Assembly (NCBI RefSeq): GCF_000695095.2
Contig: NZ_CP011454.1
Location: 372,001 to 436,000, forward strand
Source: Gemmatimonas phototrophica
Lineage (GTDB): Bacteria > Gemmatimonadota > Gemmatimonadetes > Gemmatimonadales > Gemmatimonadaceae
Reading direction: 5' to 3'
Length of the DNA stretch: 64,000 bases
In this document: positions 1 to 64,000 of the stretch, piece after piece
Numbering within the stretch: the stretch's first letter is position 1
How the letters are laid out: each line of letters starts with the position of its first letter
Notes under the pieces: model-generated
What the model was told of the DNA's origin: nothing
What the model saw: only the letters and a program-made list of their open reading frames with translations
Database searches by the model: none
Made by a program: the position numbers and the translations under genes

Positions 1-1
1 G

Positions 2-187
2 TTTTTTGCCACCGGGAGCGGATATTCGCTCGACGACGCCCGCTTTGGATTGGGGGGCGGGTTCAGTCACGTGGACATTCCCACACCCGGGTGCTCACGG
101 GGGACGTACTGGGTCCCGGGGTGGGTGCCGCCGCGGGGGGATTTGGTGGGGGGCCCTGATCAACTGGAAACTGAAAACTCCAACTGA
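2..187 (+). CDS. C-terminal end of an unknown protein (5' truncated by the window edge)
   Basis: The frame beginning at base 2 is open from the edge to a TGA at 185-187 and reads as a plausible Gly/Pro-rich protein tail (FFATGSGYSLDDARFGLGGG near the start). No family can be assigned from 61 residues. The last residues (DQLETENSN) come from the repeat that begins here, so the natural end may have been eroded or supplied by the repeat. The gene would converge with the hydrolase on the opposite strand. A chance open frame in GC-rich DNA remains possible. Confidence 0.4.
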   Translation, partial: FFATGSGYSLDDARFGLGGGFSHVDIPTPGCSRGTYWVPGWVPPRGDLVGGPDQLETENSN

Positions 188-298
188 CAACTGACCACTT
201 CCACTGACAACTGAAAACTCCGTGCGGGCCGCGGGAAGTTTTCAGTTTTGAGTTGGAGTTTTCAGTTCTCAGTTCGAGTTCTCAGTTGTCAGTTCTTC
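161..298. repeat. AACTGAAAACTC-type inverted repeat cluster
   Basis: The left arm (about 161-222) carries repeated units of the kind AACTGAAAACTCC and CAACTGACAACTG. The right arm (about 236-298) carries the reverse complement (GAGTTTTCAGTT, CAGTTGTCAGTT). Together they can fold into a long imperfect hairpin between two converging genes, so a bidirectional transcription-terminator role is plausible. The unit is short, AT-richer than its surroundings and reiterated with small variations, as in dispersed intergenic repeats. Confidence 0.7.
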
Positions 299-303
299 CC
301 TAA

Positions 304-1902
304 TCACCCCACCTGCCGGCAAACGGCGACGGGGCCTGGTTTGTAGTCGGCGGGCGCGGCAAAGACGCCAAATTCCTGCACGCGCGCGGGTTCGGTGGGG
401 GCGAGGGTGATGCGCACGCGCAGGACCCCGGTGGCGCACGACAGACGCCATTCGCCGCGCAGGGCATTCTCGGCCCACATGGCGCCATCGGCGCGGCAGT
501 TGCCCCCGGCGGCCTGCACCAGGCGGGCAATGGCGGCCGCTCGACGTGGCGCCGATTCATCACGATAGAGATTCATGGCCGCAATGCTATCGGCGAGCGG
601 CTGCGTCCACCCCACGGTAATGAGCCGCGTGACCTGCTCGTGCATGACGGCGAGCACCGGTGAGGGCTGCACACGGCGTGGCGTGAGTCCGCCGCTGCGC
701 ACGAGTACTTCGTAGGCCGCATCAATGGGCCCGTTCCAGCCGGTGTACGTGAGATTGCCCAGTGCGATGATGCCTACGCCGTGTTCGGGGAGCCAGCGCA
801 TCTGTGACCCGAAGCCTGGCAGGCCACCACTGTGCGCCACGATGTGGTTGAACAGGCAATTCTGCGACACCCGCAGGCCATAGGCATACCCGCCGCTGGT
901 GAGACTCAGGGTGCCGTTGGCCGAGCGTACGGCACTGGCCGGTGCGAGACGCCATACCTGCTGCATCTCACGCAACGACGAGCGCTTGAGCACCGGCGAT
1001 TCGGCGCCGTCACGGGCGGGCCACGCGCTCAGCATGAGTCCTACCCAGCGACTGAGATCGGCACTGGAGGTGAGCATGCCGCCCATGGATCCGAACGAAC
1101 CATCAGGCAGCGGCGGTTCTTCAAGCCACTGACCGTCTTGCAGGCGATAGCCATGCGCAACTCGAGCGGCCGGCACATCACGCGCTTCCATGGTGGTGCT
1201 GGTCATGCCGAGCGGGCGCAGCACTTTTTCCTGGATGTATTTCGCGTAGGGCATGCCGCCCACGTTGACCACAATGCGGCCAAGAATGGCGAAGCCGAAG
1301 TTGCTGTACTCGTACGCGACGCCGGGAGTATTGGAGAACGGAATGCCTTCGCGCATCATGCGCGACAGATCCGCTTCACTGGCCGACAGCTGCTGGTCGC
1401 CCCACGGATTGTCCTCGGGGAAGCCGGCGGAATGCGACAGCAGATGGCGCACCGTGACGCGCGGGGCGTCGCTGGTGGCATAGTGCAGCTGCCGCATTTC
1501 GGGAACGTACTTTTCCGCCGGATCATCGAGTGACAGCTTGCCGGCATCGCGCAGCTGCAGAATGGCCAGGGCGGTAAAGCTCTTGGTCATGCTGGCAATG
1601 CGGAACACGGTACTGGTGTCCACGGCGGCCTTGGAGGGGACCTCGCGCAGGCCGTGCGCGGCGACGTGCAGCAAGCGGCCGTCGACAATGATGCCGTAGG
1701 CGATGCCGGGGGCGCGCGTGCGTTCCATGAACGTGCGCATCACGCTGTCCACGGCCGGAATGGCGCGCGTGAGTTTGCCCAGCCGGTCGGGATCGTTGAA
1801 CGCAGGCGTTGGCGCCACGCTCGACTGTGCGGCAGCAAGCGTGGGCGCGAGGGAGAGCGCCACGGCGACGGAGCGGGCGCGGGATGTCAGGCGAGTTGGC
1901 AT
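304..1902 (-). CDS. Secreted serine hydrolase, beta-lactamase class C / penicillin-binding protein fold
   Basis: 532 residues from ATG at 1902; a GTG five codons upstream (1917) is also possible. The N-terminus MPTRLTSRARSVAVALSLAP followed by TLAAAQ is a Sec signal peptide, so the enzyme should be periplasmic or secreted. The nucleophile motif is FRIASMTK (Ser about 104, Lys about 107), the second motif is YSN in YEYSNFGF, and the third is HSGG in VAHSGGLPGFGS. These mark the serine beta-lactamase/esterase family (PF00144), whose members act as D-aminopeptidases, esterases or peptidoglycan-related hydrolases. The roughly 150-residue tail after the third motif resembles the extra C-terminal domain of D-aminopeptidase-like members. 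Substrate unknown; resistance to beta-lactams cannot be inferred. Confidence 0.88.
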   Translation of the reverse strand: MPTRLTSRARSVAVALSLAPTLAAAQSSVAPTPAFNDPDRLGKLTRAIPAVDSVMRTFMERTRAPGIAYGIIVDGRLLHVAAHGLREVPSKAAVDTSTVFRIASMTKSFTALAILQLRDAGKLSLDDPAEKYVPEMRQLHYATSDAPRVTVRHLLSHSAGFPEDNPWGDQQLSASEADLSRMMREGIPFSNTPGVAYEYSNFGFAILGRIVVNVGGMPYAKYIQEKVLRPLGMTSTTMEARDVPAARVAHGYRLQDGQWLEEPPLPDGSFGSMGGMLTSSADLSRWVGLMLSAWPARDGAESPVLKRSSLREMQQVWRLAPASAVRSANGTLSLTSGGYAYGLRVSQNCLFNHIVAHSGGLPGFGSQMRWLPEHGVGIIALGNLTYTGWNGPIDAAYEVLVRSGGLTPRRVQPSPVLAVMHEQVTRLITVGWTQPLADSIAAMNLYRDESAPRRAAAIARLVQAAGGNCRADGAMWAENALRGEWRLSCATGVLRVRITLAPTEPARVQEFGVFAAPADYKPGPVAVCRQVG

Positions 1903-1961
1903 GGGGAGGAAGTGCACTCCGAATAGTCGTTCGTCAATGCACGAGCCGGTACGGTGCGAGG

Positions 1962-3077
1962 CTACCTCGAGGACCCCGATGCCAGCTGCACATCACACTC
2001 CGGCAGCGATTCCAGGAAATGCGCCCCGAAGGCGGAGCTGGGGGTGTGGTAGCCGGGTTCTGGCGGGTGCACCAATACGCGTTGGGCGCACTCGACGGCG
2101 GCGATGGCGGTAAACCGGTAGCCTTCGGGCGTTACGGCGGTGCCTTCCAATGTCCGCCCGTCGGGGTGCGTCACCCGCCCCCAGATTTGCATGCGTGCGC
2201 GGGCGCGCACGGCGGCGTTGGGGCCGCTGACGCGCGCATCAATCTGCCGCTCCACGAGTCGCCGCACCGCAGGAATATCCAGCAGCGGTTGCAGGGCCCC
2301 TTGCACCGTCATGCCCAGTCGCGCGCTCACGGGGAGGGCGAGGTACGTGTGGATGGTGGGGATCTTGGTGGACCACTGCGCGGTGCTGACATCGCCCCAC
2401 GGAATGGTGACCGACGTGCGCGGTTTGTCCCGGAACGGGATGACCCGCGTACGCCAGGCGCGGGGGACGGGAATGATGACGCCGTCCTGCCGGATGGCGC
2501 CGCCCTCTCCGCCGCCGAGGAGCATGGTTTTGAGCGTACCGCGACTGAAGCCACCTCCACCCGCGAATGCCAGTTCCAGCTGCGTGGCACCAGGCAGCGC
2601 GGCGGCGAGTCGGGCCGCCAGGCAATCGGTGGGAACCACATCGAATCCCACGCCCGGCAGTATGACGATTTCGCGCTGACGCGCAGCGGCATGACGATGC
2701 CGGCACGCTTCAAACACGGCAATCTCGCCCGTGATGTCGAGATAGTGCGCGCCCACTTCCAGGCACGCCTGCACCATCAGACCGCTGGTGCGAAAGAACG
2801 GCCCGGCGCAGTGCAACACCACGCTGACCCCGTCGAGCATCATCAGCAGTTCGTCGTGCGGCACCGGCGGCAGCGTCCCAGGTGGTGTGAGACGTGGCCG
2901 TCCCGGTGCGTGGCCGCTGAAGAGCGAAGCGACTCTCACCTCCAACCCGTACTGTCGGGCCAGTGGCATCAGCGCGTCGGCGCGTCGCCCGGCCAGAACG
3001 GGGCGGAGCCCACGGCGGACGCACTCCTCGACAATGAGTTGGCCGGTAAATCCATTGGCACCGTAGATGAGCAGCAT
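1962..3077 (-). CDS. Saccharopine dehydrogenase-like / trans-acting enoyl reductase family protein
   Basis: 371 residues from ATG 3077 (an in-frame TTG lies three codons upstream). It starts MLLIYGANGFTGQLIVEECV, a Rossmann NAD(P)-binding segment with the GANGFTG fingerprint at residues 6-12, followed by LAGRR as expected for the saccharopine dehydrogenase NADP domain (PF03435). A second hallmark is VLHCAGPFFRT around residue 90 and DITGE shortly after. Relatives include mycobacterial trans-acting enoyl reductases and many short-chain oxidoreductases of unknown substrate. No lipid-synthesis neighbours are present, so the substrate is open. Its start lies about 70 bp from the divergent AraC-MGMT gene. 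Confidence 0.85.
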   Translation of the reverse strand: MLLIYGANGFTGQLIVEECVRRGLRPVLAGRRADALMPLARQYGLEVRVASLFSGHAPGRPRLTPPGTLPPVPHDELLMMLDGVSVVLHCAGPFFRTSGLMVQACLEVGAHYLDITGEIAVFEACRHRHAAARQREIVILPGVGFDVVPTDCLAARLAAALPGATQLELAFAGGGGFSRGTLKTMLLGGGEGGAIRQDGVIIPVPRAWRTRVIPFRDKPRTSVTIPWGDVSTAQWSTKIPTIHTYLALPVSARLGMTVQGALQPLLDIPAVRRLVERQIDARVSGPNAAVRARARMQIWGRVTHPDGRTLEGTAVTPEGYRFTAIAAVECAQRVLVHPPEPGYHTPSSAFGAHFLESLPECDVQLASGSSR

Positions 3078-3123
3078 GCGGAGCAATATGCGAGATTGCG
3101 CACATTCCGCACGATTCGGAGTG

Positions 3124-3137
3124 TGAGCCGCGGCTCA
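3124..3137. promoter_or_regulatory. 14-bp perfect palindrome upstream of the AraC-MGMT gene
   Basis: TGAGCCGCGGCTCA lies in the short divergent gap, ending ten bases before the proposed start at 3148. It could be an operator for one of the divergent genes, possibly for the AraC-type half of the downstream protein. GC-rich palindromes of this size can also arise by chance, and no promoter boxes are convincing. Confidence 0.3.
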
Positions 3138-3147
3138 TGCGTGTTGT

Positions 3148-4098
3148 ATGGAGGGACATGCGGTGCGTCCTTCTACCGAACTCATCATGCCACCCGAGTC
3201 TGTTGCCCCGTTGGTCTTCCCTGATTCCGCGATGCCTGACCGGTCCCCCAAGCCGCCGTCCCCCGAACTGGTTGCGCGCATGCAGCGACTGGCGGCATTC
3301 ATCGTGGCCAATGCGGAGCGGTCGCTGCCGTTGGCGGTGCTGGCCAAAGAGGCGGCCATGAGTGCGCACCATTTTCAGCGCGTGTTCACGGCGGTCCTCG
3401 GCGTGAGTCCTCGGCAGTACCAGGCGGCGCAACGGCTGCAGCAGTTCAAAACGCGCCTGCGCGACGGCGAGGCGGTACTGACTGCCACGTATGAGGCGGG
3501 GTATGGCTCCACGAGCCGGGTGTACGAACAGGTGACGGGCGGGCTGGGAATGACGCCGTCGGCGTATCGGGCGGGCGGTGCCGGCGAGAGCATCACGTAC
3601 GCGGTGCGCACCACGGCGTTTGGTCAGTTGCTCATGGCAGCCACCGCCCGCGGTGTGTGTCTGGTGGAGTTCGGCGATGATGGCGATCTCCTGGTGGCGC
3701 GACTGCACGATGAGTTTCCGCGCGCGACGCTGGTGCCGGCCAGTGAATCGGCGCGTGAACCTCTCGACGCCTGGATGGATGCGTTGGACGCGCATGTGGT
3801 ACAGGGGGCCCCGCGCCCGGAGTTGCCCCTCGATCTTCGCGGGACCGCGTTTCAGATCAAGGTGTGGCGCTTTCTCCTGAGCGTGAAGCCGGGGCGCGTG
3901 GTGAGCTACGGCGAACTCGCCGCGGCCATTGGGCATCCGGACGCCGTACGCGCCGTGGGGAGTGCCTGCGGGGCCAATCGTATTGCGGTACTCATTCCCT
4001 GTCATCGCGCACTGCGGGCCGATGGCAGTCTGGGTGGCTATCGCTGGGGACTGGAGCGCAAGCGCGTGTTGCTGGACAACGAAAAGCGGGGAGGCTGA
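3148..4098 (+). CDS. AraC-type HTH / methylated-DNA-protein-cysteine methyltransferase fusion (Ada-like, lacking N-terminal Zn domain)
   Basis: 316 residues. Residues about 45-145 form an AraC-family double HTH (LPLAVLAKEAAMSAHHFQRV, then VSPRQYQ and GYGSTSRVYE). Residues about 150-310 are an O6-alkylguanine methyltransferase with the active-site IPCHR motif (acceptor Cys) and GGYRWGLERK after it. The protein should remove alkyl groups from O6-guanine by suicidal transfer to Cys, in the cytoplasm. Classical Ada carries an N-terminal four-cysteine zinc domain that senses methyl-phosphotriesters; here only about 40 residues precede the HTH, so that sensor is absent. Alternative starts ATG 3187 and ATG 3232 would shorten only the non-conserved leader. 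How the HTH is switched is therefore unclear. Confidence 0.92.
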   Translation: MEGHAVRPSTELIMPPESVAPLVFPDSAMPDRSPKPPSPELVARMQRLAAFIVANAERSLPLAVLAKEAAMSAHHFQRVFTAVLGVSPRQYQAAQRLQQFKTRLRDGEAVLTATYEAGYGSTSRVYEQVTGGLGMTPSAYRAGGAGESITYAVRTTAFGQLLMAATARGVCLVEFGDDGDLLVARLHDEFPRATLVPASESAREPLDAWMDALDAHVVQGAPRPELPLDLRGTAFQIKVWRFLLSVKPGRVVSYGELAAAIGHPDAVRAVGSACGANRIAVLIPCHRALRADGSLGGYRWGLERKRVLLDNEKRGG

Positions 4099-4111
4099 GC
4101 GCCTCCCCGCT
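4085..4111. terminator. Bidirectional hairpin terminator
   Basis: A perfect 11-bp stem (AGCGGGGAGGC pairing with GCCTCCCCGCT) with a 5-base loop contains the TGA stop of the AraC-MGMT gene. It sits between two converging genes. On the minus strand it is followed by a short T-run (CTTTTC), so it may end both transcripts. Confidence 0.7.
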
Positions 4112-4134
4112 GGTGCTGCTGTTCATGACCGACG

Positions 4135-5514
4135 TCAGTTGCCGGTTTTCAGTTTGCGACTGGGGACGGTGAAGAGAAAGCCGGTGTACTGCATTTCTTC
4201 CCAGGTCTGATCGCCCCATTTCACGTTGATGGACGCGTCGGGGTTGCTGGGGTTGGTGGCCGAATTGTCGTACCAGGCTTTCGAGATGAGCTTGGCGCCG
4301 GCGGGAATTTCGAGTGGCTGCTTGAAGAAGTAGTACGTCTGCCAGTTGAAATCGTAGCGTGGTACGTCGAGCACCGTCTTGCGCGTGCCGTCGGCGAGTT
4401 GCAGTTCGTACGTCCACTTCTTGCCACGCAAATGCGTGTGTGGCAAGAGGCCGTGAATCATGACCGGCTCGGTAGGTTCGAGGACCGCTTCCACTGCCAC
4501 GTTGTTGTTGCCGGCGGGCAAGGTGAAGGCGCCGTTGATGAAGGCGCTCATGCGCATTTCTTCCGAGGGCGCTTCGGTGGCGAACCGGAAGCCCACACTG
4601 GTGCGATCGGACATTTCATGACCGTGCGCCGTGTAGTGCATTTGGAAGGTGAGCACCGTGCCCTTGCGCACGCGAATGGCGGTGCCGGCCGGCATGTACA
4701 TGGTGTTGGTACCGGGCGCGGTACCGCCAATGAGCGTGCCCAGCTGCCGCGGCGGCGGATTCTTGTCGCCGGGCTGACGCGGTGGGTCGGGGGGCGTTTC
4801 GTAGTGCGGCTGATTGACGAACAGAGGCTTGGGGCGCGCGGCCGGCGCCGCACCCGGTGCCGGTGCCGCGGTGGCGGTGGCGGCGGTGGTGACCTGCGTC
4901 TGCTGCGGCTGCGGCACCTTGGCGTACACGAGCACGTGGTGCACCACTTCGCGGGCGCCCGGCATGAACTCAATGGCCGTCACCCATTTGTCTTCGGTGA
5001 AATTCGTGGGAATTTCGAAGTACTGATAATCCACCGTACCCTTGGCGGGGACCGTGAAGTCGGTGGGCATGGTGACGATGGCGTCGGGCTTGCCAAGCTC
5101 CCAACCGGTGGTGTAGACCGGCTTGGCGGGCTGCTTTTTCAGGTCGCCCGGCTTGGCCCCGCCATCGATCCAGCGGAGAATGGTGCTCTTGTCGAGATCG
5201 GAGAGGCGGCGGTCATTGCTGAAGGTGCCGTGCGGACCCTCAGCGTGCCACGGCGGCATGTAGCCGGTTTTGACCGCGTCGCGGATATCCTTGACGTTCG
5301 CCTTGGCGCTGTCGTAGTCCATGAGCGAGAACGGCCCCAGTCCACCCTGTCGGTGGCAGCTGGTGCAATTCTCGTACAGAATGGGGGCGACGTCTTTGGC
5401 AAACGTCGGCGTGGCGTCCTGCGCCACCAGTGGTTCGCGGAACTGCAGCGATACGGCGCCAACCGTGATGGCCCCAACAAGGGCAATGGCCGGGGCACGC
5501 TGAAGAAAGCGCAT
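4135..5514 (-). CDS. Exported cytochrome c / copper type II ascorbate-dependent monooxygenase-like protein
   Basis: 459 residues from ATG 5514, chosen because MRFLQRAPAIALVGAITVGA is a signal peptide and GGAG precedes it; the frame stays open about 30 codons further upstream. Residues about 35-120 hold a single haem-binding motif CTSCH within APILYENCTSCHRQGGLGPF and the distal PPWHAEG segment, typical of planctomycete/Gemmatimonadota-style cytochrome c domains. The rest (about 150-459) resembles the Cu2_monooxygenase C-terminal fold with His-rich strands (VVHHVLVYAK, MHYTAHG, LLPHTHLRGKKW). A Pro/Ala-rich linker around residue 215 joins halves. It probably works in the periplasm in electron transfer or oxidation; the copper site is only partly verifiable by eye. 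Confidence 0.85.
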   Translation of the reverse strand: MRFLQRAPAIALVGAITVGAVSLQFREPLVAQDATPTFAKDVAPILYENCTSCHRQGGLGPFSLMDYDSAKANVKDIRDAVKTGYMPPWHAEGPHGTFSNDRRLSDLDKSTILRWIDGGAKPGDLKKQPAKPVYTTGWELGKPDAIVTMPTDFTVPAKGTVDYQYFEIPTNFTEDKWVTAIEFMPGAREVVHHVLVYAKVPQPQQTQVTTAATATAAPAPGAAPAARPKPLFVNQPHYETPPDPPRQPGDKNPPPRQLGTLIGGTAPGTNTMYMPAGTAIRVRKGTVLTFQMHYTAHGHEMSDRTSVGFRFATEAPSEEMRMSAFINGAFTLPAGNNNVAVEAVLEPTEPVMIHGLLPHTHLRGKKWTYELQLADGTRKTVLDVPRYDFNWQTYYFFKQPLEIPAGAKLISKAWYDNSATNPSNPDASINVKWGDQTWEEMQYTGFLFTVPSRKLKTGN

Positions 5515-5683
5515 GCAGGGACTCCGGTGGAATGAGGCAAGGGAAAATGCTGACCAGTACAAGCTAGGGCGAGGGGATCGAGCGGCCAGTGAAGAATGCG
5601 CCATGTCACGCGGCGCTAGATTGCGAGGAGCACGTTGGACCCAGGGTGCCGACGGCCCATTCAGCCTTTTGACCGGACATTCG

Positions 5684-6292
5684 ATGATGCGCGTGGCAGA
5701 TCAGAACGGACAGAGCGCCCAGCGGTGGGCATGCTCGTGGCGCCTGCTGGTCCTGGCGGTGGCTGGTGCGGTGAGCGTGCTGGCGATGCCGCGTGGCGTG
5801 CAGGCGCAGCCCTCGCTGGTGGTGCTCGTGCGTCATGGCGAGAAGCAGCCGGCGCCCGCTGACGATCCGTCGCTGAGTGACGCCGGTGTGGCGCGGGCGA
5901 GGGCGCTCAACGCGGCGCTGGCCGACGCCTCGCCCACCACCATCGTCGTGAGCCCGCGGAAGCGTACCGTCGAGACCGCCGCGGTGGTGCTGCAGCGCGT
6001 TGGGGTGGTGCCAACGGTGATTCCCCTCAACGGGCAGCACGTGCAAAACGTGGCTGCGGCCATTCTGCAGGCCAAAGGGGTGGTGCTGGTGGTGGGACAC
6101 TCCAACACCATTCCAGCCATCGTGAACGCCATTGCCGGCACGACGCTCCCCGACCTCTGTGATGCCAGCTATGCCACCTTGTTTCTGGTGACCCCCGCCA
6201 GTGCCGGTCGCAAAGCGCAGCTGGTGAAATCGTCGTACGGCACCCCCGACACGATTGGTGCTGATCAGTGCGCTGGCATGACGCCGAAGTAA
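5684..6292 (+). CDS. Exported histidine phosphatase family protein (phosphoglycerate-mutase-like)
   Basis: 202 residues from the double ATG at 5684; the frame is open further upstream but that part overlaps the divergent start and is not protein-like. A signal peptide (LLVLAVAGAVSVLAMPRGVQ) precedes VVLVRHGEK, the catalytic RHG motif with the phospho-accepting His. The conserved SDAGVARARAL and the second catalytic His in VVVGHSNTIPAIV are present. Family members remove phosphate from diverse small molecules or proteins; this exported one probably works in the periplasm. No neighbour suggests a substrate. Confidence 0.85.
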   Translation: MMRVADQNGQSAQRWACSWRLLVLAVAGAVSVLAMPRGVQAQPSLVVLVRHGEKQPAPADDPSLSDAGVARARALNAALADASPTTIVVSPRKRTVETAAVVLQRVGVVPTVIPLNGQHVQNVAAAILQAKGVVLVVGHSNTIPAIVNAIAGTTLPDLCDASYATLFLVTPASAGRKAQLVKSSYGTPDTIGADQCAGMTPK

Positions 6293-6368
6293 CACGCGTA
6301 ACTGCACTACCCGCCCCTGCGAGACGCGTCTTGTCCCAAAGGGTTTGCGATTCTGGAACGGCGCGTAC

Positions 6369-7259
6369 ATGGTGAGCAACGCTGTTCCCTATTCCCGCCA
6401 ATACCCCGTGCCTCTCTCCTCTCTCCCCTCCTCCTCCCCCTCCCCGTCAACGGAATCGGCTGTCCCGACTTCCGATCGGTCCGGGCGAGATCCGTTGGGT
6501 GGGGGCCGCCGTTGGTGGCTGCTGCTGGGCGCTGGAAGCCTGGGGGTGGCGGCTCTCGTGTTGAGGACCGAGCGAGAACATGTGGCCCGCACGGCGCTGG
6601 AAAGCGGCCCGCTGCATGTGACGGTGCCCGCGGGTGCGCCAGCGCGCACGATTCCCCTGGCCGACGGTTCGCGCGTGACCCTGGCTCCGGGGAGTTCCAT
6701 CGATAGCCGCGGCCCGTTTGGCGGGGCGGCGCGCACCGTGGATTTGCAGGGCGAGGCGGTGTTTACTGTCGCCACTGGTGAGGCGCCCTTTGTGGTGTAT
6801 GCCTCGGGCGTTCGGGTGGAAGATGTGAGCACCGCATTCCTGGTGCGTTCGCTACCGGTGCGGGAGGGTGGGCGTACCGTGCCGGGGGTGCTGGTGGCCG
6901 TCACGCAGGGCAGTGTGCGGGTCAGTGCCCACGGATTGGCGTGGGCGGTGCCGGAGGGGCGCGGCCTCATGGTAGACAGTGCGGGCGAGCATGTGGCCAT
7001 GGACCACAGCGAGGCGCTCAAGAGTGTCGCCTGGACCGGCGGGGCCCTGCTGTTTGAGCACGAGCTCATGCCCGAGGCGGTAGAGCGACTGGAGCGATGG
7101 ACCGGGTTTCGCATTGTGCTCGATTCCGCGTACCGTGACACTCGGCTCTCCACGGCCATTGAGGGGGCGTCGCCCACGGATATGCTGGAGCTCGTGGCGC
7201 AGGCGTTACACGGCCGGGCCATTGCCCGCGGTGATCACTGGGAGCTCCGCCCCAACTGA
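6369..7259 (+). CDS. FecR-like anti-sigma/transmembrane sensor with DUF4974-type tail (orphan)
   Basis: 296 residues from ATG 6369 (an in-frame TTG at 6345 is weaker). A Ser/Pro-rich cytoplasmic leader is encoded by a pyrimidine tract. One membrane segment follows (RRWWLLLGAGSLGVAALVL, about 45-63), then a FecR domain (ADGSRVTLAPGSSI, VDLQGEAVFTVATG, ALVAVTQGSVRV-like strands), and a C-terminal STN/DUF4974-like domain (EAVERLERWTGFRIVLDS). FecR proteins relay signals from a TonB receptor to an ECF sigma factor. Neither partner is adjacent here and the usual N-terminal anti-sigma helix bundle is not obvious, so its target must lie elsewhere or the protein is a degenerate member. Confidence 0.75.
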   Translation: MVSNAVPYSRQYPVPLSSLPSSSPSPSTESAVPTSDRSGRDPLGGGRRWWLLLGAGSLGVAALVLRTEREHVARTALESGPLHVTVPAGAPARTIPLADGSRVTLAPGSSIDSRGPFGGAARTVDLQGEAVFTVATGEAPFVVYASGVRVEDVSTAFLVRSLPVREGGRTVPGVLVAVTQGSVRVSAHGLAWAVPEGRGLMVDSAGEHVAMDHSEALKSVAWTGGALLFEHELMPEAVERLERWTGFRIVLDSAYRDTRLSTAIEGASPTDMLELVAQALHGRAIARGDHWELRPN

Positions 7260-7267
7260 TCACGGGA

Positions 7268-7295
7268 CCGCGGGGGGCCGAACGGCCCCCCGCGG
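7268..7295 (+). terminator. Strong GC hairpin terminator after the FecR gene
   Basis: A perfect 12-bp stem CCGCGGGGGGCC / GGCCCCCCGCGG with a four-base loop lies nine bases after the FecR-like stop codon. It is followed by an AT-rich stretch (CTTATTTTAG) immediately before the next gene, as in an intrinsic terminator. Confidence 0.75.
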
Positions 7296-7316
7296 CGCGT
7301 CGATCCCTTATTTTAG

Positions 7317-7841
7317 ATGATGCTTCCCCTTGGCATCGTCACCATCTCCGATCGCGCCACCGCCGGTGTGTACGAGGACAAGTCCGGCCCGGCCATTCGC
7401 GAGGTGTATACGCGCTGGCTGGCCATGCCGTGGCAGGAGGCCTATCGCCTCGTGCCCGACGAGCAGCCGGCCATTGAAGCGGCGCTCTGTGAACTGGCGG
7501 ATGTGGTACGCTGTCCGCTCATCGTGACCACTGGTGGCACCGGGCCGGCGCCGCGAGACGTCACCCCGGAGGCCACCATGGCGGTGTGCGACCGGTTGCT
7601 GCCGGGGTTTGGCGAGCAGATGCGAGCGGAGAGTCTCAAGACCGTCCCGACCGCCATCCTCTCGCGACAGATTGCCGGCACCCGCGGCGGTTCCCTGATC
7701 ATCAATCTGCCAGGGAAACCCGCCGCGATCGAAGAATGTCTGCGCGCCATCTGGGCCGCCGTGCCGTACTGCGTGGAGCTCATTGGTGGCCCGCGCTTTG
7801 TCTGTTCCGATACCGCGCCCCGCTACCATCGCCCGTCGTAA
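7317..7841 (+). CDS. mog: Molybdopterin adenylyltransferase (MogA/MoaB-type)
   Basis: 174 residues, close to the length of bacterial Mog. The protein opens with GIVTISDRATAGVYEDKSGP and contains VTTGGTGPAPRDVTPEAT, the MoCF_biosynth nucleotide-binding signature, plus LPGKPAAIEECL near the end. Mog adenylates molybdopterin before molybdenum insertion. Two consecutive ATG codons (7317, 7320) could start it; the upstream hairpin separates it from the FecR gene. No other moa/moe gene is in the window. Molybdopterin-binding domain homologues such as CinA are much longer, so Mog is the best reading. Confidence 0.93.
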   Translation: MMLPLGIVTISDRATAGVYEDKSGPAIREVYTRWLAMPWQEAYRLVPDEQPAIEAALCELADVVRCPLIVTTGGTGPAPRDVTPEATMAVCDRLLPGFGEQMRAESLKTVPTAILSRQIAGTRGGSLIINLPGKPAAIEECLRAIWAAVPYCVELIGGPRFVCSDTAPRYHRPS

Positions 7842-7874
7842 TTGTCGAACCGTGTTCACCCTCTTCCGTACACC

Positions 7875-8072
7875 ATGAGCCTCGCCCCTGAACTGCTCAA
7901 GATTCTCGTCTGCCCCAAGAGCAAGGCCCCACTCGAATACCACGCCGGTCCGCCGGAGGTGTTGGTGTGCCGGGAGAGCCGGCTTGTGTACAAGGTGCAG
8001 GACGGGATTCCCGTGATGCTCATTGAAGAAGCCGAGCCCCTGGACGACGCCATGTATCCTCCCGCGGCGTAA
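7875..8072 (+). CDS. Trm112/YcaR family protein
   Basis: 65 residues starting at ATG 7875. LLKILVCPKSKAPLEY at the N-terminus and RLVYKVQDGIPVMLIEEA in the second half match the bacterial Trm112-like family (PF03966). Eukaryotic Trm112 activates methyltransferases that modify tRNA, rRNA and release factors; bacterial homologues are small, mostly uncharacterised zinc-ribbon-like proteins with fewer cysteines. Two cysteines remain here (in LVCPKS and LVCRES). It sits 33 bases after mog and 3 bases before the PLP-enzyme gene, so these are probably co-transcribed. Confidence 0.88.
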   Translation: MSLAPELLKILVCPKSKAPLEYHAGPPEVLVCRESRLVYKVQDGIPVMLIEEAEPLDDAMYPPAA

Positions 8073-8075
8073 TCG

Positions 8076-9245
8076 ATGACCGCACGGGATGTGTCGAACG
8101 ACGCGGCCACGTGGCAGAGTGCCACGCGCGTGGTGCGCGCCGGTCTACCAGAGAAAGTGGCGGGGACCCCGTACCTGCCGGGGCCGGTGTTCGCGGCCCC
8201 CTACCACACGCCGGGTGATCCGTTGCTGTCGCCGTACACCTACGGCCGGTTTCACAATCCTTCGTGGACGCACTACGAAGCGGCGCTGGCCGAAATGGAA
8301 GGCGGGCCCTGTCTGCTCTTCCCCAGTGGCATGGCGGCAACGGCGGCGGTGCTGGCCACGCTGGTGCCACCGGGCAGTACACTCGTCATGCCGCAGGAGT
8401 GCTACTACACCACGCGCGTGATTGCGTCACAGCCGTTTCCGGGCGCCTGGTTCGCGTCGCAGGGGATCAAGGTGGTGATGGCGCCCACCGCTGGCGATGG
8501 TCTGTTGCGCGCGCTCGAACAGGAAGCCGCACACGGTGTGGCGATGCTGTGGCTGGAGACGCCCACCAACCCCGGGCTTGATGTGTGCGACATTGCGTTG
8601 CTCGCGGCCAAGGCGCACGAAGTGGGTGCACTGGTCGCCGTCGACAACACCACCGCCACGCCGCTCCTGCAGCAGCCGTTGGCGCTGGGAGCCGATGTAT
8701 GTGTGGTGTCGGATACCAAAGCCATGACCGGGCACGCCGATCTGGTGCTGGGGCATGTGGCGGTGCGCGACGCGCAGCACGCCGAACAGCTGCGCCTCTG
8801 GCGCACGCGCATGGGGGTCATTCCGGGCCCCATGGAAGCGTGGCTCGCGCATCGCTCGCTGGGCACGCTCCACGTGCGGCTCATGCAGCAGTGCCGGTCG
8901 GCCATGGCCATTGCCGAATTCCTCAGCGGCTGTGCGCAGGTCTCGGGGGTGCGGTATCCGGGGTTGCCCAACGACCCCTCACATGCCATCGCCGCAAAGC
9001 AGATGAAGGCCTTTGGCGGCGTGGTGAGCTTTGAGCTCCCGTCGGCGGAGGCGGTTGCCCATTTCTTTGCGCATTCCCGGCTGGTGTACGAAGCCACCAG
9101 CTTTGGTGGCCTGCACACCAGTGCTGAACGCCGTGCCCGCTGGGGAGGCGATGCGGTCTCCGACGGGTTTGTGCGGATGAGCGTGGGGCTGGAGGATGTG
9201 CACGACCTGATTGCCGACCTGACGACGGCGTTGGCCCGTCTCTAG
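8076..9245 (+). CDS. Cys/Met metabolism PLP-dependent enzyme (cystathionine beta-lyase-like)
   Basis: 389 residues, normal for the family (PF01053). The phosphate-binding FPSGMAATAAVL segment is near residue 85, the cofactor-binding Asp lies in VAVDNTTATPLLQQPL, and the Schiff-base lysine in SDTKAMTGHADLVLGHVAVR (canonical form SATKYxxGHSD). These enzymes make or cleave cystathionine, homocysteine or methionine. CYYTTRVI in place of the usual YGGTY substrate loop makes beta-lyase versus gamma-lyase undecidable by eye. The start is three bases after the Trm112 stop. Confidence 0.87.
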   Translation: MTARDVSNDAATWQSATRVVRAGLPEKVAGTPYLPGPVFAAPYHTPGDPLLSPYTYGRFHNPSWTHYEAALAEMEGGPCLLFPSGMAATAAVLATLVPPGSTLVMPQECYYTTRVIASQPFPGAWFASQGIKVVMAPTAGDGLLRALEQEAAHGVAMLWLETPTNPGLDVCDIALLAAKAHEVGALVAVDNTTATPLLQQPLALGADVCVVSDTKAMTGHADLVLGHVAVRDAQHAEQLRLWRTRMGVIPGPMEAWLAHRSLGTLHVRLMQQCRSAMAIAEFLSGCAQVSGVRYPGLPNDPSHAIAAKQMKAFGGVVSFELPSAEAVAHFFAHSRLVYEATSFGGLHTSAERRARWGGDAVSDGFVRMSVGLEDVHDLIADLTTALARL

Positions 9246-9281
9246 TCCGGCCACTTTCTTACGTCTCTGTCCCCGCCACTC

Positions 9282-10910
9282 ATGTCTGACGGATTTTCCC
9301 GCCGCGGCTTTCTGGCTACCTCCTCCGTTGCGGCGGCGGGGCTCGCTGTTGGTGCGTCCGCGGCGCCCGCGGAGGCCTCGTCCGTTGTTGAGAATGCCCC
9401 CGACCAGCCAAAGCCATTCGCCTTCGATGAGGCGACGGTTGGTGAGCTGACCGCCCGCATGCAGCGCGGCTCGCTCACCTCCCGCGCGCTCACGGCGGCG
9501 TACCTGGAGCGCATTGCCGCGGTGGATCGGGCCGGTCCCACGCTGCGCAGCGTCATTGAAGTGAACCCCGACGCGTTGCGCATTGCCGAGGAGCGTGATG
9601 CCGAGCGTCGCGCGGGCACCATTCGCGGCGTGCTGCACGGAATCCCGGTGCTGGTGAAGGACAATCTCGACACCGGCGACCGCATGCAGACCACCGCCGG
9701 GTCACGGGCGTTGGTGGGTACGCCGGCCTCGGCCGACTCCACCGTCGTGGCCAAGCTGCGTGCCGCTGGAGCGGTGCTGCTGGGAAAGACCAACCTCAGT
9801 GAGTGGGCCAACTTTCGCAGCACGCGCTCCACGAGTGGCTGGAGTGGTCGCGGCGGGCAGACGAAGCATCCGTATGTGTTGGATCGCAATCCGTGCGGCT
9901 CGAGCTCCGGAACCGGGACGGCGATTGCCGCCAACCTGGCTACGGTGGGCATTGGCACGGAAACGGATGGCTCGATCATCTGTCCGAGCTCCATTTGCGG
10001 ACTGGTTGGGCTCAAGCCGACGGTCGGGTTGGTAAGTCGCGCCGGCATTGTGCCCATTTCGGTGTCGCAGGATACGGCGGGCCCCATGACGCGCACCGTA
10101 ACCGATGCGGCGCTGGTGCTGAGTGTGATTCGCGGTCGTGATGAGCGCGACGCGGCCACGGTGCAGCAGACCCTGCCAACGGACGATTACGTGAAGGCGC
10201 TGCGTCCTACGGCGCTGGAAGGCGCGCGCCTTGGGGTGTCACGCAACATGGCGGGCTTTCACCCTGCGGTGGACGCAGCATTCAACGCGGCCATTGCCGT
10301 ACTGCGGGCCGCTGGTGCAGTCATCATTGACCCGTGCAACGTGCCCACAGTTGGCAAGTATGATGCCGCCGAGCTGGAGGTCTTGCTGTACGAGTTCAAG
10401 GACGGCCTCAACGCCTATCTGGCGTCGCGCGGCGACACGGTGAAGTACCGCACGCTGGAGGCGCTTATGGCGTACAACACCGAGCATGCCGCTGAAGAGA
10501 TGCCGTGGTTTGCGCAGGAGTTGTTTGAGCAGGCGCACGCCAAGGGGACGCTGTCGGATGCCGCGTATCAGGAGGCGTTGCAGACGTGTCGCCGGTTGTC
10601 GCGCGACGAGGGGCTCGATGCGCTGTTTGCGCAGCACCAGCTGAGTGCCGTGATTGCGCCATCCAATGGACCGTCGTGGACTACCGATTGGGTGAACGGT
10701 GATCGCTACAGCGGCGGGAACTCCAGTGTGGCGGCGGTGGCCGGCTATCCTTCCCTCACGGTGCCCATGGCGTATACCGCCGGGTTGCCGCTCGGGCTGT
10801 CCTTCATTGGAACGGCGTACACCGAGAGCACCCTGTTGGGACTGGGCTATGCCTTTGAACAGAAAACCAAAGCGCGGCGTGTTCCCACGTTTGTGCGCTC
10901 CCTCTCGTAA
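9282..10910 (+). CDS. Tat-exported amidase (amidase signature family)
   Basis: 542 residues. The N-terminus SRRGFLATSSVAAAGLAVGA is a twin-arginine signal, so the folded enzyme is probably exported. The Ser-cisSer-Lys triad is visible: Lys in GIPVLVKDNLDT (about residue 125), and the two serines in CGSSSGTGTA and ETDGSIICPSS. The family (PF01425) includes GatA, fatty-acid amide hydrolase and peptide amidases; the Tat signal and lack of gatB/gatC argue for a scavenging amidase, not tRNA amidation. It begins a run of hydrolase and transport genes. Confidence 0.9.
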   Translation: MSDGFSRRGFLATSSVAAAGLAVGASAAPAEASSVVENAPDQPKPFAFDEATVGELTARMQRGSLTSRALTAAYLERIAAVDRAGPTLRSVIEVNPDALRIAEERDAERRAGTIRGVLHGIPVLVKDNLDTGDRMQTTAGSRALVGTPASADSTVVAKLRAAGAVLLGKTNLSEWANFRSTRSTSGWSGRGGQTKHPYVLDRNPCGSSSGTGTAIAANLATVGIGTETDGSIICPSSICGLVGLKPTVGLVSRAGIVPISVSQDTAGPMTRTVTDAALVLSVIRGRDERDAATVQQTLPTDDYVKALRPTALEGARLGVSRNMAGFHPAVDAAFNAAIAVLRAAGAVIIDPCNVPTVGKYDAAELEVLLYEFKDGLNAYLASRGDTVKYRTLEALMAYNTEHAAEEMPWFAQELFEQAHAKGTLSDAAYQEALQTCRRLSRDEGLDALFAQHQLSAVIAPSNGPSWTTDWVNGDRYSGGNSSVAAVAGYPSLTVPMAYTAGLPLGLSFIGTAYTESTLLGLGYAFEQKTKARRVPTFVRSLS

Positions 10911-10919
10911 CCGCTGGTC

Positions 10920-11270
10920 ATGACTGAGTCGTCTGCAGGAAAGCCGCCGCTGGCGGCTCTGGGAAGTTTGGCGCTTGCGTTGGTGGTTGGCGCGATCGCG
11001 TGGTACTGGTTCGGGCGTGCGGCCGATGCCGGCGTGCAGCGCCTGGAGCGGCTGGATACCATGCGGGCGTATTGTCAGGCGTTCTACGCGCAGGCGCGCG
11101 ACAAGAACGACACGATTCGCGTGGATCGCGCGCCGGTGCCCGACACCATTGATGCCGGATCGAAGGATGCGTTTGATCGGTGTGGGGATTACCGCGGTCC
11201 CAGCATGCCCAACGAGCTGCCCAACCCCCGTGAGTTGAACGGTCAGGAAATGCCGCGCGGCCTGCGCTGA
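10920..11270 (+). CDS. Small membrane-anchored protein of unknown function
   Basis: 116 residues, nine bases after the amidase stop, same strand, so probably the same transcript. One N-terminal membrane segment (ALGSLALALVVGAIAWYWFG, about 12-31) is followed by a charged exported region with two Cys (AYCQAF and DRCGDY) that could form a disulfide. No recognised domain. The protein ends PREL-NGQEMPRGLR-like, rich in Pro and Arg. Confidence 0.65.
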   Translation: MTESSAGKPPLAALGSLALALVVGAIAWYWFGRAADAGVQRLERLDTMRAYCQAFYAQARDKNDTIRVDRAPVPDTIDAGSKDAFDRCGDYRGPSMPNELPNPRELNGQEMPRGLR

Positions 11271-11302
11271 CCACTCCTCTCTCTCCGGACTACACGCGCG
11301 TC

Positions 11303-12472
11303 ATGAAAAAACTCCTGATCGGGGTCGTGGTTCTGCTGGTGGCTGGCCTGGTGGCGTTTCATACCATTGTGCCGGTGGTGGTGGACAGCCGCATGAACAC
11401 GGTGGTGAGCCGCGAAATCCCGGCGGTGTCGCCGCAGGCGTCGGCGCTGCATCGCCGCATCTTTGTGGCTGACCTGCACGCCGACGAACTGCTGTGGGGG
11501 CGTGATCTGCTCGCGCGCGTGGACCGCGGCCATGTGGACTTGCCGCGGTTGCAGGAAGGGCGCGTGGCGTTGCAGGTGTTCAGTGCGGTCACCAAGACGC
11601 CGCGCGACATGAACTATGATCAGAACACCGGCGAGACGGACAACATCACGCTGCTGGCGATGGCGCAGCGGTGGCCGGCCGCCACACGGAGCAGCTTGCG
11701 GGCGCGCGCCGTGTATCAGGCCGAACAGCTGCAGGATGCGGTGTTGCGGGCCGGCGGGGCGATGACGCTGATCACGACCCGTGATACGCTCATGGCGTTT
11801 GCGCAGCGTCGCGCGGGCGACCCATTGCAGGTGGGAGCGCTGCTGGCCATTGAGGGGCTCCACGCGCTCGATGGTCAACTGGAGAGTGTGGACGTGCTGT
11901 TCAACTATGGCTACCGCATGATGGGGCTGACGCACTTCTTCGACAACGAAGTGGCCGGCAGTGCCCATGGCGTCACCCACGGCGGGCTGACGGCGTTGGG
12001 GCGTCAGGTGGTGCAGCGCATGGAGCAGCGGGGCATTGTGGTGGATCTGGCACACGCGTCTACGCAAACGGTGCAGGAGGTACTGGCAATGGCGACGCGT
12101 CCGGTGGTGGTGTCGCACACGGGCGTGGCGGCGGTGTGTCCGGGGCCGCGCAACCTCACTGACGCGCAGCTGAAGGCCATTGCCGCCAACGGCGGCCTCA
12201 TTGGTATTGGCTACTGGGATGGCGCGGTGTGCCAGCCCACCATCGAAAACATCGTGAAAGCCATTCGCCATGCGGTGCAGGTCATGGGGGTGCGCCATGT
12301 CGCACTGGGCTCCGATTTTGACGGGGCCACGAAAACGCCATGGGACACTCGCGGCGTGATCGTCATAACTGACGCGTTGCTCAAAGCGGGAGTGAGCGAA
12401 GACGACGTGGCGCTGATTATGGGGGCCAATACGTTCGATTTTTTGATGCGCACGCTCCCCTCGGCGTCCTGA
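11303..12472 (+). CDS. Membrane dipeptidase, peptidase family M19
   Basis: 389 residues with an N-terminal hydrophobic anchor or signal (LLIGVVVLLVAGLVAFHTIV). Family features are the metal-binding DLHADELLW (HxD) near residue 55, LLAIEGLHALDG, YGYRMMGLTHFFDNEVAGSA, VVDLAHAS, VVVSHTGVAAVCPGPRNL and HVALGSDFDGATKTP near the end. M19 enzymes are zinc dipeptidases that also act on dehydropeptides and D-containing dipeptides. It lies downstream of the amidase and small membrane gene and one base upstream of the SMR exporter, suggesting a peptide/amide-use operon. Confidence 0.93.
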   Translation: MKKLLIGVVVLLVAGLVAFHTIVPVVVDSRMNTVVSREIPAVSPQASALHRRIFVADLHADELLWGRDLLARVDRGHVDLPRLQEGRVALQVFSAVTKTPRDMNYDQNTGETDNITLLAMAQRWPAATRSSLRARAVYQAEQLQDAVLRAGGAMTLITTRDTLMAFAQRRAGDPLQVGALLAIEGLHALDGQLESVDVLFNYGYRMMGLTHFFDNEVAGSAHGVTHGGLTALGRQVVQRMEQRGIVVDLAHASTQTVQEVLAMATRPVVVSHTGVAAVCPGPRNLTDAQLKAIAANGGLIGIGYWDGAVCQPTIENIVKAIRHAVQVMGVRHVALGSDFDGATKTPWDTRGVIVITDALLKAGVSEDDVALIMGANTFDFLMRTLPSAS

Positions 12473-12473
12473 C

Positions 12474-12803
12474 ATGGACGCCAACCGCGCGTGGCTGTGG
12501 CTGCTGGTTGCCGGCCTGCTGGAAGTGGGGTGGGCCATTGGACTCAAGGCGTCCGATGGCTTTCGCCGGCCGGGCATTTCGGCGCTCACCGTGCTCGGCA
12601 TGGTGGCCAGCTTTTATGGGTTGGCTCAGGCGCTCAAGGTCCTGCCCGTGGGTACTGGGTATGCAGTCTGGACTGGCATTGGGGCGGTTGGGACCGCCAT
12701 TGCGGGCATTATCTGGTTTGGTGAGGCGCGCGATGCGGGGCGACTGATTTCCATCGCACTCATTGTGGCCGGTATTGTGGGGCTCAAACTGTCGGCGAGG
12801 TAG
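12474..12803 (+). CDS. Small multidrug resistance family exporter, Gdx/SugE-type (guanidinium)
   Basis: 109 residues with four hydrophobic helices. The first contains AGLLEVGWAIGLKASDGF with the essential SMR glutamate (Glu of LLEVGWA) and the Gdx-type Trp and Lys context; PVGTGYAVWTGIGAVGTAIA follows. Gdx members export guanidinium in exchange for protons, while Qac members export larger cations; the GWAIGLK pattern favours Gdx. It starts one base after the dipeptidase stop, implying co-transcription, and no guanidine-riboswitch-like leader is possible at that spacing. Confidence 0.88.
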   Translation: MDANRAWLWLLVAGLLEVGWAIGLKASDGFRRPGISALTVLGMVASFYGLAQALKVLPVGTGYAVWTGIGAVGTAIAGIIWFGEARDAGRLISIALIVAGIVGLKLSAR

Positions 12804-12870
12804 CGAACGTCACCGCCTCCGTATTTTTGCGTGCTGCAACAAATACCGTGAGACAGGTGTTCTTTAGCTC

Positions 12871-13278
12871 ATGCTACAATTTGTCGCTATCGTTCCGGTG
12901 CTGCGCGTGTCCGATGTCGAGCGCAGCATTGCGTGGTACGTCGAGAATCTCGGGTTTACCCCGGCCCCGTTTCCGGCCGAGCCGCCCTTCGAAGGGTGCA
13001 CGTTGCGTCGGGATCACACCGAGCTCATGCTCCGCAAATCCACAACACCCGTGGTACGGGCGCGCGACTCGTACGAGTGGGATGTCTACATCCGGCTGGA
13101 TGGCGAAGCGCTCACGGAGCTGCTCGATCATGCGCGGCGGCGGACGCCGCTGGTGCGTGGTCCCGAAGTCATGCGTGAGGGAGCGGTGGAGTTCGAGCTG
13201 GAAGATCCGGACGGCTACCGGGTGTGCATTTCCGAAGTGCTGGCCGATACCCGCGGCTTTCCCCGCGCGGTGGCGTAA
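12871..13278 (+). CDS. VOC superfamily protein (glyoxalase/bleomycin resistance-like)
   Basis: 135 residues. The beta-alpha-beta-beta-beta pattern of vicinal-oxygen-chelate proteins is visible: IVPVLRVSDVERSIAWYVEN at the start, GCTLRRDHTELML in the middle, and FELEDPDGYRVCISEVLAD at the end with the conserved DPDG and metal-ligand Glu position. Such proteins are metal-dependent lyases or dioxygenases, or drug-binding proteins; specificity cannot be read from the sequence. It follows the exporter by 67 bases, with possible promoter-like AT-rich sequence between. Confidence 0.85.
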   Translation: MLQFVAIVPVLRVSDVERSIAWYVENLGFTPAPFPAEPPFEGCTLRRDHTELMLRKSTTPVVRARDSYEWDVYIRLDGEALTELLDHARRRTPLVRGPEVMREGAVEFELEDPDGYRVCISEVLADTRGFPRAVA

Positions 13279-13284
13279 CGCCGG

Positions 13285-14730
13285 TCAGCCGTCAGATGGC
13301 GCGCGCGTGAGCGTGATCACGCCCAGCGTGGCGACATTCGCGATAAGGGCCAGCACGCCGATGTTGATGTCGGTGAAGGCCGAGGGCATGGAGGGAAACG
13401 CGGTGGACATGGTGATGCCGGCCAGCGTCGTGTAGACCACCAGCCCAACGCCCACGGCAATGCCGGCACACGCGGCTCCCGCGTGACTGCGCCGCGGCCA
13501 GCGCAGCGAGACAATGACGGCCGGGAACAGCTGCGTGACAATGGCGTACGCGAAGAGCAGCAGCGTGACGATGGTCTGGCCGCCGCGGAACACGAAGTAG
13601 AGCGCCACGGTGGCCACCAGAGGGACCATGAGACGCGCCAGACGGACCTCACGTTCAGCACTGGCCGCGGCCGTGCCGGTGAACAGCCGCGCCAGAATGG
13701 TGGCGGCGGACATCAGAATGAGCGATCCGGGAACGAGCGCCGTGAGAACCCCCGCGGCACCCACGAGGCCCATGATCCAGGGGCCATACGTTTGCCGCGT
13801 GACCCGCAGCAGGGCGAGATCGACGTCGGCGCCCTCCAGGCCGGGCACCGCGGTAATGGCGGCAAAGCCAATGAAAAACACAAAAAGCAGGACGATCTGG
13901 TACAACGGCATCAGGATGGCATTCCGGCGGAACGAGGCCTCGCTGCGCGCCGTGAACACCGACCCGAACGTGTGCGGCCACATGTAGAAGCCGAACACCG
14001 TCATGAGCACGGTACTGGTGTACCAGGTGCCGGACAGCCCGGTGGCGGGGAACAGAAAGAGGTCAGGCCGTTGCGTGATGAGTATGTCAAACATTGGCCC
14101 AATGCCGCCGTACAACGTGTAGGGGAGCGCGATGCCCAGCCCCACGACTGAGACGAGGACCAGCGTGTCCTTGAGCGCGGCGGTTAGCGCCGACCCTCTC
14201 ACGCCCGCGATGATGACGTACACCACCGTGGCACCGGTGCCTATCGGAATGGCCACATTGGGGCCGATGCGTCCATAGGAGGCTTCCGTGACGAGAATGC
14301 CCAGCCCCTTGAGCTGGAGCACCAGATAGGGAATGAGCGCACACACGCCCACGACGGCCACCACGCGTCCGAACCAGGGACTGTTGAAGGCCCGGGCGAA
14401 ATACTCGGGCTGCGTGATAACCTGCCAAGCCGCCCCACGTCTCCAGATGGCCGGGAGCAGCCAATACGACGCCGTGTAGGCCACCGCCGCGTACCCAATG
14501 ATGTAATACGCCGGCGCGCCGCGCGCGTAGGCCCATCCACTCCCACCCAGAAACGTGAAGGTGGTATAGATCTCGCCCGCCAGCAGCATGAAGATGAACA
14601 CCGAGCCGAAGCCGCGGCTGGCGGCACTCCACTGCTCCAGCGACTGGGCGCCGCGGGCGCGCAGCGACAGCCCGAAGGCGGCCAGCAGCGCCAGCGTCAT
14701 GAGTCCCAGGGCAATTCCGGCGTTACTCAC
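13285..14730 (-). CDS. Sodium:solute symporter family (SSS) transporter
   Basis: 481 residues from GTG 14730; the open frame runs further upstream but overlaps the DUF3311 gene and is not hydrophobic there. About 12-13 membrane segments are visible (GIALGLMTLALLAAFGLSL, ALVAVVGVCALIPYLVLQLKG-like stretches and others). The family signatures GSGWAYARGAPAYYIIGY near residue 65 and VIIAGVRGSALTAALKDTL are present. It probably imports a sodium-coupled solute, likely an amino acid, peptide or carboxylate. Its start overlaps the DUF3311 stop by eight bases, and the M20 hydrolase lies upstream in the same operon, suggesting that the imported solute is hydrolysed. Confidence 0.9.
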   Translation of the reverse strand: MSNAGIALGLMTLALLAAFGLSLRARGAQSLEQWSAASRGFGSVFIFMLLAGEIYTTFTFLGGSGWAYARGAPAYYIIGYAAVAYTASYWLLPAIWRRGAAWQVITQPEYFARAFNSPWFGRVVAVVGVCALIPYLVLQLKGLGILVTEASYGRIGPNVAIPIGTGATVVYVIIAGVRGSALTAALKDTLVLVSVVGLGIALPYTLYGGIGPMFDILITQRPDLFLFPATGLSGTWYTSTVLMTVFGFYMWPHTFGSVFTARSEASFRRNAILMPLYQIVLLFVFFIGFAAITAVPGLEGADVDLALLRVTRQTYGPWIMGLVGAAGVLTALVPGSLILMSAATILARLFTGTAAASAEREVRLARLMVPLVATVALYFVFRGGQTIVTLLLFAYAIVTQLFPAVIVSLRWPRRSHAGAACAGIAVGVGLVVYTTLAGITMSTAFPSMPSAFTDINIGVLALIANVATLGVITLTRAPSDG

Positions 14731-14923
14731 GGGGCAGGGACGACCGTTCGCGCCAATCGATGAGCCAGAGCACAATCGACGTGCCCAGCACCCAGCCGGA
14801 GATCCAGGCCAACAGAAATGGCAAGCCGAGGATGCGCGGCTCGATGCGATTGGCAAACCAGGGTGCCCCCAGAATGGCCACCGCGGGGACCAGGGCCAGC
14901 AACCGAATGGGGTGACGCCGCAC
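14723..14923 (-). CDS. DUF3311 small membrane protein, symporter partner
   Basis: 66 residues from GTG 14923. Two membrane helices (LLALVPAVAILGAPWFANR and LAWISGWVLGTSIVLWLIDW) are separated by a short loop, the typical DUF3311 pattern. These small proteins are regularly encoded immediately before SSS symporters, analogous to YhdT with PanF, and may be an accessory subunit. Here its TAA stop overlaps the symporter GTG (GTGAGTAA arrangement), indicating translational coupling. It starts ten bases after the amidohydrolase stop. Confidence 0.82.
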   Translation of the reverse strand: MRRHPIRLLALVPAVAILGAPWFANRIEPRILGLPFLLAWISGWVLGTSIVLWLIDWRERSSLPRE

Positions 14924-14933
14924 GATGGTCAGC

Positions 14934-16154
14934 TTACTCGCCGGCGGTGAGCAGATCGAGCGTGGCGGCGGTGAGATACCGCAGCCCTACATCCAGCGCC
15001 CGCTCATCGATCTGGAAGCGCGGATGATGGTGGGGATAGCTGATGCCGGCGTCGGCGTTCCCGGCGCCGACAAAGGCAAACACGCCGGGGGCCCGCTGCT
15101 GATAGGCGGAGAAATCTTCCCCACCCATGGTGGGGCGCATGTCCACGAGCATGTCAGGACCGAAGGTCCGTTCGACCACCTGCATGAGCCGGGTGCACAG
15201 CACGGGGTCGTTCACGACCGGGCGATAGCCCATTTCGTAGTGGAACTCCACGGTCGCCCCAAAGGCCTCGGCAATGCCCGTGATCACCCGTTCCATCTGC
15301 GCCGGGATGGCGCGTCGCACGTCGGGGTTGAAAGTGCGCACGGTGCCGGCGAGATAGGCGCTGCCCGGAATGACGTTGAAGGTGGTGCCGGCAATGAACT
15401 GCGTGACGGACAGGACCACCGGATCAAGCGGATCCACCGTGCGCGTCACCACCTGCTGCAGGGCGGTGACGATTTGCGCCCCAATGGCGATGGGGTCCAC
15501 GCATTCGTGCGGTATGGCGGCGTGTCCGCCTTTGCCCACAATGGTGCACTGAAAGTTGTCGGGGGCCGCCATGGCCGGACCGGTGAGAATCCCGATGCGG
15601 CCGAAGGGCATGGGAGCCCAGAGATGCAGGCCGATGACCTGCGCCACCCCATCCATGACGCCGTGCTGGACCAGTTCTTCCGCGCCGCCGGGGGAGAGCT
15701 CTTCGGCGTGCTGAAAGATGAAGCGGACCGTGCCGGGCAACGCGTGGGCCTGGGCGGCGAGGACGGTGGCCAGGCCGAGTACGATGGCGGTGTGGCCATC
15801 GTGTCCACAGGCGTGCATCGCGCCGTCGGTGTTGCTGCGGTAGGCGACGTCGTTCTCTTCGTGGATGGGGAGCGCATCGATGTCGGCGCGCACGGCAATG
15901 GTGCGCCCCGGGAGGGCCCCGCGCAGTTCCGCCACAACGCTGGTGCGGGTGGGGTGGGAGACCTCGAGGCCGCCAATGGCGTTGAGCGTGTCCGCGATGA
16001 ACTGGGAGGTGTTCACCTCATGGAACGCGACTTCCGGGTGCTGATGCAGGTGGCGACGCCAGGCGATCACCTGCGGGGCCATGGCGGCAACGGCTTCGAA
16101 CGGAGCGAGCGTATCGAGTGCCGGAAAATCGGGGGTGCCCAGGAGACTGGTCAT
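14934..16154 (-). CDS. M20 family amidohydrolase (hippurate hydrolase / aminoacylase-like)
   Basis: 406 residues from ATG 16154. Metal-binding and family motifs include WRRHLHQHPEVAFHEVNTSQ near residue 30, the HACGHDGHTAIVLG metal site, the general-base pair in AEELSPGGAEEL, and TMGGEDFSAYQQRAPG near the end. Enzymes of this type cleave N-acyl amino acids, indole-acyl conjugates or hippurate. No signal peptide is seen, so it works in the cytoplasm on imported substrate. It is the first gene of a tight three-gene operon with DUF3311 and the SSS symporter. Confidence 0.92.
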   Translation of the reverse strand: MTSLLGTPDFPALDTLAPFEAVAAMAPQVIAWRRHLHQHPEVAFHEVNTSQFIADTLNAIGGLEVSHPTRTSVVAELRGALPGRTIAVRADIDALPIHEENDVAYRSNTDGAMHACGHDGHTAIVLGLATVLAAQAHALPGTVRFIFQHAEELSPGGAEELVQHGVMDGVAQVIGLHLWAPMPFGRIGILTGPAMAAPDNFQCTIVGKGGHAAIPHECVDPIAIGAQIVTALQQVVTRTVDPLDPVVLSVTQFIAGTTFNVIPGSAYLAGTVRTFNPDVRRAIPAQMERVITGIAEAFGATVEFHYEMGYRPVVNDPVLCTRLMQVVERTFGPDMLVDMRPTMGGEDFSAYQQRAPGVFAFVGAGNADAGISYPHHHPRFQIDERALDVGLRYLTAATLDLLTAGE

Positions 16155-16210
16155 GCCGTGCGTCGGGGCCAAAGTGTAACCGGGGGGACAAAACCCGCGT
16201 ACATTGCAGT

Positions 16211-16891
16211 ATGCCTCTGATCCAGCCTCCCACGCCACCCACGCCCCCTACTCCAACTACTGTAGACGTCCCGGTCACCGGGCTGCCAACGGCGGTCGAT
16301 GTGGGGACGGGGCAATCCATTCCGCTGGCCCGCCCAACGACCAAGGCGGACGTCGATGCCTTGCGCGCCAAACGGTCGGAGCTGTCGCGGCAGATCGAGA
16401 GTGCGACGGATCGGCGCGAAGATGTGGTGCAGGAGCTCGAAAAGGCCAACGAGTTCACGCGTCCGGGACTGCAGCAGCGCCTTGGCGTGCTCGATGAGCG
16501 CATTGCGCAGCTGGAGCGTGATATCGCGGCGAATGGGCGAGCACTGGCGAGCGCCCCTGGTGAACTGGCGCGTGAGGAGGCCGTGGCACCAACGGAGCGT
16601 TACGGTCCGTTTTCTTCGTCGCAGCTGACAGGTATTTCGATTGTCGGGACGGTGACGGTGCTGATGCCGCTGGCGGTGGCGGCGGCGCGCATGATGATGA
16701 TTCGCGCCCGACAGCCCAAGCTGACCCCCGAAATGCTCGAGGCCACCCGTCGCATGGAGCGGATGGAGCAGGCGATTGATGCCGTGGCGGTGGAAGTGGA
16801 GCGCATCAGTGAAGGGCAACGCTTCGTGACGCAGCTCATGGCCGCCAAGCAGAAGGAGTCGGTGATGCTTGAGGGTGGCAGCACGAGCTGA
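16211..16891 (+). CDS. Coiled-coil, single-pass membrane protein of unknown function (paralogue at 35.6 kb)
   Basis: 226 residues from ATG 16211. A Pro/Thr-rich leader (PPTPPTPPTPTT) precedes a coiled coil (about 55-135; EELxxAN, LQQRLGVLDERIAQLERDI), then one membrane helix (GISIVGTVTVLMPLAVAAAR, about 150-170) and a cytoplasmic tail with the segment AIDAVAVEVERISEGQRF. The gene at 35626-36315 encodes the same architecture and nearly the same tail (AVDAIAIEVERLSEGQRF), so this is a small paralogous family. It may be a scaffold or mechanosensory membrane protein; no function is known to me. Convergent with the DUF5519-like gene. Confidence 0.75.
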   Translation: MPLIQPPTPPTPPTPTTVDVPVTGLPTAVDVGTGQSIPLARPTTKADVDALRAKRSELSRQIESATDRREDVVQELEKANEFTRPGLQQRLGVLDERIAQLERDIAANGRALASAPGELAREEAVAPTERYGPFSSSQLTGISIVGTVTVLMPLAVAAARMMMIRARQPKLTPEMLEATRRMERMEQAIDAVAVEVERISEGQRFVTQLMAAKQKESVMLEGGSTS

Positions 16892-16908
16892 CCCCTCGAG
16901 AGGGATGG

Positions 16909-17295
16909 TCAGGCGGGCATGTCGTCGGCGACGCGATCGCCCAGCATGAGCGGCCGGCCTATCATTGGCGTGCTGATACTGCGTACGCTGATGCCGCGCA
17001 GCCGGTCGTAGTTGAGTCGGAACAGCGCGATGGCGGCGGGCAGATCGTGTTCGCTGCGCAGGCGATAGCTGATCCACCCGGAATGTGGCAGGGTGTGGTG
17101 CGGCTGTGCGCGTCCGGCTGCCACGAGGTCACGGCGCAGGCGGACGGAGACCAGCAGATCGGCAACGCCGCCAACGTGCACGTGGCCAATTTCCCGACGA
17201 CTCACCCGGAACTCCACCCCACCAAAGCGGTGCGGTGAGACGGTCACCCCCTCCCACTGGCCCACCACTCCGGCCACAACGGCGCCATAATCCAT
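16909..17295 (-). CDS. DUF5519 (luciferase-domain-like) family protein
   Basis: 128 residues from ATG 17295; the upstream extension looks non-coding. HRFGGVEFRVSRREIGHVHV, then DLLVSVRLRRDLVAAGRA, HHTLPHSGWISYRLRSEHDL and AIALFRLNYDRLRG match the short DUF5519 family, annotated luciferase-like because it aligns with a domain of some luciferase-family proteins. Its conserved His and Arg residues suggest a ligand-binding or structural fold, but no activity is established and light production should not be assumed. Confidence 0.75.
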   Translation of the reverse strand: MDYGAVVAGVVGQWEGVTVSPHRFGGVEFRVSRREIGHVHVGGVADLLVSVRLRRDLVAAGRAQPHHTLPHSGWISYRLRSEHDLPAAIALFRLNYDRLRGISVRSISTPMIGRPLMLGDRVADDMPA

Positions 17296-17437
17296 GGTGC
17301 CCACACCGACTCCCGGCAAAGGTGGACAGACATTCCACGCAGAGAGCATGCAGCGGGAGCAGACCAAGGGCAAGTTTTTGGTACGCAGAGCTGCGATGGG
17401 CAAAGCGGGACGGTGAAGTGGGAGACGTGATGCCAGA

Positions 17438-17666
17438 CGATGCGATGGCTATCGAATGTGAGAGTGTCGAGACAACCACGACGGTGAGAGGTCCGAGTAG
17501 TTACCTCCGCACGGATGTATCTCGCACTGGCTTGGGGTAACTGCGGGACGGCCGCTGTTCCAGCGGCGTCGGTGGGGGGCACGGCGGCGCGGACGAAGTG
17601 CTCGGATTTCGCAATGTCGCTGTCATCACGACATTCTCACATTCGATATCCATCGCAATCTCTGGA
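17438..17666. repeat. Imperfect inverted repeat, arms of about 60 bp, in a gene-free stretch
   Basis: The 454-base stretch 17296-17749 holds no convincing gene. Its left arm (17438-17497) contains TATCGAATGTGAGAGTGTCG and its right arm (17607-17666) contains CGACATTCTCACATTCGATA, the near reverse complement. Arms agree at roughly three positions in four over 60 bases and similarity seems to continue outward. The core between them (about 110 bp) is not obviously coding. It could be two oppositely oriented copies of a dispersed repeat, or the eroded ends of a small mobile element. Confidence 0.65.
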
Positions 17667-17701
17667 TTCGCAGATCTCACCGTCTCAGTCCCATAAAATG
17701 C

Positions 17702-17739
17702 AAAACGGCCCCGCGGTCGTGAGACCGCGGGGCCGTTTT
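17702..17739 (-). terminator. Strong intrinsic terminator of the glutamine synthetase gene
   Basis: A perfect 17-bp stem (AAAACGGCCCCGCGGTC with GACCGCGGGGCCGTTTT) with a GTGA loop lies 11 bases after the glnN stop on the minus strand. The stem ends in an AAAA/TTTT pair and is followed on the minus strand by TGCATTTTATGG. It is the clearest Rho-independent terminator in the window and could act in both directions. Confidence 0.93.
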
Positions 17740-17749
17740 GTCTGTTGCC

Positions 17750-19972
17750 TTAGACCGGGAAGAGCATTTCGCGGTAGCGCGGCAGCGGCCACTGCTCGTC
17801 GGCAATGGCGAGTTCCAGTGCATCGCTGGCTTCACGCACTTCGGCCATGGTGTCGCACGCCGTCGTGGTGAGATACACGCCCTGTGCAGCGAGGTCATCG
17901 TGCAGATGCTCGGCCTTGGCGGTCACCTTGGCCAGCTCAGCGCGCTTCTTCTGCAACGTGGCGATGAGCTTGGACGTGGCGTTGGCGGCATCGACAATGG
18001 GCTGCATGTTGATGCCCGCGGCGGCGCCCTGCCCGGCGGCGCCGGCCAGCTGTCCCATGTACACGTACGACGCCGGCAACACCTGCGTATCCACGATCTG
18101 CTGCAGCGTGTGCAGCTCGATGAGGATGTCCTTCACGTAGCGCTCGAGGCGCACGTGGTAGCGGCTCTCCAGCTCGACATCGGAAAGAATGCCGGTGTTC
18201 TGGAAGAGCGCCTTCGCACCGTCGGTGCGCAGCTGCGCGAGCGCTTCCGGCGTGCGACGCAGGTTGAGCAGACCACGCTTGTTGGCTTCCACTACCCATT
18301 CGTCGGAGTAGTTGTTGCCTTCGAAGCGAACGGCAGCCGTTTCCTTGAAGGCCTTGGCGACTACGGCGAGCACCGCGTCGTCGGTGCTGTCGGCGGTCGC
18401 GATGGCCTTCTTGAGCTGGTCGATCAGGTCGCCAATGGCTTCCGCCACGGCGGCCTGCAGCAGCATGACCGGGAACGCGATGCTCTGCGACGCGCCCACG
18501 GCACGGAACTCGAACTTGGCACCGGTGAACGCGAACGGCGACGTGCGATTGCGGTCGGTGTTGTCCTGCTCCACTTCGGGGAGCTTGGCCACGCCGAGCT
18601 TGAGCATGGCCTGCTCGGCGCTGTTGCCCGACGTCTTGCCCGCGGCAATGTCTTCGACCACCTGCGTGAGCCCGGAGCCCAGGAAGGCGGAGATGATGGC
18701 CGGCGGCGCTTCGTTGGCGCCGAGGCGATGTTCGTTGCCCGTGACGGCAATACCGGCGCGCAGCAGGCCGGCATGCTTGTGCACACCCTTCAGCACGGCC
18801 GCCAGGAACAGCAGGAAACGCAAGTTCTGGTGCGGCGTCTTGCCGGGCTTGAGCAGGTTGGTGCCGTCGAGCGCGTTGTCGGCCACAATGGCCATGGACC
18901 AGTTGCAGTGCTTGCCCGAGCCGTTGATGCCGGCAAACGGCTTCTCGTGCACCAGCGCCTGCAGGCCGTGGCGCAACGCCACCTTGCGCAGCGTGGCCAT
19001 GGTGAGGTGGTTGTGATCGACGGCCACTTCGGAGTCTTCGAAGTACGGCGCCATTTCGAACTGCGACGGCGCCACTTCGTTGTGCCGCGTGGTGATGGGC
19101 ACGCCAAGCTTGTAGAGCTCATGCTCCACTTCGCTGATGCACGCCTGCACGCGCTCGGGGATGCCACCGAAGTAGTGGTCTTCGAGCTGCTGACCACGCG
19201 GCGGCGGCGACCCCACGAGGGTGCGGCCGGCCATCACGAGGTCGGGGCGCAGCGCAAAGTGGCCGCGGTCGATCATGAAGAATTCCTGCTCCACACCGAG
19301 CGTGGTGATGACGCGCAGCACGCCGCTGTCACCAATGAGACCCAACAGTTCGGTGGCGCGCGTGGAGAGCGTGTCGCAGCTGCGCAGCAGCGGCGTCATT
19401 TCGTCGAGCGCTTCGCCGTTGTAGCCAATGAACACCGACGGGATGCAAAGGTACTTCACCCCTCCCGTTTCGCTGATGAACACCGGCGAGGCCGGGTTCC
19501 ACGCGGTGTAGCCGCGCGCTTCCCACGTGGCGCGCAGGCCGCCCGACGGGAACGACGAGGCGTCCGGCTCCGACTGAATGAGCTGTTCGCCAGTGAACGT
19601 CTCGATGGCGTGGCCGTTTTCGTCGAAGTTCAGGAAGGCATCATGCTTTTCGGCGGTGAGCCCCGTCTGCGGCTGGAACCAGTGCGTGAAGTGGGTGACG
19701 CCACGCGACATGGCCCACTCCTTGATGACCTGCGCCACGACGGGCGCAATGTCGGAGTCGAGCTTTTTGCCCAGGCGGATGGAGGCCGCGAGCTTCTTAT
19801 AGACATCCTTGGGCAGCTTCGCGCGCATCTGGCGAATGCCGAAGGTGTTCATGCCGAACCAGGCGCTCGTGGGGAGCTGGACGCCGTTCTCCTCGGGGCG
19901 CGAGGTGTGGCGCGGCGCACGGTGCGAGATCTCGCGCATGGCGATTGCGCGAGGATTGTTGGTGTTGGCCAT
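17750..19972 (-). CDS. glnN: Glutamine synthetase type III
   Basis: 740 residues, the length of type III enzymes (GSIII about 700-730) and much longer than GlnA (about 450-470). It makes glutamine from glutamate, ammonia and ATP in the cytoplasm. Class features are RPEENGVQLPTSAWFGMNTF near the N-terminus, TLGVEQEFFMID, TRHNEVAPSQFEMAPYFED, VDHNHLTMATLRKVA, and the catalytic NGSGKHCNWSM; the GSIII-specific C-terminal extension follows. There is no adenylylation tyrosine loop of GSI. It is a single-gene unit ended by a strong hairpin, with a long upstream region shared with the divergent secreted-protein pair. No amt or glnB is adjacent. Confidence 0.96.
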   Translation of the reverse strand: MANTNNPRAIAMREISHRAPRHTSRPEENGVQLPTSAWFGMNTFGIRQMRAKLPKDVYKKLAASIRLGKKLDSDIAPVVAQVIKEWAMSRGVTHFTHWFQPQTGLTAEKHDAFLNFDENGHAIETFTGEQLIQSEPDASSFPSGGLRATWEARGYTAWNPASPVFISETGGVKYLCIPSVFIGYNGEALDEMTPLLRSCDTLSTRATELLGLIGDSGVLRVITTLGVEQEFFMIDRGHFALRPDLVMAGRTLVGSPPPRGQQLEDHYFGGIPERVQACISEVEHELYKLGVPITTRHNEVAPSQFEMAPYFEDSEVAVDHNHLTMATLRKVALRHGLQALVHEKPFAGINGSGKHCNWSMAIVADNALDGTNLLKPGKTPHQNLRFLLFLAAVLKGVHKHAGLLRAGIAVTGNEHRLGANEAPPAIISAFLGSGLTQVVEDIAAGKTSGNSAEQAMLKLGVAKLPEVEQDNTDRNRTSPFAFTGAKFEFRAVGASQSIAFPVMLLQAAVAEAIGDLIDQLKKAIATADSTDDAVLAVVAKAFKETAAVRFEGNNYSDEWVVEANKRGLLNLRRTPEALAQLRTDGAKALFQNTGILSDVELESRYHVRLERYVKDILIELHTLQQIVDTQVLPASYVYMGQLAGAAGQGAAAGINMQPIVDAANATSKLIATLQKKRAELAKVTAKAEHLHDDLAAQGVYLTTTACDTMAEVREASDALELAIADEQWPLPRYREMLFPV

Positions 19973-20263
19973 GGACGGGGCGGATAAGGAGTTCAGGCGA
20001 CCTCTGGCGCAGGAGACCCTGGCGTCTGGTGTCGCGGGTTTTTTGCTTCAGGCGCAGAAATATTGCCAATTCAGCCGGTGTTTCCAACCGGGATCCGCGC
20101 GACTGCGCCCCATTTCGTGCAAAATGTGCACGGAGTGTGGTACGGATGAGCAATATTGTGATATGTCCCGTACAAAGACCAAAGATGGTGAGGGCTGTCC
20201 GGTGGGCGTCGCGGCGGCGGATCGGGTGTGGCTCCGGGTCCGGCGGGATGCTACTCTGGGAGG
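19973..20263. promoter_or_regulatory. Divergent intergenic region between glnN and a secreted-protein pair
   Basis: A 291-base AT-richer gap with no gene. It contains an inverted pair AATATTGC (about 20058-20065) and GCAATATT (about 20151-20158), 85 bases apart, and GTGCAAAATGTGCAC-like dyad at about 20117-20131. These could be nitrogen-control or promoter elements for glnN, but no sigma-54 or NtcA consensus is convincing. Confidence 0.35.
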
Positions 20264-20821
20264 GTGCCCCGACTTCTTCCGTTTTTCCTGTCAGGCGCGG
20301 CTGCGGTACTGTGCGCTTGCGCCGACGCCCCCGAACCGGCGGCCAAGGCCCCGGTAACGTACAGCACGCCGGTGCCGCGTCCGGCAACGCCCAGCGATTC
20401 CCTCTGTCCGCGTGACGGCTTGTGGCGCGCCTGTCATCTCGAGGATCGCATCAACAAGTCGGGAATGATGATCAAGGTGCTCGACACCCTGCGGGTGACG
20501 CACGTCGATTTGCCGGGGACGCGGTACAAGATTGGCAAGACCGCCAAGCTGGTGGCGTACTTCTTTCCCGACTCACTGGCCGGCGCCCGGGCGACCGCGT
20601 CGCTGGACAAGCTGCGGCTTACGCCGCCGCGCGACAGCATCGGCCAGTGGCCCACGGCGCCTTTCGAGGCCATCCGGTCGGCGAACATGATTGCCGTGCT
20701 CTTTGAGGTGACGGCGGCGCAGGCCGAACGGGTGCGTCTGGCGCTCACGGCCGGGGCGCCGCAGAAGTTCAGCGCGCCGGCGCAAACCCCGCAGATGTTG
20801 CCACCGGCGACGGCGCGGTGA
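20264..20821 (+). CDS. Putative lipoprotein of unknown function
   Basis: 185 residues if started at GTG 20264, which gives a signal peptide (LLPFFLSGAAAVLCACADAP) with a lipobox ending at Cys (VLCAC). A GTG at 20228 would add 12 non-signal residues. The mature part starts with a Pro/Ala spacer, then SDSLCPRDGLWRACHLEDRI with two Cys, and ends with an ITAAQAERVRLAL-like segment. It is probably anchored in the outer membrane. No known family. The TGA stop overlaps the GTG start of the next gene (GTGA), indicating translational coupling. Confidence 0.7.
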   Translation: MPRLLPFFLSGAAAVLCACADAPEPAAKAPVTYSTPVPRPATPSDSLCPRDGLWRACHLEDRINKSGMMIKVLDTLRVTHVDLPGTRYKIGKTAKLVAYFFPDSLAGARATASLDKLRLTPPRDSIGQWPTAPFEAIRSANMIAVLFEVTAAQAERVRLALTAGAPQKFSAPAQTPQMLPPATAR

Positions 20822-21426
20822 GGGCCCGCTGGGGGGTGGTGGCGCTGGTGTTCCTGGCGGCGGCTTGTCTATCGCCTGCCGCGGCGCAGGGGCAGGACAC
20901 CGTCGCCGTTGACGCACGCAAGGCGGAGATCGCGGCCGAGCCGTTGGCCGTACGCTACCGGGCCCTGGCGCTCGGGATGGTGAGTTCGGCCACCTGGACG
21001 CAGGCGATGGGTGTGCCCGAGGGGTGGGACCGCACCTGGCAAGGCTATGCCAACCGGCTGGGCGATCAGCTGGGCTTTGGCGTGAGCGAGGAAGTGCTGC
21101 GGCTGGGGCTCGAGCACGCGACGCACTGGCGCTCGGTGACGCCGGCTTGTGAGGGCGCGCGTTCGGGCCGACCGTTTGTCGCGCGGTTTGGTGCGGCAAC
21201 ACGCTGCGGTCTGAGCAGCACGTTCGTGGCGCAGAACCGCGCCGGCGAGCGCCGCCCCAATGTGCCGCTGCTGGGCGCCGTGGTGGCGGCGAGTGCGTTG
21301 AGTCTCACCTGGCGCCCTGAGCGAAAGAGCGCCCACAAGGGACAGCTCTTCATGGTCACGCGCGTGGGGATCGTGACCGGGGCCATGGTGTTCAACCGTG
21401 GCCTCAAGGTGATGCGGAAGCGCTGA
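20818..21426 (+). CDS. Exported protein of unknown function
   Basis: 202 residues starting at GTG 20818, overlapping the preceding lipoprotein stop by four bases. A signal peptide (VVALVFLAAACLSPAAAQGQ) is clear. The mature protein has YRALALGMVSSATWTQAMGV, a Trp/Arg-rich central region, two Cys (PACEGA and TRCGLS) and two weakly hydrophobic stretches (LLGAVVAASALSLTW and VTRVGIVTGAMVF) suggesting peripheral or integral membrane contact. No recognised family. Coupling to the lipoprotein gene suggests the two act together in the envelope. Confidence 0.7.
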   Translation: MRARWGVVALVFLAAACLSPAAAQGQDTVAVDARKAEIAAEPLAVRYRALALGMVSSATWTQAMGVPEGWDRTWQGYANRLGDQLGFGVSEEVLRLGLEHATHWRSVTPACEGARSGRPFVARFGAATRCGLSSTFVAQNRAGERRPNVPLLGAVVAASALSLTWRPERKSAHKGQLFMVTRVGIVTGAMVFNRGLKVMRKR

Positions 21427-21457
21427 ACGCGCCGGCATCGCCTTGAGGCGGTACTGC

Positions 21458-22687
21458 TCAGCTGGCCTTGCGCGATGGCGCTGCCTCTTGGCTCTCCAGC
21501 GCGGCACCGAGGGCCTCCGCCGTCCAGACGATGGCGTTGGTATAGAACTCGCCCAGCTTGTTCGGGTCGATGCCCATCTCCTTGGCAATCTCCGACGCGT
21601 TCTCAAACAGTCCCAGCTCGTACGACTCGGCGAAGTTGATCGCGTCGGCGTAGGGGCCGGTGCGATCGATGAGCGCTTCGGTGGCTTCGGTGCTGAGCAC
21701 GACGCGCTCGAGGATTTCCGGGAGCGGCATACGGAACACCGCGTCGAGCAGTGAGAAGAGACCTACCAGGAAGAGCGTCCCCGAGTCGCGTCCACCGCCA
21801 GCGAGCTGTTCGCAGAGGCGACCGCGTTCGACGGCCTGACGCACCAGCTCCTGATCCACGCCCGTCTTGCTCTTGCGGGCGGCGGCGACAGCCACGGCCA
21901 GCCAGCGCAGGAAGGCATTGCGGCCAATGAGGCGCAGCGCCTGTCCAATGGAGGCCACACCGCGCCCGCCGAGGGCGGCGGAGTTGACGAGGCGGAGCAG
22001 CTGGAAGGTGAGGACCGGGTCGGTGGCGATCACGTCTTCGAGCTGGCGATCGCTGATCTTCTGGTCGCGGGCGAGCCCCATGAGCCGCATGGCCGCCACG
22101 GTGCTCTGTGGCATGTCGGCGGCGGGGAGGGGTTCGGGGCGGCTGAAGAAGGTGCCCTGGAAGCCGTCGAAGCCGCGTTCGAGGGTGGCCTCATACTGGG
22201 CAAGGTCTTCCACGTGCGACGCCACAAGACGCGGGCCGGCCTTGCCGAGTCCGCGGGTGATGCGGTCGCAGATGGCGTTGATGGTGGCCGGGTCGCCACT
22301 GCGGGAATCGATGCGGGCCCACGCCACGTGGGGGAGGAACGCTTCGGCGCTTGAGGGGGTGACCCCCACCTCATCCAGTGCCAGCGCGAACCCGGCGGCG
22401 ATCGCGCGGGCGATCGCTTCGTTCACCTCGTCGTCTGGGGTGAGCGACGAGGGGAGCAGGATGACCACCGACCCCGGCTCGGCGACCAGAAAGGCATCGG
22501 CCAGGAGCTGCTCGCGCGTGCTGGCCACGAAGGCCGGCAGGCGGTTGCGCACGATGTCGAAGGTGCCGCTGAGGAAGCTCTGCGCGAAGGACCCCGGCCC
22601 GTCGGCATCATGGAATCGGATGTCGTATCCGATGAGCGAACCGGTACCACCAAAGACGGGCTGGCGAACAAGCGCGAAGTCAGACAT
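21458..22687 (-). CDS. EAL/HDOD-type signalling protein
   Basis: 409 residues from ATG 22687. The first half (about 1-200) begins FALVRQPVFGGTGSLIGYDI, the entry strand of an EAL-type domain, but the catalytic EAL/ExLxR glutamate pattern is replaced (GYDIRFHD), so c-di-GMP hydrolysis is unlikely. The second half (about 200-370) is an HDOD domain (ISDRQLEDVIATDPVLTFQL, LLRLVNSAALGG, IGQALRLIGRNAFLRWLAV). EAL-HDOD proteins like YuxH act as non-enzymatic regulators of motility, stress or cell-cycle pathways. It converges with the exported-protein gene. Confidence 0.88.
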   Translation of the reverse strand: MSDFALVRQPVFGGTGSLIGYDIRFHDADGPGSFAQSFLSGTFDIVRNRLPAFVASTREQLLADAFLVAEPGSVVILLPSSLTPDDEVNEAIARAIAAGFALALDEVGVTPSSAEAFLPHVAWARIDSRSGDPATINAICDRITRGLGKAGPRLVASHVEDLAQYEATLERGFDGFQGTFFSRPEPLPAADMPQSTVAAMRLMGLARDQKISDRQLEDVIATDPVLTFQLLRLVNSAALGGRGVASIGQALRLIGRNAFLRWLAVAVAAARKSKTGVDQELVRQAVERGRLCEQLAGGGRDSGTLFLVGLFSLLDAVFRMPLPEILERVVLSTEATEALIDRTGPYADAINFAESYELGLFENASEIAKEMGIDPNKLGEFYTNAIVWTAEALGAALESQEAAPSRKAS

Positions 22688-22835
22688 GGAGAAAGCGAGG
22701 TGCGGCGTGATGCAAGGGGTGGCGCGGACACGGCGGTCCTGACGAGCTTCAGACGATCCAGATGCAGGGCGGGGCACGGCGCGAGGTGCGGACCGGATGT
22801 CCCTTGGTGGTAGTATCGACCCACATTCTCCCGAG

Positions 22836-23399
22836 ATGAGTCTTTCGACGCTCGACGGTTCGCTGCACCGCGGTTGCGGGGGGCGTTATGCGCTCCAGAC
22901 CGAGACGGTGACCATGCGTCTCAGTGGTATGGCGGCGGAGGTAACGCGCGAGTTTTACCGGTGCGAGAAGTGCGGACATGAAAATCGCACCATCGAGCAG
23001 CGGGACGCGGCCGAAAAGGCGGCGACGGAGCTGATCCGCGCCGAGCATAACCTGTTGATTCCCAAGGCGATAAAGCAGCTGCGGGAGTCGCTGGGGTTGA
23101 CGCTGGCCCAGTTCGCGGAGCTGATCTACGGGACCCCGAAGGGGATCGTGGACGGTTGGGAGAAGGGGAAGTATTTGCAGAACCGGGAGGCTGACGCGCT
23201 GATCCGGGGGCTGGCGGACCGCGAGACCTTGGAGAAGCGGGCGGCCAAGGCGGGGGTGACGTTGCCGGTGGTGGAGGGGGCGGTGGGCGCGGCTCCCGTT
23301 CCGGCGGCGGTGGCGGCTGAGGCGGTCGCGGCCGAGCTCGCGGCGGTTGAGGGTGGCGCGGCGGAGCCGGTAGCGGAGGCAGCTCCGGCGGCCCAGTAG
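22836..23399 (+). CDS. MqsA/YgiT-like zinc-finger HTH protein
   Basis: 187 residues from ATG 22836. A zinc ribbon is suggested by CGGRYAL near residue 10 and FYRCEKCGHENRT about 45 residues later. The HTH follows: LIPKAIKQLRESLGLTLAQF, AELIYGTPKGIVDGWEKGKY, as in MqsA-type antitoxins and YgiT-like regulators. The last 60 residues are an Ala/Val/Glu/Pro-rich tail. No toxin gene lies next to it, so a solitary regulator is more likely than a toxin-antitoxin pair. It is the last gene before the cassette array. Confidence 0.8.
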   Translation: MSLSTLDGSLHRGCGGRYALQTETVTMRLSGMAAEVTREFYRCEKCGHENRTIEQRDAAEKAATELIRAEHNLLIPKAIKQLRESLGLTLAQFAELIYGTPKGIVDGWEKGKYLQNREADALIRGLADRETLEKRAAKAGVTLPVVEGAVGAAPVPAAVAAEAVAAELAAVEGGAAEPVAEAAPAAQ

Positions 23400-23559
23400 G
23401 GCTGCCGGGACTCTCGGCGCGAAATCCGTTTATGCTGCAGGCGCCGCAAGATAACGGCGGCGCTCAGGTGTCCGTGGGACGCGGTAAATGATGTTCTTGC
23501 AGTCAGTTACTGCGGTGCGAGCGGCGCACGTGATTTCTGTTATGCTGCAGAGAAACGCT

Positions 23560-23609
23560 GCATAACGTCCGCCTTGCAAGAGTTTCCTGCAGGCTAATAG
23601 GCGTTAGGT
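23560..23609 (+). other. attC-like site a (50 bp)
   Basis: R'' GCATAAC (23560-23566, one mismatch to RYYYAAC) and R' GTTAGGT (23603-23609). The interior GCCTTGCAAG pairs with CCTGCAGGC. It lies just before the first cassette gene and may be the array boundary. Confidence 0.6.
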
Positions 23610-23646
23610 TGCGGCAATCGGCTCTCACTCACCGGACGGTTGATTG

Positions 23647-24003
23647 GTGCGCTCGCGAAACTCAGAGCAGGATGACTATCTCCTCCGCATGATCCAGCAG
23701 CTAGGGCGAGCCCTTGCCCGGATACGCGAAATGCTCCTAGGCGGCACCTCGACCGGCGCCGCCGTCCGCGCCGAGATTGCGGCGACCGCGGCAACGCTGT
23801 TCGGGCGAGACAGCGCGATGCTTGAGCGGCTCGATGCTGAGAGCGCGGTGCGGCTGATCGCGAGTCCCGAGCGTGTTGCGTTGTGGGTGCAATTGTTGGA
23901 CGCGGAGGCGGAGTCTTGGGACCGCGAGGGTGGGTCAGCGCGCGCCAGCGCTTGTCGCGCGCGCGCGACGGCGCTTCGCCAAGCGTCGGAAAACGTGAAG
24001 TGA
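23647..24003 (+). CDS. Cassette gene: small helical protein, DUF6483-like
   Basis: 118 residues from GTG 23647 (a TTG precedes it). The N-terminus DDYLLRMIQQLGRALARIRE resembles the opening of DUF6483 proteins, which are short helical proteins of unknown function. The remainder is Ala/Arg-rich and helical, ending in ARASACRARATALRQASENV. No signal peptide or membrane segment. It begins 38 bases after attC a and ends 24 bases before attC b, the normal spacing of a single-gene cassette. Family assignment is tentative. Confidence 0.6.
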   Translation: MRSRNSEQDDYLLRMIQQLGRALARIREMLLGGTSTGAAVRAEIAATAATLFGRDSAMLERLDAESAVRLIASPERVALWVQLLDAEAESWDREGGSARASACRARATALRQASENVK

Positions 24004-24026
24004 ACAGCGGACATTCGCGCGGCCCC

Positions 24027-24123
24027 ACCTAACCACGGTTGGTGACTGACGGTCACGGTAGGGAAGCGGCGGCTGCGCCGCCGCATCCTATTCGAGTGCC
24101 CGCAGCACAACCCAGCGTTAGGC
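24027..24123 (+). other. attC-like site b (97 bp)
   Basis: Canonical R'' ACCTAAC (24027-24033) and R' GTTAGGC (24117-24123). Outer arms pair well: CCTAAC..GGTTGGTGACTG against the reverse complement of CAGCACAACC..GTTAGG. This is one of the best-preserved sites. Confidence 0.88.
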
Positions 24124-24159
24124 AATCGCACCCACCTTCGGGCGAAGCCAAATGGTGAT

Positions 24160-24588
24160 ATGACATTCAACTCGCACTCGATCGATGGGACGCTACGGCG
24201 TACATGGATGTTCGCGCTCACGTCTTTGTTGTTGGGGTGTTACTCCTCTGCCACACCAATTGCCGACCGAGAATTTCGCCGAGCCCTCGCCGACGCGATT
24301 CAGGTTGTCGCAAATGTGTCAGCTCGTGACTCGGCAGTTGCCATAGCATTGCTTAGCCCACCTGCCGACTCAGCGACTTCCCGTGCTTCAGCAGGGGTTC
24401 GTGTTACGGGCATCAGCCGCGCCCAAGGAAAGGCAGTAGTTCGTGTGCTTCGGTGGGGCAAACTGGACCCTCCGGACCCGCCGATTTGTGCGTGGGCCGA
24501 GGATCAGGAGTACCAGTTCAGTCTCAGAAATCGTAGATGGTACTTCGATTCCGAACGGGTGCTCGTGTATGACGATGCGGCGTGCTAG
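24160..24588 (+). CDS. Cassette gene: putative lipoprotein of unknown function
   Basis: 142 residues from ATG 24160; ATG 24208 would begin directly at the signal peptide. MFALTSLLLGCYSSA has a lipobox (LLGC), so a lipid-anchored envelope protein is likely. The mature region has VRVTGISRAQGKAVVRVLRW and ends with YQFSLRNRRWYFDSERVLVY, reminiscent of NTF2/SnoaL-like C-terminal strands. No family is assigned. Composition is lower in GC than chromosomal neighbours. The TAG stop falls inside the R'' box of the next site. Confidence 0.65.
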   Translation: MTFNSHSIDGTLRRTWMFALTSLLLGCYSSATPIADREFRRALADAIQVVANVSARDSAVAIALLSPPADSATSRASAGVRVTGISRAQGKAVVRVLRWGKLDPPDPPICAWAEDQEYQFSLRNRRWYFDSERVLVYDDAAC

Positions 24589-24742
24589 CATGCCAGCTAC
24601 GCGTCGCGACCGGTCGTCGCCTCACGTTGCATTGCTGTTGTAGCGCACTTCGGAGCGCGGCTGGCGGGCGCCGTGCTGGCGCACGTCGCCCGTCCGACCG
24701 CATTCTGCTTGATGCGCTGCAGCAGAACGCTGGGCGCTAGGC
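24583..24742 (+). other. attC-like site c with compensated core changes (160 bp)
   Basis: R'' TGCTAGC (24583-24589) and R' GCTAGGC (24736-24742) each differ from consensus at the same paired position (AAC to AGC, GTT to GCT). Adjacent bases ATGCCAGC and GCTGGGC still pair. The altered GTT cleavage triplet probably impairs recombination. Confidence 0.6.
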
Positions 24743-24758
24743 AGAATCAGGAGAGTAC

Positions 24759-25364
24759 ATGAATGATTTGCCGGCTGTGGTTGCATGGCTCATCGCCGGG
24801 GCGCTGGGGCTTGTCCTCGCGCCAATTTTGTGGCTCCTGCGAGCTCGCGGCGTACCGGTGGTACGTCACTGGCTTCTGCTGGGAGTCGGATGGCTTGTAT
24901 CAGCCGCCGTCGTCGGCCCATTTATATTCGCCGTCGGTGCCGTCTTGTTGCCTGTAGCGCTAAACACGCTCCCGCCAAGCGAAACATTCAGCAGTTTACT
25001 CCTGGCGGTAGTGTATACAGGAGTAATGGCCTCAATCATGGCCGTGCTCTTCTTCGCGTTGCCCTACCTGCCAGTGCTGCTCCTCTGGGTGCGACTTGGT
25101 CACCGACTCGGGTGGCTCGAGTTTACGCAGCGCGGTGTGGTGGTCAGTTCGCTCTTGTTGGCGATGCCTGGGGCGCTCACAGGGATGGTGGCGTATGGCG
25201 TGATGGATGAGCCGTTCGGATACAAGGGCTGGGCGCTAGTCAGATTCGGAGGAGTGATTCATGCCGCCATCGCGCTCAGCCTCCTTGTGCCGCGGCTAGT
25301 ATTCCCACCGCTTCGCGCAGGTCGCTTCGCCCCGCACGCAAATTCAACGGCGTCGTCTGCCTAA
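24759..25364 (+). CDS. Cassette gene: polytopic membrane protein of unknown function
   Basis: 201 residues from ATG 24759. Five or six hydrophobic segments are visible (VVAWLIAGALGLVLAPILWL, WLLLGVGWLVSAAVVGPFIF, VVYTGVMASIMAVLFFALPY, VVVSSLLLAMPGALTGMVAY, and VIHAAIALSLLVPRLVF). Short charged loops and no catalytic motif are seen. The gene begins 16 bases after attC c with AGGAGAG-like SD upstream and its TAA stop lies inside the R'' box of attC d, a hallmark of tightly packed cassettes. Confidence 0.75.
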   Translation: MNDLPAVVAWLIAGALGLVLAPILWLLRARGVPVVRHWLLLGVGWLVSAAVVGPFIFAVGAVLLPVALNTLPPSETFSSLLLAVVYTGVMASIMAVLFFALPYLPVLLLWVRLGHRLGWLEFTQRGVVVSSLLLAMPGALTGMVAYGVMDEPFGYKGWALVRFGGVIHAAIALSLLVPRLVFPPLRAGRFAPHANSTASSA

Positions 25365-25473
25365 CGGACCGTTGCAGCTGACGGCGGCGTGTTCGGAGTG
25401 AGTCCTTGCTCGCGGCGCTCGCTGGCCGTAACGTATGGAAACGCCGCCGCAGCTGAACGCTGGGGCGTTAGGT
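25359..25473 (+). other. attC-like site d (115 bp), well preserved
   Basis: Canonical R'' GCCTAAC (25359-25365) and R' GTTAGGT (25467-25473). The interior arm GCAGCTGACGGCGGCGT pairs almost perfectly with ACGCCGCCGCAGCTGAACGC, giving a long hairpin on the single strand. The best attC candidate in the array. Confidence 0.92.
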
Positions 25474-25503
25474 CGCACCTACAGGCTCGATCATTCCCCG
25501 CCG

Positions 25504-25941
25504 ATGAGAATCTTGAAAGTCGTTCCCATTGTGCGGCGTCAGCACGGCGATCGGACCGAAGTGTTGGTCGTTGAGCATCCGCAGGCGGGCACGCAGCTCG
25601 TGAAAGGCACCGTCGAGGCGGGTGAGTCCGTGGCTGCTGCGGCGGTGCGTGAATTGGCGGAGGAGTCTGGTCTCGTCCAGGCGATGTACCGTCGGGATCT
25701 CGGCACGTGGGAGCAAGGGCCGCCGGATCAGGTCTGGCTTTTTTGCGAGATGTCGGTCGCGCGAGGGTTGCCGGACACGTGGACCCAAGTCACCGCCGAT
25801 GACGGCGGCCACCGCTTCGCGTTCTGGTGGCATCCGCTCGCCGAGGCGCCAACCCCGAGTTGCCATCCCCTCTTTGTCGACGCGCTGGCGTTCCTGCGCA
25901 CGCGCTGCCCTCCTGCCGGTCCCACCTCGACGCCCGCATGA
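25504..25941 (+). CDS. Cassette gene: NUDIX hydrolase
   Basis: 145 residues from ATG 25504. The Nudix box is present (GTVEAGES then RELAEESGL, about residues 37-59), with Mg-binding glutamates in the REL-EESG part. Nudix enzymes hydrolyse nucleoside diphosphate-linked compounds such as oxidised nucleotides or dinucleotides; the substrate is not evident. The TGA stop overlaps the ATG of the acetyltransferase gene (ATGA), so both sit in one cassette and are probably translationally coupled. Confidence 0.88.
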   Translation: MRILKVVPIVRRQHGDRTEVLVVEHPQAGTQLVKGTVEAGESVAAAAVRELAEESGLVQAMYRRDLGTWEQGPPDQVWLFCEMSVARGLPDTWTQVTADDGGHRFAFWWHPLAEAPTPSCHPLFVDALAFLRTRCPPAGPTSTPA

Positions 25942-26507
25942 ACCAGCCTTCACTGTACACACCGCGCTTGATCCTGCGCCCCTATCAGCCCGCGGATGCG
26001 TCCGAGGTGCAGCGGCTCGCGGGCGCCGCCGCGGTCGCGGAGACGACGCTCAACATTCCGCATCCCTACGCGGACGGCATGGCCGAGGCGTGGATCGCGA
26101 CGCATCGCGCGGCGTGGGAGGCCGGGACGGCGGTCACGTTCGCCATCACCACCGTCGACGATGCCCTGCGTGGTACGGTGAGCCTCCAACTGACGCGGTC
26201 GCACGGACGCGGGGAACTTGGCTATTGGATTGGGCAGCCCTACTGGGGCAGGGGGCTGGCGACCGAGGCGGTCACGGCGCTCCTACGGTTCGCGTTCGAG
26301 GACCTCCACCTCAATCGCTTGCAGGCCTCGTACTTGCCCCGCAATCCGGCGTCGGGGCGTGTCCTCGCGAAGGTCGGCATGCTGCGCGAAGGCCTGCATC
26401 GTGAGCGCTTTCGGAAAGGCGACACGTTCGAGGACGTGGTGGAGTGTGCCATCTTGCAGCGCGAGTGGCGCGCCGGCCGGGATCTCACGCGCGACGGTGC
26501 GACCTAA
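25938..26507 (+). CDS. Cassette gene: GNAT family N-acetyltransferase (RimJ/RimL-like)
   Basis: 189 residues from ATG 25938. LYTPRLILRPYQPADASEVQ opens a RimJ-type GNAT; the acetyl-CoA-binding A motif appears as LGYWIGQPYWGRGLATEAVT and the NxxS-type B motif as NPASGRVLAKVGMLREG. Such enzymes acetylate ribosomal protein N-termini, antibiotics or small amines. Both this gene and the Nudix gene lie between attC d and attC e, making a two-gene cassette. Its TAA stop is in the R'' box of attC e. Confidence 0.9.
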   Translation: MNQPSLYTPRLILRPYQPADASEVQRLAGAAAVAETTLNIPHPYADGMAEAWIATHRAAWEAGTAVTFAITTVDDALRGTVSLQLTRSHGRGELGYWIGQPYWGRGLATEAVTALLRFAFEDLHLNRLQASYLPRNPASGRVLAKVGMLREGLHRERFRKGDTFEDVVECAILQREWRAGRDLTRDGAT

Positions 26508-26641
26508 CCATGCGTCGCTGCAGTCAAACGCTGCGAAACTCGGTGTAGCGACCGCGGGGCGCTCGCTGTAGCCTCAGGTGACGGAGCGAACGCCCCGCTT
26601 GCTGCGGTGTGGGCGTTTGCCGCAAAACGCAATCGTTAGAC
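26502..26641 (+). other. attC-like site e (140 bp)
   Basis: Canonical R'' ACCTAAC (26502-26508) and R' GTTAGAC (26635-26641). Flanking arms pair: CATGCGT..CAAACGC on the left with GCGTTTGCCGC..ACGCAAT on the right. The middle holds a GC-rich hairpin (ACCGCGGGGCGCTCG with CGAACGCCCCGC). Confidence 0.88.
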
Positions 26642-26668
26642 CAACTACCTTCCTCTGTCTCTCGTGCC

Positions 26669-27169
26669 ATGTCACCTGATGAGCACTGTCCGGAGTGCGG
26701 CGCGCCCGTCGTGGGCCAACGGCTGGGGTGCCAGCAGCGGTTCGACGAGTGCCTCGCGCGCGAGTTCGATGACGACCGGTACGCGCGCGCGCAGCGCCTC
26801 ATGGTCGATGCATACTCGCTCCAGCACCCGTCGGACTACATGCGTTCTGCGAAGTCGTTCGCGGCGCATCTCACGGGCATCTATGCGGCGCTGGAGCGCC
26901 GCGACGCGCCGGAAGTGAATCACGCGGTGCAGGCGTGGCTCAATGGGCCGAAGACCATGCCGCGTCCAGACCATCCGAGTGCACTACGCCGTGGTACACT
27001 TACGATCCTCCACGTCCACGAAGCTGGCGAGTCGGAAGAGCACGTTGTGCGCGTCCGCGAGTGGGCGCAGTCCGTGTGGGAGGCATGGCGGAGCTATGAG
27101 CAGATCGCAACGAAATGGATTGACGCCGCGATCGCGACCGTGCCCTCGCGCGCTACTCGTCCTCAGTGA
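26669..27169 (+). CDS. Cassette gene: DUF5946 family protein
   Basis: 166 residues from ATG 26669. CPECGAPVVGQRLGCQQRFD near the start and VDAYSLQHPSDYMRSAKSF follow the pattern of the DUF5946 family, which has an N-terminal CxxC-x(n)-C zinc-ribbon-like head and a helical body of unknown role. DHPSALRRGTLTILHVHEAG and EWAQSVWEAWRSYEQIATKW are also family-like. The start is 27 bases after attC e. Confidence 0.8.
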   Translation: MSPDEHCPECGAPVVGQRLGCQQRFDECLAREFDDDRYARAQRLMVDAYSLQHPSDYMRSAKSFAAHLTGIYAALERRDAPEVNHAVQAWLNGPKTMPRPDHPSALRRGTLTILHVHEAGESEEHVVRVREWAQSVWEAWRSYEQIATKWIDAAIATVPSRATRPQ

Positions 27170-27197
27170 CGACCGGCGAAGATTTCTGCCGGAGTTG

Positions 27198-27217
27198 GTC
27201 TAACGCGAGCATTAGGC
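27198..27217 (+). other. Collapsed attC-like remnant f (20 bp)
   Basis: GTCTAAC and ATTAGGC are separated by only six bases (GCGAGC). Outer boxes persist but the palindromic interior is gone, so the site looks like a deletion derivative and is probably non-functional. Confidence 0.5.
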
Positions 27218-27264
27218 GGCGGCCGCGATGCACTCACATCTCACGATCAACGCAGGAATGGCCC

Positions 27265-27657
27265 ATGAAAGGTTGGAGGCAAGTAGCGGCTGCGGCTTCG
27301 ATCGGGATCTTTGCGGGCGCAGTCAGCGTCAAACTCGCCATGGCTGCGACCGCAAAGCCGCCAGCCTATTTGGTTGTGGAATACGAGATTACGGATCGTG
27401 ACGCGTTCCAGGCATACATCAAGGGCGTAGAGTCGCTCCCGACAACCCGTGTGTTCTTGGCTCGCCACGCCAAGGGTGTACCCCTGACCGGTGAGCCGCC
27501 CAAGTGGATCGGAATCTTGAAATACCCGAGCCTTGAAGAGGCCTTAGCATTCGAGAACTCGACGCAGTACAAGGCTCTGGTCAGTGCCCGCGACAAGGGC
27601 ACGAAATGGCGTGCGTACGTGGTCGAAGGGCTGCCGGAACAAGCGGCACAGCAATGA
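27265..27657 (+). CDS. Cassette gene: exported DUF1330 family protein
   Basis: 130 residues from ATG 27265. A signal peptide (VAAAASIGIFAGAVSVKLAM) precedes a DUF1330 domain: YLVVEYEITDRDAFQAYIKG, then RVFLARHAKGVPLTGEPPKW and YPSLEEALAFENSTQYKAL. DUF1330 has a dimeric alpha/beta-barrel ferredoxin-like fold of unknown activity; an exported version is less common than the cytoplasmic form. The base composition is lower in GC than flanking chromosomal genes. Confidence 0.85.
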   Translation: MKGWRQVAAAASIGIFAGAVSVKLAMAATAKPPAYLVVEYEITDRDAFQAYIKGVESLPTTRVFLARHAKGVPLTGEPPKWIGILKYPSLEEALAFENSTQYKALVSARDKGTKWRAYVVEGLPEQAAQQ

Positions 27658-27668
27658 CTATCCGGATG

Positions 27669-27751
27669 GTCTCACGCTGATGAAGTCACCTCCGCCTCAC
27701 AAGCGTTTGCTGCGGTCGGGGCCTAACGCCTCGGCCCACGCGCCGTGAGAC
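27669..27751 (+). other. attC-like site g with compensated core changes (83 bp)
   Basis: GTCTCAC (27669-27675) and GTGAGAC (27745-27751) are exact reverse complements and differ from GTCTAAC/GTTAGAC at one paired position. A GCCTAAC box also occurs inside (27721-27727), so the exact limits are uncertain. Confidence 0.45.
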
Positions 27752-28191
27752 CGTCGCCACGCTTGGTATGCGGCGGCTCGCTTACACTCGGCGGCTGGTC
27801 AGTGGTCCACGCGGCGCACGCCGCTGCAGCCACTGCGGTGGTCAGTACGTTTGCCGTGCCGATGGCAATGGGTGCGCTGTTCGGTGGTGTAGCATCGGGC
27901 CTTCACGCGCTTGCCTCAAGAGGTGAGGGCTCTGACGTCGATTGGGTGGAACGCATCCGAGTCGGCGTCGTCTTCATCTGCGCCTACGTCCCGCTCCTTC
28001 GGTACCTTCGAGATCATCACGCGGCCAGCACGTGGTACGCTTTCGTCGGCGGGGCGCTCATCATGTACTCCTTGGTTCTCCTGCTCCAGCTGATCAAGGG
28101 ACCCTCGCGGCCGTCAGCCGATAAGAGCGTCGGCGAAACAGACCACTCACGCCGTGCCGAACGGATCGCTGCTGCCGACGGGGCTGACTAG
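27745..28191 (+). CDS. Cassette gene: putative small membrane protein
   Basis: 148 residues if started at GTG 27745, which overlaps the R' box of site g, so the true start may be further in, for example ATG 27859 or 27865. Three hydrophobic stretches (AMGALFGGVASGLHALA, VGVVFICAYVPLLRYL and YAFVGGALIMYSLVLLLQLI) suggest an integral membrane protein, followed by a charged tail. No family is recognised. Its TAG stop touches the R''-like box of site h. Confidence 0.5.
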   Translation: MRPSPRLVCGGSLTLGGWSVVHAAHAAAATAVVSTFAVPMAMGALFGGVASGLHALASRGEGSDVDWVERIRVGVVFICAYVPLLRYLRDHHAASTWYAFVGGALIMYSLVLLLQLIKGPSRPSADKSVGETDHSRRAERIAAADGAD

Positions 28192-28263
28192 GGAGTGCGG
28201 CTGGCTCACTCCGTTCGTCTGCCGCATTGTTGAGAGACCCCGAGGCAGAACTTTGCGTTAGAC
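28186..28263 (+). other. attC-like site h (78 bp), R'' degenerate
   Basis: R' is canonical (GTTAGAC, 28257-28263), while the R'' candidate GACTAGG (28186-28192) is degenerate. An interior hairpin GTCTGCC / GGCAGAAC is present. Confidence 0.5.
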
Positions 28264-28270
28264 CAACCGA

Positions 28271-28786
28271 GTGTTCTCACTGACAACAAGGAAGCAACCA
28301 TTGAAGAACGCATTGAAGATCGCATCGACGATCACATTCCTGGCGCTCTGCCTTTCTGCTGCGACGTTGGCGGCCCAGCAGCCTGTTCCACGGCTGGTTG
28401 GGACGTGGCGCGTTATGGAGTTTTGCAACGTCGATACGCCGGGCGATACGACCTACCCACTTGGTCGACGACCGATCGGATTCTTCATCTACGATCCTGC
28501 GGGCAACCTCTCGATCCAGGCGATGCGGGCCGCACCATCCGGTGCGTTTATGCGGGACTCCATTCCGCTCGGCGGTATGGCGGAGTTGCTGTCCTGGTAC
28601 TTTGGCTATTTCGGCACCTACACGATTACGTCCGACTCCACCGTCGTGCATCGTGTCAGGGGTGGCACGATTCCGAGCTACATCGGCACCGACCAACCTC
28701 GCAATTATTGGATTCGCGGCGACACCCTTTCGATCGGTGGCGGTGAACCGTGGTCGTGTCGCAAGCTCGTTCGCGTGCGCTCATGA
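28271..28786 (+). CDS. Cassette gene: exported lipocalin-like domain protein
   Basis: 171 residues from GTG 28271, eight bases after site h. A signal peptide (ASTITFLALCLSAATLAAQQ) is followed by LVGTWRVMEFCNV, GRRPIGFFIYDPAGNLSIQA and GYFGTYTITSDSTVVHRVRG, the strand pattern of the lipocalin-like PF13924 family (GTW.. YDPxGxxSxQ). Such proteins probably bind small hydrophobic ligands in the periplasm; ligand unknown. Confidence 0.82.
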   Translation: MFSLTTRKQPLKNALKIASTITFLALCLSAATLAAQQPVPRLVGTWRVMEFCNVDTPGDTTYPLGRRPIGFFIYDPAGNLSIQAMRAAPSGAFMRDSIPLGGMAELLSWYFGYFGTYTITSDSTVVHRVRGGTIPSYIGTDQPRNYWIRGDTLSIGGGEPWSCRKLVRVRS

Positions 28787-28794
28787 TTGGTGCG

Positions 28795-28814
28795 GACTAA
28801 CACGAGCGTTCGCT
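28795..28814 (+). other. Collapsed attC-like remnant i (20 bp)
   Basis: GACTAAC and GTTCGCT flank six bases (ACGAGC), closely resembling remnant f (GCGAGC spacer). The R' core GTT is kept but the next purine is lost. Last recognisable site of the array. Confidence 0.4.
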
Positions 28815-28834
28815 ACACCACCATCGATTCCGCT

Positions 28835-29401
28835 ATGCCAGAATCCCGTCAGCTCCTGCAACACTTCCTCGCCGCCATCGCCTACCGAACACAGAAGGCG
28901 CTGCGCGACGCGCCAGTCGATTTCGCCGACTTCCGAGCCGGGACTCATGTGCGCACACCGCATGAGCTGGTCTGGCACATGACCGGCGTGATTGGCTATG
29001 CCCGCACCATGCTGCACGGGGGCGACTTCGCCCCACCGCGACTGGAATCGCTGGCGGCAGAGGTGGCGCGGTTTCACGAGACCCTCGCGGCCTTGCGCGA
29101 TGATTTTGGCGATCCGGCACTGGCGGCGCGGATCAGCGATGCACAGTTCCTGCATGGCCCCCTCGCCGATACGATGACCCACGCTGGCCAACTGGCGCTC
29201 CTCCGTCGGCTCGCGGGCGCGCCGGTTCCGTCGGAGAACTTCATCTTCGCCGAGATCATGGCCGCGAACGTCGGGGAGGAGCAGCCGGCACCGGCCGCTC
29301 CAGATGCGTGGTGGCGGCCCGATCAACCGCCGCTTCCGCCGGCGCCGGATCCGCTGCAGGCACAGCGGGCCGGCGAACGAGGACGCGAAGCCGATGGGTG
29401 A
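28835..29401 (+). CDS. DinB family protein
   Basis: 188 residues from ATG 28835. The DinB four-helix metal-binding pattern is visible: THVRTPHELVWHMTGVIGYA gives the first metal-site His, and ADTMTHAGQLALLRRLAGAP gives the later His (HAGQ). DinB-like proteins include thiol transferases (bacillithiol or mycothiol) and many stress-related unknowns; this is not DNA polymerase IV. The C-terminal 40 residues are Pro/Ala/Arg-rich and probably disordered. It follows the last attC remnant directly and may itself be former cassette cargo. Confidence 0.85.
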   Translation: MPESRQLLQHFLAAIAYRTQKALRDAPVDFADFRAGTHVRTPHELVWHMTGVIGYARTMLHGGDFAPPRLESLAAEVARFHETLAALRDDFGDPALAARISDAQFLHGPLADTMTHAGQLALLRRLAGAPVPSENFIFAEIMAANVGEEQPAPAAPDAWWRPDQPPLPPAPDPLQAQRAGERGREADG

Positions 29402-29599
29402 GCGTGGGGCGCAAGGCCACATGCGGAGACGCCGGCTACCGGAGACGTCGAATGATTACGCTTCCTGTTCGCGAGCCGTGTGATCTGTATCTGGCCATTC
29501 GTGAAGACACGTGGAAGATCATCGCCCAGTGCGAGGCGGTAATGGTCGCGACTGAAGGTCGCGATAGACAGCTACCACGCACCGTCTCATCTTTGGGTC

Positions 29600-29875
29600 A
29601 TGACCGAAAAACTCTACAAGCTGGTTGGCCCAGACGGACAGGAGGTGCTCAGTGCAGTACCGGGCACACTCGGCGGGAACCGCCGGCTGAAGATCTATGG
29701 GCACCTCGATTGCCGGAGCGCGATCGGCTCGCTCCCCACGGGATATGCGAAGCATCGGGTCTTCTTCGCAGACGAGGCGACGGCCATCGCAGCCGGCTAC
29801 CGACCCTGTGGCACCTGCATGCAGGCGGAGTACGGTGCCTGGGTTGAGGAAGCCATGCGCTCAGGGCGCCTATAG
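29600..29875 (+). CDS. Small Ada-type metal-binding domain protein
   Basis: 91 residues from ATG 29600. GNRRLKIYGHLDCRSAIGSL and HRVFFADEATAIAAGYRPCG, then TCM, match the zinc-binding part of Ada (FFADxxxAxAAGFRPCxxC). Three Cys (LDC, PCGTC) and the His of KHRVFF could form a metal site, whereas Ada uses four Cys. The protein is only this domain, without HTH or methyltransferase. Interestingly, the AraC-MGMT fusion at 3.1 kb lacks exactly this domain. The 198 bases before it (29402-29599) show no convincing gene. Confidence 0.8.
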   Translation: MTEKLYKLVGPDGQEVLSAVPGTLGGNRRLKIYGHLDCRSAIGSLPTGYAKHRVFFADEATAIAAGYRPCGTCMQAEYGAWVEEAMRSGRL

Positions 29876-30046
29876 CGTGGCATGTCCGGTGGCACACGTG
29901 CGCTGGAGAGGGCACGCGATCATTGGTGCCTCGCCGCGCTCAGCTTGTCGCTGCTCGCTTGCCGCTTACCGTTCAGCATCACCGCCTTCGCGCCCCGCGT
30001 TCGGCCAACCAGAAACCACGCTCAGCTTTCGAAGGAGATGCCCCAC

Positions 30047-30445
30047 GTGAAGATCACGATCGAAGTGACGGTCGCTGCGCCTATTGATGCTGTGTGGAAC
30101 GCCTGGATCACGCCCGATCGAATCACGCAGTGGAATGCGGCTTCAGAGGAGTGGTGCTGCCCGACCGCTGTCAACGATCTGCGCGTTGGTGGAACGTTCT
30201 CTTACCGCATGGAGGCCCGTGATGGCTCGATGGGGTTCGACTTCGAAGGCCAATACACACGGATCGTGGAACGCGAGTTGCTCGAGTACACGCTTGGTGA
30301 CGAGCGCGTCGTGCGTGTGGAGTTCGCCCCAGGGAGTGGCGGGGTGACCGTCCGGCAGACCTTCGATGCGGAGAATGAGCACGCCGCAGAGCAGCAGCGC
30401 CAAGGTTGGCAGGCGATTCTGAATCGATTCGCGAGCCATGTCTGA
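30047..30445 (+). CDS. SRPBCC / AHSA1 family protein
   Basis: 132 residues. GTG 30047 is preferred: AAGGAG at 30032-30037 is nine bases upstream, and the family typically starts MKITIEVTV; the in-frame ATG at 30038 would abut the SD. IDAVWNAWITPDRITQWNAA is the N-terminal AHSA1 helix-strand, WCCPTAVNDLRVGGTFSYRM and FDFEGQYTRIVERELLEYTL continue the START-like fold. The family binds hydrophobic ligands or stimulates Hsp90 in eukaryotes; in bacteria functions are varied. Small-cargo style like the cassettes, but no attC is seen. Confidence 0.87.
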   Translation: MKITIEVTVAAPIDAVWNAWITPDRITQWNAASEEWCCPTAVNDLRVGGTFSYRMEARDGSMGFDFEGQYTRIVERELLEYTLGDERVVRVEFAPGSGGVTVRQTFDAENEHAAEQQRQGWQAILNRFASHV

Positions 30446-30509
30446 ACAGCCGGAACGATAGATGACACGTGGTCCGGGGCCATCGTCAACGGTCCCTGGA
30501 GCACCCCCT

Positions 30510-31322
30510 TCACTCGCCTCCCAACTGCCCCTCGTAGCATGTCGGACACATACCGTGCGTCAGCGAGATGTCCTTTCGCTGTGCCATGTACTGCTCAAGC
30601 CCTACCCACTCCCCGTCGCTCTTGATCTTGCGACACCACGCGCACATGGACAGCAGCGCTTGCAGCCGGCGCAGCTCAGCGGTCGTCTCACGCACCGAGA
30701 GGTCGTGCACGTAGAGCAGGCCGAGCGCGCTCATGAGGAAGAGTGCGACATCGATGCCCACACCATAGGACATCGGACGCGAACCGTTCACACTGATTCC
30801 CGACCTGGTCGAGAGGTACGCGACAATCGCGACGACGGCCAGCAGTGCGGCACCACCGGCTATGAACCCGGTTCGCCACGACTGAGACTCGGCAACCGTG
30901 TCATGACGCGGCACGGCAAAGGCACGCGCCGCCAGCGGCACGAGCAGGAACCAATAAAGCTGTCCCGCCTGGTTTTCACTTGGTACCAGCGCCGATGCCG
31001 CGAACAACAGACCGACCGTTGCAATAATCGTGAACGCCACCACGCGGATGGGCGCGCCCAGCCGTACGGCAAGCGCCTGCGCCAGAATGAGGGCCAAATA
31101 CCCACCCGTCAGCGCGACGCCATGCCATTGCCCCGCTCCCGCGGCCGCTGTCACCGCCAGCGCCGACACAACGGTGGCGAGAGTGATGGCGCCGGCGAGG
31201 AAGCGGAGCTGATAGGCCTCGCCACCATCGCGGGCCCCGCCTGGCCGCAACCACGCCATTGGACGTCTGAGCCATCGGGCCCCCTGCGGCATTGCGACCA
31301 GCCATGCTTCCTGACTCGGCAT
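30510..31322 (-). CDS. Polytopic membrane protein with C-terminal CxxC...CxxC zinc-like tail
   Basis: 270 residues from ATG 31322, chosen because GGAG lies six bases upstream; the frame continues beyond. Six or so membrane helices (LAGAITLATVVSALAVTAAA, LTGGYLALILAQALAVRLG, VAFTIIATVGLLFAASALV, LYWFLLVPLAARAFAV, FIAGGAALLAVVAIVAYLS, GIDVALFLMSALGLLYVHD) are followed by a short coiled linker and LLSMCAWCRKIKSDGEWVGL ... THGMCPTCYEG. That CAWC...CPTC tail is a recurring cytoplasmic module in bacterial PAS, kinase and regulator proteins, presumably metal-binding. A membrane sensor is a reasonable guess. Confidence 0.7.
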   Translation of the reverse strand: MPSQEAWLVAMPQGARWLRRPMAWLRPGGARDGGEAYQLRFLAGAITLATVVSALAVTAAAGAGQWHGVALTGGYLALILAQALAVRLGAPIRVVAFTIIATVGLLFAASALVPSENQAGQLYWFLLVPLAARAFAVPRHDTVAESQSWRTGFIAGGAALLAVVAIVAYLSTRSGISVNGSRPMSYGVGIDVALFLMSALGLLYVHDLSVRETTAELRRLQALLSMCAWCRKIKSDGEWVGLEQYMAQRKDISLTHGMCPTCYEGQLGGE

Positions 31323-31535
31323 TTCGACTCCGGGGAGGCACTGTGTAAGCGTCATGTAGGACAGGCAATTGCGGCACGTTGAGTATATGCCTCGCTCCCC
31401 TCCGTGGCGAGCACCGGCAATGAGGCATGGCGCGCGTCCCGCGCCCCGGGGCGTGTGCGGCGCGCATATTTCGTTGCCTATCCGCTTCTGGCGCCTCCGC
31501 ATTCCACGGTATCACGCACTCTCCCGAAGGACGAG

Positions 31536-32582
31536 ATGAATCCTCTGCGACACTCCGCCACTGCACTCGCGTTGCTCCTCGCGCTGGCCGGCGTGGCACG
31601 GCCCGTGTGCGCTCAGGCGACCACTCAAGGTGATGTGCTGGTCCTGACCACCGGGGGGACGATTGCCAGCCGCGCGACTGGCCCGATGACCGATGGCGCG
31701 TCGCTCGTTCGCGGTATTCCGGCGCTCGCGACGGTCGCGTCTGTTCGCGTGGACGAGGTGTTCCGCGTGCCGTCGTCACAAATGACGCCGCCGGACTGGC
31801 TCCGGCTTGTGAAGCGCATCAACGCCGAGCTCGCCTCGGCGCCGCGACTGCGTGGTGTGGTGGTGACGCACGGAACGGATACCATGGAGGAGACCGCCTT
31901 CTTCCTCAACCTCACTGTGCGCGATGCACGCCCCGTCGTGGTGGTGGGATCGATGCGCGGGGGAGATGAGGTGTCGGCCGACGGTCCGGCCAACATCCTG
32001 AATGGCGTGCGGGTGGCCGTGAGCGAATCGGCGAAGGGGCAAGGCGTGCTGGTGGTGCTCAACGAGGACATCAGCGCGGCGCGGGATGTGTGGAAGACGG
32101 ACAACCGTCGCGTGGATACGTTTCGCTCACCCGAGCGTGGCTTCCTCGGCGCCGCTGACCCGGATAGCGTGGTCTTTTTCCGACGCACCGTGCAGCCCCA
32201 CACGACCACGTCGGAGTTTGATGTCACGCGCCTTGAGACGCTCCCCGCCGTGGAGATCCTGACGGACTATGCCGGGTTCGACTCGACGGTGATGCGCGCC
32301 GCCATCGAGCGACGTCCGCGGGGCATCGTGTTCACCAGCTTTGCCGGTGGTCGTCTGAGTGGGGGCGGCCAGGCCGCGGTGCGCATGGCTGGCGCAGCCG
32401 GGATTCCAGTCGTCGTTGCGTCTCGTGTACCCGGCGGCCGCATCGTTGGTGCACCGCACAGTGGGCTGCCGCGCATCCTGGCCCGCGATCTCCCCCCGCA
32501 TAAGGCCCGCGTGTTGCTCATGCTCGCGCTGACGCGTACCACCGACCGTGCGGGGTTGCAGCAGATCTTTGATCGCTACTGA
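31536..32582 (+). CDS. Exported asparaginase (type II-like)
   Basis: 348 residues from ATG 31536, with AAGGA upstream. The signal peptide (ATALALLLALAGVARPVCAQ) exports it to the periplasm. VLVLTTGGTIASRATGP carries the first catalytic Thr and GVVVTHGTDTMEETAFFLN the second Thr-Asp-Lys-type site; VVVVGSMRGGDEVSADGPAN is the third family block. It hydrolyses asparagine to aspartate and ammonia. A second, divergent copy lies at 62.5 kb. The deacylase gene follows 70 bases downstream on the same strand, giving a nitrogen-scavenging pair. Confidence 0.93.
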   Translation: MNPLRHSATALALLLALAGVARPVCAQATTQGDVLVLTTGGTIASRATGPMTDGASLVRGIPALATVASVRVDEVFRVPSSQMTPPDWLRLVKRINAELASAPRLRGVVVTHGTDTMEETAFFLNLTVRDARPVVVVGSMRGGDEVSADGPANILNGVRVAVSESAKGQGVLVVLNEDISAARDVWKTDNRRVDTFRSPERGFLGAADPDSVVFFRRTVQPHTTTSEFDVTRLETLPAVEILTDYAGFDSTVMRAAIERRPRGIVFTSFAGGRLSGGGQAAVRMAGAAGIPVVVASRVPGGRIVGAPHSGLPRILARDLPPHKARVLLMLALTRTTDRAGLQQIFDRY

Positions 32583-32652
32583 CACGCGCCGCTGGTGTTC
32601 CTCGGGCGCGAGACGCATACTCGGCAGATCCCTTCTGCGGAGCATGTGTTTC

Positions 32653-34374
32653 ATGGTGCGTTTATCATCCGTCGTGCCACTGCTGACGGCGTCGCTGTTG
32701 TGTGGTGGCCTTCCACTCACGGCGCACGCGCAATCCGCCGCACCGGCGGCGCCACGGTTCGACGTGCTCATTCGTGGCGGTCGCGTTTTTGACGGGACGG
32801 GGAATCCGGCCGTTCCCGCCGATGTGGGCATTCGGGATGGACGGATCGTCGCCGTTGGCCGGCTACGGGGAGCCACCGCAACGCGCATCGTTGATGCGAC
32901 CGGCAAGCATGTGGCCCCCGGGTTCATTGACATTCATTCGCACGCCGATGACGGCGCGAGCATTCAGGGGGGATTCCGGGACAAGGATGCGCGGTATCGC
33001 GCCGCCCCGAATCTCGTCACGCAAGGGGTGACCACGGTGGTGGTCAACCATGATGGACGCTCGCCGTGGCCCGTGGCGGATCAGCGCGAGTTTCTGGAGC
33101 AGAACGGCATTGGTCCGAATGCCCTGCTGATGGTTGGCCACGGGACGGTGCGGGCCCGGGTCATGGGGAATGACTTCCGCCGAGCGGCGCGTCCGGACGA
33201 AGTGGTGAAGATGCAGGAGCTGGTGCGACAGGCTATGCGTGAGGGGGCCATTGGTTTGTCGGCTGGACTTGAGTACGTGCCGGGTCGGTGGAGCACGACC
33301 GACGAAGTCGTGGCGCTGGCCAAGGAGATCGTGCCGTTCGATGGCGTGTACATCGCGCACCAGCGCGCCGAGGGCGGGGACCCCATGTGGTTCTGGCCCA
33401 GTCAGGACGCGCCGGGTGCTCCCACGCTCATGGATGCCGTGCAGGAGACCATCGATGTTGGTGAGCGTACGGGTGCCCGCGTTGTGGCGTCGCACATCAA
33501 AGCCAAGGGTGAGCATTGGCGCGGGACGAGTCAGTCCATCATTCAGTTGATTGAGCGCGCGCGGGCACGCGGCGTGGATGTCTGGGCTGATCAGTACAGC
33601 TACAACACCAGCGGAACCGACGGGAATACGGTGCTGCTCCCCGCGTGGGCCATCACGCCACCCACCGACGCGCGGGCGCCGCAAGGGACACGTACAGACT
33701 ACTCGGCGGCACTGCGGGCGACGCTGGCCGACAGTGCGCGTGCCGTGATGCTCCGTCGCGATGTGACGCACGAGATCAGGCGCCGAGGGGGTCCGGAGAA
33801 CGTGATGATCTTCGAGTATCCCGACACCACCGCCATTGGGCGGACGGTGGGACAGTTGGCGGCACGACGCGGCGTGTCGCCGGTGGAGATGGCCATTCAG
33901 CTGCAGCTCGAGGGGAACCCCTCACAGCGCGGTGGCGGCCGCATGCGCGGCTTCTCCATGGACGAAGGCGATATGGACCGCTTTGCCGCGCAACCCTGGG
34001 TGGCAACGGCCAGCGACGCCGGCATTGCCCTCCCGGAAGACGGCCCCAATGTCCACGCGCGATTCTATGGCACCTTTCCGCGCAAGCTCCGCCTCTACGC
34101 CATGGAGCGCGGCGTGATATCAGTGGAGAGCGCGATTCGCAGCATGACGAGCCTGCCGGCGCAGATTGTGGGACTCAAGGATCGCGGGCAGTTGCGCGAA
34201 GGGATGGTGGCCGACGTCGTGGTGCTGGACCTCAAGACCATCAGAGACCCGGCGACGTTTTTCGCGCCGCATCAATACGCCGAAGGGATTGAACTGGTGC
34301 TCGTGAACGGCGTTGCGGTGGCGGAGCAGGGGAAGCCAACGTGGAAGCTGCCGGGCAAGGTGCTGCGGCGGTAA
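32653..34374 (+). CDS. Exported N-acyl-D-amino-acid deacylase / D-aminoacylase family amidohydrolase
   Basis: 573 residues from ATG 32653; GGAG at 32639 is at a better distance than for ATG 32644. Signal peptide VVPLLTASLLCGGLPLTAHA. Amidohydrolase fold: FDVLIRGGRVFDGTGNPAVP, APGFIDIHSHADDG (HxH metal site), VASHIKAKGE, and a C-terminal GMVADVVVLDLKTI strand pair. The LIRGG..FDGTG..P and AGLEYVPGRWSTTDEVVALA features fit D-aminoacylase-type enzymes that free D-amino acids from N-acyl derivatives; they could also be dihydroorotase-like isoaspartyl hydrolases. Follows asparaginase. Confidence 0.9.
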   Translation: MVRLSSVVPLLTASLLCGGLPLTAHAQSAAPAAPRFDVLIRGGRVFDGTGNPAVPADVGIRDGRIVAVGRLRGATATRIVDATGKHVAPGFIDIHSHADDGASIQGGFRDKDARYRAAPNLVTQGVTTVVVNHDGRSPWPVADQREFLEQNGIGPNALLMVGHGTVRARVMGNDFRRAARPDEVVKMQELVRQAMREGAIGLSAGLEYVPGRWSTTDEVVALAKEIVPFDGVYIAHQRAEGGDPMWFWPSQDAPGAPTLMDAVQETIDVGERTGARVVASHIKAKGEHWRGTSQSIIQLIERARARGVDVWADQYSYNTSGTDGNTVLLPAWAITPPTDARAPQGTRTDYSAALRATLADSARAVMLRRDVTHEIRRRGGPENVMIFEYPDTTAIGRTVGQLAARRGVSPVEMAIQLQLEGNPSQRGGGRMRGFSMDEGDMDRFAAQPWVATASDAGIALPEDGPNVHARFYGTFPRKLRLYAMERGVISVESAIRSMTSLPAQIVGLKDRGQLREGMVADVVVLDLKTIRDPATFFAPHQYAEGIELVLVNGVAVAEQGKPTWKLPGKVLRR

Positions 34375-34394
34375 CGTGTGGGGGGCGCGGTGCG

Positions 34395-35510
34395 CTACCG
34401 CGGCACTCCCAACACCCGCAACACCGCCCCCATGACCGCGTTTGTCTGACGCGATTCGCTCTGATCGGTGATTGAGACCGCGATGGTAATGCCCGCCTCC
34501 GGGAATACCATCGCCGTCGTTCCCCAGAAGCCACTGTGGCCACGCCCGGTCTGACCGCCCACCACTGCGCCGAAGAGGCCCAGGCCATACCCGTTCATCT
34601 CCGGACTGCGCGGGCGCCGCATCGTGTCGAGCGTCGCTCCGTTCGCGAACACCTGGCCATTCAGGAGCGCGGTGAGGAAGTGCGCGAGATCGGCCATGGT
34701 GGCCACAATACCGCCACCACCATACAGGTCGAACGACGGGTCAATACCGTAGGCGTCGAGGCCACCGAGATACTGGTGCGCCCGATCTGAAACGCCCGGC
34801 GGCGTTGGCTCCAGCGTTTCCCACCAGGTATGGCGCAGTCCCAGCTGATCGAAACGCACCAGCGCGCGCACGGCAGGTCCGAGCGGCTGACCGCTGTATC
34901 GCTCCACGATCAAGCCCAGCAGCACATAGCCGCTATCGGAATAACGGAACTGCGCCCCCGGCGGCCCCACCGGCGCCAGACTGTCCACCAGCCACTGCAG
35001 CTGCTCGCGTGGCGTCCAGCGATGCTGCGGATCGGTGCGCAGTGACGCCACATAGCTTGGTACTGCGGGATGTTCATTGAACCCGGCCCGATGACTCAGC
35101 ACCTGCTCAATGGTGATGACATCCGTTGCGTAGCCATCACGACGAAGCAGGGAATCCACCGCCGGTGGCAGATGCTTCGATAACGGGTCGCTGAGCGAGA
35201 GCCGTCCCGTTTCCACGAGCCGCAGCAGTGCAGCCGCGGTGTAGGTCTTGGTGTTGCTCGCCAGCCGGACGGGTTGGTCCGGTGTGAGCCGGATCTTGCG
35301 TGCGGTATCGGCGAGTCCGGCCGCGACGCTCCAGCGCTTTCCGGTGGCCTGCTGCTCCACCGCAATGATGATCCCCGGCATGCGCGGCCGAGCGGCAATG
35401 ACACTGTCGGCGAGCTGCTGCAGGCGGGACTGCACCGAGTCAGATGCCGCCCGTGCGGGCGGCTGTGCCGCCACGGCGAACAGCGACACGAGAAGAAGCA
35501 GGGGAGTCAT
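34395..35510 (-). CDS. Secreted serine hydrolase, beta-lactamase class C fold (second copy of the type)
   Basis: 371 residues from ATG 35510. Signal peptide MTPLLLLVSLFAVAAQPPAR. The SxxK motif is ASNTK (Ser 85, Lys 88), the second motif is YSD (FRYSDSGYVL, Asp replacing Asn), and the third is HSG in GRGHSGFWGT. It lacks the long C-terminal domain of the protein at 0.3 kb. Likely a periplasmic D-peptidase or esterase. It converges with the deacylase gene. Confidence 0.88.
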   Translation of the reverse strand: MTPLLLLVSLFAVAAQPPARAASDSVQSRLQQLADSVIAARPRMPGIIIAVEQQATGKRWSVAAGLADTARKIRLTPDQPVRLASNTKTYTAAALLRLVETGRLSLSDPLSKHLPPAVDSLLRRDGYATDVITIEQVLSHRAGFNEHPAVPSYVASLRTDPQHRWTPREQLQWLVDSLAPVGPPGAQFRYSDSGYVLLGLIVERYSGQPLGPAVRALVRFDQLGLRHTWWETLEPTPPGVSDRAHQYLGGLDAYGIDPSFDLYGGGGIVATMADLAHFLTALLNGQVFANGATLDTMRRPRSPEMNGYGLGLFGAVVGGQTGRGHSGFWGTTAMVFPEAGITIAVSITDQSESRQTNAVMGAVLRVLGVPR

Positions 35511-35625
35511 GGAACGCTGGATCGGGTGAGCAGTTGGACCAACCGGACAACGGGGATGCATCGCGCCGTGGCGGCGCTACTCGTCGCCCGAAGCGCCGCC
35601 CGTGGGATGCCCTGCCGTCATCAGC

Positions 35626-36315
35626 TTAGTGCGGCGTAATATGCGACCCGTCAGCTGGCGTTGTAGCCCGCACGACGGGAAGGACATCGCGCTCTGGACG
35701 TCTGTTGGCCATGATGTTGTTGAGGAAGCGCTGCCCTTCCGACAGGCGCTCCACTTCAATGGCAATGGCATCAACCGCCTGCACCAGCCGATCGTCGTTG
35801 CGCTCCGACAGCGCGTGATTGCGCCGCTGCTGTTCGGCCAACCGCTTGCCGCGCGCCACAGCAAAGCGCCAGAGCAACGCGCCCAATAGCAGAAAGCCAC
35901 CGGCTTCCATTGCCATGAGGCGGAAATACTGCACACGTTGCGCTTGCAACAGATCGCCCGGGTCGAAGGGGGGCGGTGCCATTTCAAAGAAGGCCGGTGG
36001 CGCCTCTGCGTCCCCGATGCCCATGGGCAACTTCATCGCCTCATCGATCTGCCGATCTGCGTTCTGCAACGACTGCTCGAGTGTCTTGAGCCGGGCCCCC
36101 AATCGCTCCACCGTTGCTTCGTATTCCTTCACCATGCCCACTTCGCCACGGGCCTGCGCGTTCAGGCGCTCCTGCCCCACGCGACCCCGTTCTCGCATGG
36201 TGTTCTGATACTGCTGAGAGATGAGCTCGCGCCGCTCCTGCAGCGCCTGCAGGCGGGCCGGTGAACCATCAACGGTGACGGCGATGGGAGCGGGGCTGAC
36301 TGAGGGCTGGGGCAT
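35626..36315 (-). CDS. Coiled-coil, single-pass membrane protein (paralogue of the 16.2 kb gene)
   Basis: 229 residues from ATG 36315 (a GTG at 36363 is possible). Pro-rich leader, coiled coil (LQALQERRELISQQYQNTMR to LGARLKTLEQSLQNADRQID), one membrane helix (LMAMEAGGFLLLGALLWRFA) and a tail with QAVDAIAIEVERLSEGQRFL, nearly the same as in the 16.2 kb protein. Same domain order, so both belong to one uncharacterised family; the sequence between conserved parts has diverged strongly. Confidence 0.75.
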   Translation of the reverse strand: MPQPSVSPAPIAVTVDGSPARLQALQERRELISQQYQNTMRERGRVGQERLNAQARGEVGMVKEYEATVERLGARLKTLEQSLQNADRQIDEAMKLPMGIGDAEAPPAFFEMAPPPFDPGDLLQAQRVQYFRLMAMEAGGFLLLGALLWRFAVARGKRLAEQQRRNHALSERNDDRLVQAVDAIAIEVERLSEGQRFLNNIMANRRPERDVLPVVRATTPADGSHITPH

Positions 36316-36453
36316 GGGCGGGCTCGGCGGGAGGCCAGCGGAGGCGAATACGGGCGCGGACACGCCCGAAGGGCGTACGCGAGGGCGCCGAGGCCGGTTT
36401 CAGACGGCTCGCGCACCCTTGCCGAGTCGTGGATGCTGCCGTAGTTCACGGAG

Positions 36454-36693
36454 ATGCAAATCTCATCCACTCTGAGCGCGGCGCTCGGCAGCCGCCGTGT
36501 CCGGCTTACCGCCGTATCCCTGCTGGCGTTGCTCGTGCCGTCGTTGGCCGGAACCCAATCGCGCGGATGCCCTCGCTTTGCCCGCGTCCCCGGCTACGGT
36601 GCGTGCACCAACACGGGGGGCAGCACCTGTGGATTCTGCACGTACCGCTGCAATGATGAGACCGTTGTGCGCTGGAACGTGTGCGGAGGATAA
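36454..36693 (+). CDS. Small secreted six-cysteine peptide
   Basis: 79 residues from ATG 36454. Signal peptide (LTAVSLLALLVPSLAGTQS, about 18-36), then a 43-residue mature part with Cys at 39, 51, 59, 62, 66 and 77, enough for three disulfides or metal binding; it is Gly- and Thr-rich and ends NVCGG. The next gene (large lipoprotein) starts at GTG 36681, overlapping this gene by 13 bases, so expression is probably coupled. Small Cys-rich secreted peptides paired with propeller-type lipoproteins (NVEALA-type pairs) are known in Bacteroidota; homology to those is not shown here. Confidence 0.65.
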   Translation: MQISSTLSAALGSRRVRLTAVSLLALLVPSLAGTQSRGCPRFARVPGYGACTNTGGSTCGFCTYRCNDETVVRWNVCGG

Positions 36694-37847
36694 TTGCGCG
36701 TGTCGTGATGGTGCTGGCGTTGCCGGTGTGGCTGCAGGGGTGCGACGATACCGTGAACGCGGCGGACGAAGCACCGCCGGCACTCCGGGCGGCGCTCGCG
36801 GCGCGCACGGTGTATCCGGCCAAGCGCGAGGAATGGCGCACCGATATCACGTCGTACACCGACAGCACCATGGAGCCCCGGGTCTTCCGGGCCAGCCAGG
36901 CCACGGTGGCGCTGCTGCAGGCGTCTCCCACGCGCATCTCGCTCTTTGAGCTGAACCGGAAGGGGATGCTGCTGTCAACGCGCCCGGCTCGTATTGATTC
37001 GGTGCTCAACGCTCAGGTGCCGCGCGACATTGTCTTGCCCACGGAACTGTCGCGCGTTACTGACGACGGGCAGGTCGATATCATCGATAGCGCCAGCAGC
37101 ATCCTGATGCGCGAATCGATTGGCGGATTCATGTTCCGCCGCGACTTGCCATTGCTGCGCGGCGGGAGTGGCCGGCTGTGCACGGTGTCGCCGGCTACCC
37201 TGCTGCACGTTCGGGTTCTGGGAGAGCGGCGTACCCTTGAGGCATTTACACTCACGGCCATTGCCGCCGACGACGTGCTCAAGGGGCGCCACCGCTTTGT
37301 CGGGACACCGGGGACGCGTCTGCGATTCGGCACGGGTGATGCGCGTCGGTGTCTACTCCTCACCGAACGTGAGGTGCTGGTGGTGAGTGCGCCCGATGCG
37401 CCGGGGGCTGGTGTGCCTCCTCGTCTCGCACCACTTCGCGCGCCAGGCGCCGCGGCCCCCATGACTATCGATCAGATGAGCCCCGGTGCCTCACGCGATA
37501 GCGCCAACGTGTTGCAGCCGTTCATTGTGGACGCGGCCATTGTGGATGGCGGCTTTGTGGTGCTGGTGGGGATCGAGTCTGACCGGCAGGGGCGTATCCT
37601 CGACTACTACAACGAGCGCGGTGACTACCTGCAGAGTGCCATGCTCCCCTTCACCGCGTCCGCGATGACCGGCAGCGGGCCGCGCTTTCTGGCGCTGCAT
37701 CAGGATACTAAGTTCCGCTGGTGGCTCTCGTCGTGGTTAACGCCCATGGCGGCGCGAGGCGCGACCCCGCCGCCCGAGCCGCGGCAGATCAACGCCACAC
37801 CGGGACGTCAGCTGTTTGAGCTGCCGCGGCGGTCGGCAAAGCCGTAA
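36681..37847 (+). CDS. Large lipoprotein of unknown function, coupled to the Cys-rich peptide
   Basis: 388 residues from GTG 36681; ATG 36708 is an alternative. Lipobox at the end of VVMVLALPVWLQGC. The mature part has repeated beta-rich stretches (ISLFELNRKGMLLSTRPARI, RLCTVSPATLLHVRVLGERR, VVLVGIESDRQGRILDYYNE) that resemble blades of 6-bladed propeller lipoproteins, but no blade repeat is clear enough to assert. Ends in a Pro/Arg-rich tail. Overlap with the six-cysteine peptide gene suggests a two-component envelope system. Confidence 0.65.
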   Translation: MRRIIARVVMVLALPVWLQGCDDTVNAADEAPPALRAALAARTVYPAKREEWRTDITSYTDSTMEPRVFRASQATVALLQASPTRISLFELNRKGMLLSTRPARIDSVLNAQVPRDIVLPTELSRVTDDGQVDIIDSASSILMRESIGGFMFRRDLPLLRGGSGRLCTVSPATLLHVRVLGERRTLEAFTLTAIAADDVLKGRHRFVGTPGTRLRFGTGDARRCLLLTEREVLVVSAPDAPGAGVPPRLAPLRAPGAAAPMTIDQMSPGASRDSANVLQPFIVDAAIVDGGFVVLVGIESDRQGRILDYYNERGDYLQSAMLPFTASAMTGSGPRFLALHQDTKFRWWLSSWLTPMAARGATPPPEPRQINATPGRQLFELPRRSAKP

Positions 37848-37858
37848 GGCGCCCTGCG

Positions 37859-38398
37859 CTACTTTGGCGCCAACCGCACCACAATGACCTGCGCCCCGCC
37901 ACACGCCAACGGGTGGGCGATATGCTGCGCGCGTGGGCGCGGCAATGCCGCCGGCAATGCCACCACATCGTGCAGCACCAGGCGTGGGGTAACGGTGTAG
38001 CGTCCGGGCACACTGAAGTCGAACACGTCGCTCAGCTCCAGGTTTGCGGTCCGTCGCTGACCGGAGCCCAAGCGCACGTATTCATCGCCATCGGGATCGC
38101 CACGCTTTACGGAGGCGCCTCCGTACGGGACCGGACGTCCGTCGCGCTCCACCTCAACGAAAGGCTGAAGCCACGCCTCTTCGAACGGTGTGCCCCAGTT
38201 GAGCAACGCGCGTGCCGTTCGGCTGCGGTTATGCAGAGTGACGGCAAAAAGCACAGGCTGCCCACGCTCCACCAGCGACGGCACACTCACGGTGCACACA
38301 ATCACTGGTGGAGCAGCAGAAGGCTCAGCGGCGCCCACGTTGACGGGCATGGCAATGGCCAGCGCGACAAGGCTGTTCCGCGTGAGCCGAAGCACCAC
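37859..38398 (-). CDS. Exported protein homologous to the M35 protease N-terminal domain
   Basis: 179 residues from GTG 38398, one base from the upstream protease stop; ATG 38437 inside the protease gene is also in frame. Signal peptide SLVALAIAMPVNVGAAEP. The mature domain (FVEVERDGRPVPYGGASVKR, EYVRLGSGQRRTANLELSDV, FDFSVPGRYTVTPRLVLHD) matches, strand for strand, the protease's N-terminal domain (FVVMRNGQQVRYEGPHIKRG, EMVRIAAGATLTYDIELSRA, YDLAQDGSYSVEFQSR). It looks like a free copy of that propeptide-like domain, possibly a chaperone or inhibitor. Confidence 0.7.
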   Translation of the reverse strand: MVLRLTRNSLVALAIAMPVNVGAAEPSAAPPVIVCTVSVPSLVERGQPVLFAVTLHNRSRTARALLNWGTPFEEAWLQPFVEVERDGRPVPYGGASVKRGDPDGDEYVRLGSGQRRTANLELSDVFDFSVPGRYTVTPRLVLHDVVALPAALPRPRAQHIAHPLACGGAQVIVVRLAPK

Positions 38399-38399
38399 A

Positions 38400-39482
38400 C
38401 TACTGCCGCTGCGGCGTGTTCTCCGCGAAGTACTCATGGTTATCCGCGTTATCGATGGCGCGAAGCGGATTGCTGAGCGCCAGACTGCGCGCCGCGCTCT
38501 GGCCGTAGGCCCAGTCGTCGGTGCCGGCAACAGCGTTGAAGTGGCTCATTTCGTGAATGAGCGTACCGCCACGCGAGTCAGTACCCGCCAACGGCGCACT
38601 CCAGAACGCCCTGCACACGTAAATCTTGTACGGCTGGCTCGGGTACACGTATGCGTAGTACGTCTTCTTGCAGCCGCAGTCGACGGTAATGGCCTTGGTG
38701 GCGAACGCGTTGTCGATGGCGGTGAAGTTGTTGCGTACGATGGTGGCGTTGGCGCTCGTCACGCCTCCAAACCACCAGGTATACCGGTCGCCGAGGGTGT
38801 TGCCCGCCAGGTACGCTTTGGACTGCGCCGCGTACGTGGCCGCCTGATTCAGGGCGGCCACCAGCTGTGTTTGCTGCGTCACGGTGCACTTGGAGTAGCT
38901 GATCAGGCTGGTCAGCGAGGAGAGACCGGTGGTGGAGATCCCGTTGGTGGCCAGTGTACGGCCGTACAACCGGACGTCCTGCCGCGCTGAGCGAAGACTG
39001 GGCTGCGCGCTGCTGGCAACCCGACTCTGGAACTCCACGCTGTAGCTGCCATCCTGTGCCAAGTCGTAGGCGCGCGACAGCTCAATGTCATACGTGAGCG
39101 TGGCCCCAGCCGCGATGCGGACCATTTCCGCCGCCATGACCGGTCCGCGCTTGATGTGCGGTCCTTCGTACCGCACCTGCTGGCCATTGCGCATCACCAC
39201 GAATTGCGCCGTTTCCATGTCCTCCGAGGGCAGCTCCGTTTCGGAGATCTCCACCGCGGCACCCGTGAGATTCGTCACGGTGACACGGGCCATCACGGGG
39301 CCATTGCCGCGCTGCTCCGGCGCCAGTGACACGCGTACCTCGAGTCCGCTGCGCGACTGGGCTGAGGCGCCGTCCAGCGACGGCGGGGCTTCGGTCAGCG
39401 TGGAGCGATCGGTGCTGCAGCCAAGAGAGAAGAGGAGAACCGCGGTGGCGGCGGAAAGCGCCTTACGACGAGTAGCGTGCAC
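38400..39482 (-). CDS. Lipoprotein metalloendopeptidase, family M35 (deuterolysin / peptidyl-Lys type)
   Basis: 360 residues from ATG 39482. Signal peptide with lipobox (VLLFSLGCSTD). Residues about 45-165 form a beta-rich N-terminal domain; the catalytic part holds the aspzincin signature: HEMSH plus GTDDWAYG (third ligand Asp), near residue 312. YAYVYPSQPYKIYVCRAFW precedes it as in peptidyl-Lys endopeptidases. Four Cys may pair (YSKCTV, VDCGCKKT, YVCRAF). It would degrade proteins at the cell surface. It is transcribed with the domain-homologue gene downstream. Confidence 0.88.
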   Translation of the reverse strand: MHATRRKALSAATAVLLFSLGCSTDRSTLTEAPPSLDGASAQSRSGLEVRVSLAPEQRGNGPVMARVTVTNLTGAAVEISETELPSEDMETAQFVVMRNGQQVRYEGPHIKRGPVMAAEMVRIAAGATLTYDIELSRAYDLAQDGSYSVEFQSRVASSAQPSLRSARQDVRLYGRTLATNGISTTGLSSLTSLISYSKCTVTQQTQLVAALNQAATYAAQSKAYLAGNTLGDRYTWWFGGVTSANATIVRNNFTAIDNAFATKAITVDCGCKKTYYAYVYPSQPYKIYVCRAFWSAPLAGTDSRGGTLIHEMSHFNAVAGTDDWAYGQSAARSLALSNPLRAIDNADNHEYFAENTPQRQ

Positions 39483-39709
39483 AATTCGCTCCGAGGGAGG
39501 GGAGTGAGACGCGGCCGCTGCCGCCGCCTCGATACGCTATTCTACCGGCTGGTCCCACAAAAGCAACGAGAAGTCCCGTTGGTATGTAATTGGTACCGAA
39601 TCAGGCACATGCTGGTCGAACGGCTCGGTGGTCGAGATATTCGCTTCGGAACTGGTCCGGCGGCGGCAAACGCCCCGCTGCCTCACAGGCATGCCTCCAG
39701 AGGTTGGCT

Positions 39710-42700
39710 ATGAAGGGTGTTGGGCTCTTGTTGATGTGTGGGGCCGCCTTGGCGGCACCCCTGGCGGCACAGGTGGCACACGAGCCGCTTGTGCCACTCA
39801 ACTTTCGCATGATTGGCCCGCATCGTGGGGGGCGAGCCACGGCGGTGACTGGCATCGCCGAGCAACCGCATGTGTTCTATATGGGCACCACCGGCGGTGG
39901 CGTCTGGAAAACCGATGACGCCGGCGCGCATTGGCGGAACATGACCGACGGCTTTTTGGACGTCGGCAACATTGGCGCGATTGATGTGGCAGACAGCGAC
40001 CCCAATGTCATTTGGGTGGGTACCGGCTCGGCGTCCATTCGCGGCAATTCGTCCGTTGGTACTGGCGTGTGGCGCTCCACCGATGGCGGACGCACCTGGC
40101 TGTTCCGCGGCTTGCGCGAATCGGGGGCGATTGGTGAGCTCATTGTGCATCCCACCAATCCCGACATGGCGTGGGTGGCCGCAGTTGGGCATCCGTTTGG
40201 CAAAAATGGTGAGCGCGGGGTGTTTCGCACCGCTGACGGCGGCGCCACCTGGCAGCACGTGCTGGCGCTCGATGACTCCACCGGCGCGGTGTCGCTGGCA
40301 CTCAACCCGGCCGATCCGCGCGAGCTGTATGCGGGTGCGTGGCGCGCAGAACGGAAACCGTGGACGATGATCTCTGGCGGCCCCGCCGGCGGCGTCTACA
40401 AGAGCACGGATGGTGGTGACCGCTGGACCAAACTGGGTGGTGGTTTACCCACGGGCATGGTGGGCAAAGTGGGGCTCACCATTTCGGCGGCCAATCCAGA
40501 CCGGGTGTTCGCGCTGGTGGAGCATGCCACGCAAGGTGGTCTCTATCGTAGCGATGATCGTGGCAGCACATGGACCCGCGTCTCTGATGATTCCCGCGTG
40601 CGTTCCCGCCCCTTTTACTACGGTCACGTGGTGGCTGACCCCACCGATGCCGACAAGGTGTGGGTGCTCAACACGCCTTTGCTGCGTAGTACCGATGGCG
40701 GTCGCACGTTCACGCAGCTGCCCGTACCGCACGGCGACACGCACGACCTGTGGATCAATTCGCGTACGCCGCAGATTTTTGCCCTCGCTGATGACGGTGG
40801 TACCGTGGTCACGCTGAATGATGGCCGGACGTTCAGCACCATGTACAATCAGCCCACGGCCGAGCTCTACGAGGTCGTGGTTGACAACCAGCACCCGTAC
40901 CGGGTGTACGGGTCGCAGCAGGACAACTCCAGCATCAGCGTGCCGTCACGTCGGCTGGGCAACACCCTCAGGCCGCAGCAGGAATGGGGCTATGCGGCGG
41001 GATGCGAAACGGGGCCGGTGGCACTGCACCCCGATCAGCCCAGCATCATTTTTGGTGGCTGTTACGGTGGGAACCTCAACCGCTATGATGTGGCCCGCGA
41101 TTCGCGCGTGAGCGTTGGGCTGGGGCTGGAGAGTCAGCAGGCGGCGCCGAGTGTGTTGCGCGACCGATGGCAGTGGGTAGCGCCCATTGTGGTAAGCCCG
41201 CACGACCCGCGCACGGTGTATCATGCGAGTCAGTATCTCTATGTGAGTCGGGATGCTGGTGATACCTGGTCGCGCATCTCGCCCGATCTGTCGCGCAACG
41301 ATACCACGGTGCAGCGCTGGGCCGGCGGTCCCATCACTCCCGACAACACGGGCGTGGAGATGTTTGGCACCATCTTCAGTGTGGTGCCTTCACGGCACGA
41401 TGCGCGCACGATCTGGGTGGGCACCGACGATGGGCGCGTGCATCTGACACGCGATCATGGGGCTACCTGGCGTGATATCACGCCGCCTGAAATGCCGCGC
41501 TTCGCCACAGTCAATCGCATCGAGGTGTCTTCCCACGCGCCGGGGCGGGCGTTCGTGGCGGTACACCGGTATCGCATGGACGACTTTGCGCCCTACATCT
41601 GGCGCACGGATGATTTTGGTCGGAGCTGGGTACGGCTTGGCGCTGGTGCCAACGGAATACCCGCCTCCGCCTTCGTGCGGGTGGTGCGTGAGGATCCAGA
41701 ACGGAAAGGGCTGCTGTATGCCGGCACCGAATTCGGCCTTTACGCCTCGCTCAATGACGGCGCCTCATGGCGCAAGCTGCAGGGCACGTTGCCCAGCTCA
41801 CCCATAACCGACCTTCAGCTCCATCGTGGTGACATGGTGATCTCCACGCAGGGGCGTTCGTTCTGGGTGCTCGATGATCTGACGCCGCTACGGGAGCTTG
41901 CTGCGGATAGCGCTTCGCGCACCATGCGGCTCTTCACCCCTCGTCCTGCCGAGCGTGGTGCTATTGGCGTGGCGCTGCAGGAAGTGGATCTGGTGTTGCC
42001 GGATGACCGTCCGTTTGGCGCGCACCTGCAGTACACCCTGGCGCAGGCGCAGCCGGGGCTCGCGTTGGAGGTGCGTGACGCCGCTGGTCAGGTCGTACGC
42101 GCGTGGCGCGCGGACAGTGCGCTCCCGCGCGCTCAGCAGGCGCCCTCGAGCGCAGGGGCACATCGTGTGGTGTGGGACCTGCGCGGCCCGGGGCCGCGTT
42201 CGGCACGTGATCCCCTTGGCGCTGGGGGGCGCGGAGTAAAAATGCCCCCTGGGCAGTACATGGTGCGGCTATCAGCTGGCGGGATGGTTGAAGAGCGGCC
42301 GCTGCGGATTGTGCCCAATCCCACCGCTGGCCATACGCCGGCAGACTACAACGCGCAGTATGCGCTTTCGGTGGCGGTACGCGATACCATCTCGGTGCTC
42401 ACGAAGACGCTGGATTCGTTGCGCGCCGTCCGTACGCGGGCCACGCAACTCAAGGCGCGGGCCGGCGGGGTGGCCGCCGTGGTGGCCCTTGCTGACACTG
42501 TGATTCGCGCGGCGGAAACCATTGAACGTGCCACGGGCGCTGCCACTGCCACGGGGCCCGTCGTTCCCGCCGGACTCGCCGTGCAATACCAGACGCTGTA
42601 CGGTACGCTGGTCGGTGATGGCGGGTATGGCAGTGGCTCTGCCGAGGGACGTCCCAGTGCAGCGCGGGTGGCACGAGCGCAGGAGCTGGCAACGCAGTGG

Positions 42701-43708
42701 ACGCGGCTGCGGGCGCAGGCGAACACGATTCTGGGAGAGATGCTTGGCCGGCTCAACGTGGCGGCGTCGCAGTCGGGCGTGGCGCAAGCTGCTCCAACGG
42801 TCGCGCCGGGAAAGCAAAAGGCGGTCTTCATATTGCTGGACGGAATCCCCGCTGATGTGGTTGAGCGCGTGGCCACACCCATGCTGGACGAGATTGCGAA
42901 GGCCGGCGGGTACGCGCGGGCGCATGTGGGTGGCGAGCTTGGTGGCGCCACCGAAACACCTACCGTCTCGGCGCCTGGCTATATGAGCCTGCTCACGGCC
43001 ACCTGGGCCAACAAGCACAACGTCCGGGGGAACAGCAACCAGTCCCCCAACTATGCGTACTGGAACATCTTCCGCATTGTTGAGACGGTTGATCCGTCCC
43101 GGAAAACTGCGCTGTTCTCCACCTGGCTCGATAACCGCACGGTCCTCGTTGGTGAGGGACGCCCCGCTGCCGGCAACTTCCGGCTGGATCACGCCGTTGA
43201 TGGGTTTGAAAAAGACACCGTGGCGTTTCCTCACGATGCCGCCTCTCGGTACATCCTCGCCATTGATGAGCGGGTGGCGTCCGAGGCGGCCTCGTTCATT
43301 GCGTCACAAGGTCCGGATCTCTCATGGGTGTATCTGCAACACACCGATGATGCCGGGCATGCACACGGTGACAGTGAGGCGTTCTACTCGGCGGTGCGGC
43401 AGGCCGACGTGTTGGTGGGGCGCATCTGGAACGCGGTGAAGCAGCGGCAGGCGCTGGGCGAAGACTGGATGGTTGTGGTCACCACGGATCATGGGCGTGA
43501 TCCCCGGACAGGAAAAGGGCATGGTTTGCAATCCGCGCGGGAACGAACCACCTGGATTGTCACCAACAAGTCGGGGCTGAGTGAACGTTTCACGAGTGGA
43601 TCCGCGGCCATTGTGGATATCGCTCCCTCCATCCTGCAGCATATGCGCATTCAGATACCGGCCGAGGTGGCCAAGGAGATGGACGGTGTGTCGTTCGTGC
43701 GGAAATGA
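39710..43708 (+). CDS. Exported BNR/sortilin-type propeller protein fused to an alkaline-phosphatase-superfamily phosphodiesterase
   Basis: 1332 residues from ATG 39710 (AGAGG upstream). Signal peptide VGLLLMCGAALAAPLAAQ. Residues about 30-740 hold many Asp-box/BNR-like repeats (YMGTTGGGVWKTDDAGAHW, GVWRSTDGGRTWLF, GVYKSTDGGDRWTKLGGGL), forming two tandem beta-propellers like VPS10-type glycosyl-hydrolase-like proteins. After a beta and helical linker (about 740-1030) an extra C-terminal domain runs from about 1035 to 1332: VFILLDGIPADV (metal Asp), TPTVSAPGYMSLLT (nucleophile Thr), LQHTDDAGHAHGDSE, VVVTTDHGRD and GKGHG, the complete metal-site set of type I phosphodiesterase/nucleotide pyrophosphatases. 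The frame is uninterrupted across the joint. The TonB receptor gene follows. Confidence 0.85.
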   Translation: MKGVGLLLMCGAALAAPLAAQVAHEPLVPLNFRMIGPHRGGRATAVTGIAEQPHVFYMGTTGGGVWKTDDAGAHWRNMTDGFLDVGNIGAIDVADSDPNVIWVGTGSASIRGNSSVGTGVWRSTDGGRTWLFRGLRESGAIGELIVHPTNPDMAWVAAVGHPFGKNGERGVFRTADGGATWQHVLALDDSTGAVSLALNPADPRELYAGAWRAERKPWTMISGGPAGGVYKSTDGGDRWTKLGGGLPTGMVGKVGLTISAANPDRVFALVEHATQGGLYRSDDRGSTWTRVSDDSRVRSRPFYYGHVVADPTDADKVWVLNTPLLRSTDGGRTFTQLPVPHGDTHDLWINSRTPQIFALADDGGTVVTLNDGRTFSTMYNQPTAELYEVVVDNQHPYRVYGSQQDNSSISVPSRRLGNTLRPQQEWGYAAGCETGPVALHPDQPSIIFGGCYGGNLNRYDVARDSRVSVGLGLESQQAAPSVLRDRWQWVAPIVVSPHDPRTVYHASQYLYVSRDAGDTWSRISPDLSRNDTTVQRWAGGPITPDNTGVEMFGTIFSVVPSRHDARTIWVGTDDGRVHLTRDHGATWRDITPPEMPRFATVNRIEVSSHAPGRAFVAVHRYRMDDFAPYIWRTDDFGRSWVRLGAGANGIPASAFVRVVREDPERKGLLYAGTEFGLYASLNDGASWRKLQGTLPSSPITDLQLHRGDMVISTQGRSFWVLDDLTPLRELAADSASRTMRLFTPRPAERGAIGVALQEVDLVLPDDRPFGAHLQYTLAQAQPGLALEVRDAAGQVVRAWRADSALPRAQQAPSSAGAHRVVWDLRGPGPRSARDPLGAGGRGVKMPPGQYMVRLSAGGMVEERPLRIVPNPTAGHTPADYNAQYALSVAVRDTISVLTKTLDSLRAVRTRATQLKARAGGVAAVVALADTVIRAAETIERATGAATATGPVVPAGLAVQYQTLYGTLVGDGGYGSGSAEGRPSAARVARAQELATQWTRLRAQANTILGEMLGRLNVAASQSGVAQAAPTVAPGKQKAVFILLDGIPADVVERVATPMLDEIAKAGGYARAHVGGELGGATETPTVSAPGYMSLLTATWANKHNVRGNSNQSPNYAYWNIFRIVETVDPSRKTALFSTWLDNRTVLVGEGRPAAGNFRLDHAVDGFEKDTVAFPHDAASRYILAIDERVASEAASFIASQGPDLSWVYLQHTDDAGHAHGDSEAFYSAVRQADVLVGRIWNAVKQRQALGEDWMVVVTTDHGRDPRTGKGHGLQSARERTTWIVTNKSGLSERFTSGSAAIVDIAPSILQHMRIQIPAEVAKEMDGVSFVRK

Positions 43709-43729
43709 TGGTCCAGGCTACCCCATCAC

Positions 43730-46021
43730 GTGCTGCTGACTAACTGTATCGCGCTGCTCAGTGGGGTCCTGGCGCTGCAGCCCCCCGCGACGCGTGTCGA
43801 TTCGCTGGGGGTGCTGCAGGGCCGAGTGGTTGAGGCAAACACTGAAGTGCCAATTGGATCGGCCACGCTGGTACTTCGCGGAACCCGCGTGGGCACCCTG
43901 ACGACGGACGATGGCCGCTTTGTGCTATCCGGGGTGCCCGTTGGCCCCGTCCGTGTGGTGGTCGGGCGACTGGGCTATCGGACGGATACGCTGTCCATCA
44001 CCATTCGCCGCGGTGATACGACCCGGGTGACCATCCCGCTGCAGCCCGCCACCGCGCAGCTGCAGGCGGTGAAGGTGGCGGCGGCCGCAACGGAGCGCGA
44101 CCAGTTCCGGCTGTCGGGAAGTCCCAGCGTCGTCACGGTGCGCGGCGAGACGCTCAAGCGTGTACCGGTTATCGGTGAGCCCGATGTGTTGCGCGTGGTG
44201 CAGCTGCTTCCTGGGGTGGTCGCCACCAACGACTTCACCGCGGGCTACAATGTGCGCGGTGGCGAGAGCGATCAGAATCTGGTGCTGCTCGATGGCTTCC
44301 CCATTTACAATCCATTTCACCTTGGTGGGTTGTTCGGCACTTTCATTGATGAAACCGTGGCGGAGTTCGAGTTGCTGCCCGGCGGGTTTCCGGCTCGTTA
44401 CGGCTCCCGGTTGTCCTCTGTTCTGAGCGTGGTGCCAAAAGCCGAAGCGCGCAGTGGCGTACACGGGGCGGCGTCAGTCTCAGTGCTGGCCAGCACCTTG
44501 TCGTTGGGCGGCACCGTGCGGGGAGCGACCAGTTGGAACGTGGCGGCACGGCGCACCTATGCGGACCGTTTTGTTTCGCTGTTGAGTGAGCGGCAGCTGC
44601 CGTACTATTTCACCGATATGCAGGCGCATGTGCGTCATCAGCTGCGCAATGGCGGCACGTTGTCAGCGACGATGTATCGCGGCAAAGACGTGCTGGATGC
44701 CTCGCTGGCCGCGTTCGGCGATTCCACACAAGCTGGTGGCGGCGACATTCTCTTTGACTGGGGGAACTCCCTGCTCGGCGTGGCGTACACGCAGCCGCTC
44801 GGCGCGCGGTGGGGCGGAGATTCTACGCGGGTCATGCAGCGTCTCTCGTGGACCGGGTTCGGGACGACGCTGGATCTCGGCTCGGGGTCGTTTCGGTTTG
44901 TGAATCGCCTGAGCGATTCGCGGGCCTGGGGAGAAGTGACGCGCTGGCGTGGCGCGCAGGAGACGCTGCTGGGCTATGAATGGTCGGGGCTGCGCACCCG
45001 CTATGACGTGACCGCCGCGGCGTCGAGCGATCCCATTCTGGCGGTGGGGCAGCGCCCGTCGGCGGCGTCCGTGTATGTCGATCACACGGTGCGCGGGCGT
45101 CGCGTGGTGGCGCGCGCAGGTCTGCGGGGAGAAACGGTAACGGGCACGGGATGGGCGGGAGTATCGCCGCGGCTGTCACTCAAGTGGTTTGCCAATCCCA
45201 ACCTTGCGCTCACCGTGGCTGGTGGAAGCACCACGCAGTGGACGCCTGCGCTTCGCAATGAGCAGGCACCCATTCGTATCTTCGACTTCTGGCTCACCGC
45301 CGATCGCAACACCCCGGTGGCGCGGGCCTGGCAGGGGAGTCTCGGAGGTGAACAGTGGTTCGGGGGAGAGCGCTTTGTGCGTCTCGAAGCATGGGTGAAG
45401 CGCTACAACGACCTTCCGTCCTCAAATCTGTTCAACGATCCCGATGTGCTGGGTGATGAGTTCATTGTGACTACGGGCCAGTCGTACGGCGCCGATGTGT
45501 TGGTGCGACAATTGGAAAGCGCGCGGGTTTCCGGATGGATTGCGTACTCCTACGCCGTGAATTGGCGCAACGGCGCCGATGGGCGCTTCGCACCGGTGCA
45601 GGACCGTCGGCACAACCTGAATGTGGTGACGTCGTTCCGGCCAGGTGGCGTGTGGAGCTATGGTGCACGACTGGGGGTGGGCACCGGCACCCCGTTTACG
45701 GATGTCGTAGGGCAGCTGGTCCGACGCCGCTACGACCCCATCACCAACAGCTTCGGCACGGGAAATCAGGAAGTACCGAGGGAACCCATAGGCGGCGTGC
45801 GCAACGGTGCTCGCTTTCCGCTCTTCCAGCGCATGGATCTGAGCGTCACGCGCACCAAACCGGGCAAGCGGACCTGGGCGCCGTATTTGTCGCTGGTGAA
45901 TGCGTATAACGCGCGGAATGTGTTCACCCACTTTTTCGATTACAGCGACAACCCGCCAACACGTACCGCCATCTCGCAGTTTCCCTTCATCCCGACGGCG
46001 GGGGTGACGGTCTCATGGTGA
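43730..46021 (+). CDS. TonB-dependent outer-membrane receptor with N-terminal carboxypeptidase-like domain
   Basis: 763 residues from GTG 43730. After a signal peptide, VLQGRVVEANTEVPIGSATL and LTTDDGRFVLSGVPVGPVRV form a CarboxypepD_reg-like domain, followed by the plug (GEPDVLRVVQLLPGVVATND, YNVRGGESDQNLVLLDGFPI) and a 22-strand-type barrel ending in VTVSW with a terminal aromatic (outer-membrane insertion signal). SusC-like receptors import polymers or metal chelates. The start is 21 bases after the propeller/phosphodiesterase stop, and the DUF4249 gene overlaps the end. Confidence 0.92.
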   Translation: MLLTNCIALLSGVLALQPPATRVDSLGVLQGRVVEANTEVPIGSATLVLRGTRVGTLTTDDGRFVLSGVPVGPVRVVVGRLGYRTDTLSITIRRGDTTRVTIPLQPATAQLQAVKVAAAATERDQFRLSGSPSVVTVRGETLKRVPVIGEPDVLRVVQLLPGVVATNDFTAGYNVRGGESDQNLVLLDGFPIYNPFHLGGLFGTFIDETVAEFELLPGGFPARYGSRLSSVLSVVPKAEARSGVHGAASVSVLASTLSLGGTVRGATSWNVAARRTYADRFVSLLSERQLPYYFTDMQAHVRHQLRNGGTLSATMYRGKDVLDASLAAFGDSTQAGGGDILFDWGNSLLGVAYTQPLGARWGGDSTRVMQRLSWTGFGTTLDLGSGSFRFVNRLSDSRAWGEVTRWRGAQETLLGYEWSGLRTRYDVTAAASSDPILAVGQRPSAASVYVDHTVRGRRVVARAGLRGETVTGTGWAGVSPRLSLKWFANPNLALTVAGGSTTQWTPALRNEQAPIRIFDFWLTADRNTPVARAWQGSLGGEQWFGGERFVRLEAWVKRYNDLPSSNLFNDPDVLGDEFIVTTGQSYGADVLVRQLESARVSGWIAYSYAVNWRNGADGRFAPVQDRRHNLNVVTSFRPGGVWSYGARLGVGTGTPFTDVVGQLVRRRYDPITNSFGTGNQEVPREPIGGVRNGARFPLFQRMDLSVTRTKPGKRTWAPYLSLVNAYNARNVFTHFFDYSDNPPTRTAISQFPFIPTAGVTVSW

Positions 46022-47241
46022 ATCCTCGGCGGTTAGTTCATGAGTCGTGGTGTAGGCTGCTGCACCGATTGTGGCACACGCACTGGCATGCCGCCACGGT
46101 GGCCGCCGCCGGCTGTCTGTCGGCGGTGCTGACAGGCTGTGAGTCTACGCCGGTGGAAGTGGCATCGCCTACGGCGGCCATTGTCATTCACGCCGTGTTG
46201 AATCCCGATGTCACGGAACAGGTCATTCTCGTCGAGTCGTCGCTTACGGGACGAATTGACATCAATGACGATCTCAAGTTCAATCCGCTCGATCCCATTC
46301 GGACAGCCGGTGGTGCTCCCATCTCCGGCGCTGAGGTCCGCTTGCTGACCGAAGGCGACAGTGTGGGCGTGCGTGCCGCTGAAACATTGGTTGGAACACG
46401 GGGCACGGGCCGGTACGTGGTGCCCCAGGCCGCACTCGCCGTCCAGCCTGGGCGTCGGTACCAGCTTCGTGTCCGTACTGGTGACGGGCGCGAGGTGACC
46501 GGAACCACGCTGGTGCCAGGGGCACCGGCCGGGTGGACGCCGGGCGCTGGCGCAGTGGCCACGCCGGTCCTGTTTGATCGCGGCCGCGATACCCTGCAGC
46601 TCCGCTGGCCCGCGGTGCGTGATGCACGGACCTACGCCATTCGCGTGGAGACGCCGTATGGACCGTGGGCGCTTTTTGCCGACTCTACCCAGTTCACGCT
46701 GGGGGGAGGGCTGCGAAACTTCTTTGCCGATGGACTACCCTCCGTCTGGCTTCCCGGCTTTGTCCAGATCGCCAGCGTGGTGGCCGTGGACGCCAATTTC
46801 TACGATTACAATCGCTCAGGCAACGATCCGTTTGGCGGGACAGGGCTCATCAGCAGTGTGCGTGGCGGCATTGGCCTGTTCGGAAGTGTGGTGAATATGC
46901 TGCGCCGAGAGGTAAGCGTGACCGAGCGCCAGCGTTTTCCGCTGGATGCGCGCTGGCGCGGGACGACCAGTAGTGGCGGCGTTGTCGAGATGGATCTCTG
47001 GGTGGACGTGGCCGGACCGACCGTCAGTTCGGTGAGCGGTCGCGAGGTGACGACTCCGCGGCGGTATCTGCTCGGTACGTTGCGCGGAGAAACCCTGCGT
47101 CTCGTGACGCTGGCGGCAGCCTCGAGTGCGGACACGGTATCCGTGTTGAGCGCCCGACTGGCCGGCGATTCACTCGTGGGCAGCTACGATACCCGCTTTG
47201 CGACTACCGGCCCCCGGGTGTTCCGGCGGATTGTGCGGTAG
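46015..47241 (+). CDS. DUF4249 family lipoprotein, partner of the TonB receptor
   Basis: 408 residues from ATG 46015, overlapping the receptor stop by seven bases. Lipobox at SAVLTGCEST. VIHAVLNPDVTEQVILVESS is the typical DUF4249 opening strand pair, followed by GAEVRLLTEGD and repeated carbohydrate-binding-like beta sandwich strands. In Bacteroidota DUF4249 proteins are encoded next to TonB receptors and act as surface-exposed lids or adhesins, like SusD. The tight overlap shows they are made together. Confidence 0.88.
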   Translation: MVNPRRLVHESWCRLLHRLWHTHWHAATVAAAGCLSAVLTGCESTPVEVASPTAAIVIHAVLNPDVTEQVILVESSLTGRIDINDDLKFNPLDPIRTAGGAPISGAEVRLLTEGDSVGVRAAETLVGTRGTGRYVVPQAALAVQPGRRYQLRVRTGDGREVTGTTLVPGAPAGWTPGAGAVATPVLFDRGRDTLQLRWPAVRDARTYAIRVETPYGPWALFADSTQFTLGGGLRNFFADGLPSVWLPGFVQIASVVAVDANFYDYNRSGNDPFGGTGLISSVRGGIGLFGSVVNMLRREVSVTERQRFPLDARWRGTTSSGGVVEMDLWVDVAGPTVSSVSGREVTTPRRYLLGTLRGETLRLVTLAAASSADTVSVLSARLAGDSLVGSYDTRFATTGPRVFRRIVR

Positions 47242-47297
47242 TCACGTATGTTCACAGCGCGTACCCGCCCGTAAACACTCCTGCACGGCCAACGATA

Positions 47298-47819
47298 ATG
47301 ACAGCGAGCCACACCATGGGTTTCAGCCGCGCGGTAGCTGCGGCGGCACTGGTCCTGCTGGGCATCGCCTCCGCACCAGTGGCTTCGGCACAATCAACCC
47401 CAGCCGCGGCACCAGCTCGTGCAACCGCACCAACGGCGGCACGGGACTCGGCGGATGCTCTCGCCACTTTCCGCGAGAACATTGCCGCCATTCATCAGCG
47501 TAACAAGCCGCGCTATCTCGCGACCTATGTGCATACGGAGCGCCTGGTACGCCATTCGCCCAATGCCTTGGAAACCGGATACGCCGGGTGGCCTGCCATT
47601 ACCGACAGCGCGTGGCCTGATACTCTCATTGTGCGCGAGATGCGGGTGGTGCCCATAGCCCCCGGTGTGGTGTACGGCTACTACCGCTACATTGGCGTGC
47701 CGTCGCCCGGTGATACACTGACCGGGGTGTCCACGCGCGTGTTCGTGCGCACGCCGGAGGGGATGCGCATTACGGTGACGGCCTCGTGGAACGATGCCGT
47801 GCAGGCGGGGAAGAAATAG
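47298..47819 (+). CDS. Exported NTF2/SnoaL-like (DUF4440-type) protein
   Basis: 173 residues from ATG 47298; ATG 47316 is another option. Signal peptide (AVAAAALVLLGIASAPVASA), then an Ala/Thr/Pro-rich linker. The rest (about 55-170) has the NTF2-like helix (ALATFRENIAAIHQRNKPRY) and strands YGYYRYIGV, TGVSTRVFVRTPEGMRITVT and WNDAV, as in DUF4440/SnoaL-like small-molecule-binding or isomerase folds. It follows the DUF4249 gene and may belong to the same envelope locus. No catalytic residues are assigned. Confidence 0.72.
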   Translation: MTASHTMGFSRAVAAAALVLLGIASAPVASAQSTPAAAPARATAPTAARDSADALATFRENIAAIHQRNKPRYLATYVHTERLVRHSPNALETGYAGWPAITDSAWPDTLIVREMRVVPIAPGVVYGYYRYIGVPSPGDTLTGVSTRVFVRTPEGMRITVTASWNDAVQAGKK

Positions 47820-47830
47820 CGAAAAGCGCG

Positions 47831-47945
47831 TCAGGGGGCGCGTCGTTTGTCCAGTACAACGGCGCCGTCCTTCATGACCCACACGACCCGGCGTTGGCTC
47901 GTCGGCAATGAATCGGAGCCTACCATTGGCCCGTACCGCGAACTT
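47831..47945 (-). pseudogene. Remnant of an amidohydrolase C-terminus
   Basis: The minus-strand frame ending at 47831 reads LPTSQRRVVWVMKDGAVVLD then KRRAP and a stop. RVVxVMKDGxVV is the usual last strand pair of imidazolonepropionase-like amidohydrolases. Nothing upstream in this frame (which enters the histidine kinase gene) continues the fold, so it appears to be the tail of a lost gene. The piece is short; a chance resemblance is possible. Confidence 0.4.
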
Positions 47946-47948
47946 CGC

Positions 47949-49187
47949 TTACACCGGCAGCAGCGGAAGAAAGACATTGAATACGGTGGATACCCCTGGT
48001 TCGGATTCCACGGAAATGTGTCCGCCGTGCCGCTGCACACCGCCATACACCATCGAGAGGCCAAGGCCGGTCCCGCGTTCCCCCTTGGTGGAGAAGAACG
48101 GCTCAAAGATCCGATTCAACTGGGATCGAGGGATGCCCACACCGGTATCGCGTACGGCGAGTCGGGCACACGGTCCTTCGGGGAGGGCGACTTGCGGCGC
48201 CGTGGAGAGCGACGCCGATGGGCCAGGCGTCTCCACCATTCCACTTTCAATGGTCACCGTGCCGCCCGCGGGCATGGCCTGAATGGCGTTGGTCACCAGA
48301 TTGAGCAGCAGCTGATCAAGGAATGTGGCATCGATGGAAACGGCCAGAGGCAATTCGGTGAGCGCGAGCTGTACGGACACACCGGGCGCCGCGATGCGCT
48401 GGGTCATGGGATAGAACGCGCGAATGGCCTCGCTGAGGTCTATCCGTTGCGGGTGAACGACGTCGCGGCGCGCCACCGCGAGCAACTTGCGCGTCAGTGA
48501 CGTAGCGCGCCGGGTAGTATCGAGAATGGCCATCAGCTCATCGGCAACATTCTCGCCGCGCGCCACCCCCTCCAGCGCGACCTCCGTATTGGCAAGGATG
48601 ATGCTGAGGATGTTGTTGAAATCGTGGGCAACGCCTCCGGCGAGCATCCCCAGCGACTCCATGCGTTGCGCAGTCTGCAATTGCTCCGTGAGCTTCCGCT
48701 CGGCATCCAGCAGAAACGCGAATCCTACGCGGTCCGCAACCGACGCCACAAAGTCCTGTTCCTCGAACGTCCAGTCGCGCGGTACGTCGCGCTGCTCAAC
48801 ACACACAATGCCAAGGGCAAGGCCACGGGCGCGAATGCCGCTGTCGAGGAGTGCGCCAATGCGTAGTGGTTCGATGTACGTCGTGCGCAGATCGTCGAGG
48901 GCCGGATGCACGCGCGCATCGGTAATGACGAGTGACCGCTCTTCGTGAAATGCCGCCCAGTACTTCGGAGTATCTATGGAAGACAACTCGGTGCTGGGGA
49001 GCGGCTGCAGTCCGTTATCCCACAAGAGCACGCAGCGCATCGTCGCCCGGGTATCGTCGTAGCGCCAAATGCTTACACGTTCAACGCGAAGCGTTTGCGC
49101 TGTGCGTTCGGCGATCGCGGAGAGTTCGCTCTCAAGACCGGGCCAGTTGAGATTGGCGAGCTCGGCGAGCATATGTCGCATTGACAT
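47949..49187 (-). CDS. Soluble GAF-domain sensor histidine kinase
   Basis: 412 residues from ATG 49187. No signal or membrane segment. Residues about 10-160 are a GAF domain (LESELSAIAERTAQTLRVER, FEEQDFVASVADRVGFAFLL), then a short coiled coil and the HisKA box SLGMLAGGVAHDFNNILSII with phospho-acceptor His, followed by HATPase_c (LNLVTNAIQAMPAGGTVTIE, DTGVGIPRSQLNRIFEPFFS, GTGLGLSMVYGGVQRHGG). It autophosphorylates in response to a cytoplasmic ligand. No response regulator is adjacent, so its partner is elsewhere. Confidence 0.92.
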   Translation of the reverse strand: MSMRHMLAELANLNWPGLESELSAIAERTAQTLRVERVSIWRYDDTRATMRCVLLWDNGLQPLPSTELSSIDTPKYWAAFHEERSLVITDARVHPALDDLRTTYIEPLRIGALLDSGIRARGLALGIVCVEQRDVPRDWTFEEQDFVASVADRVGFAFLLDAERKLTEQLQTAQRMESLGMLAGGVAHDFNNILSIILANTEVALEGVARGENVADELMAILDTTRRATSLTRKLLAVARRDVVHPQRIDLSEAIRAFYPMTQRIAAPGVSVQLALTELPLAVSIDATFLDQLLLNLVTNAIQAMPAGGTVTIESGMVETPGPSASLSTAPQVALPEGPCARLAVRDTGVGIPRSQLNRIFEPFFSTKGERGTGLGLSMVYGGVQRHGGHISVESEPGVSTVFNVFLPLLPV

Positions 49188-49381
49188 GTGACGACGGGAC
49201 CGGGGGCCGAGGGGGGAATATCCGCGTGCGCACACGCCGCAATACTGGAGTATCTATCGGAGCCCCTCGTTCGTCGAGTCACAATACGCGTATGGCCACC
49301 AATTCATGGGCACGTAGGGTGTCTCCGAGATGCCATGGCGAGAATTCCGGGAATATTTTCACGAACTAGGAACGCACACGG

Positions 49382-50836
49382 TCACGAAGCCACGTATTGA
49401 CGCTTGATTCGTACGTCCCTGTTCGCAAAAGGACCGGCGCCGGCGGCGTAGGCGTGTACTTCGGGCGTGCGGTCGGCGGGCGCGAGGCGGAGTGACTCCC
49501 GGAAGTCCTGATTCACGGTAGCGAGGGCCTGCAGCAGTACCTCATCGTCGGCGGCGCTCCAAGCGTCGTGTGGTGCGGACGTCTCTTCCACGGCAATCAC
49601 GAGCCGCTTGTCGCCCGTGGCGTCTTCGGTGGTCCCCAGCTGAAACCCGTCAACGCGCGAGGCCAGCTGTGGCGTGCGGCAGATGGCATCCTGCACGTCG
49701 GTAGGCGGAATTTTGCAGCCGTACCAGCTCACACTCTGATCGGCGCGTCCGTACAGAAAGAGTACGGGCAAATCGAGTACTTCTGGCGCCAGCTGGGTGA
49801 TGTCCACACCGTGCGCCGTCAGCACCCGCGCAATTTCCGCGTGGCGTACCACGTGCCCCAGATCCTGAATGTTGTAGCGAATCTTGGGCGCCAGATAGCC
49901 TGGGCGGCAGATGGTCACCAGCAGTTGGCCATCCGGTGTGGTCTCGAGAAAGAATTCCGCCGGATTGTATTGAAAGAGCATGGGGAGTGCGCCCTGCTGC
50001 TTCACCAGATCCCGCGCAATCTCCGGGCGGGCCTGTAGCAGGCGGCGCAGGGCGATGGTGTAGTCCGTTTCGGCCGCGATGTTGAGTTCAAGATCGGACG
50101 CGCCATACGATCCGTACACCCGGGCAACCCCCCGTTGCTGAAAGAGGGCGCGCATGGACTCACTCATCCCTTCGCCGCCGTAAATGAAGGAAACCTGAAA
50201 GGCATGCCAGTTCACGCCGGCGCGATCGAGCAACTGCCGGAGAAACGGGGGATAGCCCATCACCACGAGATGGTGCGTCTCACCAAACTCCCTGATCGTG
50301 TGCGCGATTTTGTCGATATCCGGACCAAGGGCCTTGAGATGCCCCATGGTGGAGAGCGCCATGGTGAGGTTGATGCCCGTGGCCCACGGACCCAGCGCGA
50401 AGGCATTGATGAAAAGCAGCGGACGAGATCCCACGAGCCGGCGCGAGAGTCCCATGCGAATGGTGCGGGCATTGGCGCGACGTTCTGCGGTACCGCGGAC
50501 CCACGAGGTCGGTCGCCCGCTGCTGCCCGATGATTCGTCAAAGAGCACGCCGTGCGCAGGAATAACACCATCCATACACCGCTGACCGATGGCAAAGCGC
50601 TGCACGTAGCTGCGTTTGTCGGTCATGGGAATCCCTGCGTCTGCGCGTTCGTTCACCACGGTGGCATAGGCCGGTACCCGGCGACGCGCCTGGGCAAATC
50701 GGGCCCGTACACCAGCGCGGCCAATGGCCCAGCGTAGTCGTTCAAAGCCAGGGAGGAGCAAAACAGAGCGGCAGAGACCGGAGTGGTGCAAGCCATCGAT
50801 CAGAGCCGTTAGCAGACGATCAGGTACCGAAGTCAT
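49382..50836 (-). CDS. PaaK/CapK-like adenylate-forming enzyme (phenylacetate-CoA ligase family)
   Basis: 484 residues from ATG 50836. The nucleotide-binding loop is DESSGSSGRPTSWVRGT (about residue 100); FIYGGEGMSESMRALFQQRG and VYGSYGASDLELNIA match PaaK/CapK block motifs, and ETTPDGQLLVTICRPGYLAP and IRYNIQDLGHVV the hinge region. Family members activate a carboxylate with ATP and often load CoA. The ATG overlaps the nitroreductase-like stop (ATGA), so the two are made together and probably act in one modification pathway. Confidence 0.85.
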   Translation of the reverse strand: MTSVPDRLLTALIDGLHHSGLCRSVLLLPGFERLRWAIGRAGVRARFAQARRRVPAYATVVNERADAGIPMTDKRSYVQRFAIGQRCMDGVIPAHGVLFDESSGSSGRPTSWVRGTAERRANARTIRMGLSRRLVGSRPLLFINAFALGPWATGINLTMALSTMGHLKALGPDIDKIAHTIREFGETHHLVVMGYPPFLRQLLDRAGVNWHAFQVSFIYGGEGMSESMRALFQQRGVARVYGSYGASDLELNIAAETDYTIALRRLLQARPEIARDLVKQQGALPMLFQYNPAEFFLETTPDGQLLVTICRPGYLAPKIRYNIQDLGHVVRHAEIARVLTAHGVDITQLAPEVLDLPVLFLYGRADQSVSWYGCKIPPTDVQDAICRTPQLASRVDGFQLGTTEDATGDKRLVIAVEETSAPHDAWSAADDEVLLQALATVNQDFRESLRLAPADRTPEVHAYAAGAGPFANRDVRIKRQYVAS

Positions 50837-51987
50837 GAGAACTGCTCCGTGTCATTCAGGAAGATGGCGGATGTCGGAATCCGCAGGCTGCGTGGCGGCT
50901 GGTCGCTGTACCCCATGCGCGCGAGCAGCCACATGGTGTTGGCAGGTCTGGACGGGCCGAGCATGGAGAGAAACCGCTGATGCGCGTCCGGGTTGGTGAC
51001 CACCGAACCGAACGGGTGCAGGTGCACGCCCGCTTCCGACAAGAGCAGCCAGGCGTGTGCGAAGACCCGGCCGGCCCGTACCCAATCGGCAGGCGTGACG
51101 AAGGGCCCCGACCACCAGGCGAGCGTCCGGGTGCCGCGCATGCCGTGGGTGAGCAGTCGCTTGCCCAGCGCGGCCCGTGCCCCGTGCTGCCAGGCGCGAT
51201 GGTTATCGAAGAAGTCCCGCAGCAACCAGCCAGGGAAATGCATGCAGCGTGACCAGAGGCCGTCGTTGGTTGCCTGCGCCTGCTGATCGGACGGACGAAT
51301 CCAGCGGCGCAGTTCCGTGCGGGCCACCTCACTGTCCATATCGGCAAAGACGGCGTCGCGATTGATGGCTATGCCAGCGCGCACCTGTGCCCGGTCATGT
51401 GTCCAGCCAAACTGATGGCCTTCCGTGGCACTGCGCCGCTGAATGGTCTCCAGCACCTCGTTGTGCACACAGCTGCCGTCGTAGGGGAGACGTGAGGTCT
51501 GTCGTTCGCAGAGGGCGCTGCGTCGGGCCCGGGCATCGAGGCGCTTGGGGAGCGGCTCGAGCGACAGCATGGCGACCAGAACGGGCGCCCGCACCGTGTA
51601 GTCGATGGGCGCATCCACAAACTCGGCCGACAGGGCATACCCCTGCGCCGCAAATGCTATGGCCAGGTGCTCGGCGAACATGGACAGCGTGACCATGGTG
51701 AACGCCGACTGCGGATCCGTATTGGGTAGCTGGCGATCGGGGTCGCAACAGAGTTCGGCCTGCCAGGCGTTGAGCAACCGGAGCCGCCACGGCTGCATGT
51801 TGTGGGGCGACGGTGTCCAACGGGCGTAGTGCAGCGCCTCGGCCCAGCGTCCGTCGTGGTCGGCGGTGGCACGTACGGCCGGGGTGGTAGGCCACACGGG
51901 CGGCTTCACCAACCGAGGTGCGCAGGCCGCCAGCGCCAACGCTGACGAGGCCGCGCCCGTTGATCGAAGGAACTCCCGTCGCTGCAC
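50833..51987 (-). CDS. Exported nitroreductase-like (Acg-type) protein
   Basis: 384 residues from GTG 51987. The N-terminus MQRREFLRSTGAASSALALA plus ACAP combines a twin-arginine signal with a lipobox, so it is probably folded in the cytoplasm and lipid-anchored outside. LHYARWTPSPHNMQPWRLRL is the nitroreductase-type FMN-binding start, and RAGRVFAHAWLLLSEAGVHL, FGSVVTNPDAHQRFLSML continue the fold as in Acg-family proteins, which bind FMN poorly or sequester it. Coupled to the PaaK-like gene by an ATGA overlap. Confidence 0.83.
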   Translation of the reverse strand: MQRREFLRSTGAASSALALAACAPRLVKPPVWPTTPAVRATADHDGRWAEALHYARWTPSPHNMQPWRLRLLNAWQAELCCDPDRQLPNTDPQSAFTMVTLSMFAEHLAIAFAAQGYALSAEFVDAPIDYTVRAPVLVAMLSLEPLPKRLDARARRSALCERQTSRLPYDGSCVHNEVLETIQRRSATEGHQFGWTHDRAQVRAGIAINRDAVFADMDSEVARTELRRWIRPSDQQAQATNDGLWSRCMHFPGWLLRDFFDNHRAWQHGARAALGKRLLTHGMRGTRTLAWWSGPFVTPADWVRAGRVFAHAWLLLSEAGVHLHPFGSVVTNPDAHQRFLSMLGPSRPANTMWLLARMGYSDQPPRSLRIPTSAIFLNDTEQFS

Positions 51988-52161
51988 GCCGCCTCCCAGG
52001 GTCTGCGCCGCCCACGAACGGCGCCGGAACTGGCGCGGCGTCGGGGCGACCTACGAGTGGCAGTATCGGGGCGCTGCGAAAGGGGACCAATACGCCGTCT
52101 GACGTAGATGTCCTTGGGGTTGTCCTGAATATTCCGTCACATTTCCCGCCTCCCGGCCACT

Positions 52162-54855
52162 GTGCTGCGCATTTCCTGGTGTTCTGTTGGCAGCACGTTG
52201 GTGGTGGCCTGTGCACTTTCGATCGGTACGGCCACGGGGCAGGCACAGCCGGGGCCGTCTGCTCCCGTCGCAGCCAGCGTCGTACCGCGCGCGCCCAAGG
52301 TGGCTCAGGCCACCCGTCTGTCAGGCGCGGCGCCGCGCATTGATGGCGCGCTGGATGATCCGGTCTGGCAGTCGGCCACTCCACTACGGGATTTCGTCCA
52401 GCGCATCCCCGATGAGGGCGCCATCCCGTCGGAGCGCACCGAGGTGCGCGTGCTGTACGACGACCGCGCACTGTATGTCTCAGCGCACCTCCGACGCCAG
52501 GATCCGGCGGCTATTCGCACGTCGGTGACCCGCAGGGACGGCGAGAGCGATGCGGAGACGTTTACGGTCTCGTTGGACACCTACCTTGATCGCCGCACGG
52601 CATACAGCTTCACGGTGTCATCCGGAGGCGTGCGGGGCGATGCGTATCACTCCCAGGATAGTGAAGACAGCGGACGCGAACTCCAATTCGATCCCATCTG
52701 GAGCGCGCGGACACAGGTAGACAGCACGGGCTGGACGGCGGAGATGCGCATCCCCTTCTCGCAGCTGCGGTTCAATGCGGCCAGTGAACAGACGTGGGGG
52801 ATGCAACTGACACGGTATGTGGCTGACAAGGCCGAACGGATTCAGTGGGCGCTCATTCCCATTGATGCGGCGGGGTTTTCGTCGCGGTTTGGTCGCCTGG
52901 AAGGTATTCGAGGGTTAGCGCCCGCCCGGCGCGTCGAGGTCCTCCCGTATATCGCTACCGAAGTGGCCTATCGCGCTGCCGACACGCGCGCCAACCCCTT
53001 TCTGGATCGTTATGGGGCCCGTCTTGGTGGTGATCTCAAAGTGGGATTGGGGCCCAATCTGACGCTGGATGCCACCATCAACCCCGACTTCGGTCAAGTG
53101 GAGTCGGACCCGGCGATTGTGAATCTCACCGCGTTCGAGCAGGTGTTTGAAGAGCGGCGGACGTTCTTCATTGAAGGCAATGAACTGCTCACCGGCCGTG
53201 GACAGAGCTTCATTGGCCGCCCCACGTGGTTCTACAGCCGCCGCGTTGGAGCGCCGCCGAGAGGGTCGGTACAGGGCGACTACGTGGATACGCCAACAAA
53301 TACCACCATTACGACTGCGGCGAAGGTCACGGGCCGCCTCAAGTCGGGGCTGTCCGTTGGAGCGCTGGCCGCGCTCACACCGCGCGAGTTTGCGCGGAGC
53401 TATACAGCGGCCGACGAGTCCACGGGGCGCACCGCGGTGGAACCGCCCAGTTCCTTCGGCGTGATGCGCTTGCAACAGGAGTTTGGGTCGCAGCAATCGA
53501 ACGTGGGCGTGTCACTGACGTCCGTGCAGCGTGCGTTGGATAGCCGTGGCGGGTTGGAGGCGCTCCTTCCGGGCAACGCCGTGGCCGGTGGTATCGATTG
53601 GAAATTGCGCTACAAGCAGGGCATGTACGAGATCACCGGATGGGTAGGCGGCAGTCATGTGTCGGGAAGCACCGCCGCCATTACTCGTCTGCAACGCAAC
53701 AGTGCGCACTTCTTTCAGCGCCCTGACCAGCAGCACATCGCGTTTGACAGCACACGGCGTTCGCTCACTGGCAACAGCGCATCACTGCGTCTGGACAAGA
53801 ACGCCGGCCGGTTTACGCTAGGTGGCATCCAGATTTCCGCCCGTTCCCCGGAGTTTGAAATCAACGATGCCGGTCAGATGCGCAGCGGCGACGATATCGA
53901 TTTCAACGCCGATGTGCAGCTGCGCGATACCAAACCCAACAAGTATGTGCGGCTGTTCAATTTCGGCACGGCCACACAGGCGGGGTGGAACTACGGGGGC
54001 ATTCGCCAGTACTGGCGCGTCTCGGAGAACGCGAGCGCCACGTTGCACAACTTCATGCGGGTGAGTGCCGGCGTGACCTTGCATATGGGGTCGCAGAGTG
54101 ACGATCTCACGCGAGGTGGGCCACTGATGGCCACACCCAATGGCTATCAACTCACCGCCGCGCTGAACAGTCGCGCCAACGTGCCCACCACCTGGTCGGC
54201 GCGCACCACCTATTTCGACGACACCTTTGGCGGATGGAGTGTGAGTACGTCCACCACGCTCACGGTACGTCCCGCTTCACGCTGGCAGGCGTCCATGGAC
54301 CCCACGTGGTCGCGGGTGGTGGACGGGCGGCAGTACATCGCAACGCGCAGTGGCGGGCGCAGCGCCACCTACAACCAGCGCTACATCTTTTCGTCCATTG
54401 AGCGCAGTACCGTCTCGGCGCGGTTTCGGTTGAACTATGCCTTTACGCCCAACTTCACGGTGGAAGGGTACGCCGAACCGTTTGCCGCCAGCGGCCGGTT
54501 CTACGATCATGGGGAGCTGTCGGCCCCACGCAGCGCCGAGCAGCGTGTGTATGGCACCGAGGCCAGCGGAACCTCCGTCATGGTGAACCCCGATGGCACG
54601 CGAACCGTGCGCGATGGCGCGTCAACATTTACACTACCAGCACTCGACTTCAACCGGCTCTCGTTTCGCTCCAACCTCGTGCTGCGTTGGGAGTGGTTGC
54701 CGGGAAGTACCGCGTTCCTGATCTGGCAGCAAAGCCGGGCTGGCCAGGACCCGACCGGTCGCCTCATTGGTGCCGGTGATCTGCTGGACGCCACGCGTTC
54801 CGCCGGAGACAATTTCCTGGTGGCCAAGCTGAGCTGGCTGTTCGGGGTACGGTAA
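52162..54855 (+). CDS. Exported DUF5916 outer-membrane-type protein with CBM9-like N-terminus
   Basis: 897 residues from GTG 52162. Signal peptide (VACALSIGTATGQAQ). Residues about 50-230 form a carbohydrate-binding family-9-like domain (RLSGAAPRIDGALDDPVWQS, EVRVLYDDRALYVSAHLRRQ), then the DUF5916 region (DATINPDFGQVESDPAIVNL, EERRTFFIEGNELL) and a long beta-barrel-like C-terminus ending SWLFGVR. Such proteins are common in Gemmatimonadota and Bacteroidota and probably are outer-membrane proteins for polymer binding or uptake; exact function unknown. A second member lies at 59.9 kb. Confidence 0.87.
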   Translation: MLRISWCSVGSTLVVACALSIGTATGQAQPGPSAPVAASVVPRAPKVAQATRLSGAAPRIDGALDDPVWQSATPLRDFVQRIPDEGAIPSERTEVRVLYDDRALYVSAHLRRQDPAAIRTSVTRRDGESDAETFTVSLDTYLDRRTAYSFTVSSGGVRGDAYHSQDSEDSGRELQFDPIWSARTQVDSTGWTAEMRIPFSQLRFNAASEQTWGMQLTRYVADKAERIQWALIPIDAAGFSSRFGRLEGIRGLAPARRVEVLPYIATEVAYRAADTRANPFLDRYGARLGGDLKVGLGPNLTLDATINPDFGQVESDPAIVNLTAFEQVFEERRTFFIEGNELLTGRGQSFIGRPTWFYSRRVGAPPRGSVQGDYVDTPTNTTITTAAKVTGRLKSGLSVGALAALTPREFARSYTAADESTGRTAVEPPSSFGVMRLQQEFGSQQSNVGVSLTSVQRALDSRGGLEALLPGNAVAGGIDWKLRYKQGMYEITGWVGGSHVSGSTAAITRLQRNSAHFFQRPDQQHIAFDSTRRSLTGNSASLRLDKNAGRFTLGGIQISARSPEFEINDAGQMRSGDDIDFNADVQLRDTKPNKYVRLFNFGTATQAGWNYGGIRQYWRVSENASATLHNFMRVSAGVTLHMGSQSDDLTRGGPLMATPNGYQLTAALNSRANVPTTWSARTTYFDDTFGGWSVSTSTTLTVRPASRWQASMDPTWSRVVDGRQYIATRSGGRSATYNQRYIFSSIERSTVSARFRLNYAFTPNFTVEGYAEPFAASGRFYDHGELSAPRSAEQRVYGTEASGTSVMVNPDGTRTVRDGASTFTLPALDFNRLSFRSNLVLRWEWLPGSTAFLIWQQSRAGQDPTGRLIGAGDLLDATRSAGDNFLVAKLSWLFGVR

Positions 54856-54950
54856 GCCGGGACCACCGAGATGGGGCCGTTGTGACAGCCGGGTAGCCTG
54901 ACCGGGTACAGCCCGGCAATCCCGCGCGATTTCCCCTGTCCCCACCCCAT

Positions 54951-56195
54951 ATGCGCCGCTTTCACCGTGTTTCCGTTGCCCTGCTGAGCGCTACGGTGCT
55001 GCTCGCGTCCGCTTGCTCCAATGGTACGGCACCCAGCGACCAGGTCACGGACTCGCTCACAGTGCTTCCCCGGGCGTTGAGCGGCGCGGAGCAGCAGGCC
55101 ATCACGGCCGGCAATGACTTCGCGCTCCGGCTGCTGCAGCGTGTCACCAGTCAGCAGTCGGGGAACGTACTGCTGTCGCCACTCTCCGTGTCGTTGGCAC
55201 TGGGGATGACCATGAACGGCGCGGCGAACGAGACGCAGAGCGAAATGCAGCGCACGCTGGGGTGGGGGAGTGCGAGTCGCGCTGACATCAACGTGGCGTA
55301 TCGTGACCTCATGAGCATGCTGCCGAGCCTGGACGCGAGTGTCACGGTGAAGCTGGTCAACGGCATCTGGATGCGGTCCCCTCTCACGGCGGATACCGGA
55401 TTCGTCAGTGATGCGCGCCGTTTCTTCGGGGCCCCCGTAAGCAGCCAGCCCACGCCGCGCGCCATGTTCGATGCGGTAAACGACTGGGGGAACCGGGAGA
55501 CCAACGGGATGGTGCCCAAGGTGCTGACCCAGGAGCCGCCGGATGCGCTGGTGATGCTCCTGGCCAATGCCGTGTACTTCGCCGGGTCGTGGCGTAACCG
55601 CTTCGATTCGGCCCGCACTACGACCACTCCATTCTCGCGGGAAGGTGGAACACCGGTAACGGTTCCCATGATGTCGCGTGACGGTGGGTACCTGGGGTTC
55701 CGGGATCAACAGCTACAGGCCGTGGATATGGCCTACGGCAACAGCGCCTATTCCATGCTGGTCCTCATGCCAACGACGCAGGCGATCGGCCCCTTTGTCG
55801 CCACGCTCGACACCACCCGCCTGCGTCAGGTCATGACCGGACTGCGGCCGGCCGGCAGTGATGAGCTGCTGCGCTTTCCGCGCTTCTCCCTCACAGGCTC
55901 ACTGGAACTGTCCCGTGATTTGCAGGCGCTTGGCATGGCACGCGCGTTCGACGGGGCTGCGCAGTTTCCGCGCCTGGTGCCCAACGTGGCAACCAAGCTG
56001 GACTTCGTGCAACACGCGGTGAAAGTCGATGTCGACGAAAAGGGGACGCGTGCTGCGGCGGTCACGGTCGTTGGCGTGGTGCGCACGTCGTTACCGGTGG
56101 GCTACGTGTTCAACCGGCCCTTCGTTTTTCTCATCCGCGAGCGGCTCAGTGGCACCATCCTGTTTACCGGTGTGGTGCGCAACCCGTTGGGCTGA
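54951..56195 (+). CDS. Lipoprotein serpin (serine protease inhibitor family)
   Basis: 414 residues from ATG 54951. Signal peptide with lipobox (VLLASACSNG). The serpin fold follows: NVLLSPLSVSLALGMTMNGA, LLANAVYFAGSWRNRFD, VPMMSRDGGYLGFRDQQLQA, FPRFSLTGSLELSRDLQALG, FVQHAVKVDVDEKGTRAAAV (hinge of the reactive loop), and FNRPFVFLIRERLSGTILFT at the end. The loop after the hinge is VTVVGVVRTSLP, with the Arg-Thr pair a candidate P1-P1', so trypsin-like proteases may be targets. Surface anchoring suggests protection against extracellular proteases. Confidence 0.93.
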   Translation: MRRFHRVSVALLSATVLLASACSNGTAPSDQVTDSLTVLPRALSGAEQQAITAGNDFALRLLQRVTSQQSGNVLLSPLSVSLALGMTMNGAANETQSEMQRTLGWGSASRADINVAYRDLMSMLPSLDASVTVKLVNGIWMRSPLTADTGFVSDARRFFGAPVSSQPTPRAMFDAVNDWGNRETNGMVPKVLTQEPPDALVMLLANAVYFAGSWRNRFDSARTTTTPFSREGGTPVTVPMMSRDGGYLGFRDQQLQAVDMAYGNSAYSMLVLMPTTQAIGPFVATLDTTRLRQVMTGLRPAGSDELLRFPRFSLTGSLELSRDLQALGMARAFDGAAQFPRLVPNVATKLDFVQHAVKVDVDEKGTRAAAVTVVGVVRTSLPVGYVFNRPFVFLIRERLSGTILFTGVVRNPLG

Positions 56196-56210
56196 TCGCC
56201 CAACGGGTTG
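56180..56210. terminator. Bidirectional terminator hairpin
   Basis: A perfect 13-bp stem CAACCCGTTGGGC / GCCCAACGGGTTG with a five-base loop holding the serpin TGA stop. It lies between converging genes; no T-run follows on the plus strand, so termination efficiency is uncertain. Confidence 0.65.
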
Positions 56211-56224
56211 CGGGAATGGCCGCG

Positions 56225-57199
56225 TTACGCCGCCAGCAGCTCCTGCTCCAGTCGTGCATAGCTCGCTTCCATACCGGTGGTCATGCCGGTGCCGAGAATC
56301 ATGTCGCGCAGCTCCTTGCTGGGGTACGTGATCAGGATACTGAGCAGCGTACCGCCTTCCACCGGCGTGAGCGTCATCTCGTTGCGCGTGGCCGGACCGT
56401 CGGTGCCAATCATCTGTTCGGAGGTCACGGCGCGATGCGGCGCCATGCTTTCGAGCAGTTCCCCCTCGAAACCAAAGCGCTGCGCTCCGTCGTTGGATGC
56501 CCATTCGTAGCGATAGCGCTCACCAACGCTCTTTGCGACTTGGCATACCGGCATGGTCCAGCCATCGGGGCCGGTGAGCCATCGCTGCATGAGCGCCGGC
56601 TCGTGATGGGCGCGCCACAGCTGCGCCGGCGTGCCACGCACCACGCGACTCACGCGCACCTGCGTATCGTTGAGCAGCTGAGCGTGCGTCGCGAGTGTGG
56701 CTGCAAACGTGGCCAGGTCGGTGAGCACATCGTCAATCTGGCTCATCGCCGAGCGCATCCCTTCCATCATGCCCATCTCCACCAGCTTCTCCATCTCCTC
56801 GACGCTGTTGAAGTAGGTGACACTCCGGAAGCGTGAGCCGGTTTCAGTGGCTTCGAACATGAACGTCATGCGCATGCCGGGCAGGTCGGTGTTGGGTTGC
56901 CCGTGCTCATCGGCAAAGCCGTCTTCCACTTCAATGAGCTGATGTGGCGTGATCGTGAGAAAGCGGAACCACCCGCGCGAGATGGTGCCATCGGGGCCGG
57001 TCATGTGGTAGTGCGAATAGCCACCCACCGCCATGTCGTGACGGGTGAAGGTGGCAGGCCACTCGCGCGGCCCCCAGAAGCGCTCGAGCTTGCGCGGATC
57101 GGCGTACGCATCCCACAACCGGGCCAAAGGCACCGGGTAGTCGGCCACAATGGACAGGGTGAGCGCCTCGGCGTTGGACACGACTTCGGTGATGGGCAT
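56225..57199 (-). CDS. Tandem SRPBCC (AHSA1-type) protein
   Basis: 324 residues from ATG 57199. Two START-like SRPBCC domains are fused: the first starts LSIVADYPVPLARLWDAYAD (about 14-150), the second RVVRGTPAQLWRAHHEPALM (about 185-320). Both show the AHSA1 pattern of a first strand, LWxAxxxPxxLxRW helix, and GPDG-containing loop. The upstream ArsR gene ends three bases before, so this is the typical ArsR-SRPBCC operon in which the regulator controls the ligand-binding protein. Ligand unknown. Confidence 0.88.
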   Translation of the reverse strand: MPITEVVSNAEALTLSIVADYPVPLARLWDAYADPRKLERFWGPREWPATFTRHDMAVGGYSHYHMTGPDGTISRGWFRFLTITPHQLIEVEDGFADEHGQPNTDLPGMRMTFMFEATETGSRFRSVTYFNSVEEMEKLVEMGMMEGMRSAMSQIDDVLTDLATFAATLATHAQLLNDTQVRVSRVVRGTPAQLWRAHHEPALMQRWLTGPDGWTMPVCQVAKSVGERYRYEWASNDGAQRFGFEGELLESMAPHRAVTSEQMIGTDGPATRNEMTLTPVEGGTLLSILITYPSKELRDMILGTGMTTGMEASYARLEQELLAA

Positions 57200-57202
57200 G
57201 CG

Positions 57203-57559
57203 TTACTCGGGGAGTGAGGTGGTGGGGTCGGCGAACAGCTCGTCGAGTTGGCTGAAACGGGAGATCCAGAGCTGCTCGAGTTGCATGAGCAGGGTGCGCG
57301 CTTGCGCGAGGCGTTGCGGATTGCTGCGCACAATACGCTCCCGCCCTCGAGACTCCTTGCTCACCAGCCCGGCCTCCTCGAGTACCGCGACATGTTTCTG
57401 CACCGCCGCAAAGGACATGTCGTAGCGCGACGCGAGCGCGGAGACCGACGCGGGCTCTCCAGCCAACAGGCGGGCCACAATGTCGCGGCGGGTGGCGTCG
57501 GCGAGGGCGCGAAAGAGCTGGTCAAGCTCCGGATCGGTGAGCGATAAACGTGCAACCAT
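57203..57559 (-). CDS. ArsR family HTH regulator
   Basis: 118 residues from ATG 57559; ATG 57583 would add eight residues upstream. The winged HTH is DQLFRALADATRRDIVARLL, SVSALASRYDMSFAAVQKHV, AVLEEAGLVSKESRGRERIV, as in the SdpR/ArsR-type regulators paired with AHSA1 genes. No metal-binding CxC is present, so it is not an arsenic sensor of the classic type. The 14-bp palindrome CAACCATATGGTTG overlaps the start codon and is likely its own operator. Confidence 0.88.
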   Translation of the reverse strand: MVARLSLTDPELDQLFRALADATRRDIVARLLAGEPASVSALASRYDMSFAAVQKHVAVLEEAGLVSKESRGRERIVRSNPQRLAQARTLLMQLEQLWISRFSQLDELFADPTTSLPE

Positions 57560-57566
57560 ATGGTTG
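57553..57566. promoter_or_regulatory. ArsR-type operator palindrome overlapping the regulator start codon
   Basis: CAACCATATGGTTG is a perfect 14-bp dyad that includes the ATG at 57559-57557. Its position and composition fit an autoregulatory operator of the ArsR-SRPBCC operon; the site is AT-rich in a GC-rich context. Confidence 0.7.
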
Positions 57567-57635
57567 TATGATACGTTAGGCATGCCGGACGCGCAAGTGC
57601 GACATTTCGGGTGTCTTCAGCCGAGGAGTCGTCGC

Positions 57636-58010
57636 ATGAAATCCATTATCCCCGCGCAGGCCATTGATGTGCCGCACGAGATGACCACCACCGGTTTTGA
57701 ATTGCCGGGCTATCGCATCCACCAATCGCTTGGCGTGGTACGCGGCGTAGTGGTGCGTTCGCGGTCGGTATTCGGCACCATCGGGGCCGGTTTCCAGACC
57801 ATTCTGGGTGGCAATATTTCGCTCTTTACTGAACTGGCCGAACGTACGCGTCTGCAGGCGTTCGACACGATGCTGCATCAGGCGCATCTGGCCGGCGCCA
57901 ATGCCGTCATTGGCGTGCGCTACGACGCCAACGAAATCATGAGCGGGGTGACTGAAGTGCTCTGTTACGGCACGGCGGTGCAGGTGGGACCAGCGGCACA
58001 CGCGGAGTAA
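57636..58010 (+). CDS. YbjQ/UPF0145 family protein
   Basis: 124 residues from ATG 57636, with GAGGAG upstream. TGFELPGYRIHQSLGVVRGV, RSVFGTIGAGFQTILGGNIS and AGANAVIGVRYDANEI match UPF0145 (YbjQ), a small dodecin-like-fold protein sometimes called a heavy-metal-binding domain. The role is unknown; the family often sits near stress genes. It diverges from the ArsR operon and is followed six bases later by the DUF4256 gene. Confidence 0.88.
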   Translation: MKSIIPAQAIDVPHEMTTTGFELPGYRIHQSLGVVRGVVVRSRSVFGTIGAGFQTILGGNISLFTELAERTRLQAFDTMLHQAHLAGANAVIGVRYDANEIMSGVTEVLCYGTAVQVGPAAHAE

Positions 58011-58016
58011 GCGCCC

Positions 58017-58562
58017 ATGCCTCCAGCCAAGACCGCCGCACTGCTGAAGACACTGCAGGCGCGCTTCACCAAGCATCCCGAACGGCATGCCAGCCTTGCG
58101 TGGGCCGATGTCGAGGCTCGGCTCACCGGCAATGCCAGCGCGCTTAAGACGTTGGCCGCGATGGAGGAGACGGGCGGTGAGCCCGATGTGATTGGGCAGG
58201 ACCCCACGACCGGCGCCTTTCTCTACTGTGACTGTAGCGCTGAGAGTCCGGCTGGTCGTCGCAGCCTGTGTTACGACCAGGCGGCACTGGACGCCCGCAA
58301 GGAGAACAAGCCCGCGGGCAGCGCCGTGGGGATGGCGGCGCAGATGGGGATCACACTGTTGACGGAAGCGCAATACCGGCAGCTGCAGCAGCTGGGGGCG
58401 TTTGATCTGAAAACGTCCAGCTGGATTGTGACCACGCCGAGTGTGCGTGCACTGGGTGGGGCGTTGTTTGGCGACCGGCGCTACGATCAGGTGTTTGTGT
58501 ATCACAACGGCGCGCAGTCGTACTACGCGGCGCGGGGTTTTCGCGGGATGCTGACGGTCTAG
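58017..58562 (+). CDS. DUF4256 family protein
   Basis: 181 residues from ATG 58017. LLKTLQARFTKHPERHASLA at the start, METGGEPDVIGQD-like segment (EETGGEPDVIGQDPTTGAFL), YCDCSAESPAGRRSLCYDQA, and FDLKTSSWIVTTPSVRALGG match DUF4256, a cytoplasmic family of unknown function common in many phyla. YDQVFVYHNGAQSYYAARGF closes it. The gene lies six bases after ybjQ-like and converges with the sialidase-like gene. Confidence 0.9.
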   Translation: MPPAKTAALLKTLQARFTKHPERHASLAWADVEARLTGNASALKTLAAMEETGGEPDVIGQDPTTGAFLYCDCSAESPAGRRSLCYDQAALDARKENKPAGSAVGMAAQMGITLLTEAQYRQLQQLGAFDLKTSSWIVTTPSVRALGGALFGDRRYDQVFVYHNGAQSYYAARGFRGMLTV

Positions 58563-58565
58563 CCG

Positions 58566-59795
58566 CTACCGCGAAAAATGCAGTAGTACGTTCGACCGGT
58601 CGCCCAGAAACAGTCGTGCATCCTGACCGGTGAACGCGCTGGTCCCCTTGATACTCGGGTCACCCAGGGCCTGCGCGTACCAGCTTGCGGCCGGCGCGTT
58701 GGGCAAGTCCTGGAGGCGCACCGGCATGCGCGGCACGGGCGCCGGTGCGGTCATGGAGGGGAGATACGTGACGTAGTTCCCCTCGGCGTCGAACACGCGC
58801 GCCCCCGACACGTTATTGAGCAGCAGTACAAAGGCGTTGATCTCCGTGTTCCACGACAGCGACGGCCCCCAGAAGCCTCCGCCATCGGCCTGTTGCCATG
58901 AGCGCAATGGTGGCAGAATGGGCGTGGCCTGACCAATGGGCGTTGGTGTCCACGACTGTCCGACGCGTGGTGAGCTGGTGCCCTGCAACCCCGGGCCGCG
59001 CCACTCGCCGTTGTGCCAGCGCACCGCCTTGCTGCGCCCATCGGCGTGCAGTGGTGCATCGAGGTCCTGCAGGGGAATGCGCGCCAGTTGAATGCCCTGG
59101 GTGGCGGGATTGGCGCCCGAGTAATCCGTAAACGCGATGTACGCGTACACGCTGTCGGGGCCTACGGCCATGCTGGGGTCGCCCACGCCGCCGGCAAAGA
59201 AGCGAATGGGTAAGTCGCAGTGAATGGGAAAGCTGCCGTCGCTGAGAATGAGGCCGAGATTCCGCCAGCTCTGCCCGTTGTCCGTGGATTTGGCGAGACC
59301 AATGTGCGGCACTGACAGATACGGTCGCTCGAACGGCGCCCCGCATCGTACGTACGGCCCCTCCTCGGTGTGATACAGTCCGTACAGCGCCCCGGTGGAT
59401 GGGCGACGGTACACCGACTCAATCCAGCGCATGGGGGTGTTGGTGGGCCCCTCGCTGGTGTTGATGTCGTGCACATACCACTTGCGCGTGGTGTCCCACG
59501 CAAAGGTGGGATGGTCGTCGGCGAACCGCGCCAGCGTGAACTGCTGCGCGCTGGCCGCATCCCGGGCGCCGTTGCTGCGCCACGCGTGCTGGTTGGAGAC
59601 AATCTGGTAGAACGTGTCGCCCACCCAGAACGACGGCCGGTTGCAATCACTGCCCACTGGGCTGCTGATGCGAAGCTCCGGCGCTGGCACCAGCGTGAGC
59701 GTCGGTGGCACGAAGGGGGGCGCCGCGGGCTCGGGGGTGGTGCAGGCGATGGTGAGGCCAGCGAGCGCGATGGCGACAAAGGCACGGGAGGTCAT
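58566..59795 (-). CDS. Lipoprotein with sialidase-like beta-propeller
   Basis: 409 residues from ATG 59795. Lipobox at the end of FVAIALAGLTIACTTPE. A five- or six-bladed propeller is suggested by Trp-rich repeats (RPSFWVGDTFYQIVSNQHAW, AWDTTRKWYVHDINT, GLAKSTDNGQSWRNLGLILS with an Asp-box STDNGQSW, GGGFWGPSLSWNTEINAFVL). Sialidase catalytic residues (RIP Arg triad) are not evident, so enzymatic activity is uncertain; DUF4185-like or glycoside hydrolase-like binding is possible. Confidence 0.75.
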   Translation of the reverse strand: MTSRAFVAIALAGLTIACTTPEPAAPPFVPPTLTLVPAPELRISSPVGSDCNRPSFWVGDTFYQIVSNQHAWRSNGARDAASAQQFTLARFADDHPTFAWDTTRKWYVHDINTSEGPTNTPMRWIESVYRRPSTGALYGLYHTEEGPYVRCGAPFERPYLSVPHIGLAKSTDNGQSWRNLGLILSDGSFPIHCDLPIRFFAGGVGDPSMAVGPDSVYAYIAFTDYSGANPATQGIQLARIPLQDLDAPLHADGRSKAVRWHNGEWRGPGLQGTSSPRVGQSWTPTPIGQATPILPPLRSWQQADGGGFWGPSLSWNTEINAFVLLLNNVSGARVFDAEGNYVTYLPSMTAPAPVPRMPVRLQDLPNAPAASWYAQALGDPSIKGTSAFTGQDARLFLGDRSNVLLHFSR

Positions 59796-59863
59796 GCGGC
59801 CAATGTGCCGCCGAGTACCTGGTCGCGCGACTCACGATGGACCATCGCCCCAGCTCCCTGCTG

Positions 59864-62230
59864 CTATCGGCTCGCGTTTCGGACCCGATACAGGTAGCTG
59901 AACTTCACAAAGGCGCCGTCACTTGTGCGGGCGATATCGCCGGGACGCATGGTCTCGGAGGCATCCACCGCTGTCCCGTAGCCCACAAAGACCACAGTCC
60001 CGGGGCTGGGCAGGTAGCTGACCAGCCAATCGGCGCGCCCCAGCAACGACTTGCGTGCGCCCTGTACCGACAGCGCGCCCGTGGATGTGCGGCGGAAGAG
60101 CGGCTGCTCCGTCCGCGGGTCGCGCAGTGCACTGCGATCGCGCGATTCCACCTGGCCAATGAAACGGAGAAACAGCGCCCGCGAGAACTGATACTCGAGG
60201 CGCAGCCGCGGAACGACCTGCGTGCTGAACACCGTGCCGTCACGCTCGCGCACAAACTGCTGATAGCGCAAGAGCGTACCAATGCGCACCTGTGAAGAAG
60301 GGCGCAGGTCGAGCTGCGCTTCCACTTCCCGTCGCCGCACGGTGGAGGTTTCGAAGAACTCCGGCTCCGTGCCGGCCGTTGCGGTGAGCGTGGCGCCGGC
60401 GCGTCGCCATTGCGGCGTGTTCAGGGCAAAGGCCACGTTGTTCGTGATCTGCGCCACGTTTGGTGTAAAGCTGGCGGTGTCGCGTCCTGTGGCCGAGAGC
60501 ACGGCATACGACGTGTAGCGACGCGGATCGAAGTCCACGCGTTGCAGGTCGGGGGTGATACTCACGCGCCATCCGCCGCGGATGGTCATGGAGTTATCAA
60601 TGGACACGCGCATCTCCAACGGCGTGTCCCGATTGCCAAACCCGTTGTAGCTCCAGAGCGAGCTGGCACTCAGAAAGTGTTGCCGCTGATCCCACCATCC
60701 ACCTTTGCTGCCGAACATGGTGTAACGCTGATTGATCTGCGCGCGCACGAAATCCACGCGATTCACGAAGCCGGTCTGGGTTTCGAATTGCGGACTGAAG
60801 CCTTGGAGATTGAAGCGATACCCCAACGCCCGTCCGGTGCGACCATGGCTGGCCTCCCACAGTGCGCCGGTGCGCGTCACGCTGTCGCGGGTCCTACTGG
60901 CAGCGTAGCGCAGGTCCAGACTGTACACGTTGGCGAACTGCAGCCGGGTGTCGAAGCCGGCCACGCGATTGAAGCGCGCCCCTTCGGAGCGGTCGGTAAA
61001 CACAATGCCCGCATTGCTCTGTTCACCAAGATCACGGCGCAGTCGCACGATGTTGAAGCGCGGACTGGTCTTGCCATCGCTGCCGCTGGTGGGGGCGTCG
61101 ATCGCCGACAGCAGCCCCACATCAGTGCGGGGAATCTTTCCCGTCAGCTTGATGGCGCCAAGCGGTTGCACAATGGAACGGGTATTCACCAGGCGATTGG
61201 GGGCATCAAACTGCTCGCTCCCTTCCACAAAGAACGGGCGGAGTTCCGGAAAGAAGAGGGCAAAGCGCACGTCGCCGGGAATCTGGCCCACGTCCGTTTC
61301 GACCTGGCTGAAGTCGGGGTTGGCGGTGGCGTTTACGGTGAAGTTCGAGGTAATGCCCCAGCGCACATCGCCGCTGGCTTCACTGCGGGTGCCGTAGCGC
61401 CATCCGTCGGAGTTCGGCCGCCCCGTCGTGGAGCTCACCGAGGTCGGCGTGAGGTCGAGCACCAGCCCGCGCTTCATGCCCGTGAGGCCACGCAGGTATC
61501 CCGATTGCGGCGTAAACGCCTGCAGCGAGCGGGAGGTGGGTGCCCACGTGTCCTGATAGCCGGTGCGTTGCGTCTGGCGTATGATCTGCACCCCCCAGTC
61601 CTGCGTCGATCCCATTTGAAAGCGGATGGACTTGAAGGGAATGCGCATCTCCACACTGAAGCCATCGTCGAGCAGTTGCCCTTTCGACTGCCATACATAG
61701 TCCTGCGACAGATCAACGGCTTGCAGCGACGCGCGTGAGACGCCGGGCCCGGCGGAGACATCACTGCGCATGCCGTCGGCTTGCACCCCGAACGCATTCA
61801 CGGCAAAGACGAACGACCGGCGGTCGAGGAACGTATCCAAATGGATGGCCATCCAATCGTCGTTGGTAATGCGATCCCGCTCGGCCAGCGTGGCCCGGAC
61901 GGTGCCGGGCGGGGCATAGGCGCGGATGCCGACATACAGGGCATCCTCGGCGTACCAGAGACGTACCTCGGTATTGTCCTGTGCCGGTCGCCCGTCCACG
62001 GGGCTGTACGACGAAAAATCGGTAAGCACCGACGCCTGCTGCCACGCCGACTCGGTGAGCGTGCCATCGATGGTGATGGAGTCCCGCAGGCGGGGGACAT
62101 GCGCCGAGAGTTCGCGCGCGCGTCCTGAGAAGGTGCGGGCGACGACGGGGACCGGGGCGGGGGCCGCCTCCGGTGTGCTCCCGGTGGGACCGCTAACCTG
62201 CTGGAGCAACGCGAGCAAGACAGAAACCAT
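59864..62230 (-). CDS. Second DUF5916 outer-membrane-type protein
   Basis: 788 residues from ATG 62230. A short signal-like start, then the CBM9-like domain (RLRDSITIDGTLTESAWQQA, EVRLWYAEDALYVGIRAYAP, about 50-200) and DUF5916 (NATANPDFSQVETDVGQIPG, FFPELRPFFVEGSEQF) followed by barrel-like strands. It differs considerably from the 52.2 kb copy. Its N-terminal leader is short (MVSVLLALLQQVSGPTGS), so the signal peptide is weak. Likely an outer-membrane protein; substrate unknown. Confidence 0.85.
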   Translation of the reverse strand: MVSVLLALLQQVSGPTGSTPEAAPAPVPVVARTFSGRARELSAHVPRLRDSITIDGTLTESAWQQASVLTDFSSYSPVDGRPAQDNTEVRLWYAEDALYVGIRAYAPPGTVRATLAERDRITNDDWMAIHLDTFLDRRSFVFAVNAFGVQADGMRSDVSAGPGVSRASLQAVDLSQDYVWQSKGQLLDDGFSVEMRIPFKSIRFQMGSTQDWGVQIIRQTQRTGYQDTWAPTSRSLQAFTPQSGYLRGLTGMKRGLVLDLTPTSVSSTTGRPNSDGWRYGTRSEASGDVRWGITSNFTVNATANPDFSQVETDVGQIPGDVRFALFFPELRPFFVEGSEQFDAPNRLVNTRSIVQPLGAIKLTGKIPRTDVGLLSAIDAPTSGSDGKTSPRFNIVRLRRDLGEQSNAGIVFTDRSEGARFNRVAGFDTRLQFANVYSLDLRYAASRTRDSVTRTGALWEASHGRTGRALGYRFNLQGFSPQFETQTGFVNRVDFVRAQINQRYTMFGSKGGWWDQRQHFLSASSLWSYNGFGNRDTPLEMRVSIDNSMTIRGGWRVSITPDLQRVDFDPRRYTSYAVLSATGRDTASFTPNVAQITNNVAFALNTPQWRRAGATLTATAGTEPEFFETSTVRRREVEAQLDLRPSSQVRIGTLLRYQQFVRERDGTVFSTQVVPRLRLEYQFSRALFLRFIGQVESRDRSALRDPRTEQPLFRRTSTGALSVQGARKSLLGRADWLVSYLPSPGTVVFVGYGTAVDASETMRPGDIARTSDGAFVKFSYLYRVRNASR

Positions 62231-62340
62231 GAGGGGATGTTAACTGCCTTGGGTCGTTGGGGCGATGTGCCGCTCACGCCGGTGGAGCGATGGGCGGCCA
62301 AGCGGCGTATGTTTGAGCGTGCCCCTCCTGACACTTCATT

Positions 62341-62520
62341 GTGACTGATCTCCCCACTGCGCTCGCCGCCGTTCTCGGTACCGCCTATCGCCTCGAGCGT
62401 GAGCTCGGCGGGGGTGGTCTTCGGTGTGCGTTCCTCTTTGAGGAAACTGCGCTCCGCCGGCGTGTCCGAGACGCCAAGCAGCGCGGGGACGGCGCTTCAC
62501 AAAAGGCCACGCTGCATTGA
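62341..62520 (+). pseudogene. Truncated serine/threonine kinase remnant
   Basis: A GTG-started 59-residue frame reads TDLPTALAAVLGTAYRLERE then LGGGG, nearly the same as the N-terminus of the intact kinase at 63764 (TDLRAQLQTTLGDGYTLERE, LGGGGMSRVF). After the glycine loop the sequence drifts (LRCAFLFEETALRRRV) and stops, without the VAxK lysine. It is a decayed kinase start that now ends two bases before the asparaginase SD. Confidence 0.65.
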
Positions 62521-62530
62521 GGAGTTCCTG

Positions 62531-63754
62531 GTGAACCGTTTGACCCGTGTCGTCTCTCCCACCGTCGCGCTGTTGGCGGTGGTCGTCGCTGCCTGCGCGC
62601 GTCCTGGTGCGGCTCGCGTCACGTCGGCGACACCCGCCGTATCGGTGCCAGCGGCGCCCGCGCCTGCCCCGCCCGTCGCCGCGCGCCCAGTGACCGTCGT
62701 CCCCAATCCCAATGCGCCCAAGGTGCTGGTGATTGCGACGGGCGGCACCATTGCCGGCGTGCAGAACGCGCCGGGAACATTGGGTTCCTATCGCGCCGGC
62801 ACACTCACGGCGGAGCAGATCACGGGGTCGGTACCGGAACTCGCCCGTTATGCGCGGGTGGAGACCGAACAGTTCTCCAACGTGGCCAGCCCGCTCATCA
62901 CGCCGGAGATGTGGGTCAAGCTCGCCAAGCGCATCAATGTGGTACTGCAGCGTGGCGATCTCGCTGGTGTAGTGGTCACGCACGGCACCGACCGCCTGGA
63001 GGAGACGGCGTTCTTTCTCTACCTCACCGTGCGCTCCAGCAAGCCGGTCGTGGTGGTGGGGTCGCAGCGCCCGGCCACGGGCATCAGCCCCGATGGTCCC
63101 ATCAACTTGCTGAGTGCCGTGCGGACCGCCGCGTCGCCCAAGGCGACACAGAAGGGCGTGATGGTGGTGATGGACGACCGCATTCTGTCGGCGCGCGAAT
63201 CACGCAAGCTGTATCAGCGCACCGGTGGCTTCAGTACCGGCGACATGGGGATGCTGGGAGTCGTTGCCTCGCAGGGGCCGGAGTTCTTCTTTGCGCCCGT
63301 GCGTCGCTTTGGAGAACGCAGTGAGTTCGACCTCGATGGCGTGGATACCCTGCCCAAGGTGGAGCTGACAATGTCGTACCCTGGTGGCACGGGGCAGACG
63401 TTCACCACCAACCCGAAGGGCGTGGTGGTGGCCACGACAGGAATGACCGCCGCCGAGAACGCGACGTACCGCGCGTTGCGGCAGACGGGAGTGGTCGTGG
63501 TGACCTCGTTTACGTCAGGGGAGAACGTGAATGGCGGCGGGGGTGGAGGCGATGGTCCGCCACCAGCGGCGCGCGTGGATACCACGGCGCCGCGTGATTC
63601 CGTTGCGCGCCCCGCAGCGCCTGCCGCGCCACCAGTACCGCCGGGTGTCGTTGCGCTGCACCTCACGGCCACCAAGGCGCGCATCCTGCTCATGGTCGCG
63701 CTTACCAAGACGAAAGATCCGCGCGAGATCCAGCGGATCTTCAACGAGTACTGA
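62531..63754 (+). CDS. Lipoprotein asparaginase with Gly/Pro-rich insert
   Basis: 407 residues from GTG 62531, with GAGGAG at 62519. Signal with lipobox (TVALLAVVVAACARPGAARV). The catalytic blocks VLVIATGGTIAGVQNAPGTL, GVVVTHGTDRLEETAFFLYL and VVVVGSQRPATGISPDGPIN are intact. Compared with the 31.5 kb copy, the segment before the final helix (TKARILLMVALTKTKDP) is replaced by about 45 residues rich in Gly, Asp, Pro and Ala. Type II asparaginase-like; anchored in the envelope. The kinase gene follows nine bases after the stop. Confidence 0.9.
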   Translation: MNRLTRVVSPTVALLAVVVAACARPGAARVTSATPAVSVPAAPAPAPPVAARPVTVVPNPNAPKVLVIATGGTIAGVQNAPGTLGSYRAGTLTAEQITGSVPELARYARVETEQFSNVASPLITPEMWVKLAKRINVVLQRGDLAGVVVTHGTDRLEETAFFLYLTVRSSKPVVVVGSQRPATGISPDGPINLLSAVRTAASPKATQKGVMVVMDDRILSARESRKLYQRTGGFSTGDMGMLGVVASQGPEFFFAPVRRFGERSEFDLDGVDTLPKVELTMSYPGGTGQTFTTNPKGVVVATTGMTAAENATYRALRQTGVVVVTSFTSGENVNGGGGGGDGPPPAARVDTTAPRDSVARPAAPAAPPVPPGVVALHLTATKARILLMVALTKTKDPREIQRIFNEY

Positions 63755-63763
63755 CACGTCTTG

Positions 63764-64000
63764 ATGACGGATCTTCGCGCGCAGCTCCAAACCACCCTGG
63801 GCGACGGCTACACCCTCGAGCGGGAGCTCGGTGGTGGCGGCATGTCGCGCGTGTTCGTGGCGCATGAGAACGCGCTGGGGCGCACGGTCGTGGTAAAGGT
63901 GATTGCGCCCGAGCTGGCCGAAGGGGTGAGCGCCGAACGGTTCGCACGGGAGGTGAAGCTGGCGGCGCGGTTGCAGCAGGCGAACATCGTACCGGTGCTC
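63764..64000 (+). CDS. Serine/threonine protein kinase, N-terminal fragment (runs off the window)
   Basis: 79 residues visible from ATG 63764 (TTG 63761 is adjacent). The Pkn-type kinase N-lobe starts DGYTLERELGGGGMSRVFVA (glycine-rich loop) and contains VVVKVIAPE with the ATP-binding Lys, then FAREVKLAARLQQANIVPVL (alpha-C helix Glu). This style, with ELGGGGMSRVF, is abundant in Gemmatimonadota, where such kinases carry C-terminal sensor domains. It begins nine bases after the asparaginase stop. Confidence 0.9.
   Translation, partial: MTDLRAQLQTTLGDGYTLERELGGGGMSRVFVAHENALGRTVVVKVIAPELAEGVSAERFAREVKLAARLQQANIVPVL

Follow-up and report, generated by a model that had tools for sequence, protein, structure and literature searches.

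Arrays of gene cassettes that lie apart from any integron integrase raise a question of function. A textbook integron consists of one intI gene with one adjacent attI site, and arrays without intI are usually described as static leftovers. The window analyzed here, a stretch of 64,000 nucleotides (C1:372001-436000) of the complete 4,716,552-bp chromosome of Gemmatimonas phototrophica (genome G000), contains a string of small genes of this kind. Is it such a leftover, or a site that an integrase encoded elsewhere can still supply with cassettes? Feature coordinates below are window positions, and positions in kb refer to the chromosome. The genomes compared are designated G followed by a number.

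The array and its attC sites

Nine small open reading frames, all on the + strand, span positions 23644-28786, as the preliminary description had counted. A strict rule that combines the RYYYAAC...GTTRRRY layout with paired arms returns exactly three sites (b, d and e) across the 64 kb. A relaxed scan for arm pairing was largely noise at 65% GC, and it was replaced by a covariance model trained on 20 sites exclusively from other Gemmatimonadota genomes. The training alignment is 97.3% paired and includes 13 pairs altered on both sides, a number never equalled among 500 shuffles; at the level of sequence covariation, the attC structure can be considered established. In the window, the model recovers five + strand sites: b (24027-24123, 37.2 bits, E = 1e-6), d (25359-25473, 68.4 bits, E = 3.6e-14), e (26502-26641, 31.4 bits, E = 2.5e-5), h (28156-28263, 42.1 bits, E = 6.9e-8) and, only weakly, c (24619-24742, 22.8 bits, E = 0.003). 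The starts of b, d and e are those at which attC sites had been predicted beforehand. Site c is diverged, ends 3' in GCTAGGC and scores close to noise (the top non-array match within the window reaches 21.3 bits). It aligns at 79-88% identity with attCs from other Gemmatimonas arrays, and site e shares 83-86% identity with G073 and G307 attCs. Two other proposed sites, a short one at 27200 and one at 28795, proved to be degenerate remnants. A search of the locus against Rfam gave zero matches.

On the complete chromosome, the model gives 18 matches with E <= 1, and 17 of them fall into three clusters: five in the window array, four in an integrase-side array at 4310-4315 kb and eight at 4659-4679 kb. 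The eighteenth, at 4518.9 kb, is located 3' of the fifth attI of the chromosome (see below). The gene string has several paired-arm attC sites between short same-strand reading frames and, judged from these sites, is a genuine integron cassette array. It also has the two features of a CALIN, namely at least two attC sites and no intI nearby.

Cassette 1 (23604-24117, with an ORF at 23644-24003) is flanked by an attI module and attC b. Its product belongs to no Pfam family, and neither do those of cassette 2 (24118-24736, lipoprotein-like ORF at 24160-24588) and cassette 3 (24737-25467, membrane-protein-like ORF at 24759-25364). A 632-bp copy of cassette 2 is present at 98.1% identity within this genome's own intI-bearing array. 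Cassette 4 (25468-26635) holds two ORFs, a NUDIX protein (25504-25941, PF00293) and a GNAT protein (25938-26507, PF13302). Cassettes 5-7 (26636-28257), within which degenerate sites lie near 27200 and 27721, encode a DUF5946 protein (26669-27169, PF19371), a DUF1330 protein (27265-27657, PF07045) and a third ORF (27745-28191) that, together with its attC, has a homolog as the first cassette of an intI-bearing integron (G249:C72). All of these cassettes are on the + strand.

Toward its right end the array is in decay, with degenerate sites near 27200, 27721 and 28795. Its decayed tail (28258-29941, + strand) includes a lipocalin-like ORF (28304-28786), an unclassified ORF (28835-29401) and an Ada zinc-binding-like ORF (29600-29875). 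An attC R' site within the array region of G073 marks the start of the sequence homologous to 29561-29941 in that genome, and the window array probably continues in decayed form as far as about 29.94 kb. The unclassified ORF was considered as a rearrangement marker, having a homolog elsewhere in G019; this is a single-gene match from which no conclusion was drawn. The cargo had been described as unrelated in function, which holds for the NUDIX, GNAT, DUF5946, DUF1330 and lipocalin-like products. It had also been called lower in GC than its neighbors, and here the direction is right but the difference is slight (63.5% versus 66.1% and 65.3% in the flanks).

The attI module and the integrase

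The first cassette begins inside an attI module that has no intI of its own (23404-23611, + strand, 90.3 bits, E = 3.9e-27). It was found with a profile (R2) built from nine intI-adjacent attI modules, all from other genomes, and its identity as an attI is secure in terms of homology. The crossover, G^TT at 23603/23604 within the GTTAGGT that starts at 23603, is intact and forms the start of the first cassette, and the 3' half of the module is intact as well. The site that had been assigned to the left end of the array (23560-23609) belongs to this module as its 3' end; it is no attC. G307 has an intI-less attI that matches the 3' 74 bp of the module (core, 23535-23608) at 91.9% identity and an intI-adjacent attI that matches them at 87.7%. 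Over its full length the module is diverged, with at most 66% identity to every other module. With an attI at its head whose crossover is intact, the array goes beyond a CALIN; the earlier assignment to that class described the attC array and the absence of a nearby intI correctly and overlooked the attI.

Upstream of the module and outside the array is an HTH/MqsA-like boundary gene (22797-23399, + strand; Pfam MqsA, 20.3 bits, below cut-off) that 28 of the 30 Gemmatimonas genomes share. No similarity to IntI was found within 2 kb on the 5' side of the attI. The only match to an intI 3' remnant upstream, 28 bp at 89% identity to the intI region of G180, falls inside the boundary gene and was judged to be chance. 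Relatives have only attI relics or nothing at this chromosomal position: three genomes (G067, G278 and G180) retain a decayed attI with zero attC sites, and the nearest species by the flanking gene (G304, G307 and G310) have other genes and no attI.

The sole integron integrase of the chromosome is encoded on the minus strand at chromosome positions 4315487-4316422 (TIGR02249, 379.9 bits, cut-off 265); three further tyrosine recombinases score under this cut-off. Its sequence shows GMR, HTFRH, GH and Y motifs and the extra segment GWWWVFPA, so that a plausible IntI exists in the same cell. It does not adjoin the window array: the two are separated by about 0.8 Mb that include the origin, and the integrase has an attI and an array of its own next to it. 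The preliminary report of an array without a visible integrase was thus accurate for the locus but not for the genome. An origin-symmetric inversion that separated intI from the window array (they lie at about -400 and +396 kb) was considered as well. A simple inversion fails to rejoin them, and none is needed because five attI modules exist.

These five modules are at 395.4, 4315.2, 4519.7, 4664.9 and 4679.6 kb, so that attI-headed arrays outnumber intI genes by 5 to 1 in this chromosome. The excess recurs across the genus. The 30 Gemmatimonas genomes contain 71 attI modules (E <= 1e-8) and 26 intI matches, fragments included (E <= 1e-35). Whole or fragmentary intI lies no more than 2 kb 5' of 15 of the 57 modules that were inspected, and the other 42 have none in that interval. 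For 32 intI-less modules, 1 kb or more of sequence is available downstream, and 28 of these have attC there; every attC match near an inspected module (114/114) is downstream on the same strand. No intI remnant is found beside most intI-less modules. Six Gemmatimonas genomes give no attI match: four of them lack intI (G218, G289, G299 and G300), and the IntI of the other two (G073 and G301) belongs to a separate clade. Four drafts (G054, G268, G305 and G308) have attI matches with no intI detected. In the sister genus there are 3-5 attI modules per genome, with same-strand attC sites after all nine intI-less modules inspected, one of which retains an 85-bp intI remnant. At the Gemmatimonas loci examined, intI is oriented like the cassettes, and attI is 3' of intI. 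By sequence comparison, then, the single IntI and the dispersed arrangement of attI-headed arrays are well established.

An integron in Gemmatimonadota, which the preliminary description had singled out, is not notable by itself because integrases above the cut-off occur in 102 of 298 sampled genomes of the phylum; Gemmatimonadota have already been named among integron-bearing phyla (PMC8618304). Its suggestion that the system is under-described was sound, for a different reason: the genus-wide architecture of several attI modules and a single IntI.

The window attI is of type II, the type beside another IntI lineage (G304, G307 and G296), and the integrase that this genome retains adjoins a type I attI. 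Given this mismatch, the resident IntI may use the window attI inefficiently. Together with the relics or absence of the module in relatives, the mismatch leaves three possibilities for the window platform: current use, infrequent use or orphan status.

Cassette turnover and its explanations

Three other intI-less attI loci of this genome (4679k, 4665k and 4519k) occupy the same chromosomal position in sister species, and cassette turnover is found at all three. In every one of the orthologous pairs compared (18/18), the 1.0-1.2 kb of 5' flank is 83-96% identical and the cassettes are unrelated over a 3' comparison length of 1.4 kb (742-773 bp for G054 and for G310 at 4519k). Ungapped position-wise identity of the upstream flanks was uninformative. 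In the 15 pairs that share an attI type, the attI modules are 69-98% identical up to approximately the crossover, and wherever attI aligns, the alignment stops at the crossover or a few bases off. Cassettes are also shared across attI sites. A 2,438-bp first cassette of G304 is present at 100% identity behind both the intI-associated attI and an intI-less attI on one contig. A 1,224-bp first cassette (98.6%) occupies one intI-less locus in G304 and a different intI-less locus in G310, and the G307 intI array holds a cassette with 96.2% identity to a 688-bp cassette that G000 has at 4665k. Several of the turnover comparisons rest on draft or metagenome assemblies, in which repeats can be mis-joined.

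Since cassettes differ at orthologous attI sites and are shared across attI sites in genomes with one integrase each, insertion in trans is the simplest reading, and we infer from the turnover at orthologous loci that cassettes have been inserted in trans at intI-less attI sites. Part of the turnover could stem from off-target integration at attC or from ancestral cassette loss. The window locus is probably a satellite platform within a chromosomal integron that has several sites: gene cassettes stand behind an attI module, and no integrase is present in cis. The lone IntI would recognize the scattered attI modules in trans, and the G^TT crossover would be the point at which it inserts or excises cassettes. 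The modules may have spread either by duplication of a platform followed by intI loss or by copying of attI.

The strongest competing explanation, possible although we are inclined to doubt it, is that a complete integron existed here once, that its intI was deleted and that the array is now static. The decayed, cassette-less attI at the window position in G067, G278 and G180 would fit such a fossil, as would the decay of the right half of the array, the intI 3' remnants beside some intI-less attI modules (42 bp in G067:C20 and 85 bp in G184:C26) and an attI type that suits another IntI lineage. However, the window attI retains an intact crossover and 3' half, cassette 2 is nearly identical to its copy in the intI-bearing array, and the three other intI-less loci of the same genome display turnover relative to sister species.

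It is improbable that the turnover is an assembly artefact created by mis-joining of similar attI copies in drafts. G310 and G307 are metagenome-assembled genomes, and many contigs terminate near attI, but G000 and G019 are complete single contigs that each have intI-less attI-headed arrays. Moreover, G304 has two copies with different flanks on one 790-kb contig, each locus shows the pattern in four genomes, and a second genus repeats the architecture. Even less likely is an ordinary CALIN that arose by off-target cassette insertion at a non-specific genomic (attG) site. An off-target origin has been proposed for CALINs (PMC8618304), and attG sites are cited in PMC12901181 and PMC11023631; here, though, the first cassette is not at a non-attI site, and its junction lies within a 208-bp homolog of intI-adjacent attI modules rather than at a minimal genomic target. 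That the module is an unrelated dispersed repeat found by chance near integrases and arrays is scarcely credible: it is palindrome-rich and has several copies per genome, but in the training genomes it immediately follows intI on the 3' side, attC matches lie invariably downstream of it on the same strand, cassette divergence begins at its 3' GTT, and genomes without this IntI clade give no match, four drafts excepted.

Beyond the satellite-platform reading of the window, a wider proposal is tenable but tentative: Gemmatimonadaceae may possess distributed integrons in which one IntI maintains a scattered set of attI platforms, with exchange or homogenization of the attI modules so that they track it. 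The attI copies of one genome tend to cluster together. At locus 4679k, the attI is type I in G000, G310 and G307 and type II in G304, which has a type II IntI, and the 5' flank is 90-96% identical despite this switch. Clustering within genomes and the type switch can both be read as a sign that attI follows the resident integrase. If the distributed-integron reading is correct, then attI would be a copyable module and not a fixed appendage of intI.

Relation to known integrons

We found no description of a multi-attI chromosomal system in the openly accessible literature that was searched. IntegronFinder 2.0 treats one attI near the integrase as typical, and its attI detection is limited to class 1 (PMC9024848), which may account for such an arrangement having gone unnoticed. 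If one integrase feeds dispersed attI sites, then a genome would have several independent sites of cassette insertion and expression, and integron content would be undercounted by tools that seek attI in class 1 only. It also becomes a testable question whether an integrase can maintain insertion sites in trans and to what extent attI and IntI co-evolve.

The window locus resembles a CALIN in having an attC array with no intI nearby, and it differs in its complete attI head, its chromosomal position shared with relatives and its IntI-bearing genome. The CALINs located away from ilvD in Xanthomonas are likewise intI-less arrays at several loci in genomes with one intI locus, and the same paper states that CALINs can be mobilized in trans; unlike the window array, they have no attI reported in the consulted passages of that paper (PMC12444791). 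The nearest precedent that we found is a phage with two arrays, in which the intI-less array begins with the attI type of the neighboring integron. This is a single case, whereas Gemmatimonas and its sister genus have several attI modules per chromosome and cassette turnover. The reverse-oriented integrons of Treponema share an intI oriented as the cassettes are; one attI is described there per integron, and an intI-less remnant is regarded as static (PMC3607928). A complete sedentary chromosomal integron has attI, attC sites and cassettes in common with the window locus, which differs from it in the lack of intI in cis and in the several attI loci per IntI. The orientation of the window array relative to replication agrees with the rule reported for sedentary chromosomal integrons (PMC11023631).

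Array orientation relative to dnaA

The five attI arrays of the G. phototrophica chromosome (395k, which is that of the window; 4315k, beside the only integron integrase gene; 4519k; 4665k; and 4679k) are all found no more than about 401 kb from dnaA, whose start is near base 79, and all five are directed away from it. With this common direction, the leading-strand template carries the bottom strand of the attC sites, an arrangement also reported for sedentary integrons (PMC11023631). Two of these attI-headed arrays (4664926-4665134 and 4679580-4679787 of the chromosome, G000:C1) stand in tandem on the same strand with a spacing of about 14.6 kb, and a similar tandem arrangement occurs in the sister genus (G217:C31).

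attI and integrase types

Two types of attI, I and II, are distinguished. At the 4679k locus, compared across four stretches (L024, L174, L186 and L171), the 5' flank is common to four species; three of them have an attI of type I and G304 has one of type II. One attI module appears to have taken the place of another at this site. Two other Gemmatimonas genomes, G249 and G301, carry two integrase genes each, and those of G249 are one of type I and one of type II, each with an attI of matching type.

The attI module of the window contains inverted-repeat core-like sites upstream of the crossover (23418-23462 and 23540-23570), for example TTATGCTGCAG-AGAAA-CGCTGCATAA. These are probably additional binding sites for IntI.

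Surroundings of the arrays

The region to the right of the window array (28835-64000) looks like a variable region, and a search of 28830-48829 found no block synteny with the Gemmatimonas genomes G019, G067 or G073. A protein of 684 aa is encoded on the minus strand (L011:514-2568), some kilobases past the distal end of the array that carries intI; a unit of roughly 29 aa is repeated many times in it.
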